Notes under the pieces: generated by a model
Databases searched by the model: none
Seen by the model: only the letters and a program-made list of their open reading frames with translations
What the model was told of the DNA's origin: nothing
Position numbers and translations under genes: made by a program
DNA from: Halobacteriales archaeon QS_4_62_28
GTDB lineage: Archaea; Halobacteriota; Halobacteria; Halobacteriales; Haloarculaceae
Assembly (NCBI GenBank): GCA_003021685.1
Contig: PXRO01000033.1
Span: 1-46,600 of the forward strand
Length of the DNA: 46,600 nt
Direction of reading: 5' to 3'
Shown: piece after piece, positions 1 to 46,600 of the stretch
Numbering within the stretch: position 1 is the stretch's first letter
How the letters are laid out: the number at the start of each line of letters is the position of its first letter

Positions 1-77
1 CGGGGTCCGGGTTCCCGCAACGGGCGGTCGGCTTCACCGACCGCCGCATGTCGTGGCGGCGACGCCGCCACGCGGCA

Positions 78-143
78 CTCGCCCTTTCATCCGCCAGGAT
101 TCAGTTGGTGAATCAGCCGATGCCTGGTGGATGAAAGGGCGAG
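78..143. repeat. Long near-perfect hairpin
   Basis: Bases 78-98 and 123-143 are inverted copies that match at 20 of 21 positions (CTCGCCCTTTCATCC core), separated by a 24-base loop that itself holds a small attca/tgaat inverted pair. Nothing around it looks coding. It lies about 130 bases beyond the TnpB-like right end and could be part of the same decayed mobile element or an independent structured element. The pairing is seen directly; a function is not known. Confidence 0.75.
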
Positions 144-259
144 CGGTGGTCGGTCCCTCCCGGGCGACGCCAAGCACCGCAGCTGAAGGCGAGGAGCGCA
201 GCGAGCCCCGGAGTGGTCGAGCGCCGCGAGGGCTTTCGGTGTCTCCGATGTATTCGGCA

Positions 260-335
260 CGGTTGCGTATGTGAACTACCCCACCCTACCGCGCTCGGGG
301 CTACTCGCCCCTCGCTTGTTGCGGGTGGGGCTTCC
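260..335 (-). ncRNA. Possible TnpB-associated omega-RNA-like right-end hairpin
   Basis: Read on the minus strand, CCCCACCC at 323-330 pairs with GGGTGGGG at 279-286, with an inner GGGG/CCCC hairpin between them, and is followed by TAGTTCAC. In haloarchaeal IS1341-type elements a hairpin like this overlaps the 3' end of tnpB, and the TnpB guide RNA derives from that region. Here only the 3' end of the gene remains, so the RNA would be an orphan or a relic. The structure is visible. Assignment to the omega-RNA class rests on recollection of the family and needs a covariance or BLAST check. Confidence 0.35.
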
Positions 336-398
336 TGTTTCTGTGTCGGAGCTTGCATCCGACGTGGACACAGCGGCTCCAGACTCCGCAGGCGGCTT
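276..398 (-). pseudogene. TnpB (IS1341-type) C-terminal relic
   Basis: The last roughly 40 codons of a minus-strand reading frame end in a tail of the type ...VST...TETGSPT..., followed by a stop and the hairpin described at 260-335. This resembles the low-complexity C-terminal tail of haloarchaeal IS200/IS605-family TnpB proteins. Upstream (rising coordinates) the frame loses similarity: no RuvC-like or zinc-finger motifs (CxxC) are present before 653. The transposase body is therefore missing and this is a 3' remnant. The alternative is chance resemblance, because the tail is compositionally biased. Confidence 0.4.
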
Positions 399-399
399 C

Positions 400-653
400 C
401 CTTCACGGGTGGTTCGGAGTGTCCCACTCCTACCTGATAGACACTCGGCCACAACCGACGGTGCGCGCTTCTTGTCGCGCTTGAACACCGTCGAAGATAT
501 GACGAGCATCGTACTACCTCATTTGACCGCGTGGGTAGTAAATATGGCGGAGAACGTGCAAGTGACTCGTGCGGGCGCTGTATCCCCTCCCTGCTCGCGG
601 CTTCGCCGCTCGCTGAGGAAGGGGGCTTAGCGCCCTCAATTACAGCTAAACGG
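400..653. other. Non-coding stretch between TnpB relic and first gene
   Basis: No frame here has convincing haloarchaeal codon use or a recognisable motif. It contains short inverted GC-rich pieces (around 590-625) and probably represents decayed flank of the mobile-element relic plus the 3' region of the following minus-strand operon. I see no RNA gene in it. Confidence 0.4.
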
Positions 654-1076
654 TCACTCGGTTCGCAGACGGATCGCGGGCCAGTCGTACCACCAGACGA
701 CCGCCAGACACAGCACTGTCCCGACCGGAACGCCGAAGCGGCCTGGCTGGCGGGAGAACCCGTAGGCCAGCGACAGTTGCGTCAATCCGGCGAACACGAG
801 CAACCCGGCAGTCACGCGCCGATCCTCGACGTCCCAGACTCTCCCGGAGAGGACGCTCGCGACGACCCCCAGATAGCAACCGACGCCGATCCCCCACGCG
901 CGAAGGTACTGCGGAAGCGTGGTCGTATACCGGACGTAGTAGTCGAAAATGGTCGTCACAGCCCCCGTATTGGGGTCGACGAGGGCAAACGGGAAGACGA
1001 ACGTCACGGTGCCGGCAACAGCGACAGTCCACGGAACGACGGCGAGGGCGAGGACGGCAGCGAGTCGGCGACTCAT
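654..1076 (-). CDS. Small four-helix haloarchaeal membrane protein
   Basis: This 140-residue protein has about four hydrophobic segments (roughly residues 4-27, 53-80, 88-108 and 115-132) and no catalytic motif. It resembles the small haloarchaeal membrane proteins grouped under TIGR04206, but that family assignment is from memory. The start ATG overlaps the stop of the upstream DRG-family GTPase by four bases (ATGA), so the two genes are probably co-translated. It should sit in the cytoplasmic membrane. The function is not known. Confidence 0.75.
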   Translation of the reverse strand: MSRRLAAVLALAVVPWTVAVAGTVTFVFPFALVDPNTGAVTTIFDYYVRYTTTLPQYLRAWGIGVGCYLGVVASVLSGRVWDVEDRRVTAGLLVFAGLTQLSLAYGFSRQPGRFGVPVGTVLCLAVVWWYDWPAIRLRTE

Positions 1077-2179
1077 TCCGTGAGGATCCGGAGCACGTCC
1101 TCGTCTTCGAGATCGTGGTCGAGGCCGACCTGTTGTTCGTCGTGTTTCGCACTCGGGCCGCTCACACGAGCAAAGCGAAAGCGGTCGGAGAACTCCCCGC
1201 CGAGTTTCTCGCAGGCGTCCTCGACAGTCTGGCCCGCACGGAGAATCAGCGGTTCGTCGCGGTCGATACCGCGACCGGGCTTGTCCATGTAGATCCGGAT
1301 CAGTCCGAGTTCCTCCCAGATCACTTCCCGGAGGGCACCGAGACCGCGCTTCTCCTCGGCGCTGATGAAGACGGCGTCCTCGGGGTCGATATCGTGGGCG
1401 CGGAGCTGCTCGTCGACCGTTTCCTTGTAGGACGGCTCGATGAGGTCCGTCTTGTTGACGGTGACGACCGACGGAAGGTAGACACGGTTGTCCATCACGC
1501 CGTCGATCAGGCGGTCGATGTCGACCTGTTCGCCGACAGTCACGTCGGCGTTGACGTGGCCGTGTTCGCGCAACACGCCCTTGATCGTCTCCTCGTCCAG
1601 ATCGAGGTCGGCACTCGCGTTGATCGACAGTCCGTCTTTGGCTTTCCGACGGACGCTGATCCGCGGTGGCTCGCGGTCGACCCGGACCTTGTTCTTGTAC
1701 AGTTCCTCGTGGAGGCGCTGATACTGGTCGATCTCGAACACGGAGAGCATGAAGACGATCAGGTCTGCCGTCCGGACGACTGAGAGGACGGCCTGCCCGT
1801 CACCTTTGCCCGCCGCGGCCCCTTCGATCAGCCCCGGCACGTCGAGCATCTGAATGTTCGCGCCCCGGTACTGGAGCATACCGGGGTTGACGTCCAGCGT
1901 CGTGAACTCGTAGGAACCGGTCTCGCTCTCGGCGTTTGTCAGCGCGTTCAACAGCGTCGACTTCCCGACGCTCGGGAAGCCGACGAGTGCAACGGTGGCG
2001 TCACCGTGTTTCTCGACGGCGTAGCCGCCGCCTCCGCCCGACGAATCCTGCTGTTCGAGCTTCTCTTTTTTTTCCGCGAGTTTCGACTTGAGGCGACCGA
2101 TATGCGCCTCTGTCGACTTGTTGTAGGGCGTGGTGGCGATTTCGTCTTCGATCTCGCGGATCTCCTCTTCGAGCCCCAT
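1073..2179 (-). CDS. DRG-family GTP-binding protein
   Basis: This 368-residue protein has an N-terminal charged helical segment (1-45), then a G domain: P-loop GFPSVGKST at 67-75, DVPG at 113-116, NKTD at 242-245 and a G5-like SAEEKRG near 273. A region ending at the C-terminus matches the position of a TGS domain. This order is typical of the archaeal/eukaryotic DRG branch of Obg-like GTPases, which act on ribosomes or translation. A glycine-rich linker (47-53) separates the helix from the G domain. The length is normal for the family. The gene is first in a two-gene minus-strand unit with the membrane protein that follows. The start ATG is well supported by the conserved MGLEEEI N-terminus. 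Confidence 0.93.
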   Translation of the reverse strand: MGLEEEIREIEDEIATTPYNKSTEAHIGRLKSKLAEKKEKLEQQDSSGGGGGYAVEKHGDATVALVGFPSVGKSTLLNALTNAESETGSYEFTTLDVNPGMLQYRGANIQMLDVPGLIEGAAAGKGDGQAVLSVVRTADLIVFMLSVFEIDQYQRLHEELYKNKVRVDREPPRISVRRKAKDGLSINASADLDLDEETIKGVLREHGHVNADVTVGEQVDIDRLIDGVMDNRVYLPSVVTVNKTDLIEPSYKETVDEQLRAHDIDPEDAVFISAEEKRGLGALREVIWEELGLIRIYMDKPGRGIDRDEPLILRAGQTVEDACEKLGGEFSDRFRFARVSGPSAKHDEQQVGLDHDLEDEDVLRILTE

Positions 2180-2478
2180 CAGTTCTAGATCCGCCGTCGG
2201 TCCCGAATAAGGCTTTCTTCATGCCCTCGCCAGAACGGCGGCTGGCCGTCAGAGTCGTCGCGGTCGACGACGCCACACATGTGCTCTACACCGGTCGCAA
2301 CCTGGCCACAGGAGTCCTCGATGACGGTCCCGGTTTGCTCCTGGTCTGGAAGCACAACGCCCGTCGTTCGGGAAGCAGACACCGAGGGGCCAGCACGCGC
2401 GCGGCGAGAGACGGAACGAGATCTATTCCATACGTCTTCTTTTGTATTATGCCGCAAGTATCAATATCTAATGAGTGA
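2180..2478. other. Intergenic region with no convincing gene
   Basis: This lies between the divergently transcribed GTPase and the Mrr-like protein. A plus-strand frame from 2221 has coding-like codons for about 45 residues but then degenerates into arginine-rich sequence, has no promoter at the right distance and no motif. A minus-strand frame (2185-2457) is similar in quality. The right edge turns AT-rich and holds the promoter of the next gene. Confidence 0.4.
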
Positions 2479-2487
2479 CTATAATAA
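2479..2487 (+). promoter_or_regulatory. TATA box of the PH/Mrr-like gene
   Basis: CTATAATAA lies about 28 bases upstream of ATG 2512, the archaeal TATA-to-start-site spacing. This implies a leaderless mRNA starting at or next to ATG 2512 and argues against the alternative ATG at 2503. Confidence 0.55.
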
Positions 2488-2511
2488 TGGATGACGTAGT
2501 AGATGTTACTG

Positions 2512-4347
2512 ATGGGTCGCATTATCAATATAGATAATCAAGGGGGCAACGCGGAGTCTGTTCTCACAGAAACCGGGAAGGGCGGGCTCCTCTCCTCGGG
2601 CTACCTGCGCGACGACCCCGCTGAGACGTATTTACGCGACGAGACCCCGCAGTTCGTTCTCACGAATCAAAAGCGTGGTGTCGAAATCGAGCGAGAGAGC
2701 ACGAGCGACCACGTTACACCAGGGTCGGGTTACCGGACGATTACGATCGTCTCGGACCGGCGACTGCTCGCGCTGGTCGGGGATAGCAGCCACGAAAACG
2801 CCGATGGGGATCAACGGATCTCGATTCCGTTTACCGAGATCGAGTCCGTCGGTAGCGAAACGAGTCGTGGTGGCGGGATACTGACAGTGTCACGCTCGGG
2901 CGACGCCGCCTGGCAGATACACACTGGTAGTTCCGGACTCGATACTGTCGAAACGTACGTTCAGGCGGCCGTACAGGCATGGAATCACGTCGAAACGACG
3001 CTCGACGACGTCACCCGGACACTGGTGGCAGCACTCGACCATCGCGACGATGGTGAGTACGACGACGCACTCGACGCCGCACAGGCGGCGGCCGACCAGC
3101 TCGAAGACGCGACTCGAACGGCCCGAGCCCTCGACGAGGAGTGGAACGCAGCGGCGATCACCGACCGGGTACAGGAGGTCGAACAGCGGACCAGGAGCAC
3201 GCTGGCGACGGTTCGGGCGAGTCGCGCTCGAACGTTCACCGACGATGCACAGCAGCGGTGGCACAACGGCGACCTCGAAGGGGCACACGACGCTTACGAC
3301 CGAGCCAACGAGCAGTACGATGCGATCCTCTCGCTACCGCCATCGGCCGTCGAAGACAGGGAGCAAATCGAGGCCGAGGCAAAGCGGGTGCGACGAGTGA
3401 CCGAGGAACTCGAAACGGCACCGCTGCAGGAAGTAATCGACGCCGACAGGGCCGCCAGTGAGGCTGAGGAGCCCGAGGCCATCGCTGATACGCTCGAAGG
3501 TATCATCGAAAGCTACCGGCGCGTGCTCGAACTGGACCGGAAAGCCGAGAATCGTCGGTTCGCTGGCGACCCGGGGGAAATTCGAGAGCGCCTCGGCGAG
3601 ATCGTCGAGGAAGTCACCTCGACACGACGCAACGCTGCCAAGAAGGCACAACAGGCCGGAAACTGGCACATGGGGACCGACCAGTACGAACTCGCAGTCG
3701 AGGAGTTCGAAACCGCCCGGACCCAGTTCGGGCAGGCAATCGCCGTCGCGACAGACCACTACCCGGACGCGGTGGACCATCTGGAATCAGACCGTTCGGC
3801 AGTCGAAGAGCAACTCGAACGAGCAACGGCCGCTCGCGACGGTGAGACAATCGGGACCGAAGCGGAAACACCAGATCGGCGCGAGGACGGGACGGCAACG
3901 ACCGACGGCGGAGACGACGATAGTGCGACAGACGACCCGGCCACAGACATCGAGGCCCGACTCAGACAGGTCGACGAGGAGCGGTTCGGTGACATCGTCG
4001 CGTCTGTCCTCGGTGAGAGTGGCTGGACGGTCGAGGGGCGTGGCGACCGGACCGTGACCGTGTCCAGGGAGTCACCGACGGCAGAACGGATGCTCGTGCG
4101 ACCCCTCCACCGACCGGAAGGCCAACCGGTCGGAGCAGCGGCAATCGAGACCTGTCGCGAGCAGCTGGCGGCGTCAGACGATATCGACGCCGTCATGATA
4201 GCCACATCGGCCGGAATCACCAGCGAAGCGACCCGCGAGGCCCGCGACGATGCGGTGCGCCTGCTCGACGACACGTGTCTCGCGGCCATCATCGAATCTC
4301 GTGACCGCGAGACAGAACTGACGTCCAGAAGGGTCGCACTGGACTGA
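2512..4347 (+). CDS. PH-like / helical-repeat / degenerate Mrr-like multidomain protein
   Basis: This is a 611-residue soluble, very acidic protein. Residues about 20-150 contain YLRDDE-type and LTNQ/ITIVSDRRLLALVG motifs like a bacterial PH-like domain. Residues about 155-430 are charged helices with TPR-like repeats (WHNGDLEGAHDAYDRANEQYD; WHMGTDQYELAVEEFETA), followed by an acidic linker. Residues about 480-605 follow the layout of an Mrr/restriction-endonuclease-like fold (FGDIVASVLGESGWTVE ... LVRPL ... VGAAAI). The usual catalytic D and (E/Q)xK are not recognisable; the expected QxK strand reads LVRPLHRPEG. It may therefore bind rather than cut nucleic acid. The start follows the leaderless promoter. 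It stands alone, with no methyltransferase or helicase neighbour. Confidence 0.75.
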   Translation: MGRIINIDNQGGNAESVLTETGKGGLLSSGYLRDDPAETYLRDETPQFVLTNQKRGVEIERESTSDHVTPGSGYRTITIVSDRRLLALVGDSSHENADGDQRISIPFTEIESVGSETSRGGGILTVSRSGDAAWQIHTGSSGLDTVETYVQAAVQAWNHVETTLDDVTRTLVAALDHRDDGEYDDALDAAQAAADQLEDATRTARALDEEWNAAAITDRVQEVEQRTRSTLATVRASRARTFTDDAQQRWHNGDLEGAHDAYDRANEQYDAILSLPPSAVEDREQIEAEAKRVRRVTEELETAPLQEVIDADRAASEAEEPEAIADTLEGIIESYRRVLELDRKAENRRFAGDPGEIRERLGEIVEEVTSTRRNAAKKAQQAGNWHMGTDQYELAVEEFETARTQFGQAIAVATDHYPDAVDHLESDRSAVEEQLERATAARDGETIGTEAETPDRREDGTATTDGGDDDSATDDPATDIEARLRQVDEERFGDIVASVLGESGWTVEGRGDRTVTVSRESPTAERMLVRPLHRPEGQPVGAAAIETCREQLAASDDIDAVMIATSAGITSEATREARDDAVRLLDDTCLAAIIESRDRETELTSRRVALD

Positions 4348-4366
4348 TAGGAACCGTTGTAACTAC

Positions 4367-4410
4367 GTACCGGTAGACACCGACCCGGGGTCAGTGCTAT
4401 CATTGCGTAC
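4367..4410 (+). repeat. Dispersed repeat copy (GTACCGGTAGAC ... TATCATTGCGTAC)
   Basis: GTACCGGTAGAC (4367-4378), a CCCGGG-containing middle and TATCATTGCGTAC (4398-4410) recur around 26088-26112, and GTACCGGTGGAC recurs at 42053. It lies just after the stop of the Mrr-like gene. Confidence 0.5.
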
Positions 4411-4456
4411 TACCAGAGCAACTGTTAAGTCTATTCACCATGTATAATTATTTATC

Positions 4457-4588
4457 ATGCCAGAATGCCCCGCCTGTGGCACGCGAATGAGCTACAACGA
4501 CGAAACGACGAAATTGACAGAGTTCGTCTGTCCCCGCTGTCACGAAACTGTGATAGAATGGAAGTCGAGGGCCCGGACGGCAGCCTGA
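4457..4588 (+). CDS. 43-residue double-CxxC zinc-ribbon microprotein
   Basis: The reading frame starts MPECPACGTRM and ends with a TGA at 4586-4588. It has two CPxC knuckles (C4-P-A-C7 and C25-P-R-C28) separated by 17 residues, which together make a complete treble-clef/zinc-ribbon site. Haloarchaea encode many such zinc-finger microproteins, some of which affect biofilm formation or swarming. A TATA-like element (ctgttaagtc, about 4420-4429) at about 27-32 bases fits a near-leaderless transcript. The gene lies between the Mrr-like protein and the fructan hydrolase. Its target is not known. Confidence 0.75.
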   Translation: MPECPACGTRMSYNDETTKLTEFVCPRCHETVIEWKSRARTAA

Positions 4589-4690
4589 GACCCTCTTTCT
4601 AGCAATACAGGGACGTTCGAGAACGGTTGATTGCGTGTCATTGCGGTGCGGGAACGAGAGGTTTTTGATTCTGCTTGGCTTTGTCCGGAT

Positions 4691-6799
4691 ATGATTGACC
4701 CGAGGGTCCGTGTCGCATTTGTCCACGCTGGTGGTCTGTCACCGGAACAGACCGCCGCTGTTGAGTGGGCTGAAAGCGCCGGGTTCGACGTGACGCATGT
4801 TTCAGTGGCTGCCATCGTCGAGGGCACGCAGTCGCTCTCGACGTTCGACGTGATCTGGTGGCACGCCGACGAAAAGCCATCACTCGCTGCCGAGAAGGAC
4901 CTCGGCGGCGTGCTCCGCGCGTACGTTCGGAACGGCGGCAGCCTGGTCCTTTCGCTGGCCGCGATGACGACTGTCGACGACCTCGGTATCGATCCCGTTG
5001 GGCCCGATGCTGTCGGGCCCGAACCAGAGAGTCAATCGACTGGACCACTGGTCAAAGCGATATACGACGATCACCCGTTGTTCTCGCCGCTGGCCGACCG
5101 TCGTCCACTCACACGTGGCCCGACCGACGCGACGCTGGCACGATACGACAGCATTCTCCCGCAGCGCGGCGAAATCCTGGCGAGCACGGTCCGGGCCGAC
5201 CACGACGTCCCCGGCCTGGTGACGTGTGTCGCCTGGTCGCTTAGAAACGGGAACGTGCTCGGTGTCGGTGACGGACTCGTCTTCGAGGCTGACGAGGGCA
5301 CCACCGAACAGCGGGACAGGTTCGCCCGGGCGATTTTCACGAACATCGGAGTGGCGAGTGTGCCGAAACGACCCGAGAGCGGCGACGAGGTTGCCGCCAT
5401 GCGGGACCACTTCGACGACGACCACCACCGCCCGAAATTCCACCTCTCGACGCCGGCTAACTGGCTCAACGACCCCAACGGTCTCATCCAGTGGGAGGGC
5501 CAGTACCACGTCTTCTACCAGTACAATCCCGGTGGACCGTACCACGACACGATCCATTGGGGCCACGCAGTCTCTGACGACCTGCTCCACTGGGACGACG
5601 AACCCGTCGCGCTGACTCCCTCTCCCGACGGTCCCGACCGCGACGGGTGCTGGTCCGGGTGTGCAATCGACGACGATGGCACGGCGACGATTCTCTACAC
5701 CGGTGGCCGGGACCGCAGACAACTCCCCTGCCTCGCGACGACGGACGACCCCGACCTGCGTACCTGGCAGAAAGACCCAGAGAACCCGATTATCGAGGAC
5801 CTCCCGTCTCATCCCGACGTGCTCTCGACCGAGCACTGGGAGGGAGAGTTTCGCGACCACTGCGTCTGGCAGGAGGCCGGCACCTGGTATCAGTTGATCG
5901 GGGCCGGGATGGAAGACGGGAGCGGCGTCGCGTTGCTGTACGAGTCCGAGGACCTCCGGGAGTGGGAATACTCCGGTCCGATCCTCTCTGGCGATCAGGG
6001 GACGGCACAGAACACGGTCTGGGAGTGCCCGGAACTGCTCGATCTCGGGCCGAAGCAACTCCTGCACGTCTCGAACTACGAGGACGTGATCTACTTCCTC
6101 GGCGAGTTCGACGAGGATCGCTTCGATCCGGAGTATCGGAACAAACTCGACCACGGCGACTACTACGCACCTCAGTCGATGGAAACCGACGACGGCCGTC
6201 AGTTGACCTGGGGGTGGCTTCCCGAGGCCCGTGACGTGAGCGCTCAGTGGGATGCAGGCTGGTCGGGGACCCTGTCGCTGCCGCGTGAACTCTCGCTGGC
6301 CAGCGACGGGCGTCTCTGCCAGCGCCCGGCACGGGAACTCACTGAACGACGGGGGTCGAACGAACACCACGACGGGACCGAACTCGACGCCGGGGCGACT
6401 ATCGAACCGACGACGACCGGGCGGGCGCTCGAACTGTCGGCCCAACTCTCGCTCTTCGATGCCGATGCTATCGAACTACGGGTACTCGACGACCCGGACG
6501 GGTCTGAAACGACGCCGATCCGGTACACGAGCGACAACGAGGTGATCGTCGACCGGAGCCAGTCGAGCACCGATCCGCGTGCCACGAGCGACAGCCTGCA
6601 AATGACCGTAACGCCGTACGACGAGCCGCTCGACCTTCGGGTGTTCGTCGACGGCTCTCTCGTCGAGATATTCGCCAACGAACGCCACTGCCTCACGAGT
6701 CGCGTCTACCCGACCAGTACGGACGCGACGCGGGTGCGCGTTACGGCAGTCGGCGGAGAGGCACGGGTATCAGAACTAGATATCTGGGAACGAAAATAA
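4691..6799 (+). CDS. GH32 fructan hydrolase with ThuA-like N-terminal domain
   Basis: This 702-residue protein has an N-terminal domain of about 220 residues (RVAFVHAGG ... FDVIWWHADEKP ... YVRNGGSLVLSLAAM ... LGVGDGLVFE) resembling a ThuA/class-I glutamine-amidotransferase-like fold. The five-bladed GH32 catalytic domain starts near residue 240. WLNDPNG carries the nucleophile Asp (about 261), FRDH the transition-state Asp (about 389), and WECPEL the acid/base Glu (about 445). A C-terminal beta-sandwich follows. GH32 enzymes hydrolyse beta-fructosides (levan, inulin, sucrose). There is no signal peptide, so it acts in the cytoplasm or leaves by an unknown route. ATG 4691 is preferred over TTG 4631: the conserved fold begins there and gtttttgatt at about 4660-4669 fits a leaderless promoter. 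It faces a levansucrase. Confidence 0.9.
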   Translation: MIDPRVRVAFVHAGGLSPEQTAAVEWAESAGFDVTHVSVAAIVEGTQSLSTFDVIWWHADEKPSLAAEKDLGGVLRAYVRNGGSLVLSLAAMTTVDDLGIDPVGPDAVGPEPESQSTGPLVKAIYDDHPLFSPLADRRPLTRGPTDATLARYDSILPQRGEILASTVRADHDVPGLVTCVAWSLRNGNVLGVGDGLVFEADEGTTEQRDRFARAIFTNIGVASVPKRPESGDEVAAMRDHFDDDHHRPKFHLSTPANWLNDPNGLIQWEGQYHVFYQYNPGGPYHDTIHWGHAVSDDLLHWDDEPVALTPSPDGPDRDGCWSGCAIDDDGTATILYTGGRDRRQLPCLATTDDPDLRTWQKDPENPIIEDLPSHPDVLSTEHWEGEFRDHCVWQEAGTWYQLIGAGMEDGSGVALLYESEDLREWEYSGPILSGDQGTAQNTVWECPELLDLGPKQLLHVSNYEDVIYFLGEFDEDRFDPEYRNKLDHGDYYAPQSMETDDGRQLTWGWLPEARDVSAQWDAGWSGTLSLPRELSLASDGRLCQRPARELTERRGSNEHHDGTELDAGATIEPTTTGRALELSAQLSLFDADAIELRVLDDPDGSETTPIRYTSDNEVIVDRSQSSTDPRATSDSLQMTVTPYDEPLDLRVFVDGSLVEIFANERHCLTSRVYPTSTDATRVRVTAVGGEARVSELDIWERK

Positions 6800-6821
6800 A
6801 ACCGGGTGAGGAAAGCGGGTC

Positions 6822-6899
6822 ACACTACCGGCTGTGCGTCTGTGAACGGTTTTGCTACTCCAGAAGAGCATATCCTGACGAAGGGACAGCCGGCAGTGT
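6822..6899. repeat. Dispersed palindrome-ended element, copy A
   Basis: The ends ACACTACCGGCTGT (6822-6835) and ACAGCCGGCAGTGT (6886-6899) are inverted repeats that match at 13 of 14 positions. The element fills the gap between two convergent genes, and its right end reaches the stop codon of the levansucrase. Other members lie near 15405, 18255, 18635, 30645-30719 and 33077-33156. Confidence 0.7.
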
Positions 6900-8218
6900 C
6901 AATCGCTCGCGTCGCCGCCGTACGAGCGTGTGCTCGCGTCGGCGCGTTCGAACAGTTCCCGATCCGTCGGCGGCAGGTCCTCACGGGGGAGCGGGATGTG
7001 CCAGTGATCGAGTGTGCCGAGAATTTCGGATTCCGTACCCTCGATACGTAGCTGGAGCGTCGGCGCGAGTGTCCCGCCGAACCGGCGCATCTGCTCGGAT
7101 TCGGGGAGCGCCGCGACGAGGTCCATCGAGTCGGCGTCGAACTCGAAATAGTTGAAGAAACTCTGGACCAGCACTTTCTCGCGGTGGGGAAAGGCCGTCC
7201 ACGAGTACGACTGAAACGGTGCATTCGACGGGTTCGTCACGACCAGTCCAGTGTCGTTCAGGGGCACGTACTCGCCCTGGAGGGAGTCTGCTACGAAGCC
7301 ATACAGCGCGTCGTACCCCGAGAGACCGGGTGCGAACGTGTGCATGTGACTCGAAACGAACAGGTAGTACTGGCCGTCCTGGTAGACGATGTGGGGCCGT
7401 TCGAGTTCCTGATTGACACAGACGGCGTCGAGCAACGGATCCTGTAGCTCCCAGTCCAGTGGGTCACCGGTCGGCGAGTGAGCCAGACCGATACTGCCGT
7501 TGAACTCCTGTTGAGCAGGATCACCGCTACAGACGTCGCTGCCCTCCGGAACGGGCGTGTTGGCCTCGAACAGCAGATACGTCTCGCCCGTCTGTGGATC
7601 CTCGAAGAACCACGGGTCTCTGAAGGTGTAAATCATGCCACGAGACTGGTCCTCTCGCTCGTAGCGGTCACCGTCGGGTCGGATCAACTCGTGGTGGGTC
7701 CATGGCCCCTCGATGCGGATGCCGTCGTCATCGGTCACCGCAGTGCCGCCCGACGCGCCGACGATACGCTGTGAGTACGTGAGTTCCGCTGCACCGTTCT
7801 CCCCGGCAGCAGTATAGAAGACGTACACCTGGCCGTCCTCGTACAGAGCGGAGCCGGCCCAGGTACGCTGGCCGAGTGCGTCCTCGAACACCGGGCCGCC
7901 CTTGTGCCAGGCACGCCCGTCCGATGAGTAGAAGTACCTGATCGTCGCCACGTCGTGGCGCTTGCCCGGCAAGAGGTCGGCAGACGCAGTGAGCGAGAAA
8001 GCGACGCGATAGCCGTCGATCTCCGCGATAGCACCGTCCCGGTTGCGCAACAGCCAGGTGTCCCAGACGTGAACGTCGGGTACTTCATCGACCGCCGGTG
8101 GATAAAAGACCGGTGCGGTGGTGTCCTCGCTACGTTCGATTCGACTCGCGTGCTCGCGCGACCAGCCAGACCGTGCGCCGTATCCTGGTACGTGATTCGC
8201 CGTGCTATCCTTGTCCAT
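6899..8218 (-). CDS. GH68 levansucrase-type fructosyltransferase
   Basis: This is a 439-residue protein of usual GH68 length. The key motifs are in order: VWDTW with nucleophile Asp53, WAGSA at 120-124, FRDPW with transition-state Asp201, and ELERPHI with the acid/base Glu in the 271-274 ELER motif. The family splits sucrose and builds levan or fructo-oligosaccharides. No signal peptide or hydrophobic N-terminus is present (MDKDSTANHV start), unlike most secreted bacterial levansucrases, and no C-terminal anchor is seen. It is convergent with the GH32 gene, so synthesis and breakdown of fructan are encoded side by side. Haloarchaeal GH68 genes are usually viewed as acquired from bacteria; codon use here is fully haloarchaeal. 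Levansucrase versus inulosucrase specificity cannot be read from the sequence. Confidence 0.9.
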   Translation of the reverse strand: MDKDSTANHVPGYGARSGWSREHASRIERSEDTTAPVFYPPAVDEVPDVHVWDTWLLRNRDGAIAEIDGYRVAFSLTASADLLPGKRHDVATIRYFYSSDGRAWHKGGPVFEDALGQRTWAGSALYEDGQVYVFYTAAGENGAAELTYSQRIVGASGGTAVTDDDGIRIEGPWTHHELIRPDGDRYEREDQSRGMIYTFRDPWFFEDPQTGETYLLFEANTPVPEGSDVCSGDPAQQEFNGSIGLAHSPTGDPLDWELQDPLLDAVCVNQELERPHIVYQDGQYYLFVSSHMHTFAPGLSGYDALYGFVADSLQGEYVPLNDTGLVVTNPSNAPFQSYSWTAFPHREKVLVQSFFNYFEFDADSMDLVAALPESEQMRRFGGTLAPTLQLRIEGTESEILGTLDHWHIPLPREDLPPTDRELFERADASTRSYGGDASD

Positions 8219-8267
8219 AAACCGTGTGCGTCCGACTGGCGGAAAAAGATTACTACACCAGTTGTAC

Positions 8268-8510
8268 CTAATCTTCGTCGGCGTCCGCGTGGCTCACTCC
8301 ACCGGGGCCGGTCAGGTTCAGGGGCTTGATCCAGATGGCCCACATCGCGATGGCACCGAACCCGTAGCCCAGCGCCCAGACGGCACTTCCGAGGAGGTCG
8401 AAGCCAGCCGCCGACAGCGCGTAGTTCGCCAGTCCGGGAACGATGACGACCGTCGCGAACGCGAGGCCGAAAGCGACCTTTTCGCGCCCGTTCGACGAGT
8501 TCTCTGTCAT
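8268..8510 (-). CDS. Small two-helix membrane protein
   Basis: This 80-residue protein has a charged N-terminus, two hydrophobic helices (about residues 13-33 and 40-62) and an acidic C-terminal tail (HADADED). The family name is not recognised. Its ATG overlaps the TGA of a 54-residue upstream frame (ATGA at 8507-8510), suggesting translational coupling. A T-run on the coding strand after the stop (around 8245-8252) could terminate the transcript before the levansucrase gene. Confidence 0.7.
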   Translation of the reverse strand: MTENSSNGREKVAFGLAFATVVIVPGLANYALSAAGFDLLGSAVWALGYGFGAIAMWAIWIKPLNLTGPGGVSHADADED

Positions 8511-8671
8511 ACATGACGGTGGGTCGCTGAGCGTAAATGGATGCCGAACTCGTCGGGAGTAGCGGCCACGCGGGACCGTGCACTCGCTGGCCAGTCGGTC
8601 GCGATAACGACGACCTGCTCACCGATGTCGAGAACGCCGAAATCGGTTCCGTGGCGCGGGCCTACGGCCAC
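8507..8671 (-). CDS. Possible 54-residue hypothetical protein
   Basis: A GTG-initiated frame starts VAVGPRHGTDFG and ends ...THRHV. About two thirds of its codons end in G or C, and its stop overlaps the start of the next gene by the classic ATGA arrangement. It begins about 40 bases after the stop of the HalOD1 gene on the same strand. The centre (LDIGEQVVVIATDW) looks like a beta-strand-rich core. The frame is open upstream of the GTG but has no better start. No family is recognised. It may be real and translationally coupled, or a chance open frame. Confidence 0.42.
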   Translation of the reverse strand: MAVGPRHGTDFGVLDIGEQVVVIATDWPASARSRVAATPDEFGIHLRSATHRHV

Positions 8672-8711
8672 GTCTACACGTACACTTGCACAAGCTCCAC
8701 GAAAGAGGCGA

Positions 8712-8981
8712 CTATCGCTTCTCGTCGACTATTCGCGTCTCGATCTGGCCGTCGGACTGGGAGACGATCACAGTGGCGTCCTGGACAGTGAACTGAACCG
8801 AGAGGTCCGCGTTCGACGTGTGGGCGAAAAGCTGATCGAGCGCGTCAAGGTCGACGAAGTCGAACAACGTCTGGCCCTGTTCCTGCAGGTCGATCCGGTC
8901 GTGGTCACGGACCGAACTGATGATACTGGTACTTACTTCCTGTCCGGCGGCATTCGTCTCGTATCGAGCATGATTGTTCAT
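8712..8981 (-). CDS. HalOD1-domain protein
   Basis: This 89-residue protein matches the HalOD1 output-domain pattern: a variable N-terminus, a DLQEQGQTLFDFVDLDALDQLF helix segment, then short strands (SVQFTVQDATVIVS). HalOD1 domains are small haloarchaeal modules often associated with signalling, sometimes stand-alone as here. ATG 8981 (MNNHARYETN) is preferred over an upstream in-frame ATG at 9029, which would add a cysteine-rich, non-conserved extension. It heads a probable minus-strand unit with the two small genes that follow. Confidence 0.75.
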   Translation of the reverse strand: MNNHARYETNAAGQEVSTSIISSVRDHDRIDLQEQGQTLFDFVDLDALDQLFAHTSNADLSVQFTVQDATVIVSQSDGQIETRIVDEKR

Positions 8982-9097
8982 CGCTGGATGGGGGCATGTT
9001 GGTGCAATGGAACAAAAAAGTAGCGCCAACAGCCGGACGCAATGGATGGTCGAGAACGAAACAGTCGTCTTTTGGGCACGGCCACACCACAGGGGGT

Positions 9098-9463
9098 ATG
9101 GAGCGACACCCTACCCGAATCGACGACGAGACGCTGTGTATCGAGATCGAAGGCCAGTCGCTCGAAGTCGGACGCCTCGCCGACATCTGTGCCATCGTCG
9201 GCGGCGACACTTACACTATCGAATACGACAGTCGAGAACAGGCCGCCGCCTGGCTTGGAACCGACGAGGACGGTCAGATAACCTTCGACGTTCGTGAGAC
9301 GCTGGCCGATATGGACTACAACGACGCATTCGTCGAGAAAATCAGGACGGAACCACTCGATGAGACCACCGACGAGGGCTATCCCGTCCGCACTGCGACG
9401 TTCGCGAAACTAATGCAGGAAATCTGGGACTCGAAAGGGCAGATCGAACTCTGCGACAAATAG
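9098..9463 (+). CDS. Conserved haloarchaeal hypothetical protein
   Basis: This is a 121-residue acidic soluble protein. ATG 9098 (MERHPTRID) is chosen because upstream in-frame codons are basic and unlike haloarchaeal coding sequence. It mixes short strands (TLCIEIEGQSLEVGRL; TYTIEYDS) with a helical C-terminus (FAKLMQEIWDSKG). There is no zinc site, membrane segment or recognised domain. It is divergent from the HalOD1 operon and convergent with coxC. The function is not known. Confidence 0.65.
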   Translation: MERHPTRIDDETLCIEIEGQSLEVGRLADICAIVGGDTYTIEYDSREQAAAWLGTDEDGQITFDVRETLADMDYNDAFVEKIRTEPLDETTDEGYPVRTATFAKLMQEIWDSKGQIELCDK

Positions 9464-9560
9464 CGCCGAAACAGGCACCGACGGCACCGTCGCGACGACG
9501 AACGTATACCGATGACGCACAGGTTCGAACCTGCTGGTGGAAGCGAACTACTCGTGTCGA

Positions 9561-10433
9561 TCAGGTCGCGATTTCCGCGCCCAGGTAGAGAGCGACGACG
9601 AGGAAGATCCAGACCACGTCGACGAAGTGCCAGTACATCGAGGCCGTCGAGACGGAGGTGTGCCGTTCAGCGGAGTACTGGCCGTAGATTGCGCGCACGA
9701 AGACGATGCCCAGCAGGACAGCGCCCATCGTCACGTGGAGACCGTGGAGACCGGTCAGGCCGTAGAACGCGGAGGCGTAGGCACCCTCGGCGATGGTGAA
9801 GCTCTCGGCGACGATGAACTCGTAGTACTCCAGGGCCTGCCCGCCGATGAAGATCACGCCGAGAGCAATCGTGATCGCGAGCCAGCGGAGGAAGCTCTGC
9901 CGGTCGTTGTCTAGCAGTTTGACGTGGGCGCGGTGCAGGGTGATCGAGCTGACGACGAGGATCACCGTGTTGGCGAGCACGAGGTCCCCGAAGACGTGAC
10001 CGCTGTGGGGGAGCAGTTCGGCCGACCAGACTTCCCCCCCGCGAATGATGAAGTAGTAGACGAAGCCGGCACCGAAGGTTGCGACTTCAGTCCCTAGGAA
10101 GAGGAGCATCGCGAACTTGAGCGTGCGATCTGAGTGATAATCGGTGCCACGCTCCCAGAAGTTGGCGACGAAGGCATGATACAGCCACCCGTAGATGCCG
10201 GCGAGGAACACGCCGACACTGAGGACGGCCGAGGCCGCACCGACCGTTTCCGAGACGACGGGATTCTCTGCCTGTGAGAGGACGAACAGGCCGGCGGCGA
10301 CGTAGATGCCGGCGGCACCGATAGCGGTGACGAAGGGCCACCAGCTGGCCTCGCCGAACCCGCGTGGCCAGTCCTCGACGGCGGGGAGATGATGTTCCCC
10401 GTGCTCCTCCGATGAATCTTCGGCTACGCTCAT
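9561..10433 (-). CDS. coxC: Cytochrome c oxidase subunit III
   Basis: This is a 290-residue membrane protein with about seven hydrophobic helices, beginning WWPFVTAIGAAGIYVAAGLFVL and ending WIFLVVALYLGAEIAT. Typical subunit III motifs are present: GLTGLHGLHVTMGAV and YWHFVDVVWIF near the C-terminus. It is part of the heme-copper terminal oxidase that reduces O2 in the cell membrane. The N-terminal 25 residues are histidine- and glutamate-rich. The other oxidase subunits are not adjacent here. It is divergent from the disrupted membrane protein gene at 10527. Confidence 0.93.
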   Translation of the reverse strand: MSVAEDSSEEHGEHHLPAVEDWPRGFGEASWWPFVTAIGAAGIYVAAGLFVLSQAENPVVSETVGAASAVLSVGVFLAGIYGWLYHAFVANFWERGTDYHSDRTLKFAMLLFLGTEVATFGAGFVYYFIIRGGEVWSAELLPHSGHVFGDLVLANTVILVVSSITLHRAHVKLLDNDRQSFLRWLAITIALGVIFIGGQALEYYEFIVAESFTIAEGAYASAFYGLTGLHGLHVTMGAVLLGIVFVRAIYGQYSAERHTSVSTASMYWHFVDVVWIFLVVALYLGAEIAT

Positions 10434-10526
10434 GTCCGGCTCTTACGAGTGAACCATCAAAAGCGCTTCCAACTGCCGGCGCAGGGAATCGATGGCTTCT
10501 CACTCACAGAGACGAAGCGTCCGGTA

Positions 10527-11856
10527 ATGATCCGGCGTCGTGTGCTGGCAGTCACGATACTCGTGATGGCCGCCGTCGGTCGGGTATCGGCTCACGGCGG
10601 GAGTCTCTCGGAGGGCGTTCGCGAGCCGTTGACCATCCCGACGTGGCTGTTTCTCTCGACCGGCGGCGCGGCCGTCGGGGCCTCGTTCCTGCTCGCCAGT
10701 TTCGTCACGGACCGGTCGCTGATCGACGACATCCACGAGTGGCGTCGCTCCGTCCCGATGCCTGCCCGGACAATTCTCACTGGCGTCGTTCGGGCGCTGG
10801 GTGTCACCGCCCTCGTGCTCGTCATCGCGGCCGGTTACTTCGGCCCGACCGATCCGCGCACGAACGCGGCGATACTGCTGGTCTGGGTCGGCTGGTGGGC
10901 CGGCCTCGCGATGAGCGCCTACCTGCTTGGCAATAGCTGGCCGCTCCTCAATCCCTGGCGAACGATTGCCCGAGCGCTCCCGTCACTGGACTGGTCCTAC
11001 CCCGACCGACTGGGTGCCTGGCCGAGCGTTGTGGGCCTGCTCGCGCTCGTCTTCCTGGAAGTCGTCAGTCCGCTGGCCGAGCAATCGGCCCTGCTGGCGA
11101 CCACGGTCCTCGCGTACTCCGTCGTGACGCTGGCCGGCGCGCTGGTGTTCGGTCCGGCGACGTGGTTCGAGCAGGTCGACCCGCCGGCGCGCGTCTTTCG
11201 CTACTACGGGCGGGTCGCTCCCATCAGTGTCGACGACGAGGGGCCATCTATTCGACTGCCCGGGACGGCGCTGTCGACGCCGCGACTGGTCGACGGCAAC
11301 GACGAGGTGGCTTTCGTCGTCGGACTGCTCTGGGTGACGACCTTCGATGGGTTCGTCGCCACGCCGGCCTGGGGTGACATCGCCACGCCGCTGGTCGATG
11401 CTGGTCTCCCGCCACTGGCGGTGTATCTTTTGGGCCTGTTCGTCGGCTTCGTGCTCTTTCTGGGCGTCTACCTGCTGGCGGCCACGCTCGCCCGCCGGAG
11501 CGGGAACACGTTCGTGGCGACCACGGCGCTGGCCCAGCGCTTTGCCCCGCCACTGCTTGCAATCGCCGCGGGCTACCATCTCGCTCACTACCTGGACTAC
11601 TTCCTCGGGCTCTCGCCGGCACTCGTCCAGGCCGTCGCCACACCGCTTTCGACCCGGAGTTCCGTGCTCCTGGTGCCGATTCCACCGTGGCCACCCAGAT
11701 TGCGAGCAGGTGGCCCACGCCGCGGCCTACGACCTGTTTCCCGGACGCCTGCAGGCGATCCGGTCGCAGTACCCCTTCATTGCCGTCATGGTCGTCTACA
11801 CCATGACGAGCCTCTGGGTCGTCTCCCAGCCAGACGCTCCCCTCCCCTATCTATGA
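10527..11856 (+). pseudogene. Multi-pass membrane protein, disrupted near 11640-11718
   Basis: The frame starting MIRRRVLAVTILVMAAVGRVSAHGG (signal-like helix) encodes many membrane helices up to about 11640 (YHLAHYLDYFLGLSPALVQAV). It then turns into arginine/proline-rich sequence and reads through into the next gene. The natural C-terminus (HAAAYDLFPGRLQAIRSQYPF ... SLWVVSQPDAPLPYL) continues in a different frame and ends with a TGA at 11854-11856 that overlaps the next ATG. Between 11687 and 11718 the reverse complement encodes VGHLLAIWVA, the hydrophobic stretch expected on the plus strand. A local inversion plus deletion is therefore likely, though an assembly artefact is possible. The function of the family is not known; it sits beside coxC. 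Confidence 0.7.
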
Positions 11857-12116
11857 GCCAGACGGACGAGTACCGCGTGCCGCCCTCGGAACCGGTGTAC
11901 GAGTGTGAACACTGCGGTCGCCCGTTCGCCCGCGAGGAGTGGCGCGCACTCCACCGTGGCCTCGAACACGCGAGCGAACTCGACGACGACGAAATCGAGC
12001 AGTTCCGCGCGGCCTACGAGGACGAGCAAGGGAGTATCCGGATGTTCCGCCTGAAGGCGCTGGCGACGCTCGTCGTGCTGTACTTTACGTTACTGATGAT
12101 CTACGCCGTCATTTGA
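11853..12116 (+). CDS. C2H2-type zinc-finger membrane protein (DUF7410-like)
   Basis: This 87-residue protein has a C2H2-like finger (YECEHCGRPFAREEWRALHRGLEH) at about residues 17-40, an acidic helix (SELDDDEIEQFRAAYEDE), and one C-terminal membrane helix (LATLVVLYFTLLMIYAVI). This layout is seen in small haloarchaeal proteins next to oxidase genes. The ATG overlaps the stop of the preceding membrane protein (ATGA), so the two were translationally coupled. The upstream frameshift joins them into one artificial frame, but this gene is intact. Confidence 0.75.
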   Translation: MSQTDEYRVPPSEPVYECEHCGRPFAREEWRALHRGLEHASELDDDEIEQFRAAYEDEQGSIRMFRLKALATLVVLYFTLLMIYAVI

Positions 12117-12219
12117 CGGACCCCACCCTGCGTCGCTCGCTCTTTTGATGTTTACGACATAGAGGGTGTCACAGAACGGTTCACACACCTTCTGTGCCTA
12201 CCCGGGCGAACGATAAGTA

Positions 12220-12250
12220 CAGATGACTCACGTCCCACTCGCTTCGCTCG
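12220..12250. repeat. 31-bp direct repeat, left copy
   Basis: It matches 12720-12750 at 30 of 31 positions (one g/t difference), exactly 500 bases apart. The two copies bracket the DUF433/DUF5615-like module. The left copy begins five bases beyond the truncated toxin-like stop. Confidence 0.8.
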
Positions 12251-12254
12251 TGAA

Positions 12255-12365
12255 TCACAGCCAGTCGGTCGTAATGTACGTCACTGTATCCATCGCCTCC
12301 CGATTGGGGAACGCTTCGATAACGCGCTGGATGATGTTCTCGTCAAGCAGTAACGACACCTGCAT
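12255..12365 (-). pseudogene. Truncated DUF5615-like (PIN-related) toxin
   Basis: The 36-residue frame begins MQVSLLLDENIIQRVIEAF, matching the N-terminal LLLDEN signature of DUF5615 proteins, which share the PIN/Mut7-C fold and are normally about 100-120 residues. The frame stops at 12255, right at the direct repeat, so most of the domain including the later acidic residues is missing. It starts two bases after the DUF433 stop, the standard antitoxin-toxin order. Loss through recombination at the repeat is the likely cause. It should be inactive. Confidence 0.6.
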
Positions 12366-12367
12366 GA

Positions 12368-12661
12368 TTACGATTCAGGCAGGTCCTCGGGGCCGATGAT
12401 GATTTTCGGATCTTCTTTCGCGACTTCGTGGAGTTCTCGACGGCGTTCGTCGACCGCCCGCATCTCTTCAGGGTGGTCGTGATAGTACGCCAGTGCGTGG
12501 TAGACTTCCGAGGCGGTGAGGTCAAAGCGGTCCGCAACCGTCCGCGCGTCGAGGCCGTGCTCTTCGACCAGCGCGTGGATGTGGCTCACGGTGATTCGCC
12601 GGCCCCGGATGTGGGGCTCGTCGTGAATCTCCGACTCGTCACCTGAGACGACGGTGCTCAT
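12368..12661 (-). CDS. DUF433-family antitoxin
   Basis: This 97-residue protein has RGRRITVSHIHALVEEHGLDARTVADRFDLTASEVYHALAYYHDHPEEM, a helix-turn-helix characteristic of DUF433 antitoxins (VapB-like), followed by a charged linker and a short C-terminal tail (IIIGPEDLPES) that would bind the toxin. DUF433/DUF5615 pairs are toxin-antitoxin modules in archaea and bacteria. The antitoxin looks intact while its partner is truncated. Autoregulation through the HTH is likely by analogy. Confidence 0.82.
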   Translation of the reverse strand: MSTVVSGDESEIHDEPHIRGRRITVSHIHALVEEHGLDARTVADRFDLTASEVYHALAYYHDHPEEMRAVDERRRELHEVAKEDPKIIIGPEDLPES

Positions 12662-12719
12662 CTGCTCCGACGTAGTGTAGACTACTATTGCGACGGTCTT
12701 CAGTCTTTGCCGGTACAGG

Positions 12720-12750
12720 CAGATGACTCACTTCCCACTCGCTTCGCTCG
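12720..12750. repeat. 31-bp direct repeat, right copy, in a repeat-rich spacer
   Basis: This is the partner of 12220-12250. The spacer that follows (12751-12893) holds a perfect hairpin GAGACGCGC/GCGCGTCTC (12773-12796 area). It also has an inverted match of CTCGCTTCGCTCGC (12738-12751) with GCGAGCGAAGCGAG (about 12822-12836). No gene is seen. The spacer ends in the leader of rpoL. Confidence 0.7.
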
Positions 12751-12893
12751 CGGTTCGTTCGTCATACCGCAGAGAGACGCGCGGAGCGCGTCTCGGACAG
12801 CAATCCCACACGTCTTAAAATGGCGAGCGAAGCGAGCCGTTTGCCCACGACGAGAAGCGAAGCTTTGATGCGCGCAAGCCCACACGGACCTGT

Positions 12894-13178
12894 ATGGATC
12901 TACGCGTCATCGAGAAGGAGGACACGATGCTCTCTATCGAGATTGCCGGCGAGGACCACACGTTCATGAACGTCTTGAAGGGTGCACTACTGGAGACGGA
13001 GGGTGTCACGGCCGCGACGTACGACGTGAACCCCGACCAGTCCGGGGGCCAGACTGACCCGGTACTGACACTCAAGACGGACGCGGCGGTGGACGCACTC
13101 GACGCCCTCGAAAACGGTGCCGAGCGTGTGATCGAGAAGACCGACGACTTCGAAGCCGCGTTCGACGCGGCCGCATAA
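12894..13178 (+). CDS. rpoL: DNA-directed RNA polymerase subunit L (Rpo11)
   Basis: This is a 94-residue protein of full family length. It shows the Rpb11/RpoL pattern: [33 protein letters not shown], then [12 protein letters not shown], then a C-terminal helix ([22 protein letters not shown]). It pairs with RpoD (Rpo3) to form the alpha-like assembly platform of archaeal RNA polymerase. It is monocistronic here, facing a zinc-ribbon/CAP-like gene. Confidence 0.93.
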
Positions 13179-13194
13179 TACAGGAACGTTTCGC

Positions 13195-14034
13195 TCAACA
13201 GGCGGCGACTGTGACGAACACGCGGTCGTTCTGGCCCACGTGGACGTCGACACCGATGCGTTCCCGTGACTCGCTCACGAGCGCCTGGCGATTGTCGTCG
13301 CTCAGACCATCGAGCAGTGCGCTTGCAAGTGCCGACTCGTTCTCGAAGTCGGTGACCGCACCGCTCGGGGACACCGAGTAGACTGTGACCAGCGGCCGGC
13401 GGTCACAGTACTCCCGTATCTGGTTGATCTCCTCCTGTGAGAGGTCCTCGCCGTCCCCGTCAGTGGCGTCCACGGAGCGCTTGTTGACGTAGGCGCTGTA
13501 CCACGCCAGATCCGAGTCATTGGTGAGGACGCCGCCGCCGGCCGCCGTCCGTCGCTCGTCGAGGTGCTCGACGTAGGACTCCTCGACGGCGGCCAGCGAG
13601 AGGTCACCGACCTGTTCGCCCTCGCCCGGAACCGCCGGGACCGGTGGCTGTGGCGACGGGCCGATCCCTGGCACCTGGATGACGCCGAGGAACCCAAGCA
13701 CGAGGATGCCACCCAGAATCGCGGCGACGATGTAGCCAGCGACGTATCTCGGTTCGAGCACGTCGCGGTACGTCGTCCCGTCGAGGTCGTCGAGTTCGTC
13801 CCAGTCTGGCTGGCGCTTCTCGAGGTCGATGTTGCCACAGCGGCTACACGGCGGGGAGTTCTTGGTGTGCTGGCGGCCACACTCGGTACAGACCCAGACC
13901 GGATCCTGGGGACCGTCGGTCGTCTCCGGCCCCATCTGTTCGACGGCCCGTTCGAGCTTGTTGTGCCCACAGTTGTCACACGGTGGATCGTTCTCTTCGT
14001 GAGGTTTGCCACACCACGTACACCGCCACTCCAT
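13195..14034 (-). CDS. Double zinc-ribbon membrane protein with CAP/SCP-like C-terminal domain
   Basis: This 279-residue protein has two zinc ribbons at the N-terminus: C5..C8/C19..C22 (CTWCGK, CDNCGH) and CTECGR/CSRCGN near 49-67. A single membrane helix follows (about 97-120, YVAGYIVAAILGGILVLGFLGVI). A proline-rich linker then leads to an extracellular domain (SYVEHLDERR ... LAWYSAYVNKRSV ... GVDVHVGQNDRVFVTVAAC) that follows the layout of a divergent CAP/SCP domain. The usual CAP histidines are not clear. The zinc part would be cytoplasmic. It is convergent with rpoL and downstream of hisF on the same strand. The role is not known. Confidence 0.7.
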   Translation of the reverse strand: MEWRCTWCGKPHEENDPPCDNCGHNKLERAVEQMGPETTDGPQDPVWVCTECGRQHTKNSPPCSRCGNIDLEKRQPDWDELDDLDGTTYRDVLEPRYVAGYIVAAILGGILVLGFLGVIQVPGIGPSPQPPVPAVPGEGEQVGDLSLAAVEESYVEHLDERRTAAGGGVLTNDSDLAWYSAYVNKRSVDATDGDGEDLSQEEINQIREYCDRRPLVTVYSVSPSGAVTDFENESALASALLDGLSDDNRQALVSESRERIGVDVHVGQNDRVFVTVAAC

Positions 14035-14106
14035 TACCTGTTTCTCGGGGTGTCGCGCGCAAAAGGATGGCGGTAACGGCGTCGTAGCGCCACTGGCGGG
14101 CCCCGA

Positions 14107-14922
14107 CTACAGCCGGACCGGCACGCCGAGTTCGTCGAGTCGGCGCTTGGTATCTGCGATCGAGTACTCCTCGAAGTGGAAGATGGAGGCCGCCAGGCCG
14201 GCGTCGGCCCCCGCTTCGGTGAACACCTCGTACATATCCTCCGGGCTGCCACAGCCGGAGGAAGCGATGACTGGCGTCGAAACGGCGTCACAGACTGCCG
14301 TCGTCAGCGGGATATCGTAGCCGTCCTTAGTGCCGTCGGCGTCGATGGAGTTGACGAACAACTCGCCAGCGCCCCGCTCCTCTGCCTCGCTGGCCCACTC
14401 GATCACGTCCAGGTCTGTCCCCTCGCGCCCGCCCTTGACGGTACACTCGAACCAGCAGGACTCGCCGTCGACTTCGACGTAGTGCTCGCCCTGCTCGTCG
14501 AAGCGCCGCCGGGCGTCGACGGAGATGACGATACACTGGCTCCCGAAGGCCGCCGCACCTTCCTCGATCAGTTCCGGGCGGACAATCGCCCCGGAGTTGA
14601 TCGACACCTTGTCAGCGCCCGCTCGCAGGGTCTCTCTGATGTCATCGCGCGTGCGAATGCCGCCGCCGACGGTCAGCGGGATGAACACCTCGTCTGCGAC
14701 CGCCGAGACAGTGTCCAGCATCGTCTCGCGGCCCTCCGCGCTGGCGGTGATGTCGAGAAAGACGAACTCATCGGCCCCAGACTCGTTGTACTTCTTTGCC
14801 ATCTCGACTGGGTCGCCGGTGTAGGCTAGGTCCTCGAAGTTGACGCCGGTGTACACCGCTGCGTTGCCGTCCTCGTCCAGGTCCACGTCGATACAGGGGA
14901 TGATCCGCTTGGTGAGCGTCAT
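14107..14922 (-). CDS. hisF: Imidazole glycerol phosphate synthase subunit HisF
   Basis: This is a 271-residue (beta/alpha)8 protein. [14 protein letters not shown] carries the first catalytic Asp (about 11-13). [37 protein letters not shown] (phosphate loop), a second catalytic Asp in VISVDA (about residue 131) and the GSPEDM/ASIFHF C-terminus are all present. HisF uses ammonia from HisH to convert PRFAR to IGP and AICAR in histidine biosynthesis. It is slightly longer than bacterial HisF because of an acidic insert (about 140-165), as in other haloarchaea. The other his genes are not adjacent. Confidence 0.95.
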
Positions 14923-15489
14923 TTACTATCTGTCCTTTCGACACTCCGGGCTTTGTCGGTTTCGACTAGTCCCGAATCGACGTGTGTCTGAGAATCCAGT
15001 CAGGAACTGAACGCCCTCCCTCGATCCGTCCAACTGCCACCGGATACACCGCGAACTGAACGCCCTCGATCCGCTCGCGGGTGCTGTGCGGGATATCCTC
15101 ACTCCGTTCGGATAGTGGCCCACGCAGCACCCGCGACCGTCTCTCGCCCGTTCAATCCACCAGGACAGCACAGCCAGACGGCCACGGACCTCCCCAGCCG
15201 ATTCGCTCCTAGAGTCGCTCATCCCTCGCACAGTGTCGTCGCGGCACAGGGCCGCGACAGTGCGCGCCACAGCAGTATTGTATGGCGGTTTTCGACTATT
15301 TCAGCCCCGGCTGAGTGCGACGAGGCCGTCACTGGAGGGGGCGCAGACGCGCTCGTCGTCGAACACGGGTGGGGTGGAACTGCAGCGTATATCTCCACAG
15401 CGTTACAGCCGGCAGTCTTACCCGTTTCCGGTGGCTGTCGCTCGCCCGCTTCCGACAGGGATACGTACCCCCGCACAGAAGCCAGCCGT
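14923..15489. other. Intergenic region with short repeats and a hairpin
   Basis: The 15-base word GAACTGAACGCCCTC occurs twice in direct orientation (15004-15018 and 15053-15067). CGCGGGTGCTG (15076-15086) and CAGCACCCGCG (15125-15135) form a perfect 11-bp inverted repeat with a 38-base loop. A minus-strand frame (from 15222 to 14926) is open but has no motif. A half-element of the ACTGCCGGCTGT family (ACAGCCGGCAGT, 15405-15416) lies just before the next gene. No RNA gene is recognised. Confidence 0.5.
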
Positions 15490-15687
15490 ATGAGCGACGA
15501 TCACGGTCACGAAGAGGATAATCGGCCGGAGTACGACCCGGAACACGTCGAACTGCCCGAGCAAGAACCGCCGCTGCGGTCGACGGCACCCCAGAGTGAT
15601 TTCACGATGGGACAGGTCAGCCGCGGCATCGCTGTGACGCTCGCCGGCCTCGTGATCGTGTTCGGTCTGGCGCTCGTCCTCGTTTGA
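15490..15687 (+). CDS. Small single-helix membrane protein
   Basis: This 65-residue protein has an acidic, histidine-containing N-terminus (MSDDHGHEEDNRPEYDPEHVELPEQEPP) followed by one C-terminal membrane helix (GIAVTLAGLVIVFGLALVLV). It is typical of small haloarchaeal conserved membrane proteins (DUF7550-like, from memory). The start is the first ATG after the repeat half-element. It is convergent with purL. The function is not known. Confidence 0.7.
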   Translation: MSDDHGHEEDNRPEYDPEHVELPEQEPPLRSTAPQSDFTMGQVSRGIAVTLAGLVIVFGLALVLV

Positions 15688-15730
15688 TCGGCGCGTTATC
15701 GCCGCCAGGTAACCGGTAACACCCCGGCAG

Positions 15731-17911
15731 TTAGGTCAGTTCGTCGGTGATAATCGAGCGCAGCGTGGCGATCTCGCCGGCGTCGTAGGCGAGTGACTCC
15801 TCGTCGACCGACAGGTCGAGCGTGCCCGAATCGTCGGCGGTGCCGAGGTCGTACACCGGTGCGATGCCGTCGAAGGCCTCGCGAACGTCGTGGGCGCTGG
15901 TCGTCTCGATGACGACACGACCTGGCTGTTCACCAAAGAGGAGGTGGGCCGGACTGCCCTCGCTGGCCGTGTCGATGTCGACGGTCGCGCCGGCGTCCTC
16001 GTGGATCATCTCCGCCAGACCGGACGCGAGACCGCCGTGGCTCAGGTCGTGGGTCGCGAGCGTCTCGTTCTCGTTGGCCGCGTCGGCGAGCGTCTCGATA
16101 ACGGCTTCGGGGTCGTCGAGCAACGTCGGGAAGCGGTCGCTCCCGCCGAACTGTGCGAGATACTCCGACCCGCCGAGGCGCGGTTCGGCGTTGCCTTCCA
16201 GTGCGCGAGCGCCGACGAGTAGCAACTCGCCCTCGCCAGAGAGTGACAGCGGTGGCGCGTCGTATCCCTGCTTGGTCCCGACGACGGCGAGTGTCGGCGT
16301 CGGCGGAATCGGGCCGGTAACAGAGTCGTTGTACAGCGAGACGTTGCCGCCAACGACGGGCACGTCGAGCGTCGAGCACATATCGGCCAGGCCGTCGACG
16401 ATACCCTTGAACGCTCCGTACACGTCTGGTTTCTCGGGATTACCGCCGTTGAGACAGTCCACGGCCGCGAGCGGCGTGGTCCCTTTCGCGGCGAGGGTAG
16501 TGGCGTTCTCCAGTGCGACCGCGCGTGCGCCCTCGTACGGTGCGGTGTCGGTCCAGTTGGGGTCTGCGCCCGCGGCGAAGGCAAGTCCGATGCCCGTTTC
16601 GTCCTCGTTGCCAGCCTCACGGACGGCGAGTAGGGCCGCGTCGTCGCCCGGTTTCATCGCCGTCCGGACCTGGACCTCGTGGTCGTACTGTCGGTAGACC
16701 CAGCGTTTCGAGGCCGTATTCGGACTGCCGACGACAGCCTCGAACGCCTCGTCGAGTGCGACACCGTCGGGCAGATCCGGTTCTGGCTGGACCGGTTCGT
16801 CTGCCGGGAGGTCGTTCATCGGCGCGCCGTCTCCCAGGAACTCCGCGGGCGCGTCGACGACCGTCTTGCCCTCGAAGGTACAGACGTACTGGTCCGTGTC
16901 GGTCACCTCGCCGATGACCGAACACCCGAGGTCGAAGCGCGCTGCGATTTCGGCGACCCGGTCGACGTTGTCGGGGTCGACCTCGTAGCACATACGCTCC
17001 TGGCTCTCGGCCAGCAGGTACTCCATAGCGTTCATGTTGGGCTCGCGCTCGTGGACGTTCGTGAGTTCGATGCGAGCGCCCAGACCGCCCTTGGCGACGA
17101 GTTCGGAACTCGCACCGCCGAGGCCGGCTGCCCCGAGGTCCCGCGCCGACTCGATCAGTCCCTCATCGATCAGCTGCTCGTTGGCCTCGATCAGTAGTTT
17201 CTCGGTGTATGGGTCGCCCACCTGCACGGCGGGACGGTCCTCGGTTTCCGCGTCCTCTGCGAGGTCCTCGCTGGCGAAGGAAGCGCCACCGAGGCCGTCC
17301 CGTCCTGTCGAGTTACCCACCAGCACGAGTTTGTTGCCCGCCTGCTGGGCCTCGGCGGTGATCAGTCGGTCGGGGTCGTCGATCAGACCGAGACAGGAGA
17401 CGTTAACCAGCGGGTTGCCCTCGTAGTCGTCGTGGAAGGCGACGCTGCCAGCGACCGTCGGCACGCCGATACAGTTGCCGTAGTGACTGATCCCCTCGAC
17501 GACGCCCTCGAAGAGATAGCGGGCGTGTTCGTCGCTGAAGTCGCCGAAGTACAGCGAGTCGGCGAGCGCGATGGGGTAGGCACCCATCGACAGCGTGTCT
17601 CGAACGATACCGCCAACGCCGGTTGCCGCGCCGTCGAACGGGTCGACATAAGAGGGGTGATTGTGGCTCTCGATACCCATCGTGATGTAGGTCTCGCCGT
17701 CCTCGGTCGGGAGAGCAACGACAGCGGCATCGTCGCCGGGACCGACGACGACCTGATCGCCCTCGGAATCGAAGGCTCCCAGGAGTGGGCGCGATGATCG
17801 GTACGCACAGTGCTCGCTCCAGAGGTTCTCGAAGAGGGCCGACTCGGCCCGGGTCGGTTCCCGGCCGAGTTCCTCGACCACGATATCGTGGTCAGCGCCG
17901 GAGAGGCTCAT
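15731..17911 (-). CDS. purL: Phosphoribosylformylglycinamidine synthase subunit PurL
   Basis: This 726-residue protein is the length of small (archaeal/Gram-positive) PurL. Motifs include the N-terminal [16 protein letters not shown] segment, [40 protein letters not shown] and the second-half nucleotide-binding repeat ([25 protein letters not shown]). It converts FGAR to FGAM with ATP, using ammonia from PurQ with PurS in fourth-step purine synthesis. purS and purQ are not adjacent. The start ATG lies just after a short intergenic region. Confidence 0.95.
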
Positions 17912-18041
17912 TACGTCTCCGTCGCTTCCCGCCGGCTAAATCGCTTTCCATGCACGCTCGATCCGGAGAACAGGGAGCCGGGATGGCGCTTCTCCGCATA
18001 TTCGAATGTATTGTGATCCCGTGGGAGTCCCCTACCCGGGC

Positions 18042-18047
18042 TATAAG
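18042..18047 (+). promoter_or_regulatory. TATA box before a small frame
   Basis: TATAAG is centred about 31 bases before ATG 18075, a good archaeal promoter distance for a very short leader. Confidence 0.4.
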
Positions 18048-18074
18048 GGAGTCCTTCCAACGTCGAAACGAGAC

Positions 18075-18287
18075 ATGATCGACCGAATCGGTGCTCCCGG
18101 AACGAGTGGGTCGTCCAACTTCCGCTCGCGGCTGCTTTCGCTGAAGGTGTCCTCGGCGATGATTCACACAGAAGACGACACCGGGTTGGGGTCGGCCCCG
18201 GTGCCGGTATGGGGGTCTGTTCGGGGAAGGGCGTACGAGTGCCGCGTGGCTCTCATATTGCCGGTTGTCTCACCACGTACTCGGTAA
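18075..18287 (+). CDS. Possible 70-residue hypothetical protein, perhaps truncated
   Basis: The frame starts MIDRIGAPGTSGSSNFRSRL. The first 45 codons have haloarchaeal codon use, while the tail (ALILPVVSPRTR) is encoded by a repeat end (18255-18268). A TATA box at 18042 gives good promoter spacing. No domain is recognised. It could be a real small protein whose 3' end was replaced by the repeat, or a decayed gene. Confidence 0.33.
   Translation: MIDRIGAPGTSGSSNFRSRLLSLKVSSAMIHTEDDTGLGSAPVPVWGSVRGRAYECRVALILPVVSPRTR
18255..18268 (+). repeat. Dispersed palindrome-ended element, end C
   Basis: ATATTGCCGGTTGT is a two-mismatch version of the ATACTGCCGGCTGT end seen at 18635 and 33077. No matching opposite end is obvious nearby. 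Confidence 0.4.
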
Positions 18288-18634
18288 CCGCTGTGGCCAA
18301 TCGGTTGGTATCCGCGGTTCCGTGCTCCTGTCGTGGTCGCGGTGCCGCTGCTTGGCAACGCGTCCGTCAACCGCTGTGCAGTTCGAGGTATTTCCGAGTC
18401 GATCTGTTTCCACAGGGGATGACGGCACGTGCACTGTCACCTCACTCCATGTTAAGTATATTCCGGTTATTTTTCTCTACTGGATGTGAAAATGCAGCAG
18501 TTCAGTTCGAGGCAGAATACTTCTGGTTGTACCTAGACCCGTTCGTGGTAGGACCAGCCTTGTTTGACGGTAAGCCGGTCAGAAGAAACATCGATGCCGG
18601 CACCGTGTGTATTTCGACTCGCCGGTCTGTGCTC

Positions 18635-18648
18635 ATACTGCCGGCTGT
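18635..18648 (+). repeat. Dispersed palindrome-ended element, end D
   Basis: ATACTGCCGGCTGT is identical to the left end of the copy at 33077. The following bases share the CGCGACGTT word with that copy. The right end is not clear. Confidence 0.55.
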
Positions 18649-18769
18649 ACATCGACGAACCGCTGGGAACGAAGTACCGCGACGTTTGCCGCGGTGACTG
18701 TTTGCCACTCACACGCCACGCTCGGCCCGGACCGAGGCGTTTTTGCCGACTGGTCCAGAACTACTGGCC

Positions 18770-19456
18770 GTGCTAACGGTCGAGCTTCACACGCACTCCG
18801 AGTTGTCGTACGACGGCCGCGACCCGATTGAACTCCTGCTCCAACAGGCCGGGGCTGTCGGGCTGGATGCACTTGCAGTCACCGACCACGACGGACTCGA
18901 TGCCAGCCTCGAGGCCGCTCGACTCGCACCGGAGTACGGTCTCGTCGGTATTCCCGGCGTCGAGATTACCAGCGAAGCGGGCCACGTCCTCGGTCTCGGG
19001 ATCACGGAGATCATTCCCGCCGGACTTTCCTTTCAGGAAACACTCGACCGTATCCGCGATCAGGGCGGCGTCGCCGTCGTCCCCCACCCCTTCCAGGAAT
19101 CCCGGAGCGGCGTTCTCGCCGACATCTCGAAAGACGAGCTGAGTGAGGCCGACGCCATCGAGGTGTACAACTCCCGACTGCTGACTGGCTGGTCGAACCA
19201 CCAGGCCCACCAGTACGCCCGTCGCCACGGCCTCCCGATGACGGCCGGCAGCGACGCCCACATCAGCGAGATGGTCGGCCAGGCGGTGACCCACGTCGAC
19301 ACCGACGACCGGAGCCTCGACGCCATCCTCGATGCTATCCGGAAGGGACGAACGGCAGTGGAGGGCAAGCGCACGCCCTGGCATATTAGCTTCCGGCAGG
19401 CCGCCGGCGGCGCGAAACGCCGCGTCAAGAACCGGTTTTCACAGTTGATTCGATGA
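18770..19456 (+). CDS. PHP-domain phosphoesterase
   Basis: This is a 228-residue protein of the PHP superfamily. It has metal-binding motifs HTHSELSYDG at the N-terminus, TDHDG, GVEITSEAGHVLGLG, VPHPF and a C-terminal GSDAH. These match trinuclear-metal PHP enzymes that cleave phosphoesters of nucleotides, oligonucleotides or histidinol phosphate. The GTG at 18770 is preferred over TTG 18743 because the fold begins LTVELHTHS. The stop overlaps the start of the next gene by four bases (ATGA), so the two are co-translated. The substrate is not known. Confidence 0.85.
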   Translation: MLTVELHTHSELSYDGRDPIELLLQQAGAVGLDALAVTDHDGLDASLEAARLAPEYGLVGIPGVEITSEAGHVLGLGITEIIPAGLSFQETLDRIRDQGGVAVVPHPFQESRSGVLADISKDELSEADAIEVYNSRLLTGWSNHQAHQYARRHGLPMTAGSDAHISEMVGQAVTHVDTDDRSLDAILDAIRKGRTAVEGKRTPWHISFRQAAGGAKRRVKNRFSQLIR

Positions 19457-20583
19457 TCCACGGGACTGCAAAGCGCGTCGTCCGGCGTGCCATCCGGACT
19501 GGCGATCCACTGCCGGGGACGCGCGGGTTCGCCGGCCGTCTGGACGATGCTGGCGAGGTGACTGACGGACCGGCGCTCGTCAGGGACGTCCTCGGTCGCG
19601 TCCCGCTGTTCGTCGAGCGCGATGCCGCCGACCCGACGGCCGACGGCGCGTGGGCCTTCGACCGCTCGTCACTGACCGATCCCGTCTCGCTCCCTGCTGG
19701 CCACTGCCAGACGGTCGCCGGAGACGAGCACTACTGGGCACTCCCCGATGTCGCGCCGACCGGCGACGACACCGATGCGGTCGCTGCCGCCCGTGGGGCC
19801 ATCGAGGCCGCGACTGCCGACGTGAGCAGTGACGACACTGCCGTCGCCTTCTCCGGGGGCGTCGACTCGGCACTGCTCGCCGCTCGTCTGGATGCCCCGC
19901 TATACGTCACCGGGTTCGAGGGGAGCCACGACATCGAGGCGGCCCGTTCGGCGGCCGCCGCGCTCGACCGCACAGTGACCGTCGTCGAGTTCACCCACGC
20001 GGACCTCGAACGGGCTGTCCCGGAGATTTCGCGAGCCACGGGTCGAACGAACGCGATGGACGTACAGATCGCTCTCCCGCTCTTTCTGACTGCCGAGCGC
20101 GCCGCCGCCGACGGCTTCGACCGCCTGCTCGTCGGACAGGGGGCCGACGAACTGTTCGGCGGTTACGCGAAAGTCGCCAGCGCCCCCGACGACCACCGTA
20201 TCGAGGCCGACACCGTCCGGGCCGCACAGCGGGAAGTGATCGCCACGCTTCCCGACCAACTCGAACGGGACGTGCTTACATTACAGGCCGCTGGCGTCGA
20301 ACCGGTCGCGCCACTGCTCGACGACCGCGTGATTCGGGCGGCACTCGGTCTCACTGGCGACCAGTTAGTTCGTGGCGAGGACCACCGCAAGTGGGCACTC
20401 CGGCAGGCCGCCAGCGAGTGGCTCCCCGACGACATCGCCGCTCGCGACAAGAAGGCCGTCCAGTATGGCACGTACGCGGCCCGCGAACTCGACCGTCTGG
20501 CCCGTCAGAACGGCTTCAAGCGCCGGATGGACGACCACGTCACGAAGTACGTCGAGTCGTTGCTATCGTCACGTACCGGGTAG
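19453..20583 (+). CDS. Asparagine-synthase-like ATP-pyrophosphatase
   Basis: This 376-residue protein has its AsnB-type synthetase domain from about residue 105. The PP-loop AFSGGVDSALLAARL has SGGVDS at 134-139, followed by DVQIALPLFLTAERAA, LLVGQGADELFGGYAK and RKWALRQAASEWLPDDIAARDKKAVQYGT. The N-terminal 100 residues keep a weak trace of a glutaminase-like fold but start MIHG, with no Cys2 nucleophile, so glutamine would not be the nitrogen donor. It probably adenylates a carboxylate and transfers ammonia or another amine. It is translationally coupled to the PHP gene. True asparagine synthase is possible but not the best reading. The 3' end overlaps the NUDIX gene by 15 bases. Confidence 0.8.
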   Translation: MIHGTAKRVVRRAIRTGDPLPGTRGFAGRLDDAGEVTDGPALVRDVLGRVPLFVERDAADPTADGAWAFDRSSLTDPVSLPAGHCQTVAGDEHYWALPDVAPTGDDTDAVAAARGAIEAATADVSSDDTAVAFSGGVDSALLAARLDAPLYVTGFEGSHDIEAARSAAAALDRTVTVVEFTHADLERAVPEISRATGRTNAMDVQIALPLFLTAERAAADGFDRLLVGQGADELFGGYAKVASAPDDHRIEADTVRAAQREVIATLPDQLERDVLTLQAAGVEPVAPLLDDRVIRAALGLTGDQLVRGEDHRKWALRQAASEWLPDDIAARDKKAVQYGTYAARELDRLARQNGFKRRMDDHVTKYVESLLSSRTG

Positions 20584-21048
20584 CGTGACCGTCTGAATCG
20601 CCCGCAGACCGATATCGATCACGTCCTCGTCGAAGCGGTCACCGTTGGCCTGCAGTTCCTCGGCAGTGATCCACTCCCAGGCGTCGGCGGGTTGCTCGCC
20701 CTCTGCCGGCGCGATCTCCCTGTGGGGTGCCCTGGCGTAGAAGACCATGTCGACGTGCTGGTGGCCAACGCCCCGGGCGGTGATGTTGACATCCGCGAGA
20801 TGGAAGTGCTGGGGCTTTGGCAGTGGGTCGACGGTGTCGCTACCGATATCGTCGGTCTCGGCGACTAACTCGACGGCCAGGCCGAGTTCCTCGCGGACTT
20901 CCCGCAGGGCCGCCTCGTGGGGGAGTTCGTCGCGGTCGATGTGGCCTCCGGGCGGGAGCCACAGTCCCAGTCCATCGTGTTCGTGGAGTGCAACGGCACC
21001 GCTCTCGACGACGTATGTGGTCGCGGTAAAATGACGGGTCGTTTCCAT
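20569..21048 (-). CDS. NUDIX hydrolase
   Basis: This 159-residue protein has a complete Nudix box GX5EX7REUXEEXGU at residues 35-57 (GHIDRDE ... REVREELGL). The family hydrolyses nucleoside diphosphates linked to another moiety, with Mg2+ bound by the box glutamates. The surrounding LWLPPGGHI and HLADVNITARGVGHQHVDMVFYAR segments match the haloarchaeal 8-oxo-dGTP/ADP-ribose type, but substrate cannot be assigned. It is convergent with, and overlaps by 15 bases, the AsnB-like gene. Confidence 0.88.
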   Translation of the reverse strand: METTRHFTATTYVVESGAVALHEHDGLGLWLPPGGHIDRDELPHEAALREVREELGLAVELVAETDDIGSDTVDPLPKPQHFHLADVNITARGVGHQHVDMVFYARAPHREIAPAEGEQPADAWEWITAEELQANGDRFDEDVIDIGLRAIQTVTLPGT

Positions 21049-21087
21049 ACCGGCCGTTCAGGGCGGCATGGGGTTTGGGTTTGGGGT

Positions 21088-22059
21088 CTATAGCTGCTGG
21101 ATCTCTTCTTCGGCTTCCAGCAGTTCGTGGTAGCGGTTCCGGATCGTCACTTCCGAGATGTTCGCGACTTCGCTGACCTCGCTCTGGGTGACTTTCTGGT
21201 TGGTCAGGAGCGAGGCGGCATACACCGACGCGGCCGCGAGTCCGACGGGGGACTTGCCGGAGTGGACGCCCTGCTCTTTGGCGTTCTGGAGGAGCTGACG
21301 GGCGCGGCGCTCGACCTCTTCGGGGAGTTCCAGGTCCGAGACGAAGCGAGGCACGTAGCTCTCGGGGTCGGCAGGCTGGATCTCCAGGCCGAGTTCCCGG
21401 ACGACGTAGCGGTAGGTGCGTGCGATCTCGTCTTTTTCGACGCGAGAAACCGCACTGATCTCGTCGAGCGAGCGGGGCGTGCCTGCCTGTCGGGCGGCGG
21501 CGTACAGCGAGGATGTCGCGACGCCCTCGATGGAACGTCCGGGCAGGAGGTCCTCGTCGAGCGCACGCCGGTAGATGACGCTTGCCGTCTCGCGGACGTT
21601 CTCGGGGAGACCGAGCGCACTTGCCATGCGGTCGATTTCGCCGAGTGCCTGCTTGAGGTTACGCTCCTTGGAGTCGCGGGTGCGGAACCGCTCGTTCCAG
21701 GTTCGCAGCCGCTGCATCTTTTCACGCTGGCGCGAAGACAGGGAGTTGCCGTAGGCGTCCTTGTCCTGCCAGCCGATGTTCGTGGAGAGCCCCTTGTCGT
21801 GCATCATGTTGGTCGTCGGCGCACCGACGCGGGACTTCTCGTCTTTCTCTTTGGCGTCGAACGCTCGCCACTCGGGGCCGGGGTCGATTTCGTCCTCTTC
21901 GACGACGAGTCCACACTCCTCACAGACCGTCTCGCCACGCTCGCCATCCGAGACGAGGTCGCCGCCACACTCTGGACAGACGACCTCCTCTTCGTCGTCC
22001 TCGGTCTCCTCCGTGTACTCGCGCTCGTCCGTATATCGCCTGATGGTGGTATCGGTCAT
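21088..22059 (-). CDS. Transcription initiation factor IIB (TFB)
   Basis: This 323-residue protein has an acidic N-terminal tail, a zinc ribbon (CPEC 28-31, CEEC 46-49), the B-finger/B-linker region (RAFDAKEKDEKSRVGAPTTNMMHDKGLSTNIGW) and two cyclin repeats (about 125-215 and 220-315). It recruits RNA polymerase to TBP-bound promoters. Haloarchaea carry several TFB paralogues, so the number cannot be assigned. The C-terminus LEAEEEIQQL is complete. The promoter is at 22130-22138. Confidence 0.95.
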   Translation of the reverse strand: MTDTTIRRYTDEREYTEETEDDEEEVVCPECGGDLVSDGERGETVCEECGLVVEEDEIDPGPEWRAFDAKEKDEKSRVGAPTTNMMHDKGLSTNIGWQDKDAYGNSLSSRQREKMQRLRTWNERFRTRDSKERNLKQALGEIDRMASALGLPENVRETASVIYRRALDEDLLPGRSIEGVATSSLYAAARQAGTPRSLDEISAVSRVEKDEIARTYRYVVRELGLEIQPADPESYVPRFVSDLELPEEVERRARQLLQNAKEQGVHSGKSPVGLAAASVYAASLLTNQKVTQSEVSEVANISEVTIRNRYHELLEAEEEIQQL

Positions 22060-22129
22060 TTGTTTGGGGGGACAGCCGGGTGCGTACCCGAAAAACCTTC
22101 TAGCGATTCATCTGTTGTATCCGTGGCGA

Positions 22130-22138
22130 CTTAAAACT
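22130..22138 (-). promoter_or_regulatory. TATA box of the TFB gene
   Basis: On the minus strand AGTTTTAAG lies about 75 bases upstream of the ATG, predicting a transcript start near 22108 and a leader of about 50 bases. The rest of the 22060-22358 spacer shows no gene. CACATTTATTCC near 22229 could serve the gat operon. Confidence 0.45.
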
Positions 22139-22350
22139 TTTGCCTTACCACGAAGATTCGATTTCAGAATCCCAAAAGGATGTTTTCGACTCGCTACCTG
22201 AACTTCCGATTACCCGGAGGTAACCGACACATTTATTCCTCGCCGTGTTGCTCCGTCAGTGAAGCGATGGATCCGTGACGACCCCTATCGACCGGTGGCC
22301 GCTATGGTGACTGTGAGGTATCGAAACCCTTACCGCCGGGCCGGCGCTCC

Positions 22351-22355
22351 GGAGG
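22351..22355 (+). promoter_or_regulatory. Shine-Dalgarno site of gatC
   Basis: GGAGG(T) ends three bases before ATG 22359. Many haloarchaeal mRNAs are leaderless, so this clear SD supports the chosen start and a leadered transcript. Confidence 0.5.
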
Positions 22356-22358
22356 TAT

Positions 22359-22637
22359 ATGAGCGAATCCGTCGTCGATCCGGACGAAGTCCGACAGGTC
22401 GCGGACCTCGCCCGCGTCGACCTCGACGACGACGAGGTCGATCAGTTCACCGAGCAGTTCGCCGACATCCTCTCCTATTTCGATGCGCTGGACGAGGTGC
22501 CCGAGACTGATCGCGAGGAAGAACTGGCGAACGTCATGCGCCCGGACGAGACCCACGAGTGCCTGAGCCAGGAAGAAGCCCTCCAAAACGCGCCGGACAG
22601 CGAGGACGGGCACTTCAAGGGACCGAAGGTATCCTGA
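22359..22637 (+). CDS. gatC: Asp-tRNA(Asn)/Glu-tRNA(Gln) amidotransferase subunit C
   Basis: This is a 92-residue protein with the GatC pattern: VDPDEVRQVADLARVDLDDDEVDQFTEQFADILSYFDALDEVPETD, then RPDETHECLSQEEALQNAPDSEDGHFKGPKV. It stabilises and bridges GatA and GatB in the complex that amidates Glu-tRNA(Gln) or Asp-tRNA(Asn). The length is normal. It is followed after one base by gatA; gatB is not in the neighbourhood. Confidence 0.93.
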   Translation: MSESVVDPDEVRQVADLARVDLDDDEVDQFTEQFADILSYFDALDEVPETDREEELANVMRPDETHECLSQEEALQNAPDSEDGHFKGPKVS

Positions 22638-22638
22638 G

Positions 22639-23919
22639 ATGAGCACGGAGTACAACGGCTACGTCACGGCCGAGCGAATCGAGGGCGACGACGCCGGCCC
22701 CCTGGCGGGCCGTACTGTCGCTGTCAAGGACAACATCTCGACAGAGGGCGTCCCGACGACGTGTGGGTCGGCGATGCTCGCTGAGTACGCGCCGCCCTAC
22801 GACGCGACGGTCGTCGAGCGACTGACCGACGCCGGCGCGACCATCCCCGGCAAGACCAACATGGACGAGTTCGGGATGGGCACCACGACCGAAACGTCGG
22901 CCCACGGTCCGACCGAAAACCCCGCCGCACCGGGCCACGTTCCCGGCGGCTCCTCGGGTGGCTCTGCGGCCGTCGTCGCGGCTGGCGACGCTGACATGGC
23001 GCTTGGCACAGACACCGGCGGTTCGATCCGCTGTCCCGCCGCCTTCTGTGGCGTCGTCGGGATCAAGCCGACCTACGGATTGGTCTCACGGTACGGCCTC
23101 GTCGCCTACGCTAACAGCCTCGAACAGATCGGACCGATTGCGCCGACTGTCGAGGCGGCCGCCGAACTACTGGACGTGATCGCCGGACCGGACGAACACG
23201 ACGCGACGACCCGTGACAACGAGGGCGCGGTCGACGGCCTGGCCGACGCCGCCGACGGCGATGTCGAGGGGCTCTCCATCGGCGTCCCCACAGAACTGAT
23301 CGAAGGAGCCGACGAGGCTGTCGTCGAGACGTTCTGGGACGCCATCGACGACCTCGAAGCACAGGGCGCGAACTATCACGAGGTCACGCTGCCGAGCCTC
23401 GAACACGCCGTCGAGGCGTACTACGTTATCGCGATGTCCGAAGCCTCCTCGAATCTGGCCCGTTTCGACGGCGTTCGCTACGGGCAGAGCGGCGGCCACG
23501 AAGGCAACTGGAACGAGAGCTTCGCCAACGCCCGCGAGAAGGGCTTTGGCGAGGAGGTCAAGCGCCGGATTCTGCTCGGCACCTACGCGCTCTCGGCGGG
23601 GTATCACGACAAGTACTACAGGAAAGCCCAGGACGCCCGTGCCTGGGTCAAGCAGGACTTCGACGAGGCCCTCGACGAGGCCGACGTACTGGCCTCGCCG
23701 ACGATGCCCGTCCCACCGATGGAGATGGGCGAGAGCCTCGACGACCCCCTCCAGATGTATCTCGCCGACGCCAACACCACGCCGGTCAACCTCGCGAACC
23801 TGCCGGCCATCTCGGTGCCGGCCGGTAAAACGGACGACGGACTGCCCGTTGGCCTCCAGCTCGTCGGCCCGGCATTCGGCGAAGAGACGCTCGTCCGAGC
23901 CGGCAGCGCGCTGGCCTGA
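22639..23919 (+). CDS. gatA: Asp-tRNA(Asn)/Glu-tRNA(Gln) amidotransferase subunit A
   Basis: This is a 426-residue amidase-signature enzyme. VAVKDNIS holds the catalytic Lys. PGGSSGGSAA and DTGGSIRCPAAFCGVVGIKPTYGLVSRYG hold the cis-Ser and nucleophile Ser of the Ser-cisSer-Lys triad. The PGKTNMDEFGMG segment and a C-terminal NLANLPAISVPAG motif are typical of GatA. It releases ammonia from glutamine and passes it to GatB. It is a little shorter than bacterial GatA, as usual in haloarchaea. It is co-transcribed with gatC. Confidence 0.95.
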   Translation: MSTEYNGYVTAERIEGDDAGPLAGRTVAVKDNISTEGVPTTCGSAMLAEYAPPYDATVVERLTDAGATIPGKTNMDEFGMGTTTETSAHGPTENPAAPGHVPGGSSGGSAAVVAAGDADMALGTDTGGSIRCPAAFCGVVGIKPTYGLVSRYGLVAYANSLEQIGPIAPTVEAAAELLDVIAGPDEHDATTRDNEGAVDGLADAADGDVEGLSIGVPTELIEGADEAVVETFWDAIDDLEAQGANYHEVTLPSLEHAVEAYYVIAMSEASSNLARFDGVRYGQSGGHEGNWNESFANAREKGFGEEVKRRILLGTYALSAGYHDKYYRKAQDARAWVKQDFDEALDEADVLASPTMPVPPMEMGESLDDPLQMYLADANTTPVNLANLPAISVPAGKTDDGLPVGLQLVGPAFGEETLVRAGSALA

Positions 23920-23957
23920 CCGATGGTTTTTCGTTCTCTGGGAAAGTACGTTGAAAT

Positions 23958-25160
23958 ATGTCGGCCAGACAGCCCTCGAGCATGTGGGTTCGCCTCGTTG
24001 CGATACTCGCCGTCCTCGTCGCGTTCGACGCAGTGCTGGTCGCTGCCGCCTACTGGCTGGCACACCTCGGGGTCGGCCTCGTGTTCGTGATGATGGGAGG
24101 CTTCATCGTCGAGTCTCTGACTGGTATGACCCCGCTCGAACTCATCGTCGGTTCGCTCACCCTTCAGGCGTTCCCCTCGCTCCCGGTACTCGTCGCTGGC
24201 ACAGTGCTGACGCTGTCGCTCCAGTCGGTGTTTGGCTACCGACAGAGCCTCGACAGTGCCGCGACCGAACCCGTCGAGTTGAACTGGGCGTTCATCAGAT
24301 CGTTCCTGACTGGGGGCAACGACCACTCCAGCCAGCAGGCGACCGGCACCGACAACGCGAGCGAGCACGTCAGACGCCACGTCCGGGACCGCCTGACCGG
24401 GCTTGCCCACCTCTCGACCGTGTCGCTTCCGTCCGTGCGTGTCGTCGAGTCGCCGACGCCCAACAGTTTCGTCGCCGGTCGACCGGGCGAGCAGACGCTG
24501 GTAGTAACGACAGCACTGGTCGAGCGTCTCGACGACGAGCAACTCGATGCAGTGCTCGCCCACGAACTCGCCCACCTGAAGAACGGTGACGCGTTCGTGA
24601 TGACTGCCGCGGGATTCCTCCCGACGCTTACGGCCCGTGTCATCGAACGCACTATCCGGTTTCTCCGCCGGTCGAAAGTCGTCACCGCGCTGTTCCCGGT
24701 CGAACCACCCGCCGACGAGGAGACGGTGTTCAGCAGCGCCCAGTTCCACATCGCGGCGATCTTGCTCTCGCCGTTCGTCCTCACAGTTGCTTCGCTGCTT
24801 TTCCTGACGAGTACGGCCTGCTACCGTGCGCTCTCACGGATCCGTGAGTTCCGTGCCGACAGCGGTGCCGTTGCGATCCACGGTTCGCCGGCTGCACTGG
24901 CGAGCGCCCTGGAGTCGCTGTCCGGTCACGAGCGCCCGACGGCAGACCTCCGGACTGCCGAAACCGGCGTGAGGGAACTCTGTGTGTTACCCTACTCGAT
25001 CCACGACGACGAGGACGGTGTCGACGGTGACGGACTCCTCGCGCGCTACCAGCGCTGGTGGCAGTCGATCAGCGCAACCGTTCTCCCCTCGTCGCATCCA
25101 CCGGTCGATGTTCGGATCGATGCGTTGCGGGACCGGGAGCGTCGCGCAGGAAGAAACTAG
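23958..25160 (+). CDS. M48-family membrane metalloprotease (HtpX-like)
   Basis: This 400-residue protein has two N-terminal membrane helix pairs (about 10-50 and 60-95), a linker, then the peptidase domain with the zinc motif HELAH at 202-206. The third ligand Glu is in REFRADSGAV. Two more hydrophobic segments (about 257-295) precede it, the HtpX layout, with the active site facing the cytoplasm. These proteases degrade misfolded membrane proteins. Its 3' end overlaps the PIG-L gene by four bases in convergent orientation. Confidence 0.9.
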   Translation: MSARQPSSMWVRLVAILAVLVAFDAVLVAAAYWLAHLGVGLVFVMMGGFIVESLTGMTPLELIVGSLTLQAFPSLPVLVAGTVLTLSLQSVFGYRQSLDSAATEPVELNWAFIRSFLTGGNDHSSQQATGTDNASEHVRRHVRDRLTGLAHLSTVSLPSVRVVESPTPNSFVAGRPGEQTLVVTTALVERLDDEQLDAVLAHELAHLKNGDAFVMTAAGFLPTLTARVIERTIRFLRRSKVVTALFPVEPPADEETVFSSAQFHIAAILLSPFVLTVASLLFLTSTACYRALSRIREFRADSGAVAIHGSPAALASALESLSGHERPTADLRTAETGVRELCVLPYSIHDDEDGVDGDGLLARYQRWWQSISATVLPSSHPPVDVRIDALRDRERRAGRN

Positions 25161-25987
25161 AAAAAGAACAGCGCTTCTCGTCGTTCGTCGGTCAGCGGTG
25201 CACCGTACTCGGAGATTTCGACGGCCTCGGCGTGGTCGACGGCCTCGCCTGCCTCGTCGCCGTATCGTTCTTCCAGTTCTGCCCGGAAGCGGTCGGCGAC
25301 GTTCATCTCGGTGTGTGCCGCCAGGTGGCCAAGCCCCTCGTCTGCCAGCCATTCGCGGCGCTTTGCTTCGTCGTCGGGCACGGCATCGAGTTCGCCGAAG
25401 GTGTAGGGGAGCCACTCGTACATCTGAGACCCGTGGCAGTCCAGGGCGTCGATCTTTTCGTCTTCCACGTCAGTCACGTCGAGCACCACGTCGGGGTCGA
25501 AGGGGTTGGGTGTCCGGAAGTTGTCGGCGACGTATCCGATCACCGGGTTCGTTGACAGTGCTGGCGTGTTCGGACAGATGTTCGGAACGATCAGCGAGTA
25601 GGCGGCATCACGAAGCAACTGTGCCGTATAGCGGTGGTCAGGATGGTAGTCGTTGGGCCGGGGGCCCAGAACCAGGTCGGGATCGACGTTTCGGATGTAG
25701 CGGATGAGGCGCTTCCGGTTTTCCAGCGTCGGTTCGAGCAGGCCGTCCTTGATATCGGCCACGTCGTAGTCGACACCGAGCGTCTCGGCGACGGCCTCGG
25801 TTTCGCGCTTGCGACGCTGGGCGAGTTCCGTCCGGCCCATCTCGTGGTGGCCGGCGCTCCCGTCGGTCACCGACAGGAAGGTCACGTCGTGGCCCGCGTC
25901 GACGTATCTGGCCGCGATACCACCGGCCTTGATCGAGCAGTCGTCGGGATGTGCGCCGATAACGAGCAGCTGGACTGTCTCGCTCAT
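25157..25987 (-). CDS. PIG-L/LmbE-family deacetylase
   Basis: This 276-residue protein has the PIG-L zinc motif GAHPDDCSIKAGG (H13, D15, D16 region), FLSVTDGSAGHHE, and a later H-x-x-H-like ligand in PNDYHPDHRYTAQLL. The family removes N-acetyl groups from GlcNAc linked to inositol, malate, sugars or lipids. In mycothiol and bacillithiol synthesis the deacetylase works with a GT4 enzyme, and two GT4 genes follow here on the same strand. The substrate is unknown. No signal peptide is seen. Confidence 0.88.
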   Translation of the reverse strand: MSETVQLLVIGAHPDDCSIKAGGIAARYVDAGHDVTFLSVTDGSAGHHEMGRTELAQRRKRETEAVAETLGVDYDVADIKDGLLEPTLENRKRLIRYIRNVDPDLVLGPRPNDYHPDHRYTAQLLRDAAYSLIVPNICPNTPALSTNPVIGYVADNFRTPNPFDPDVVLDVTDVEDEKIDALDCHGSQMYEWLPYTFGELDAVPDDEAKRREWLADEGLGHLAAHTEMNVADRFRAELEERYGDEAGEAVDHAEAVEISEYGAPLTDERREALFFF

Positions 25988-26087
25988 ACGACTCTTTTGG
26001 CCGGGTGGTTGGGAAACGTTTGTGGCGACTATATCAGTGGACGTACCGTTTGATACTTCTCAGCCATCACGGTCCCCGGGCTGAATG

Positions 26088-26112
26088 TATCATTGCGTAC
26101 GTCCACCGGTAC
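26088..26112 (-). repeat. Dispersed repeat copy (TATCATTGCGTAC / GTCCACCGGTAC)
   Basis: On the minus strand it reads GTACCGGTGGAC then GTACGCAATGATA. It shares both words and a CCCGGG block with 4367-4410. It encodes the last residues (about CTGGRTQ) and the stop of the glycosyltransferase gene. Confidence 0.5.
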
Positions 26113-27232
26113 ACGACACCTGCGCGTAGATGTCTGCGAGCCTGTCGACCGAGTGCTCGACGCTGATCCGGTCGCGGCGGGCCAGGCAGGTCGCCCGGAG
26201 CGTCTCGTACTCTTCGAGGGTGTGCTGGATTCGCTCGCGAAAGGCGTCGATGTCACCGGGCGGATAGGTGTATCCCCGCTCACCGTCGTCGATAGTGTTG
26301 CTGAGCGCACCGGCGTCGACACCGACAACAGGCGTGCCACAGGCGTTTGCCTCCAGTGCAACGAGGCCCTGGGTCTCGACGGGACTTGGAAACGCGAACA
26401 CGTCGAGGGTGGCATACAGCGCCGGGAGTTCCGACCGGTCGACGAAACCAAGGAATCGGACATCGACATCGGCTTCCTCGGCTAAGCGTGCCAGGTCGTC
26501 TCTCGCCGGTCCGTCGCCACCGAACACGAGGGTTACGTCCAGTCCATCGGCGGCCCTGATGATATTGTCGAGGTTCTTCTCGTAGCCGTGGCGGCCGGTG
26601 TATCCCACCAGTGGTCCGTCCGGCAGGTCATAGCGTTCGCGAAACGCCGCTGTCTCCGTCGGCGCAAAGAAGTCCGTATCGACCCCGTTCGGGAGCACTT
26701 CGACTGGTGTCTCGACGCCGACGGCCGATTCGAGGTGTGTGGCCGTCTGCTCGCTGGGAGTGATCACCATGTCGACGTGGTCCAGGAACCACCGTTCGTA
26801 ACGGGTGGCCGTGTCGCCGATCAGGTCCTCGATAGATCCGTTAACTGAGAGGTAACTGGCGTACTCGCTTGTCGGCGTGTGATACGACGCGACGAGCGGG
26901 GCGTCGCGCTTGCGTGCGAATCGCTTCGCGGCGAGACCGAGACTGAACGGTGTGTGGGCGTGGACGATATCGACCGTGCTGATAGCCGACGGGATCCTCG
27001 GCACGCCGACACGAAAGCCGTCGTAAAACGGGAACGGGAGACTCGTGACGGGGTGTTCACCGGCCGTCGCCCGGTGGTCGCTACGGGGATAGACGACATC
27101 CATCCGGGCGTCCCGCTGTGCCCACTGCTCTCGCCAGGTCTTGACGGTGTAGGTGACGCCGTTGACCGTCGGCAGGTAGGTGTCTGTAAACGCAGCGACC
27201 CGGGGCAGTGCCATCGGCGGCGATTGAGCCAC
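26090..27232 (-). CDS. GT4-family glycosyltransferase
   Basis: This 380-residue protein has a GT-B fold of the GT4 type. The N-terminal domain has AFTDTYLPTVNGVTYTVKTW and HAHTPFSLG. The C-terminal nucleotide-binding domain has VGYTGRHGYEKNLDNIIRAA, VFGGDGPARDDL, FAFPSPVETQGLVALEANACGTPVVGVDAG with the EX7E-like pair. It adds a sugar from an NDP-sugar, possibly to a lipid (similar to diacylglycerol glycosyltransferases) or glycan. ATG 27232 is used; ATG 27214 (MALPRVAAF) is also possible. The last residues come from a dispersed repeat. It follows another GT4 gene on the same strand. Confidence 0.88.
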   Translation of the reverse strand: MAQSPPMALPRVAAFTDTYLPTVNGVTYTVKTWREQWAQRDARMDVVYPRSDHRATAGEHPVTSLPFPFYDGFRVGVPRIPSAISTVDIVHAHTPFSLGLAAKRFARKRDAPLVASYHTPTSEYASYLSVNGSIEDLIGDTATRYERWFLDHVDMVITPSEQTATHLESAVGVETPVEVLPNGVDTDFFAPTETAAFRERYDLPDGPLVGYTGRHGYEKNLDNIIRAADGLDVTLVFGGDGPARDDLARLAEEADVDVRFLGFVDRSELPALYATLDVFAFPSPVETQGLVALEANACGTPVVGVDAGALSNTIDDGERGYTYPPGDIDAFRERIQHTLEEYETLRATCLARRDRISVEHSVDRLADIYAQVSCTGGRTQ

Positions 27233-27249
27233 CTCGGGTTAAACCGTTG

Positions 27250-28353
27250 CTATCTGGCTCCGATAGCTAGAGGATCCTCGCCCCCGACGAGCCCTCGGTA
27301 GATGTCGGACAGTTGCTCGCCGACGCGGTCCAGTCCGTGTTCGCGGGCCGTCGCTTTCCCGTTTTCGCCGAGGCGCTGGCGGAGGTCGGGGTCGGCTTCG
27401 AGGCGTTCCAGTGCGTCGACGAACTCCTGTTCGGAGCCACAGATCAGACAGTCGTGGCCGTCCTCGTAGTACTCCCGAAAGGGCGGAATGTCCGAAATGA
27501 CACAGGCCGTTCCACAGGCCATCGCTTCCAGCACGACGATTCCCTGGTTTTCGACTCTGGCCGGGAACATGAATACGTCGCCGGCCGCATACGCGCCACG
27601 GATGTCGTCGACCCAGCCACTGAAGGTGACGTTGTCCGGCGGGTCGGTGGTCCACTTCCTGACCGTCGCGGATGCACTCGGTCCCGTCTCGTAGGTGCCA
27701 AACCAGGTGAAATCGTGCGGTGTCTGCTGGGCGACCTGGCAGAACGTCGACAGCCCCTTGCGCTCGAAGACGTTTCCGACGGCGAACACGCTCAGCCCGT
27801 CGATATCGTACTTCTCGCGGTACTCCTCCCGGAACCGCTCGTAGCCCGCGAGTCTGTCGAGATCGATTCCGTTGGTGATCGGTCGGATCGGTGCGTCGAT
27901 GGGATACGATTCCAGCACCCCCTTGGTGTACTCGCTGGGGCAGAGCACGAGATCTGCCTGCGAGTAGAACCACCTGAGATACTTTCCGAGTGCCGGGGCG
28001 ACGACGTTAGCACCCCGAAAACTATCTCTGAAGTCTTCTCGCGTGACGTGCGTGTGGAGGATAACGGGCGTATCGGTTCGCTTCGCGTGGTGAACCGTCG
28101 CGATAGTTCCCGGTCCGATCATATTGCAGTGGATCAGATCCACGTCCTCGAAAAACCGGCCTCCCGCTAGCTTCGACCGGACCGCACTGACCGGATGGTC
28201 GCCATTCCAGGGCGAGGTGACGACTTCGATGTCGGTCGGGTCAAGCGCCGCTCGCTGGTGTTTGACCGATGTGCCGATCCCGCTCCGGTCCAGTAGCCCT
28301 GCGATCTCCAAGTAGCTCAGCGCGCGCACAGAACGCTGTCCGACAGTGGCCAT
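27250..28353 (-). CDS. GT4-family glycosyltransferase
   Basis: This is a 367-residue GT-B enzyme. The acceptor-domain motifs are SYLEIAGLLDRSGIGTSVKHQ, VDLIHCNMIGPGTIATVHHAK and HTHVTREDFRDS. The donor domain has VFAVGNVFERKGLSTFCQVA and FMFPARVENQGIVVLEAMACGTACVISDIPPFREYYEDG. ATG 28353 (MATVGQRSVRALSYLE) is preferred over an upstream in-frame start at 28497, because the extra 48 residues are not conserved-looking and would overlap the divergent rnp4 promoter. It heads a minus-strand unit with the next GT4 and the PIG-L gene. Sugar and acceptor are unknown. Confidence 0.88.
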   Translation of the reverse strand: MATVGQRSVRALSYLEIAGLLDRSGIGTSVKHQRAALDPTDIEVVTSPWNGDHPVSAVRSKLAGGRFFEDVDLIHCNMIGPGTIATVHHAKRTDTPVILHTHVTREDFRDSFRGANVVAPALGKYLRWFYSQADLVLCPSEYTKGVLESYPIDAPIRPITNGIDLDRLAGYERFREEYREKYDIDGLSVFAVGNVFERKGLSTFCQVAQQTPHDFTWFGTYETGPSASATVRKWTTDPPDNVTFSGWVDDIRGAYAAGDVFMFPARVENQGIVVLEAMACGTACVISDIPPFREYYEDGHDCLICGSEQEFVDALERLEADPDLRQRLGENGKATAREHGLDRVGEQLSDIYRGLVGGEDPLAIGAR

Positions 28354-28413
28354 CCTAAGACTGTCGGATCCGAGGCGAAACGTATTCCCGTCGGCTGACC
28401 GGAGCGTTCTGTA

Positions 28414-28704
28414 ATGACTGCCGGGGAAACAGAGATCGCTCGCGAGCGTATCCAGCGCCTCCACGACCTCGCCCGTGAGGCGGCCGGTGCGGGCCACGAC
28501 GAACGCGCCAGAGCGTACGTCAGGCGCGCCCGTCGCGTCGCCGAGCGAAATCGTCTCGGACTCCCGCGGCGATTCAAGCGATTCACCTGCGACGAGTGCG
28601 ATGCCTACCTCCGGCCCGGCGTGAACGCCCGCGTCCGATTACAGGACGGTCACGTCGTCGTTACCTGTGACTGTGCCACGCAGGCACGATATCCGTACGA
28701 ATGA
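28414..28704 (+). CDS. rnp4: RNase P protein component 4
   Basis: This is a 96-residue protein. Its helical N-terminus (ERIQRLHDLAREAAGAGHDERARAYVRRARRVAERNRLGLP) is followed by a zinc ribbon with C59/C62 (CDECDAYLRPG) and C85/C87, the Rpr2/Rpp21 pattern. It binds RNase P RNA with Rnp1 and supports tRNA 5' processing. The order rnp4-yhbY-mscS is common in haloarchaea. Confidence 0.92.
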   Translation: MTAGETEIARERIQRLHDLAREAAGAGHDERARAYVRRARRVAERNRLGLPRRFKRFTCDECDAYLRPGVNARVRLQDGHVVVTCDCATQARYPYE

Positions 28705-28780
28705 CCGGGAACGGGTCGCGCTGCTCCCTTTTCGTGTTGGATAAGCGTTTAAGTATTCAGAAAGAACACTGGCGTACTAC

Positions 28781-29026
28781 ATGAGCAACGACAATCGCCG
28801 TCAGCGGATACACAACCTCGATGCGACACTCCGGGTCGGCAAGAACGGGGTCGAACCCGTCGCCGACGAACTCTCGAAGCAACTCGACGACCGTGATTTC
28901 GTCAAAGTGAAGTTCCTCCGGTCGGCGCTCGGTGGCACGACAACGGACGACGAGGCCGGACGGCTCGCTGACCTCGCAGGGACTACTCTCGTCGAGACAC
29001 GAGGGCACACGGCGGTGTTCGAGTGA
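28781..29026 (+). CDS. YhbY/CRM-domain RNA-binding protein
   Basis: This is an 81-residue CRM-domain protein: RRQRIHNLDATLRVGKNGVEPVADELSKQLDDRDFVKVKFLRSAL, then a C-terminal strand (TLVETRGHTAVFE). The GxxG-like loop is present. CRM proteins bind large-subunit precursors or other structured RNA. The stop overlaps the start of mscS. Confidence 0.9.
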   Translation: MSNDNRRQRIHNLDATLRVGKNGVEPVADELSKQLDDRDFVKVKFLRSALGGTTTDDEAGRLADLAGTTLVETRGHTAVFE

Positions 29027-29919
29027 TGGTGCAGGGCGATCTGACACCGCTTGCTGAACTCCTCCAGGGCCTCGGCGTCCCGTACGCCCAGTCTATCGGT
29101 GCGGCGCTGACGTTCCTGTTTACGTTCGTCCTGATCTATCTCCTCGGCAGGGTCGTTATCGTCCCGCTGGTCGACCGGACACTCCGCTCGCGGAACCTCG
29201 ACGAACACGCCCGCAAGCCGCTGAAGAAGCTGGTTAGTATCGTGATCGTCTTCGTCGGTATTGCTGTCGCGTTCGGTGTTGCCCAGTACGGTGACTTCCT
29301 CCAGTCGCTCGCGACGATTGCTGCCGCCGCCACGCTCGCCATCGGCCTCGCGATGCAGGACGTATTAGAGAACTTCGTCGCCGGTGTGTTTATCTTCACT
29401 GATCGACCCTTCCGCGTCGGCGACTGGATCGAGTGGGACGGCAACGCCGGCGTCGTCGAAGACATTTCCCTGCGCGTTTCCCGGGTTCGGACTTTCGACA
29501 ACGAACTACTGACGGTCCCGAACTCCCAGTTGACCGACGACGTCATCAAGAACCCGGTCGCCAAAGACCAGCTGCGCCTGAAGTTCGTCTTCGGTATCGG
29601 GTACGACGACGACATCGACACGGCCACAGAAATCATCCTCGAAGAAGCAGACAACCACGAGGAGATTCTCGACGATCCCGCCCCGTCGGTTCGCCTCGTC
29701 GAACTCGGCGACTCGTCAGTCGGCCTCCAGTCACGAATCTGGATTTCGAACCCCTCTCGCGCTGACTTCGTAAAGACCCGCGGCGAGTACGTCACGGCGG
29801 TCAAGCAACGCTTCGACGCCGAGGACATCAACATCCCCTACCCGAACCGCACCGTCGGCGGCGGGCTGGAACTCGGAAACGTCGAGGAACTCGTCGAACC
29901 GACCGCTACCGACGACTGA
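29026..29919 (+). CDS. mscS: Small-conductance mechanosensitive channel, MscS family
   Basis: This protein of about 297 residues has two or three N-terminal helices, the pore-lining third helix (FLQSLATIAAAATLAIGLAMQDVLENFVAG) and the conserved FRVGDWIEWDGNAGVVEDISLRVSRVRTFDNELLTVPNSQL beta domain. A C-terminal alpha/beta domain then ends in FDAEDINIPYPNRTV. It releases solutes on hypo-osmotic shock. The start is ATG 29026 or GTG 29023, both overlapping the yhbY stop. A T-run at 29931 marks the transcript end. Confidence 0.92.
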   Translation: MVQGDLTPLAELLQGLGVPYAQSIGAALTFLFTFVLIYLLGRVVIVPLVDRTLRSRNLDEHARKPLKKLVSIVIVFVGIAVAFGVAQYGDFLQSLATIAAAATLAIGLAMQDVLENFVAGVFIFTDRPFRVGDWIEWDGNAGVVEDISLRVSRVRTFDNELLTVPNSQLTDDVIKNPVAKDQLRLKFVFGIGYDDDIDTATEIILEEADNHEEILDDPAPSVRLVELGDSSVGLQSRIWISNPSRADFVKTRGEYVTAVKQRFDAEDINIPYPNRTVGGGLELGNVEELVEPTATDD

Positions 29920-30188
29920 GATACCATCTTTTTGCGCGTCGGGTGTCCTCGCTCGCGGTGCTCGCTGCGGGTACCGCTCGCGCAAAAACATGGGTGAAAA
30001 AGACCGGACTCGCTTCGCTCGTCCGGTGAATCGCGCGAACTACCGGGTCCTTCGGACCGCTCGTTCGCGCGAACGTACTACCGGTCAGTACAGGGAACGC
30101 ACAGAGCACCAGCATCCGCGCGAGCGAAGCGAGCGCGGTTCACCGACGGCGAGACCAGTGGTCGAGCCGTCGGCCTTTTTTCATCCAT
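29920..30188. other. Repeat-rich intergenic region
   Basis: This contains a T-run right after mscS (about 29931-29935), then GC-rich low-complexity sequence with multiple CGCTTCGCTCG-type words that can fold on themselves (for example around 30005-30085 and 30119-30142). No protein-coding frame is convincing. Confidence 0.5.
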
Positions 30189-30247
30189 GTTTTTTGACGG
30201 GGGTTGAGGCGCGAGCCTGGCTCGCGCCGATGCCCCCGTGAAAAAAG
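30189..30247 (-). terminator. Strong hairpin with T-runs on both strands
   Basis: TTTTTT (30190-30195), GACGGGGG, GGCGCGAG, loop, CTCGCGCC, CCCCCGTG and AAAAAA (30241-30246) form a long stem with T-tracts at both ends when read on either strand. It lies directly after the 3' end of the minus-strand SRP RNA and after mscS, so it may stop both. Confidence 0.7.
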
Positions 30248-30267
30248 ATGGTTGGATATGAATAGAG

Positions 30268-30570
30268 TGGACGGCGGGATTGCCCAGCGTTCGGACGCGG
30301 GTAGTCCCGTTTGCCTCCTCCACCCCGCGATCCGACGAGCGACAGGTGTACGAAGGTCCGCTGCTCACTTCCGTGCCTGGCGGAATGCCTTCGTCTAACC
30401 ACAGACGAACGCCCCTGCAGGCGCAGCCGTGTGGACCGCTGTCCCCGCTGGACGAGGCTTCGACGTTGGCTCACGGGGTCCGCGTCCGGCATACCGGACG
30501 CCTCCGGGTTCGGTCCCCGCTCAAGACCGTACTGCGGGCGGAGGAGGGGGGCCTAACCCCCCGACCTAGT
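30268..30570 (-). ncRNA. Signal recognition particle RNA (7S RNA)
   Basis: On the minus strand, bases 30380-30361 read CCAGGCACGGAAGTGAGCAG, the SRP54-binding helix-8 consensus with its symmetric and asymmetric loops. Upstream are GGCTGCGCC-type Alu-domain sequences, and downstream GGGCAATCCCGCCGTCC, which resembles the 3' end of haloarchaeal 7S RNA. Length is about 300 nt, normal for archaea. A TATA-like CATAAGTA about 27 bases before 30570 fits the start. The ends are estimates. The RNA works with SRP54 and SRP19 in membrane targeting. Confidence 0.87.
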
Positions 30571-30592
30571 CCGTTCGAAGATCCGCCGCCGT

Positions 30593-30600
30593 TACTTATG
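30593..30600 (-). promoter_or_regulatory. TATA box of the SRP RNA gene
   Basis: CATAAGTA on the minus strand is about 27 bases from the predicted 5' end at 30570. Confidence 0.5.
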
Positions 30601-30644
30601 GGCCTTTCGGAAGCGGGGGACGGCACTGCCGTACGCCTCGTAAG

Positions 30645-30719
30645 GACTGTTGTCGCTGTGTCACGAGATTTGTGACCCCGGACTCGCAACATGCTTCACG
30701 GACGGACAGCCGGCAGTAT
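30645..30719. repeat. Dispersed palindrome-ended element, copy E
   Basis: The right end ACAGCCGGCAGTAT (30706-30719) is exact and the left end is degenerate. The core CTGTGTCACGAGATT...GACCCCGGACTCGC...CTTCACGGAC is about four-fifths identical by eye to the copy at 33077-33156. Confidence 0.65.
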
Positions 30720-30733
30720 TACCACAGTTCCTC

Positions 30734-31147
30734 TCACAGAATCCGGAGGATGCGGGCGTACCAGATCGAGATGATCGGGACCGGCAGCGTGGTAGCCACG
30801 AGGGCACCGCGGTGGTACTGCAGTATCGCCGCCGTCGAGAGCTGTGTCACGACGCTCTGGGGGACGGTCAGCGCCCAGACGCCAGCGATCACCGTCATGA
30901 AAACGCCGAGCACGAGGGCGGCCCCCGCAACGAGGTCCGGTGACGACCGTCCCTCGCGACCGGCGGCGAAGACGATGACCGTGACCGCGGCGAACAGGCC
31001 CACGACGAGTGGGTTGATGCTCCCGGCAGCGAAGTAGGTGCTGACACCACTGCCGCCTTCGACCAGCGCGTACGGCGCGGCCAGAACTGCGATGACGGCC
31101 AGCGAGGCGACGATTCCGACGGTCGGCGCGAGCCGCAACTGCTCCAT
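30734..31147 (-). CDS. Four-helix membrane protein
   Basis: This 137-residue protein starts MEQLRLAPTVGIVASLAVIAVL and has four membrane helices (about 10-28, 46-65, 76-99 and 115-133). ATG 31147 is chosen because an upstream in-frame start would add a hydrophilic extension overlapping the opposite gene's promoter region. It is typical of small haloarchaeal DUF proteins; no function is known. Confidence 0.7.
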   Translation of the reverse strand: MEQLRLAPTVGIVASLAVIAVLAAPYALVEGGSGVSTYFAAGSINPLVVGLFAAVTVIVFAAGREGRSSPDLVAGAALVLGVFMTVIAGVWALTVPQSVVTQLSTAAILQYHRGALVATTLPVPIISIWYARILRIL

Positions 31148-31234
31148 AGCACATTCTCTGATTGCCTGCGGTCTTATACTGTCGATTCGCGGTGAGCCGA
31201 AAGGGCCACAAAGGAGAGTCTCTAGCCACCTGGC

Positions 31235-31585
31235 ATGGGACTCGGAAGCACGGCGAAGAGAGTTCAGAAGTTGGCCGACCTGGCCGAGAAGATGTACAAG
31301 CGGATCAACCAGATGCTCGAACAATTGCAAGACCTCAAGGGGACTGTCGAAGAGACGGGCGAGCGCGTTGAGCAACTGGAACGCGAACTCGAAGAGCAGC
31401 GCACGCTGCTAGAAGCCCTCGCTGAAGAACACGACCTCGATGTCGATAACGTCGTCACCGACGCTGTTATCGAGGACGCCGAAGGGAACAATCTGATCGA
31501 CGACGCCGAGGACACTGCCTCAGATGACGAGTCAAGCGATTCTGACGACGGGACAGATGGTGCGGACAGTCCGGCCGACAACTGA
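31235..31585 (+). CDS. DUF5798 coiled-coil protein
   Basis: This 116-residue protein has a long N-terminal coiled coil (AKRVQKLADLAEKMYKRINQMLEQLQDLKG, then VEETGERVEQLERELEEQRTLLEALAEEHDLDV) and an acidic disordered tail (DDESSDSDDGTDGADS). It matches the haloarchaeal DUF5798 family. It is probably a structural or scaffolding protein in the cytoplasm; the role is unknown. It is convergent with the CoA-binding gene. Confidence 0.78.
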   Translation: MGLGSTAKRVQKLADLAEKMYKRINQMLEQLQDLKGTVEETGERVEQLERELEEQRTLLEALAEEHDLDVDNVVTDAVIEDAEGNNLIDDAEDTASDDESSDSDDGTDGADSPADN

Positions 31586-31647
31586 CTCTTGTATAAACGC
31601 GGGCACGCGGCTTTCGGCCAAGACGATCCGCTGGTTCGGCCGCGCTG

Positions 31648-32055
31648 TTACAGTAATCGGCTGTGCTCGACCTTGAGACACCTGTCCTGTACGACTTGCA
31701 GTCCGGCGTCTTCGGCCCGCTGGGCCGCCTCGTCGTCGCGGATCCCGAGCTGGGTCCAGAGCACGTTCACGTCGTCGCGTTCGAGCAGTTCGTCGACGAT
31801 TCCAGCCACCTCTTCACTGGGGCGGAACACATCGACGATATCGATTTCGCCGTCCACATCGGTCACCGAATCGTATGCTGTCTCCCCCAGCACCTCGTCT
31901 GCGAAGGGGTTGACCGGATTAATCTCGTAGCCCTGACGCTGCAGGTACGCAGGAATCTCGTGGGCGTCCTTCCCGGCGGTCGTCGAACACCCGACGACCG
32001 CAATCGCGTCGTAGTTGAGAATCTCACGGAGTTCGTCGTCGGATTCGACTGGCAT
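31648..32055 (-). CDS. CoA-binding (YccU-like) protein
   Basis: This 135-residue single-domain Rossmann protein reads: NYDAIAVVGCSTTAGKDAHEIPAYLQRQGYEINPVNP, then DIVDVFRPSEEVAGIVDEL, then VLWTQLGIRDDEAAQRAEDAGLQVVQDRCLKVEH. It matches the CoA_binding_2 family. ATG 32055 (MPVESDDEL) is preferred over an upstream start that would add 37 poorly conserved residues. It is convergent with the DUF5798 gene. Confidence 0.88.
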   Translation of the reverse strand: MPVESDDELREILNYDAIAVVGCSTTAGKDAHEIPAYLQRQGYEINPVNPFADEVLGETAYDSVTDVDGEIDIVDVFRPSEEVAGIVDELLERDDVNVLWTQLGIRDDEAAQRAEDAGLQVVQDRCLKVEHSRLL

Positions 32056-32101
32056 ATCGGCTCCTATCAGTGGCACTCGCAAAAGTGTAGTGTCGTCTCG
32101 T

Positions 32102-32719
32102 TCACCGGCTGCTTTCCGGCAAGTCAACGGCAGTGATCCCCGATTCGTCGAATTCGACTGTTCCATCGAACAGTTGCTGGATCGTGTGCAGCGTCGCCTC
32201 GTCGTGAGCGGTGGATTCGATCACGTGGACGCCGATAGCGTCGACATCATCGACGCGACTCGTAATCGCGTGCATGAACTCGAAGACCGTCTGGAGCGTC
32301 GAATACACCAGGAGCGTCGACAGTGAGTCGACCATGACGCGATTGCGCTCGTGCCCCAGTTCCCCGTAGAAGTACTCGATGAAATTCGAGAACCCGATCC
32401 CGATTCCGGAGATATCGACCGGCGAGGTTGCGTATTTTACCGTCAGTGTGTCTGTCGTCGAGCGTCCGATGTGTTCGGTCACACAGTCGACGATTCCGAG
32501 TGGCTGTTCGTCGGTTGGGTTCTCGATGTCGAACTGCGCGAGAATCCTGTCGGCACTGTCCCGTGTCGTGATGACGATTGCCCCCTCGTCGGTGTCCATC
32601 CCGTGACGAAGGATGTTGCTGGCCAACCGCCGCTTACCGGTCAACGGCGGTCCAGTAACGAGGATGTTCGTCCCCGGTGCGACCGTTCGTCCGTCGAGTT
32701 GCTCCCCCAGTTCGTACAT
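32102..32719 (-). CDS. RecA/KaiC-like ATPase (DUF7504-like)
   Basis: This 205-residue protein has a Walker A GPPLTGKR (23-30), a Walker B-like RVMVDSLSTLL (about 127-137) and a RecA-fold strand order, but no second KaiC domain. Haloarchaea have many such short RAD55/KaiC-like ATPases, often with signalling partners; the role of this one is unknown. It lies upstream of the CoA-binding gene on the same strand with a short gap, possibly an operon. Confidence 0.8.
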   Translation of the reverse strand: MYELGEQLDGRTVAPGTNILVTGPPLTGKRRLASNILRHGMDTDEGAIVITTRDSADRILAQFDIENPTDEQPLGIVDCVTEHIGRSTTDTLTVKYATSPVDISGIGIGFSNFIEYFYGELGHERNRVMVDSLSTLLVYSTLQTVFEFMHAITSRVDDVDAIGVHVIESTAHDEATLHTIQQLFDGTVEFDESGITAVDLPESSR

Positions 32720-32858
32720 CAGTTCTCCCTATCGATTATCCGGTGACCTGCAATACGGCTGCGCACTCGTTTCTTTATCAGCATAACTTATTCCCTTTCT
32801 GGAACCGGACTGGAAAATGGTACGTCTTGACACGACCAACGCCAGATGAATCGCGGGG

Positions 32859-32865
32859 TTTAAAT
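32859..32865 (+). promoter_or_regulatory. TATA box of tRNA-Arg
   Basis: TTTAAAT is centred about 31 bases upstream of the mature tRNA 5' end, implying a primary transcript start near 32889. Confidence 0.55.
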
Positions 32866-32892
32866 CGGGGACCATGCATAGCAACCAACACA

Positions 32893-32967
32893 GGGCGCTT
32901 AGCTCAGCCTGGACAGAGTACGTGGCTTCGGACCACGTTGCCGGGGGTTCAAATCCCTCAGCGCTCG
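32893..32967 (+). tRNA. tRNA-Arg (anticodon UCG)
   Basis: A cloverleaf is visible: acceptor GGGCGCU pairs with AGCGCUC (32960-32966) with discriminator G. The D arm is AGCUC...GAGU. The anticodon stem CGUGG/CCACG encloses loop CUUCGGA, giving anticodon UCG (reads CGA). The T arm GGGGG-TTCAAAT-CCCTC follows. There is no intron in the anticodon loop and CCA is not encoded. Confidence 0.92.
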
Positions 32968-33076
32968 TGAGTTCTACGCGAACGACAGTGAGCGCTGACG
33001 AGCAACAGCTCCGGATTCGAACTCTGGCAGCCGCGCGCAACGAAGTGAGTACGTCGCCGAAGTAGTGTCAACCGAC
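32968..33076. other. tRNA-downstream sequence with T-arm-like fragment
   Basis: About 50 bases after tRNA-Arg the text CCGGATTCGAACTCTGG looks like a partial T arm, but no stem forms and the rest of a tRNA is absent. No coding frame is convincing. Confidence 0.35.
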
Positions 33077-33156
33077 ATACTGCCGGCTGTCACTGTGTTA
33101 CGAGATTCCCGACCCCGAACTCGCGACGTTCTTCACGAACTTCCGTCCGACAGTAT
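33077..33156. repeat. Dispersed palindrome-ended element, copy F
   Basis: The left end ATACTGCCGGCTGT (33077-33090) is exact and the right end GACAGTAT (33149-33156) partial. The core matches copy E at 30645-30719. It is the most complete pair of copies in the window. Confidence 0.7.
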
Positions 33157-33235
33157 GAGAACGGAGACAGCAGGGCCAACGGCAACGGAGCGTGGACGAT
33201 GCGTAAGACATCGACGATTCGGGTTTCGGAAATGG

Positions 33236-34303
33236 TCACTTGCCTTGATTGCTCGTGATCCCTTGGAAATCGTCGTCCCCGCTTGGGTCCGTCGATCCAG
33301 TGAGTGAGAGGGGGCCAGACCGCTTTTCTATTCGCTTGGCGAGGTGGTCGTTTTCAGCTTTGTCTTTCATCATCCCCTGTACGATCAGCAAGGTGCTGAT
33401 CAGGAAGTTCGTCAGTGTCTGTGCGGTGGCGTTGTCAACGTCTGCGGACCGTAGTGTATTAATGATGTAAACGACCGACGTGATTCCCCCGACCATACCG
33501 AGCGAGTACAGGAGAACGATCGGGTTGAAATCCTTGATTAAGTACTTTTCTTTTAACCGCCATACGAAGTTCTCGAAAAGCAGTCGGGAGACGCGTGGAA
33601 CGTAGGTACGATAATTGATACTACTGGTTTCGTCTTCATATCGAATCGGTGTCGGCACGTCGGCAACCACCATGTTGGCGACGTTGAGTTTGACCAGGAG
33701 GTCATTGCAGTAGCCGTAGAACTCGTACATTTCCTCGATATCGACGGTTTCGAGGGCTTCTTTCGAGATTGCCGAGTACCCGTTCTGTGAATCGCCGATG
33801 GCCCAGTACCCGCTGGCGATCTTACTCAGGCCGGACAGTAGCAGGTTGCCGAAAGTCCGAAAGGGTGGGACATTGCGACGTGTCTCTTGCCGCAGGAATC
33901 TGTTTCCCTTAGCGTAGTCTGCGTATCCCTCGACGACCGGGTCGATGATACCTTTGAGTAGCGCGGGATCCATCTGGCCGTCACCGCCCATGACGGCGAC
34001 AGTGTCGATATCGTCCTCCAGCGCTTTGAGATATCCCGTTTTGATCGCGCCACCGACGCCCCTGTTCGTTTCGTGCTGTATTGTGACGATCCTCGAATCG
34101 TAGACCTCGCTGTTTCCCGATATCGTCTGCTGTTTGATGTGGCTCGCCGCACGCTGGATTTCGGCCCACGTGTCGTCAGTTGAGTGGTCATCGATTACGT
34201 ACACGCGATCAACAAAAGACGGAACAGTAGAAACAACGTCCGAGATGTGATCCTCTTCGTTGTAGGCTGGTATGACGACACCAACAACATTGTCTTTATA
34301 CAT
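33236..34303 (-). CDS. GT2-family glycosyltransferase (DPM/AglJ-like) with C-terminal membrane helices
   Basis: This 355-residue protein has a GT-A domain with VVIPAYNEEDHISDVVSTV, VIDDHSTDDTW, NRGVGGAIKTGY and a catalytic VMGGDGQMDPALL, the DPM1-like pattern using an NDP-sugar and a polyprenyl phosphate acceptor. The C-terminal third has two membrane helices (about 268-292 and 300-325), which differ from plain soluble DPM1. It probably loads a sugar on dolichyl phosphate for export or glycosylation. The promoter is in the AT-rich 34304-34400 region. It opens the glycan island. Confidence 0.88.
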   Translation of the reverse strand: MYKDNVVGVVIPAYNEEDHISDVVSTVPSFVDRVYVIDDHSTDDTWAEIQRAASHIKQQTISGNSEVYDSRIVTIQHETNRGVGGAIKTGYLKALEDDIDTVAVMGGDGQMDPALLKGIIDPVVEGYADYAKGNRFLRQETRRNVPPFRTFGNLLLSGLSKIASGYWAIGDSQNGYSAISKEALETVDIEEMYEFYGYCNDLLVKLNVANMVVADVPTPIRYEDETSSINYRTYVPRVSRLLFENFVWRLKEKYLIKDFNPIVLLYSLGMVGGITSVVYIINTLRSADVDNATAQTLTNFLISTLLIVQGMMKDKAENDHLAKRIEKRSGPLSLTGSTDPSGDDDFQGITSNQGK

Positions 34304-34513
34304 TATCAGGGCATGTGCCAGTCACGCAATTAGTTATTCATTCGTAATTCGTGCCACTGGCGGTGTATATAATAGAAATTACATATTTAGCTGATGCTAT
34401 CGACTGCTACCGCTCTCTATACGGATCGTTATAAGTCACCACCGGATCGCGCTGACCCTGGTCTGTGTCTGTCAGTCCACAGTTACGCCGATCCCTATCA
34501 AACGGTGGTCTGT

Positions 34514-35452
34514 TCAACTGTCGCTGAGGACATCGTCGTAGACGCCACGAAGCTCTCGACCCATGTGCCTGAGACTGAACTCCTGGACCCGATCACGGCC
34601 TCCGACCATCTCATCTGACTCGAGGATCTGTTGAAGCATTCTGACAAGTTCCCCGTCGGTCTGGCAGACTGCGCAGTTGTCGATATCGGCTAGCAGGTCG
34701 GATACGTCACCGACATCCGTCGAGATGACCGGTAGATTGCACGCGAGAGCCTCTTTGACCGTGTTGGGCGAGCCTTCGCGCTTCGAGGTAAGTAACAGCG
34801 CGTCTGCGGCGTTCATATAAATCGGCACGCGTTCGTGTGAGACGCCGTACACGGCGTGGAGTTCGACTGGTACGTCGAATCGGTCGTCAACGACGTCGAC
34901 GACGGACTCGGCACGGGGATAATCCTTTACAGATCGAGATGGGTCGTAGGGAAAGAGGACGTGTTTGGCGTTCCGTTTCCAACCGACTTTCGACCTGGCC
35001 CAAGAAGCGGGCTCGTCCGTGAAGCGTTCCGTGTCGATGCCATGTGGGATAACGTGTGCATCACAATCGATCTGATCGGCCATCTCGTCAGTCATGACGA
35101 TGACTGCATCACAGAGCGACGAGCAGACTTCGCTCACCCGTCCGTAGCGGCCAAGCACGTCCGATCCCCAGAGGGTGAGGACAACAGGACGCAATGGCTG
35201 TGTGAGGGCGATCGGTGCCGTTAACCCGTAATTAGCGTGGACGACGTCGAAATCACCGGCGACGGTACGGTGGAGTGCCTGTCCATGAAAGCGAGCGTAA
35301 TCGAGCACCGAGCGTGTGTCTCCTGACGACTGAGGAACCGGCAATACAGTGCAAGATATGCCGCGACTTTCTAACACCTGGACTTGTTGCTCGAAGAACG
35401 GCCGGCGCGTAGTTACGAGCTGGAGCACCTCAATGTCGGAGTCGTCGTCCAT
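34514..35452 (-). CDS. GT4-family glycosyltransferase
   Basis: This is a 312-residue GT-B enzyme, shorter than usual. The N-terminal half has FDVVHANYGLTAPIALTQ and TLWGSDVLGR. The C-terminal half has HVIPHGIDTERF, ALLLTSKREGSPNTVKEALACNLPVISTDVGDVSDLL with the GT4 EX7E pair. It lies in the glycan island on the same strand as the GT2 gene. Sugar and acceptor are unknown. Confidence 0.87.
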   Translation of the reverse strand: MDDDSDIEVLQLVTTRRPFFEQQVQVLESRGISCTVLPVPQSSGDTRSVLDYARFHGQALHRTVAGDFDVVHANYGLTAPIALTQPLRPVVLTLWGSDVLGRYGRVSEVCSSLCDAVIVMTDEMADQIDCDAHVIPHGIDTERFTDEPASWARSKVGWKRNAKHVLFPYDPSRSVKDYPRAESVVDVVDDRFDVPVELHAVYGVSHERVPIYMNAADALLLTSKREGSPNTVKEALACNLPVISTDVGDVSDLLADIDNCAVCQTDGELVRMLQQILESDEMVGGRDRVQEFSLRHMGRELRGVYDDVLSDS

Positions 35453-35760
35453 CGTCGGAATACGCTATGTCTATTTGATCGGATAGTAGGCGTCTTTGTT
35501 ACAACGCAGCTATCGAGTGACTGGTATGTCACAGAGAGATAAGGTCGTCTTAATAATCGTCGTAATAAAACATCGAGCTGTGAACGATGACCGTGATTCG
35601 ACGGCTGCCAGCTCGATCTGTAACGGTGCTGATTCGTTGGTACTGATGACAGCCGAAGTTGGTAGTACCGTCGTCAAACACTGTTACTAACTAAGAATGT
35701 AGCTCTTTTACTCTTACAAAACAATGGCCTCGGTGACGTGATCCTAATGGAGTGGTCGCT
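35453..35760. other. AT-rich intergenic region
   Basis: This separates the minus-strand GT4 from the plus-strand deacetylase and probably holds divergent promoters (AT-rich around 35548-35570 and 35690-35715). A short plus-strand frame (35496-35690) has non-haloarchaeal codon use and no motif, so it is not annotated. Confidence 0.45.
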
Positions 35761-36720
35761 ATGGGATCAGTAGTTCTTTCGATTGACGCAGAACTCGGGT
35801 GGGGACACCACGATTTTGATACCCCACCGTCGAACCGTGTTGAGGCGGGACGAACCGGATGGTCTCGCCTCGTTGCCTTGCTCGATGAGTTTGAGGTGCC
35901 CGCGACGTGGGCCATCGTCGGACACCTCTTTCTGGAGGAGTGTGACGGACGACACGCCGACCACCCGTCACCATCTGGATGGTTCGACCGGGAACGGAAA
36001 CAGTGGAGATCTCGGCCGGACCTCCGGTTTGGACAAGAACTCATCGAGGCAGTCAGAGCAGCATCGGTCGACCATGAAATCGGATCACATTCGTTTACAC
36101 ACGTCGTCTTCGACGAACGAGCGACATCACGCAATCTAGCACGGGCCGAAATCGAGGAGAGTCTCGACGCAGCCAAGAATTTCGGACTTGACCTGCAATC
36201 GTTCGTGTTTCCGCGGAATGTCGTCGGCCATCGGGATCTGCTCGCCGAATATGGGTTCCAGTGTTATCGCGGCCAGTCGCCTATCAATCGTGACAACTCG
36301 TTCATGCCTCGGCGGCTACGACGACTACTTCGAGGCGTCCGGCCGAATGACGAATCACTGCTCGTCGAACCGACGATGGACGGGTACGGGCTTGTTAACG
36401 TTCCCGCATCGATGTTTCTCTACTCCTTCGAGGGGCAATTGAGAGATATATTGGCACCGGTTATCGGTGACCTCATGGTCCGACAAGCCAAGCGTGGTAT
36501 CGACCTGGCCGCCCGCCGAGACGGACTTTTTCACGTGTGGCTCCACCCTAATAATCTCCACCGAGCGTACACTGTCGTGCGTCTCCGTCGCATACTCGCT
36601 TACCTCGCCGAACGTCGCGATGCCGGCGACATCACTATCGAGACAATGGACGAAGTCGCCGACCGAGTCCGGTCAGCCGGCACACTGGAGGCCGGTTCGA
36701 ACACGAGCAACGGCCAGTAG
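35761..36720 (+). CDS. NodB-type polysaccharide deacetylase
   Basis: This protein of about 319 residues is a carbohydrate esterase family 4 member. VVLSIDAELGWG carries the N-terminal Asp, HEIGSHSFTHVVFD the H-x3-H metal site, and FVFPRNVVGH and FHVWLHPNNL the later motifs. It removes N-acetyl groups from glycan residues such as GlcNAc. The start is ATG 35761 or GTG 35752. There is no clear signal peptide, so the substrate may be a cytoplasmic lipid-linked or nucleotide-linked sugar. It begins the plus-strand series of the glycan island. Confidence 0.88.
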   Translation: MGSVVLSIDAELGWGHHDFDTPPSNRVEAGRTGWSRLVALLDEFEVPATWAIVGHLFLEECDGRHADHPSPSGWFDRERKQWRSRPDLRFGQELIEAVRAASVDHEIGSHSFTHVVFDERATSRNLARAEIEESLDAAKNFGLDLQSFVFPRNVVGHRDLLAEYGFQCYRGQSPINRDNSFMPRRLRRLLRGVRPNDESLLVEPTMDGYGLVNVPASMFLYSFEGQLRDILAPVIGDLMVRQAKRGIDLAARRDGLFHVWLHPNNLHRAYTVVRLRRILAYLAERRDAGDITIETMDEVADRVRSAGTLEAGSNTSNGQ

Positions 36721-36885
36721 GACTTCGTTCCGGACACGAACCACGCGACTGTTGTATGTCTCCACAGATTCGTCTTACGACAGGAATGTCATTCTCTTCT
36801 GAAGGTATCATTACTTCGATCAGCAGTCCCTGTCTACCGATAACAGATATGTAACAAAGGTCTATCCACTCTTTAGCTACGACGT

Positions 36886-38514
36886 ATGAGTGGTCCCGCT
36901 TCGTCCTCACTTCGAACACTGCTTGTCGGCATCGATGCCGCCTGTCTTCCGGTGGTTGAGCCGCTGTTCGAAGACGGGGACCTTCCGACGCTCCGAGCAT
37001 TTTTTACTGACGGAACTGGGGGGTCGTTGAAATCCCAGATTCCCCCGTGGACGGCCAGTGCCTGGCCATCACTGTATACGGGTATGAACCCGGGCAAACA
37101 CGGTGTCTTCGGATTTCTGGAGTTTGAAGGCTACGACTGGGACGTGGTCAACGCAACCAGCGTTTCGGAGCGTGGGGTGTGGGAACTGCTCGACCGGCAC
37201 GGACTGACGAGTGTCGTCGTCAACGTCCCAGTAACCGAGCCACCACGACCGTTCGACGGCGCACTCATCCCGGGATACACTGCACATGAGAACCCGGCAA
37301 CACATCCGGAGGGTATTCTCGATGATGTTCGTGATGCAATCGGTGGTTATCGGATTTACTCTGAAGGGAAACTCGACGACGACGCGGTTGATCAGTGCCA
37401 GTCGTTCGTCCGCATGCGCGGGGAGGCATTTCGCTATCTCGCCAACAGCTTCGATCCCGACTTTGGCTTCCTTCAGTTTCAACAGACAGATACTATCTTT
37501 CACGAGTCCCCTGGCGATGACGACCTCGTGCGGGCCGTGTACAGGGAGGTTGACCGGCAGATCGCCCAAACGCTCGATGCCTGTGATCCTGCTACCGTCA
37601 TCGTCGTCAGCGACCACGGTATCGGCCGTTGCGAGGGCCGGGAGTTCCGTGTCAACGAATTACTGCGTGACGAGGGATTCGTTGAGACGACGGTCAACGA
37701 ATCCGGAATGCCGACCTGGGTTGCGCTACGCGAGCAACAACTCCAAGGCGAAGCATCCGAACAGAGTCGAGCATACTCTGTTCTCGGATCTGCCGTGCGT
37801 GTCGCCGCAACGTTTGGGATGACCATCCAGCGAGTCACGAGATTGCTGGAGGCACTTGGGCTCACGGACGTTGTCGCCTCTGTGATCCCGAACGACGTAC
37901 AGCGATCTGGTACCGAACAGGTCGATTTCGAAGAATCGCGAGCGTACATGCGCGACTCGGTCGAACTTGGCGTCCGCATCAATCTTGAAGGACGCGAACC
38001 TGCAGGGACTGTTCCGGAAAGCGATTACGAAGCAGTCCGTCGGAAACTGATCGACGCGCTCGAATCGGTGACGACACCCGGTGGTGAACCGGTTTTCGAG
38101 GATGTGGCCCCCCGAGAAGAGTACTTCCAGGGACCGCACACCGCAGACGCAGTCGACATTATCACTGTCCCAGCCGATTTCGACCAGTACCTTTCAGCAC
38201 AGTTGTATAGAAAGCAGTTCGGGGAACCGACGGAACCATACATCCACAAGCGCCACGGACTCATCGCCGCACGTGGGCCGACCATCGATACTACTGTTGC
38301 GTGGAGCGGAGCACACCTGTTCGATGTTGCCCCGACCGTACTTTCGACGCTTGATGTTCCGTGGGACGAGCGAATGGATGGGTCCCCGCTCCCGTTTGTT
38401 ACCGCGACTGACCCGCGACAGTACCCGTCGGTTGAGCCCCGTGATCGTCTCCGGACCGACGACGAAACTGTCGAGAAGCGGCTTGCCGACCTCGGATATA
38501 TCGAGAGGCAGTAG
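36886..38514 (+). CDS. Alkaline-phosphatase-superfamily phosphodiesterase/phosphotransferase, copy 1
   Basis: This 542-residue soluble protein starts LLVGIDAACLPVVEPLF (first metal Asp). IPPWTASAWPSLYTGMNPGKHGVFGF carries the likely nucleophile Thr56 and the HG motif, and VIVVSDHGIGRCEG the second metal site Asp-His. This is the type I phosphodiesterase/nucleotide pyrophosphatase branch of the AP superfamily. No membrane helix or signal peptide is visible. It is a close paralogue of 42185-43795. The next gene starts two bases after its stop, so it forms a unit with FemAB-like genes. The substrate is not known. Confidence 0.85.
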   Translation: MSGPASSSLRTLLVGIDAACLPVVEPLFEDGDLPTLRAFFTDGTGGSLKSQIPPWTASAWPSLYTGMNPGKHGVFGFLEFEGYDWDVVNATSVSERGVWELLDRHGLTSVVVNVPVTEPPRPFDGALIPGYTAHENPATHPEGILDDVRDAIGGYRIYSEGKLDDDAVDQCQSFVRMRGEAFRYLANSFDPDFGFLQFQQTDTIFHESPGDDDLVRAVYREVDRQIAQTLDACDPATVIVVSDHGIGRCEGREFRVNELLRDEGFVETTVNESGMPTWVALREQQLQGEASEQSRAYSVLGSAVRVAATFGMTIQRVTRLLEALGLTDVVASVIPNDVQRSGTEQVDFEESRAYMRDSVELGVRINLEGREPAGTVPESDYEAVRRKLIDALESVTTPGGEPVFEDVAPREEYFQGPHTADAVDIITVPADFDQYLSAQLYRKQFGEPTEPYIHKRHGLIAARGPTIDTTVAWSGAHLFDVAPTVLSTLDVPWDERMDGSPLPFVTATDPRQYPSVEPRDRLRTDDETVEKRLADLGYIERQ

Positions 38515-38516
38515 CC

Positions 38517-39641
38517 GTGGCCGAACTCACATCGACGTTCCACGAGAGCATTACCACGGTAAACCGGAACCAGTGGAACAATCTGGTCGAGCAGTCCGAC
38601 CTCGGATGTGCATTCCACCGGTATGAGTGGCTGCTAGCGGTTGAGGCGGGACTCGGATACACCCCGGCACACGTCGTCGTCCGCAAGGATGGGAACCCGA
38701 TTGGACTCTTCCCGAACTTCGTCACTGAACTCGATATCCCCTACGAGCATTTGCTGTCCCTCCTTCCAACCGAACAGCTCCCGATGGGGCTCTCTTCGAA
38801 TCTCGAGGAACTTTCCTTCCAGAATGTGCCGCTGAAGCAGTTAATATCGACCTCTCCGGGCTTTGGCGGCCCAGTTATTGGAAGCAACGAGAGCGGGTGC
38901 CTGGACCACATGTTCCAGCAAATATCGGAGAACTGCGGCCGGTCTGTCATCTCACACGGTATCAAAGCGAAGGAGCTTGGATACATGCGATACGGGAAAA
39001 CACTGGCAAAGCGAGGATACAGCCCGACGTTGCTGGATTGTCGGTTCGAACTTAACCTCGATTACGACTTCGACGAACTCGTCGCGCGGATGGATAGTGG
39101 CCGACGGAAAGCGCTCCGGGATGCCCGCAATTCGGGGTACGAGGTCTCTGAACTCGATTTCGAGAACGTCGTTTCGAGCACCTACGACCGGTATGTTACC
39201 GATATGGAACGTGTTAGTGGCTCTACGCATTCGCGAGCGTTCTTCGAAGAGCTTGCTGATAGGTTCGCAGACCGCCTGAACGTCTTCAGTGTCGAAGTTG
39301 ACGGGACTGAGGCCGGTCGATACGTGCACGTTCTCGACACAGAACAGTCGACACTCCACTACTTTTACTCTGCGATCGGCGACGAATCGAACTACGAGTA
39401 CAATCCCTCGGAACTCCTCCACGCATACGCCATCGAGTGGGGCCAGGAGAACGGGTATCGGTACTACGATTTCGGAAGCTCGGGATCGAGCTTTTTTGAT
39501 GGAACGTTCCGATACAAGCAACGATACGGTGCTCGGGTGATCCCGACGCTCCGGTGGATGAAAGGGTACGCACCACTGCTCTGGACCGGATACAAACTCG
39601 GCCGACGCGCCTATCAGCAACTCGCATACGGAGACCAATGA
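38517..39641 (+). CDS. FemAB-like GNAT aminoacyl/acyltransferase 1
   Basis: This 374-residue protein has two GNAT-like halves typical of FemAB/FemX and BacA-type glycan-modifying transferases: CAFHRYEWLLAVEAGLGYTPAHVVVRKDGNPIGLFP, then DSGRRKALRDARNSGYEV and GYRYYDFGSSGSSFFDGTFRYKQRYGARVIP. Family members transfer aminoacyl groups from tRNA, or acyl groups, to lipid-linked or polysaccharide substrates. It begins with GTG 38517, two bases after the AP-like stop. The stop overlaps the next gene (ATGA). It is distant from the FemAB-like pair at 39638 and 43792. Confidence 0.8.
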   Translation: MAELTSTFHESITTVNRNQWNNLVEQSDLGCAFHRYEWLLAVEAGLGYTPAHVVVRKDGNPIGLFPNFVTELDIPYEHLLSLLPTEQLPMGLSSNLEELSFQNVPLKQLISTSPGFGGPVIGSNESGCLDHMFQQISENCGRSVISHGIKAKELGYMRYGKTLAKRGYSPTLLDCRFELNLDYDFDELVARMDSGRRKALRDARNSGYEVSELDFENVVSSTYDRYVTDMERVSGSTHSRAFFEELADRFADRLNVFSVEVDGTEAGRYVHVLDTEQSTLHYFYSAIGDESNYEYNPSELLHAYAIEWGQENGYRYYDFGSSGSSFFDGTFRYKQRYGARVIPTLRWMKGYAPLLWTGYKLGRRAYQQLAYGDQ

Positions 39642-40639
39642 GCGTCGAAATAAGAGCATTCGAACCAGAAGAGTTTGACCGATGGAACGGTTTGGTCGAT
39701 CAATCGCCGAACACGAACGTCTTCCATAGAGCCGAGGCCCTCCAGTTGCAGGCTCAACATGCTGGCGCAACGCTACACCCACTTGTCGGATTCAAAGGGC
39801 AAGAGCCCGTGGGGATCTGGCCACTCTTCGAATTGAAGAAAGGACCGTTCACAGCCGTCTTCTCTCCGCCACCGCCACTCTGGATCCACCGTCTGGGGCC
39901 GGCAATGGTGAACATGGAGAAACTCAAGCAGCGCAAGATGGATCGGCGCACGCGCGATTTCGTCGACGGCTGTTTGCAGTGGCTTACAGATAATTGCGGT
40001 CCGAAGTACGTGCGAGTCACGACAGAAGTCAGCTTCCGTGATGTACGCCCGTTCGAATGGAACGATGCCGATGTGACGCCGGCACACACGTACGTTGTCG
40101 ATCTGACGCCGGAAAAAGAGGAGTTACTCATGACGTTCAGTAGCGACGCCCGCAAGAACGCCCGCACCGCCGACGATGAGTACACCATCGAACTGGGTGA
40201 CCCTACGGATGTCGACCGCATCATCGAACAGGTCCAGGCCCGATATAGGGCACAAGGCAAGGCGTTTAATTTCCCAACTGGATTTGCACGTGATCTGGCC
40301 GCTGAGTTGCCGGAGGGCCGCATACGACCCTACTGTTGCTATTACGAGGGAGAGTACGTCGGCGGTATCCTGACGTACGAAGACGACTGGATCTATCGAT
40401 GGCACGGTGGGGTCAAGACTGACATCGATTTGCCTGTCAACGATTTACTCGACTGGCACATCATGACAGACGCCATGGAGCGTGGCATCGAGAAGTACGA
40501 TCTCGTGGGCGCTGACGACCGTCGCATCAGTAGCTACAAGGCCAAGTTCGGCCCGGCACTGCAGACGTTTTACACCATCGAACGAAGCACACTATCGGCG
40601 AAGGCACTCCTCGGACTGTACAGGCGTCTTCAAAAATAA
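39638..40639 (+). CDS. FemAB-like GNAT transferase 2
   Basis: This 333-residue protein has the same double-GNAT layout as its neighbour: VFHRAEALQLQAQHAGATLHPLVGFKGQEPVGIWPLFELKKGP, then DARKNARTADDEYTI, DLPVNDLLDWHIMTDAMERG and KYDLVGADDRRISSYKAKFGP. It is a close paralogue of 43792-44892 (the HPLxGxKGQEPVGIxPLFEL and VNDxLDWxxMTD segments match). ATG 39638 overlaps the stop of FemAB-like 1, so the three genes from the AP-like enzyme are translationally coupled. The substrate is unknown. Confidence 0.8.
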   Translation: MSVEIRAFEPEEFDRWNGLVDQSPNTNVFHRAEALQLQAQHAGATLHPLVGFKGQEPVGIWPLFELKKGPFTAVFSPPPPLWIHRLGPAMVNMEKLKQRKMDRRTRDFVDGCLQWLTDNCGPKYVRVTTEVSFRDVRPFEWNDADVTPAHTYVVDLTPEKEELLMTFSSDARKNARTADDEYTIELGDPTDVDRIIEQVQARYRAQGKAFNFPTGFARDLAAELPEGRIRPYCCYYEGEYVGGILTYEDDWIYRWHGGVKTDIDLPVNDLLDWHIMTDAMERGIEKYDLVGADDRRISSYKAKFGPALQTFYTIERSTLSAKALLGLYRRLQK

Positions 40640-40720
40640 GATGGTCTTCCCCGAATAGATGTGTTGTAACGCCCCGGTAACCGCTAAGTAACAGAGATAA
40701 TCGGTTCCGAAGACCCGACG

Positions 40721-41842
40721 ATGAAAGAGCAGCCATCGTTGATTGGGAGGCTGAGTACGACCCAATCGTCGGCTGGATTCGAGGAATTTCTCGAAGAACA
40801 CGTAGACAACTACTGGTTCTACGGGTACGGCAAGGGTGCGCTTCGGGATGGACTGGCACCATTCGTTTCTCCTGGCGAGACGGCGTTCCTCCCTGCATAT
40901 ATTCCAGACGCCGTTGCCAAACCGTTCGAGGAACTCGGCCTCGACACGGTGTACTACGCGGTCACTGAAGACCTCGCTCCGAATGTTACAGACCTCGAAT
41001 CCCGCATTGACGAGGACGCGGGAGTTGTCGTCTCCGTTGACTACTTCGGTTTCCCTGCTCCCGAGTGGTCAGCCGTCGCTGACCTGACCACCGAGTACGA
41101 TTGTCTTCATCTCGATAATTGCTCGCACTCGCCTTTCTCTCTCGTCGATGGAACACTTCTCGGGACTCGCGGCGATATCGGTTTTACGAGCATGCGGAAG
41201 GTCCTCCCGATGCCGGACGGAGCGTGCCTGTACGTCGATGAGACGCTCGCTGGTGAGATAGTCCCGTCTGAGTACGCTGGAAAAAACGAACGGCTCAACG
41301 CCGCCGACATCAGTTTTCTCGGCCGGTCAGCGGCAACGGAAATACTGGGTCCCACTGGGACAATCCAGAGCACGATTGCAAACCTCGCCGTCGAAAACGC
41401 TTCGAATTGTGCCGGACCGAGCGAACGGTACGAGGCGTCGAAATCTCCCATGTCTCGATTATCGAGTGCTGTCCTGTCGCGGGTCGACCCGGCGAGGATA
41501 CGAGGGGCACGACGGGCAAACTACGCGGCCTGGGACGCGGGACTGACTGCACGACCCGATGTCCGTCCCGTGCGTGACGAGGTAACGCCGGGGGTCTGCC
41601 CACAGGTATATCCAGTCGAAGCGACCGTCCCAGAGCGGTTCCTGGCTGATCTAACGACCTGTGGTGTCGATGCGGCTACCTGGCCGCGACTTCCGAAAGC
41701 TGTCAAGGCCGTGTCTGAATACCGGAATGCGCGTCGACTCGCTGACCAGGTGATCACTCTCCCCGTCCACCAGCAGATAGATAGATCCGAGATCGCTGCA
41801 ATCTGTCGAGAGCTGACGACGCAGCACGACACGGGTGAGTAA
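40721..41842 (+). CDS. DegT/DnrJ/EryC1-family PLP-dependent enzyme
   Basis: This 373-residue fold-type I PLP protein has LHLDNCSHS with the cofactor-binding Asp (about 132), and GFTSMRKVLPMPDGA with the likely Schiff-base Lys160. The N-terminal YGKGAL is typical of sugar aminotransferases, which make amino sugars from keto-sugars. The middle 190-300 is less conserved than in standard DegT proteins, so a divergent role is possible. It fits with the deacetylase and GTs in amino-sugar glycan synthesis. tRNA-Ser follows. Confidence 0.75.
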   Translation: MKEQPSLIGRLSTTQSSAGFEEFLEEHVDNYWFYGYGKGALRDGLAPFVSPGETAFLPAYIPDAVAKPFEELGLDTVYYAVTEDLAPNVTDLESRIDEDAGVVVSVDYFGFPAPEWSAVADLTTEYDCLHLDNCSHSPFSLVDGTLLGTRGDIGFTSMRKVLPMPDGACLYVDETLAGEIVPSEYAGKNERLNAADISFLGRSAATEILGPTGTIQSTIANLAVENASNCAGPSERYEASKSPMSRLSSAVLSRVDPARIRGARRANYAAWDAGLTARPDVRPVRDEVTPGVCPQVYPVEATVPERFLADLTTCGVDAATWPRLPKAVKAVSEYRNARRLADQVITLPVHQQIDRSEIAAICRELTTQHDTGE

Positions 41843-41868
41843 GACAATTATACCCATCTTATAGACAG

Positions 41869-41877
41869 TATAATAAT
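41869..41877 (+). promoter_or_regulatory. TATA box of tRNA-Ser
   Basis: TATAATAAT is centred about 33 bases upstream of the mature tRNA 5' end. Confidence 0.55.
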
Positions 41878-41905
41878 ACCACCTCTGCCCAAACAGGTGA
41901 GACGA

Positions 41906-41990
41906 GCCGAGGTAGTCTAGCCTGGCCAAGACGGTTGCTTCGAACGCAACTGTCCGAGAGGACTCGAAAGTTCAAATCTTTCCCTCGGCG
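41906..41990 (+). tRNA. tRNA-Ser (anticodon CGA)
   Basis: The acceptor GCCGAGG pairs with CCTCGGC (41983-41989), discriminator G. The anticodon stem GTTGC/GCAAC encloses loop UUCGAAC, giving anticodon CGA (reads UCG). A long variable arm (TGTCCGAGAGGACTC) marks it as class II. The T arm has TTCAAAT. There is no intron and CCA is not encoded. It lies between the two AP/FemAB-like modules. Confidence 0.92.
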
Positions 41991-42052
41991 TTTTCCGTGG
42001 CAGCCTCAAGTGCGTAGTGTCTCGTCTCTGTCAGAGCCATCACTGTCACTAT

Positions 42053-42064
42053 GTACCGGTGGAC
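42053..42064 (+). repeat. Dispersed repeat word GTACCGGTGGAC
   Basis: This is the third occurrence of the word seen in the repeats at 4367 and (minus strand) at 26101-26112. The surrounding sequence is less conserved. Confidence 0.35.
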
Positions 42065-42184
42065 ACCATTGCCACACTTGGATACAATAGCGGTACCGGC
42101 CGCGAATCCGATATCCAGTAATATTCACATCATTACTATTCCCGAATGGCTTCTGCGAGCACTATGGTGGTGAAGTAAACGAAG

Positions 42185-43795
42185 ATGCGTTGTTTTGTTA
42201 TCGGCATTGATGCCGCGTGTCAGCGGGTTCTCGATCCACTATTTGACCAGGAAGTCACGCCGACACTCGAATCGATCTTTCGACGGGGGGTCAGTGACAG
42301 TCTCCATTCACAGATACCCCCATGGACTCCGAGCGCATGGCCCTCACTCTGCACCGGGACTAACCCTGGAAAGCACGGCATATTTGATTTCCTCGCGTTC
42401 GACGGCTACGACTGGGATGTCGTGGACGCCACTCGACTTCACGAGCCGGCGTTGTGGGAATATCTCTCTGCTGCTGGGTACGAGAGCGTCGTCGTCAACG
42501 TCCCCCTGACACACCCGCCGAAACCGTTCGACGGTGCGCTCGTTCCGGGTTATATAGCACCGGAGAGACCGGTGTGTCATCCCGAGGGCCTCCTTGCAGA
42601 GATTCGAGACGCCATCGGGGACTACCGTATTTATCCGGACAGTAGCGACGACGGGACGACCGATGACTACGCGGCCCACCGTGAAGTCGTCCACATGCGT
42701 GGCGAGGCGTTCGAATACCTTGCAGAGCGGTTCGATCCGGCGTTTGGCTTTCTCCAGTTCCAACAGACTGACACCGTATTCCACAAGTATCCTGACGACT
42801 GGGACGCTGTCCGGGCAGTCTACGAAGCGGTCGATGCGGAACTCGACCGGATACTCGACCGATTCGACCCGGAGACGGTGCTGGTCGTCAGTGACCACGG
42901 CATGGGAGAGTACGACGACTACGAGTTTCGGGTCAACGAGTTTCTTCGCGAGACGGGCCACGTCGCCACCACACGAGGTGGCACGGGAATGCCGTCCTGG
43001 GCGCTGGTGCGAGATTCGAAATTAACCAGCGGTGAGACGGGTGATCCCGACCGGAGTCCCCTCGGCAGTCTAATGCGACAGGCGGCCCGTCTCGGGATCA
43101 CGACACAGCGCGTCGTCGCTGTCCTCGACGCACTGGGCCTGGCCGATACTGTTGGCCGATTTGTACCCCCATCAGTCGCGAGTTCAGGTGCCGAACAGGT
43201 GGATTTTTCCGCATCGACGGCGTTCATGCGGTCCCGGAGTGAGTTGGGTGTCAGAATCAATCTCGAAGGGCGCGAACCGCACGGACAGGTACCGCAAGAC
43301 GAGTACGAAGACGTTCGGTCCGATCTGATACGTCTGTTCACGGACGTGCGGACGCCGGACGGAGACCGTGTCTTTGCGGATGTCGCGCCTCGGGAGGCGT
43401 ACTTCGATGGGCCAGTGATCGAGGAGGCTGTCGACATCGTTCTCGTCCCAGCGAACTTCGAACAGTTCCTCTCGGCTCGTCTCGCAGGTGCCACGTTTGG
43501 AACGCCTTCGGAACCGTGGAACCACAAACTCGATGGAATCGTCGCTGCCGCTGGAACCGGCGTCGACACGTCGGTATCGCTGGGTGATGCTGATCTCTTC
43601 GATATCGCACCGACGGTCCTCGCACTGTTCGGTCTTCCCCGTGGGGCTCGAATGGATGGCACGCCATTGCCAATTGTCGACAGTGCTGGCGTCAGCGAGT
43701 ACGACAGCATCGACCGGTCGGACTCGAATATCTCGGCGACGAGTGGTGAAGTTCAGGAACGGCTCGAAAATCTCGGCTACATCGAAAATATATGA
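42185..43795 (+). CDS. Alkaline-phosphatase-superfamily phosphodiesterase/phosphotransferase, copy 2
   Basis: This 536-residue protein is collinear with copy 1 at 36886 over its whole length: FVIGIDAACQRVLDPLF, IPPWTPSAWPSLCTGTNPGKHGIFDF (likely nucleophile Thr48), VLVVSDHGMGEYDDYEFRVNEFL and the C-terminal FDIAPTVLALFGLPRGARMDGTPLP. Its stop overlaps the start of the next gene by four bases. It is a second AP/FemAB-like module on the far side of the tRNA-Ser, probably from gene duplication. The substrate is not known. Confidence 0.85.
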   Translation: MRCFVIGIDAACQRVLDPLFDQEVTPTLESIFRRGVSDSLHSQIPPWTPSAWPSLCTGTNPGKHGIFDFLAFDGYDWDVVDATRLHEPALWEYLSAAGYESVVVNVPLTHPPKPFDGALVPGYIAPERPVCHPEGLLAEIRDAIGDYRIYPDSSDDGTTDDYAAHREVVHMRGEAFEYLAERFDPAFGFLQFQQTDTVFHKYPDDWDAVRAVYEAVDAELDRILDRFDPETVLVVSDHGMGEYDDYEFRVNEFLRETGHVATTRGGTGMPSWALVRDSKLTSGETGDPDRSPLGSLMRQAARLGITTQRVVAVLDALGLADTVGRFVPPSVASSGAEQVDFSASTAFMRSRSELGVRINLEGREPHGQVPQDEYEDVRSDLIRLFTDVRTPDGDRVFADVAPREAYFDGPVIEEAVDIVLVPANFEQFLSARLAGATFGTPSEPWNHKLDGIVAAAGTGVDTSVSLGDADLFDIAPTVLALFGLPRGARMDGTPLPIVDSAGVSEYDSIDRSDSNISATSGEVQERLENLGYIENI

Positions 43796-44892
43796 CAATC
43801 GACATTACCTGCATCACGAAAGAAGAATTCGACACCTGGGACCGGTGTGTCGACCGGTCACCGGAAGCGACCCTCTTCCATCGGTCAGCCGTTCTCGAGC
43901 AACTGGCCGACTACGCCAGCGGGACACTCCACCCGCTCATTGGATATAAAGGACAGGAGCCGGTCGGGATACTGCCGTTGTTCGAACTAAGCAAGGGTCC
44001 AGCGCGAGCAGTGTTCTCGCCGCCGCCGGCGACGTGGGTGGAGTATCTCGGACCGGCGACCCTGAACATGTCGAAACTTTCCTGCCGGAAGGCCGAGCGC
44101 CGCCATCAGCGGTTCATCGATGCCTGCTTCGAGTACGTCGACGAGGTGATCGATCCCATTGTCACGCGTATCGAAAGTCCGCCCCAATACAACGATGTCC
44201 GGCCGTTCCAGTGGGGCGGGTATACGACGATAACTGAGTATACCTACGTCGTCGAGCTGACAGACGAGGACGACATGCTCTCACGGTTCAGCAGTGATGC
44301 ACGTGGCAACATTCGTGACAGCTACGACACTGACTTCACTATTTCTCGGGAAGATGAGAGCGCACTTCACCTGATCCTTGACCAGGTCGAGCGACGGTAT
44401 CGGGAACAAAACACTCCAGTAACGCTTCCGTCGGCGTTTTTTAGAGACCTCTACCAATCACTCAGTGACGACGAACTCAGGCCGTACGTCTGTCGCGTCG
44501 ATGGGGAGTTCGTCGGCGGTATCATCGCTGCTGCCGACGACGACACTGCATACCGCTGGATCGGCGGTGTTCGTCCAGAAAAGGCGGTCGACTTCCCCGT
44601 CAATGACTTCTTGGACTGGAGGGTTATGACTGACATGATGGCCGATGGCCGGGAGTATTACGACCTCGTAGGCGCTAGTGCCGAACGTATCAACGAGTAC
44701 AAGGCGAAGTTTGACCCGACCCTGGAGACGTTCTACAGAATCCAGAGCAACCCGCTCCTGTTCCACGCGTTCAGTTCTGCGTACGAACAGTTCGAATGGT
44801 ACAGGTTGGCGCTGAGCGGTGATATCAACAACTCCGGTGGCTCCGTACAACAACTTCGCAATACAGTCACTAACCTGTTCGGCGGCAATTGA
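43792..44892 (+). CDS. FemAB-like GNAT transferase 3
   Basis: This 366-residue protein is a close paralogue of the transferase at 39638: LFHRSAVLEQLADYASGTLHPLIGYKGQEPVGILPLFEL, then SSDARGNIRDSYDTDFTI and FPVNDFLDWRVMTDMMADGREYYDLVGASAERINEYKAKFDP. A C-terminal extension of about 30 residues (YEQFEWYRLALSGDINNSGGSVQQLR) is specific to this copy. It is translationally coupled to AP-like copy 2 (ATGA), repeating the layout at 36886-40639. Confidence 0.8.
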   Translation: MTIDITCITKEEFDTWDRCVDRSPEATLFHRSAVLEQLADYASGTLHPLIGYKGQEPVGILPLFELSKGPARAVFSPPPATWVEYLGPATLNMSKLSCRKAERRHQRFIDACFEYVDEVIDPIVTRIESPPQYNDVRPFQWGGYTTITEYTYVVELTDEDDMLSRFSSDARGNIRDSYDTDFTISREDESALHLILDQVERRYREQNTPVTLPSAFFRDLYQSLSDDELRPYVCRVDGEFVGGIIAAADDDTAYRWIGGVRPEKAVDFPVNDFLDWRVMTDMMADGREYYDLVGASAERINEYKAKFDPTLETFYRIQSNPLLFHAFSSAYEQFEWYRLALSGDINNSGGSVQQLRNTVTNLFGGN

Positions 44893-44952
44893 TGGGACCG
44901 CCGCAAGCCATTCCGGGATAGCACTACCCCCGAGTCGATGTCTACCGGTATA

Positions 44953-46314
44953 TTACCGGTCATCTCGACCGTATATACTGTAAAGCTTCGAATACAGCGA
45001 TATCGGCACGGATCGGGCGAGGGTTCGGATCGCGCGTGATCTGTTCGACCGGCCGGCGATGGTGTCGAAATCGGTCGACTGAAGCCACTGACAGAACGCA
45101 TCACCGCCTTCGACCGGGAGCATCGTATCCGAGTCTACTTTCGTCTGGAGTTCCTGCCAGTAGACGGCGTGGTGTCGATCCGGAAGCCATTCGCCAGCCT
45201 CGAAGCGATTGCATGCCTGTTCGAAGGCGGTCGGAGTGAGCACTAACCCGTGCTGGTTTGGATCACAACCGGCGACGGCGAGGCCGAAAGCCGTTCGAAA
45301 ACAGTTTTCACACTGTTTGCAGTTGCGTTGTCTCGCTGGTTTCTCGCAGGCCCACACTGGCAAGTCCGGGTGGTGGGAGGTGAGGAAATCGGCGACGACT
45401 TCGACGCGTTCCTGGCGGGTGAGTTCGAATCCGTCGTGGACGACATCTGTGCCAGCCCACGCGAGCGACTCGTCGATGGCGGGGTGTGATCCCCATGGCA
45501 TCCCCTGACCATCCCAGTGATCCAGCAGCTCTGGCGTGGGGAACTCATCCCAGTGTCGTGCGCCGACGTAGAGCGTACCGATGTCTGTGGCGACCGTCAG
45601 CGGGGCTGCCAGTCCGAGGAGGCCAAGCCCGTCGGCGACCGCGCTGTACCAGCCGCCGTCGTGGTCGTCCGTGAAGTGGATACTTAGCATCGACGAGTTC
45701 AGGATGTCGAGCACGTTCGACTGGACGAACTGCGCTTCGACGCCGAAGCGGTCGGCGTACTCGCGGACGTTTGCCTGCCAGTCCCACCAGCGCCGTTCCT
45801 CGTCAGGGCCCACGTGCCACGCCTGGATGCTGAGTAGCGTCGACACCTCGTTGCGGTGTCTGGCGTATGGCGACAATGAATTGATCCCGCCAGTGAACAG
45901 GAGACCGGTTTCGGCACCGTCACCACGGTGTTCGGTAGTCGGGGCTTCGTCGATAACTACACGGCCGCCCTCGATGAACGTCGGATACATCTCGCGTAAC
46001 ACCGCACCAACTGTTTCGAGCGAATCGAGGAAGCGACGGTCGACTGACGAGGCGTGGACATCGGCTCCGAGTGCCCACGCGACCGGACACAGGTGTGCGA
46101 GTACCGGAACCGTCAAGACCGATTCCGGAACGGCCGAGATGTCGACATCGTACGAGGCGGTGAACGTCTGGCTACCGAAGAAGGGCGCGATATCGTCGGT
46201 GTACTCGACCTCACACTCGATATCAGTTCCGTCGACAGTGACGTCAGTGACAGCGACTGTTTTAGTACCGGAGTCGTCGTCCAGCATCTGGGCCTCGTCG
46301 ATGGGGGTGGGCAT
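44953..46314 (-). CDS. PP-loop-like (QueC/adenine-nucleotide-hydrolase-like) zinc protein
   Basis: This 453-residue protein has TGGINS at 141-146 in the place of the SGGxDS ATP-binding loop of adenine nucleotide alpha-hydrolases, then a Rossmann-like stretch (ESLAWAGTDVVHDGFELTRQERVEVVADFL) and a C-terminal zinc-like CKQCENC motif. Ser to Thr and Asp to Asn changes in the loop suggest altered or lost ATP cleavage. Similar proteins occur in bacterial polysaccharide clusters but have no known function. It is divergent from a sugar nucleotidyltransferase and convergent with FemAB-like 3. Confidence 0.65.
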   Translation of the reverse strand: MPTPIDEAQMLDDDSGTKTVAVTDVTVDGTDIECEVEYTDDIAPFFGSQTFTASYDVDISAVPESVLTVPVLAHLCPVAWALGADVHASSVDRRFLDSLETVGAVLREMYPTFIEGGRVVIDEAPTTEHRGDGAETGLLFTGGINSLSPYARHRNEVSTLLSIQAWHVGPDEERRWWDWQANVREYADRFGVEAQFVQSNVLDILNSSMLSIHFTDDHDGGWYSAVADGLGLLGLAAPLTVATDIGTLYVGARHWDEFPTPELLDHWDGQGMPWGSHPAIDESLAWAGTDVVHDGFELTRQERVEVVADFLTSHHPDLPVWACEKPARQRNCKQCENCFRTAFGLAVAGCDPNQHGLVLTPTAFEQACNRFEAGEWLPDRHHAVYWQELQTKVDSDTMLPVEGGDAFCQWLQSTDFDTIAGRSNRSRAIRTLARSVPISLYSKLYSIYGRDDR

Positions 46315-46460
46315 GCACGACTGGACTGTCGAGACCGTCTAAAGTATAAGTTGGTTATCCTACATGGACTGCAGTCTCGTGGATCACCAGTCAGAGATGA
46401 TAAGGGGGTGATAACTAATGGTTTCCCGCTGTACCTTCCGGCGATGCACCACACCGATAG

Positions 46461-46600
<140 letters not shown>

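Follow-up and report, generated by a model that had tools for sequence, protein, structure and literature searches.

Tightly coupled AP-superfamily and FemAB-like genes in a haloarchaeal glycan island: a possible route to a decorated amino sugar

Among described systems, the Wbp/Vim pathway of Porphyromonas gingivalis and Tannerella forsythia comes closest to the locus described here. In the portion of the Wbp/Vim publication that we draw upon, this pathway provides the linking sugar for the anchoring of surface proteins, and 2-N-seryl,3-N-acetylglucuronamide and 2-N-glycyl,3-N-acetylmannuronic acid are given as linking sugars. According to the same portion, altering the vimA gene altered the amino acid, VimA matches model TIGR03019, and sortase acceptors are speculated upon; the word "archaea" is absent from the main text. 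The XrtA/PEP-CTERM exopolysaccharide clusters, a second related system, are made up of a deacetylase (TIGR03006), a FemAB protein (TIGR03019) and an amidotransferase (TIGR03108). Deacetylase and FemAB are adjacent in the part of the published Rubrivivax table considered here, which shows no AP member. Among the papers listed by the one open literature collection searched, we recognised none as dealing with an AP-FemAB or a VimE-FemAB pair from archaea.

The window, i.e. the whole analysed stretch of 46,600 nucleotides, lies on contig C33 of a 2.64 Mb haloarchaeal genome in 57 contigs. Its G+C content of 0.61-0.66 drops to 0.54-0.59 from about 32 kb on, and a tRNA-Arg gene (32893-32967) close to this drop, at about 32000-33000, may mark an island boundary. 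Beyond 33 kb follow two glycosyltransferase genes on the minus strand, one of GT2 type (33236-34303; AglJ-like, with a score far under the cut-off of the AglJ model) and one of GT4 type (34514-35452; Pfam scan), which give the glycan context. On the plus strand come a NodB/CE4-type polysaccharide deacetylase (35752-36720; PF01522 above cut-off), AP1, an AP-superfamily enzyme (36886-38514), the FemAB/GNAT-type transferases Fem1 (38517-39641) and Fem2 (39638-40639), a divergent DegT-type sugar aminotransferase (40721-41842; PF01041 above cut-off), AP2 (42185-43795) and Fem3 (43792-44892). ORF453 (44953-46314, minus strand), a family-less gene and a possible further part of the system, completes the window; between there and the end of the contig at 52174 lie one gene with a nucleotidyltransferase domain and one with DUF1616. 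Both AP proteins match PF01663 well above its gathering score of 23 (121 and 115.9 bits) and are 55% identical, and all three Fem proteins match PF13480 above its cut-off. Fem2 and Fem3 are 47% identical, Fem1 shares 22-23% with either. Two bases separate AP1 from the GTG start codon of Fem1, and Fem1/Fem2 and AP2/Fem3 are joined by ATGA overlaps, exactly as the preliminary description had given them. A tRNA-Ser gene (41906-41990) was discarded as a functional partner and taken as a coincidence, as no tRNA gene stands within 2 kb of AP or Fem in any of 43 loci, some of them without AP-Fem.

We favor, with reserve, the reading that the AP-Fem modules make a decorated amino sugar, with an amine from NodB or DegT, aminoacylation by Fem and action of AP on a phosphate ester. 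The association of the two families goes beyond chance. Among 292 Halobacteria genomes, AP was found in 161 (E ≤1e-60) and Fem in 170 (E ≤1e-30); 149 had both families, 12 only AP, 21 only Fem and 110 neither (odds ratio 65, Fisher p 6e-44, for genomes that are phylogenetically non-independent). The 21 genomes with Fem and no AP count against the AP-Fem explanation. In a search of the phylum, with up to three AP candidates scored per genome, a Fem gene stood within 300 nt of 41 of 67 core AP genes, versus 2.1 of 67 on average when positions were drawn at random from these contigs, whose lengths are approximate in this comparison. For 29 core genes, Fem followed on the same strand at most 10 nt downstream; within 10 kb, Fem was found for 50 and missing for 17. 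Corresponding numbers within 10 kb were 3/14 for middle-scoring and 4/14 for low-scoring AP genes. Joint occurrence of AP and Fem, as supposed in the preliminary description, was thus borne out. Among the 150 AP places listed for Halobacteria, a same-strand Fem lies within 10 nt downstream in at least 66, 39 of these in the register of an ATGA overlap, and 43 places have no Fem among the Fem matches listed. AP1 relatives in named genomes numbered 54, all haloarchaeal by title, and 31 had a Fem relative directly downstream. Beyond Halobacteria, such an AP was found in six genomes (E 1e-50), and in three of these a Fem gene lies no more than 2 kb away.

The AP gene can also do without Fem, since 17 of 61 AP rows from the fetched loci had none within 6 kb; Fem was present within 300 nt in 39 rows and within 6 kb in 44. 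Thirteen of these 17 rows had a deacetylase within 6 kb and six a carbamoyltransferase within 300 nt. In six loci (L045, L047, L049, L054, L060 and L071), AP was followed by a carbamoyltransferase in place of Fem, with a deacetylase near; one member of this deacetylase cluster (L040, 8211-9728) has a lipoprotein-like beginning. In one locus, an asparagine-synthase-like gene and the beginning of AP overlap; in another, a formyltransferase gene adjoins AP. Direct coupling with a polysaccharide flippase gene was seen for other AP-family genes (L077, 1978-5108, and L094, 748-3968, both on the minus strand).

In 20 AP-Fem loci, compared with 37 random stretches drawn from 20 control genomes, of which 13 were shared, DegT was found 14 times versus 0, GlmM 15 versus 1, GlmS 16 versus 1 and GlmU 10 versus 1. 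As 18 of the 20 loci belong to a single family, this enrichment largely reflects one inherited arrangement. In the same comparison NodB, Wbp-type and glycosyltransferase genes were not enriched, and WbpB-like matches occurred in 0/20 loci versus 2/37 random stretches. Relatives of the DegT of the window adjoin AP-Fem in Natrinema and related genera; this protein was matched well by no model and is not of WbpE type. The view of the preliminary description that the genes form one pathway, set in a glycan context and employing an aminoacyl-type transferase, is supported.

The locus had also been described as a duplicated module. The paralogy of the AP copies and of Fem2 and Fem3 stands, but a recent local duplication does not, AP1 and AP2 each being nearer to relatives elsewhere. 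The sister of AP1 was the AP of locus L092, from a genome of another family, where the order is NodB, GT2 (opposite strand), AP, Fem1, Fem2. AP2 paired with an AP on contig C50 of its own genome, which has a divergently oriented Fem. An AU test rejected AP1 and AP2 as sisters (p 0.013) and did not reject Fem2 and Fem3 as sisters (p 0.056); a local tandem duplication of AP is rejected by the tree and this test. In a quick Fem tree with midpoint root, the sequences linked to AP grouped next to a second set of haloarchaeal Fem, both lying among deacetylase-linked sequences, and the first Haloferax Fem branched basally within the AP-linked set. Fem1 formed a distant, separate clade, and no AP-family gene is annotated up to about 10 kb from its relatives in loci L179 and L180. 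Contig C55 of the source genome ends with a Fem of the second type (L075).

NodB had been noted as a neighbor of the first AP. This adjacency is confirmed, and among the partners of Fem a deacetylase of NodB type seems to be the older one. Beyond Halobacteria, Fem was found in 71 sampled genomes of the phylum (E ≤1e-15). Loci were fetched from 17 of such genomes, and in 13 a deacetylase directly precedes Fem; two more have one within 3 kb (L163, L165), L173 is a contig end and L175 lacks a deacetylase. For all 15 deacetylases from these loci, the best match was the NCBIfam model VimE (4e-12 to 1e-28, 45-100 bits, with a cut-off of 440). PF01522, applied to six deacetylases from beyond Halobacteria, gave one score exactly at cut-off, one below and four without a match. 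Near haloarchaeal Fem genes, the deacetylases of L178, L096 and L157 also matched VimE best, far below its cut-off, and no VimE match was obtained with the deacetylases of L092, L061 and the window.

The likeness to the Wbp/Vim pathway lies in this adjoining of a deacetylase and a TIGR03019-like transferase outside Halobacteria, in three plasmids on which an asparagine-synthase-like gene lies close to Fem or to a relative of Fem1, and in the clustering of Wbp-type genes with Fem in Haloferax mediterranei and Salinigranum. In Haloferax mediterranei, genes for an acyltransferase, DegT, Gfo/Idh, a nucleotide-sugar dehydrogenase, wecB and a deacetylase are followed by two Fem genes; the Salinigranum cluster resembles it. 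Several related clusters include a hexapeptide acyltransferase. Contig C31 of the source genome (L187, L182) carries a Wbp-like set as well, with genes for an acyltransferase, DegT, Gfo/Idh, a deacetylase and an opposite-strand dehydrogenase, and also encodes the archaeosortase ArtA; another Wbp-like set lies beside Fem in L178. The module in the window, however, has no Wbp genes and no VimE-like deacetylase, but has AP; WbpA, B, E and D were not recognised in the ten genes scanned around it. Since its deacetylase and DegT are not of the VimE and WbpE types, the sugar made here may differ from the Wbp/Vim sugar. As for the XrtA clusters, the amidotransferase of L180 reached 535 bits with TIGR03108, below the cut-off of 816.9, and the archaeal matches all remained below the equivalog cut-offs. 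This TIGR03108-like protein is encoded on a Halorussus limi plasmid (5269-7167, minus strand) near a Fem1-like gene. What is new in this system is the AP partner.

Modelling of Fem2 predicted a tandem GNAT fold of the FemA/FemX type, and we regard Fem2 as a predicted aminoacyl transferase of this type. In the comparison with solved structures, those of Fem type scored at least about 8 Z units above annotated CoA-using GNATs. Of the curated models TIGR03019 fits the Fem proteins best, but scores of 57.1 (Fem1), 29.0 and 35.9 bits are far from the equivalog cut-off of 260.35. Identity to the aminoacyl-tRNA-dependent FemABX and streptothricin-type transferases (FemA, FemX, Orf11, Sbb17/Sba18) was 11-15%. 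A Y-K pair is invariant in Fem; the alignment with FemX ends at residue 296 or 297, just short of K301, a candidate counterpart of FemX Lys305. To our knowledge, archaea such as this one lack peptidoglycan, which serves FemA and FemX as acceptor. From the fold, the conserved residues and the neighbors observed here, we infer that Fem aminoacylates an amino sugar, with aminoacyl-tRNA as donor and the sugar amine as acceptor. An acyl-CoA-using N-acyltransferase, transferring acetyl or another group and yielding an N-acylated amino sugar as do WecD and WbpD, appears rather unlikely to us. PF13480 is indeed named an acetyltransferase (GNAT) domain and most annotated records label Fem as "GNAT family N-acetyltransferase", but the structural comparison separates Fem2 from the CoA-using enzymes. 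The CoA-loop pattern [RQ]xxGx[GA] was moreover not conserved, being found in 10 of 24 Fem rows, at residues 253-258 in four of these and at other sites in the rest, and several related clusters contain a hexapeptide acyltransferase as well.

The AP proteins showed an intact putative active site: D17, T56, D202, H206, D243, H244 and H454, read as nucleophile and metal ligands (H454 assigned from family knowledge), were invariant in 29/29 aligned rows, so that the metal site put forward for checking earlier proved to be conserved. Six of the seven positions fall in stretches aligned with solved members. The predicted structure has the NPP catalytic-domain fold, nearest to nucleotide pyrophosphatases/phosphodiesterases and near to ENPP3 solved with UDP-GlcNAc, with a low-confidence insert at about 276-339. 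Within the NPP/phosphonoacetate hydrolase branch (PF01663), AP differs by this insert and by F77, likewise invariant in 29/29 rows, which takes the position of the Asn that follows the nucleophile in phosphonoacetate hydrolase. The phosphoryl site of AP is therefore unlike that of the hydrolase. We take COG3379 to be the name of the family. By a crude test, AP1 and AP2 have no transmembrane-grade stretch (top 19-residue hydropathy 1.39 and 1.37) and no twin-arginine pattern in their first 40 residues, and they are probably cytosolic.

Two other roles of AP have to be weighed. It could be a housekeeping hydrolase that removes dead-end intermediates by acting on nucleotide sugars or on sugars linked to polyprenyl phosphate, its linkage to Fem reflecting nothing but a shared island. 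The NPP fold with its relative ENPP3, the occurrence of AP without Fem and the AP-family genes adjoining flippase genes would fit such a function, but a same-strand Fem gene at most 10 nt downstream is a more specific arrangement than a shared island would explain, and we give this role only a small chance. Still less probable is the view of the preliminary description, a phosphoethanolamine- or phosphoglycerol-type transferase attaching a second substituent to the same glycan: PF01663 also includes the GPI ethanolamine-phosphate transferases, and the carbamoyltransferase, formyltransferase and asparagine-synthase-like genes near AP are sugar-tailoring genes, but a membrane-anchored enzyme of this kind does not agree with the membrane and export signals missing in the crude test nor with nucleotide phosphodiesterases as nearest folds, which together make extracytoplasmic phosphoethanolamine transfer unlikely.

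In the decorated amino sugar pathway that we favor, a NodB-type deacetylase would expose, or a DegT aminotransferase install, a free amine on a sugar that is probably nucleotide-linked. Fem2 and Fem3, and probably Fem1, would then acylate this amine with an amino acid from aminoacyl-tRNA, in parallel to the amino acid transfer proposed for VimA of Porphyromonas and to the use of Gly-tRNA by Orf11 in the BD-12 pathway. AP, as a cytosolic phosphodiesterase or phosphotransferase, may act on this sugar at a phosphate ester, e.g. a nucleotide- or lipid-diphosphate bond; its reaction is the least certain part of the scheme. Translational coupling of AP and Fem would let both enzymes meet one substrate, and the product might serve as a decorated amino sugar in a haloarchaeal surface glycan or glycolipid.

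A further-reaching idea is that archaea build Wbp/Vim-like aminoacyl sugars as amine donors to which archaeosortases join surface proteins, and that AP-Fem is a haloarchaeal branch of this toolkit in which AP loads the aminoacyl sugar onto its lipid carrier by a cytosolic phospho-sugar transfer that would be without precedent; we consider this very unlikely. The archaeosortase core was found in 380 of 392 genomes, including all 115 Fem genomes sampled, and its co-occurrence is thus uninformative. The source genome has one sortase match to TIGR04125 and none to PF09721.

As far as we know, aminoacylation of this kind has so far been tied to bacterial walls, lipids and antibiotics and, as a proposal, to the Porphyromonas linking sugar. 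If the favored pathway is true, archaea use tRNA to aminoacylate sugars in their surface glycans, and the FemAB-like proteins of 170 of the 292 Halobacteria genomes sampled, mostly annotated as GNAT acetyltransferases, gain a function. It would also open a direct test of possible archaeosortase glycan acceptors and make AP a new player in such pathways.

Two further observations concern the window. Upstream of the drop in G+C, a PIG-L/LmbE-like deacetylase gene was recognised by eye from its AHPDD motif (25157-25987, minus strand), adjoining glycosyltransferase-like genes at 26090-28497. ORF453 had no match in Pfam and NCBIfam at E 0.1; it shares a GLLFTGG stretch and a C-x2-C-x2-C cluster with two relatives and looks like a PP-loop ATPase by eye. 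In loci L079 and L080, relatives of ORF453 adjoin AP tail-to-tail.
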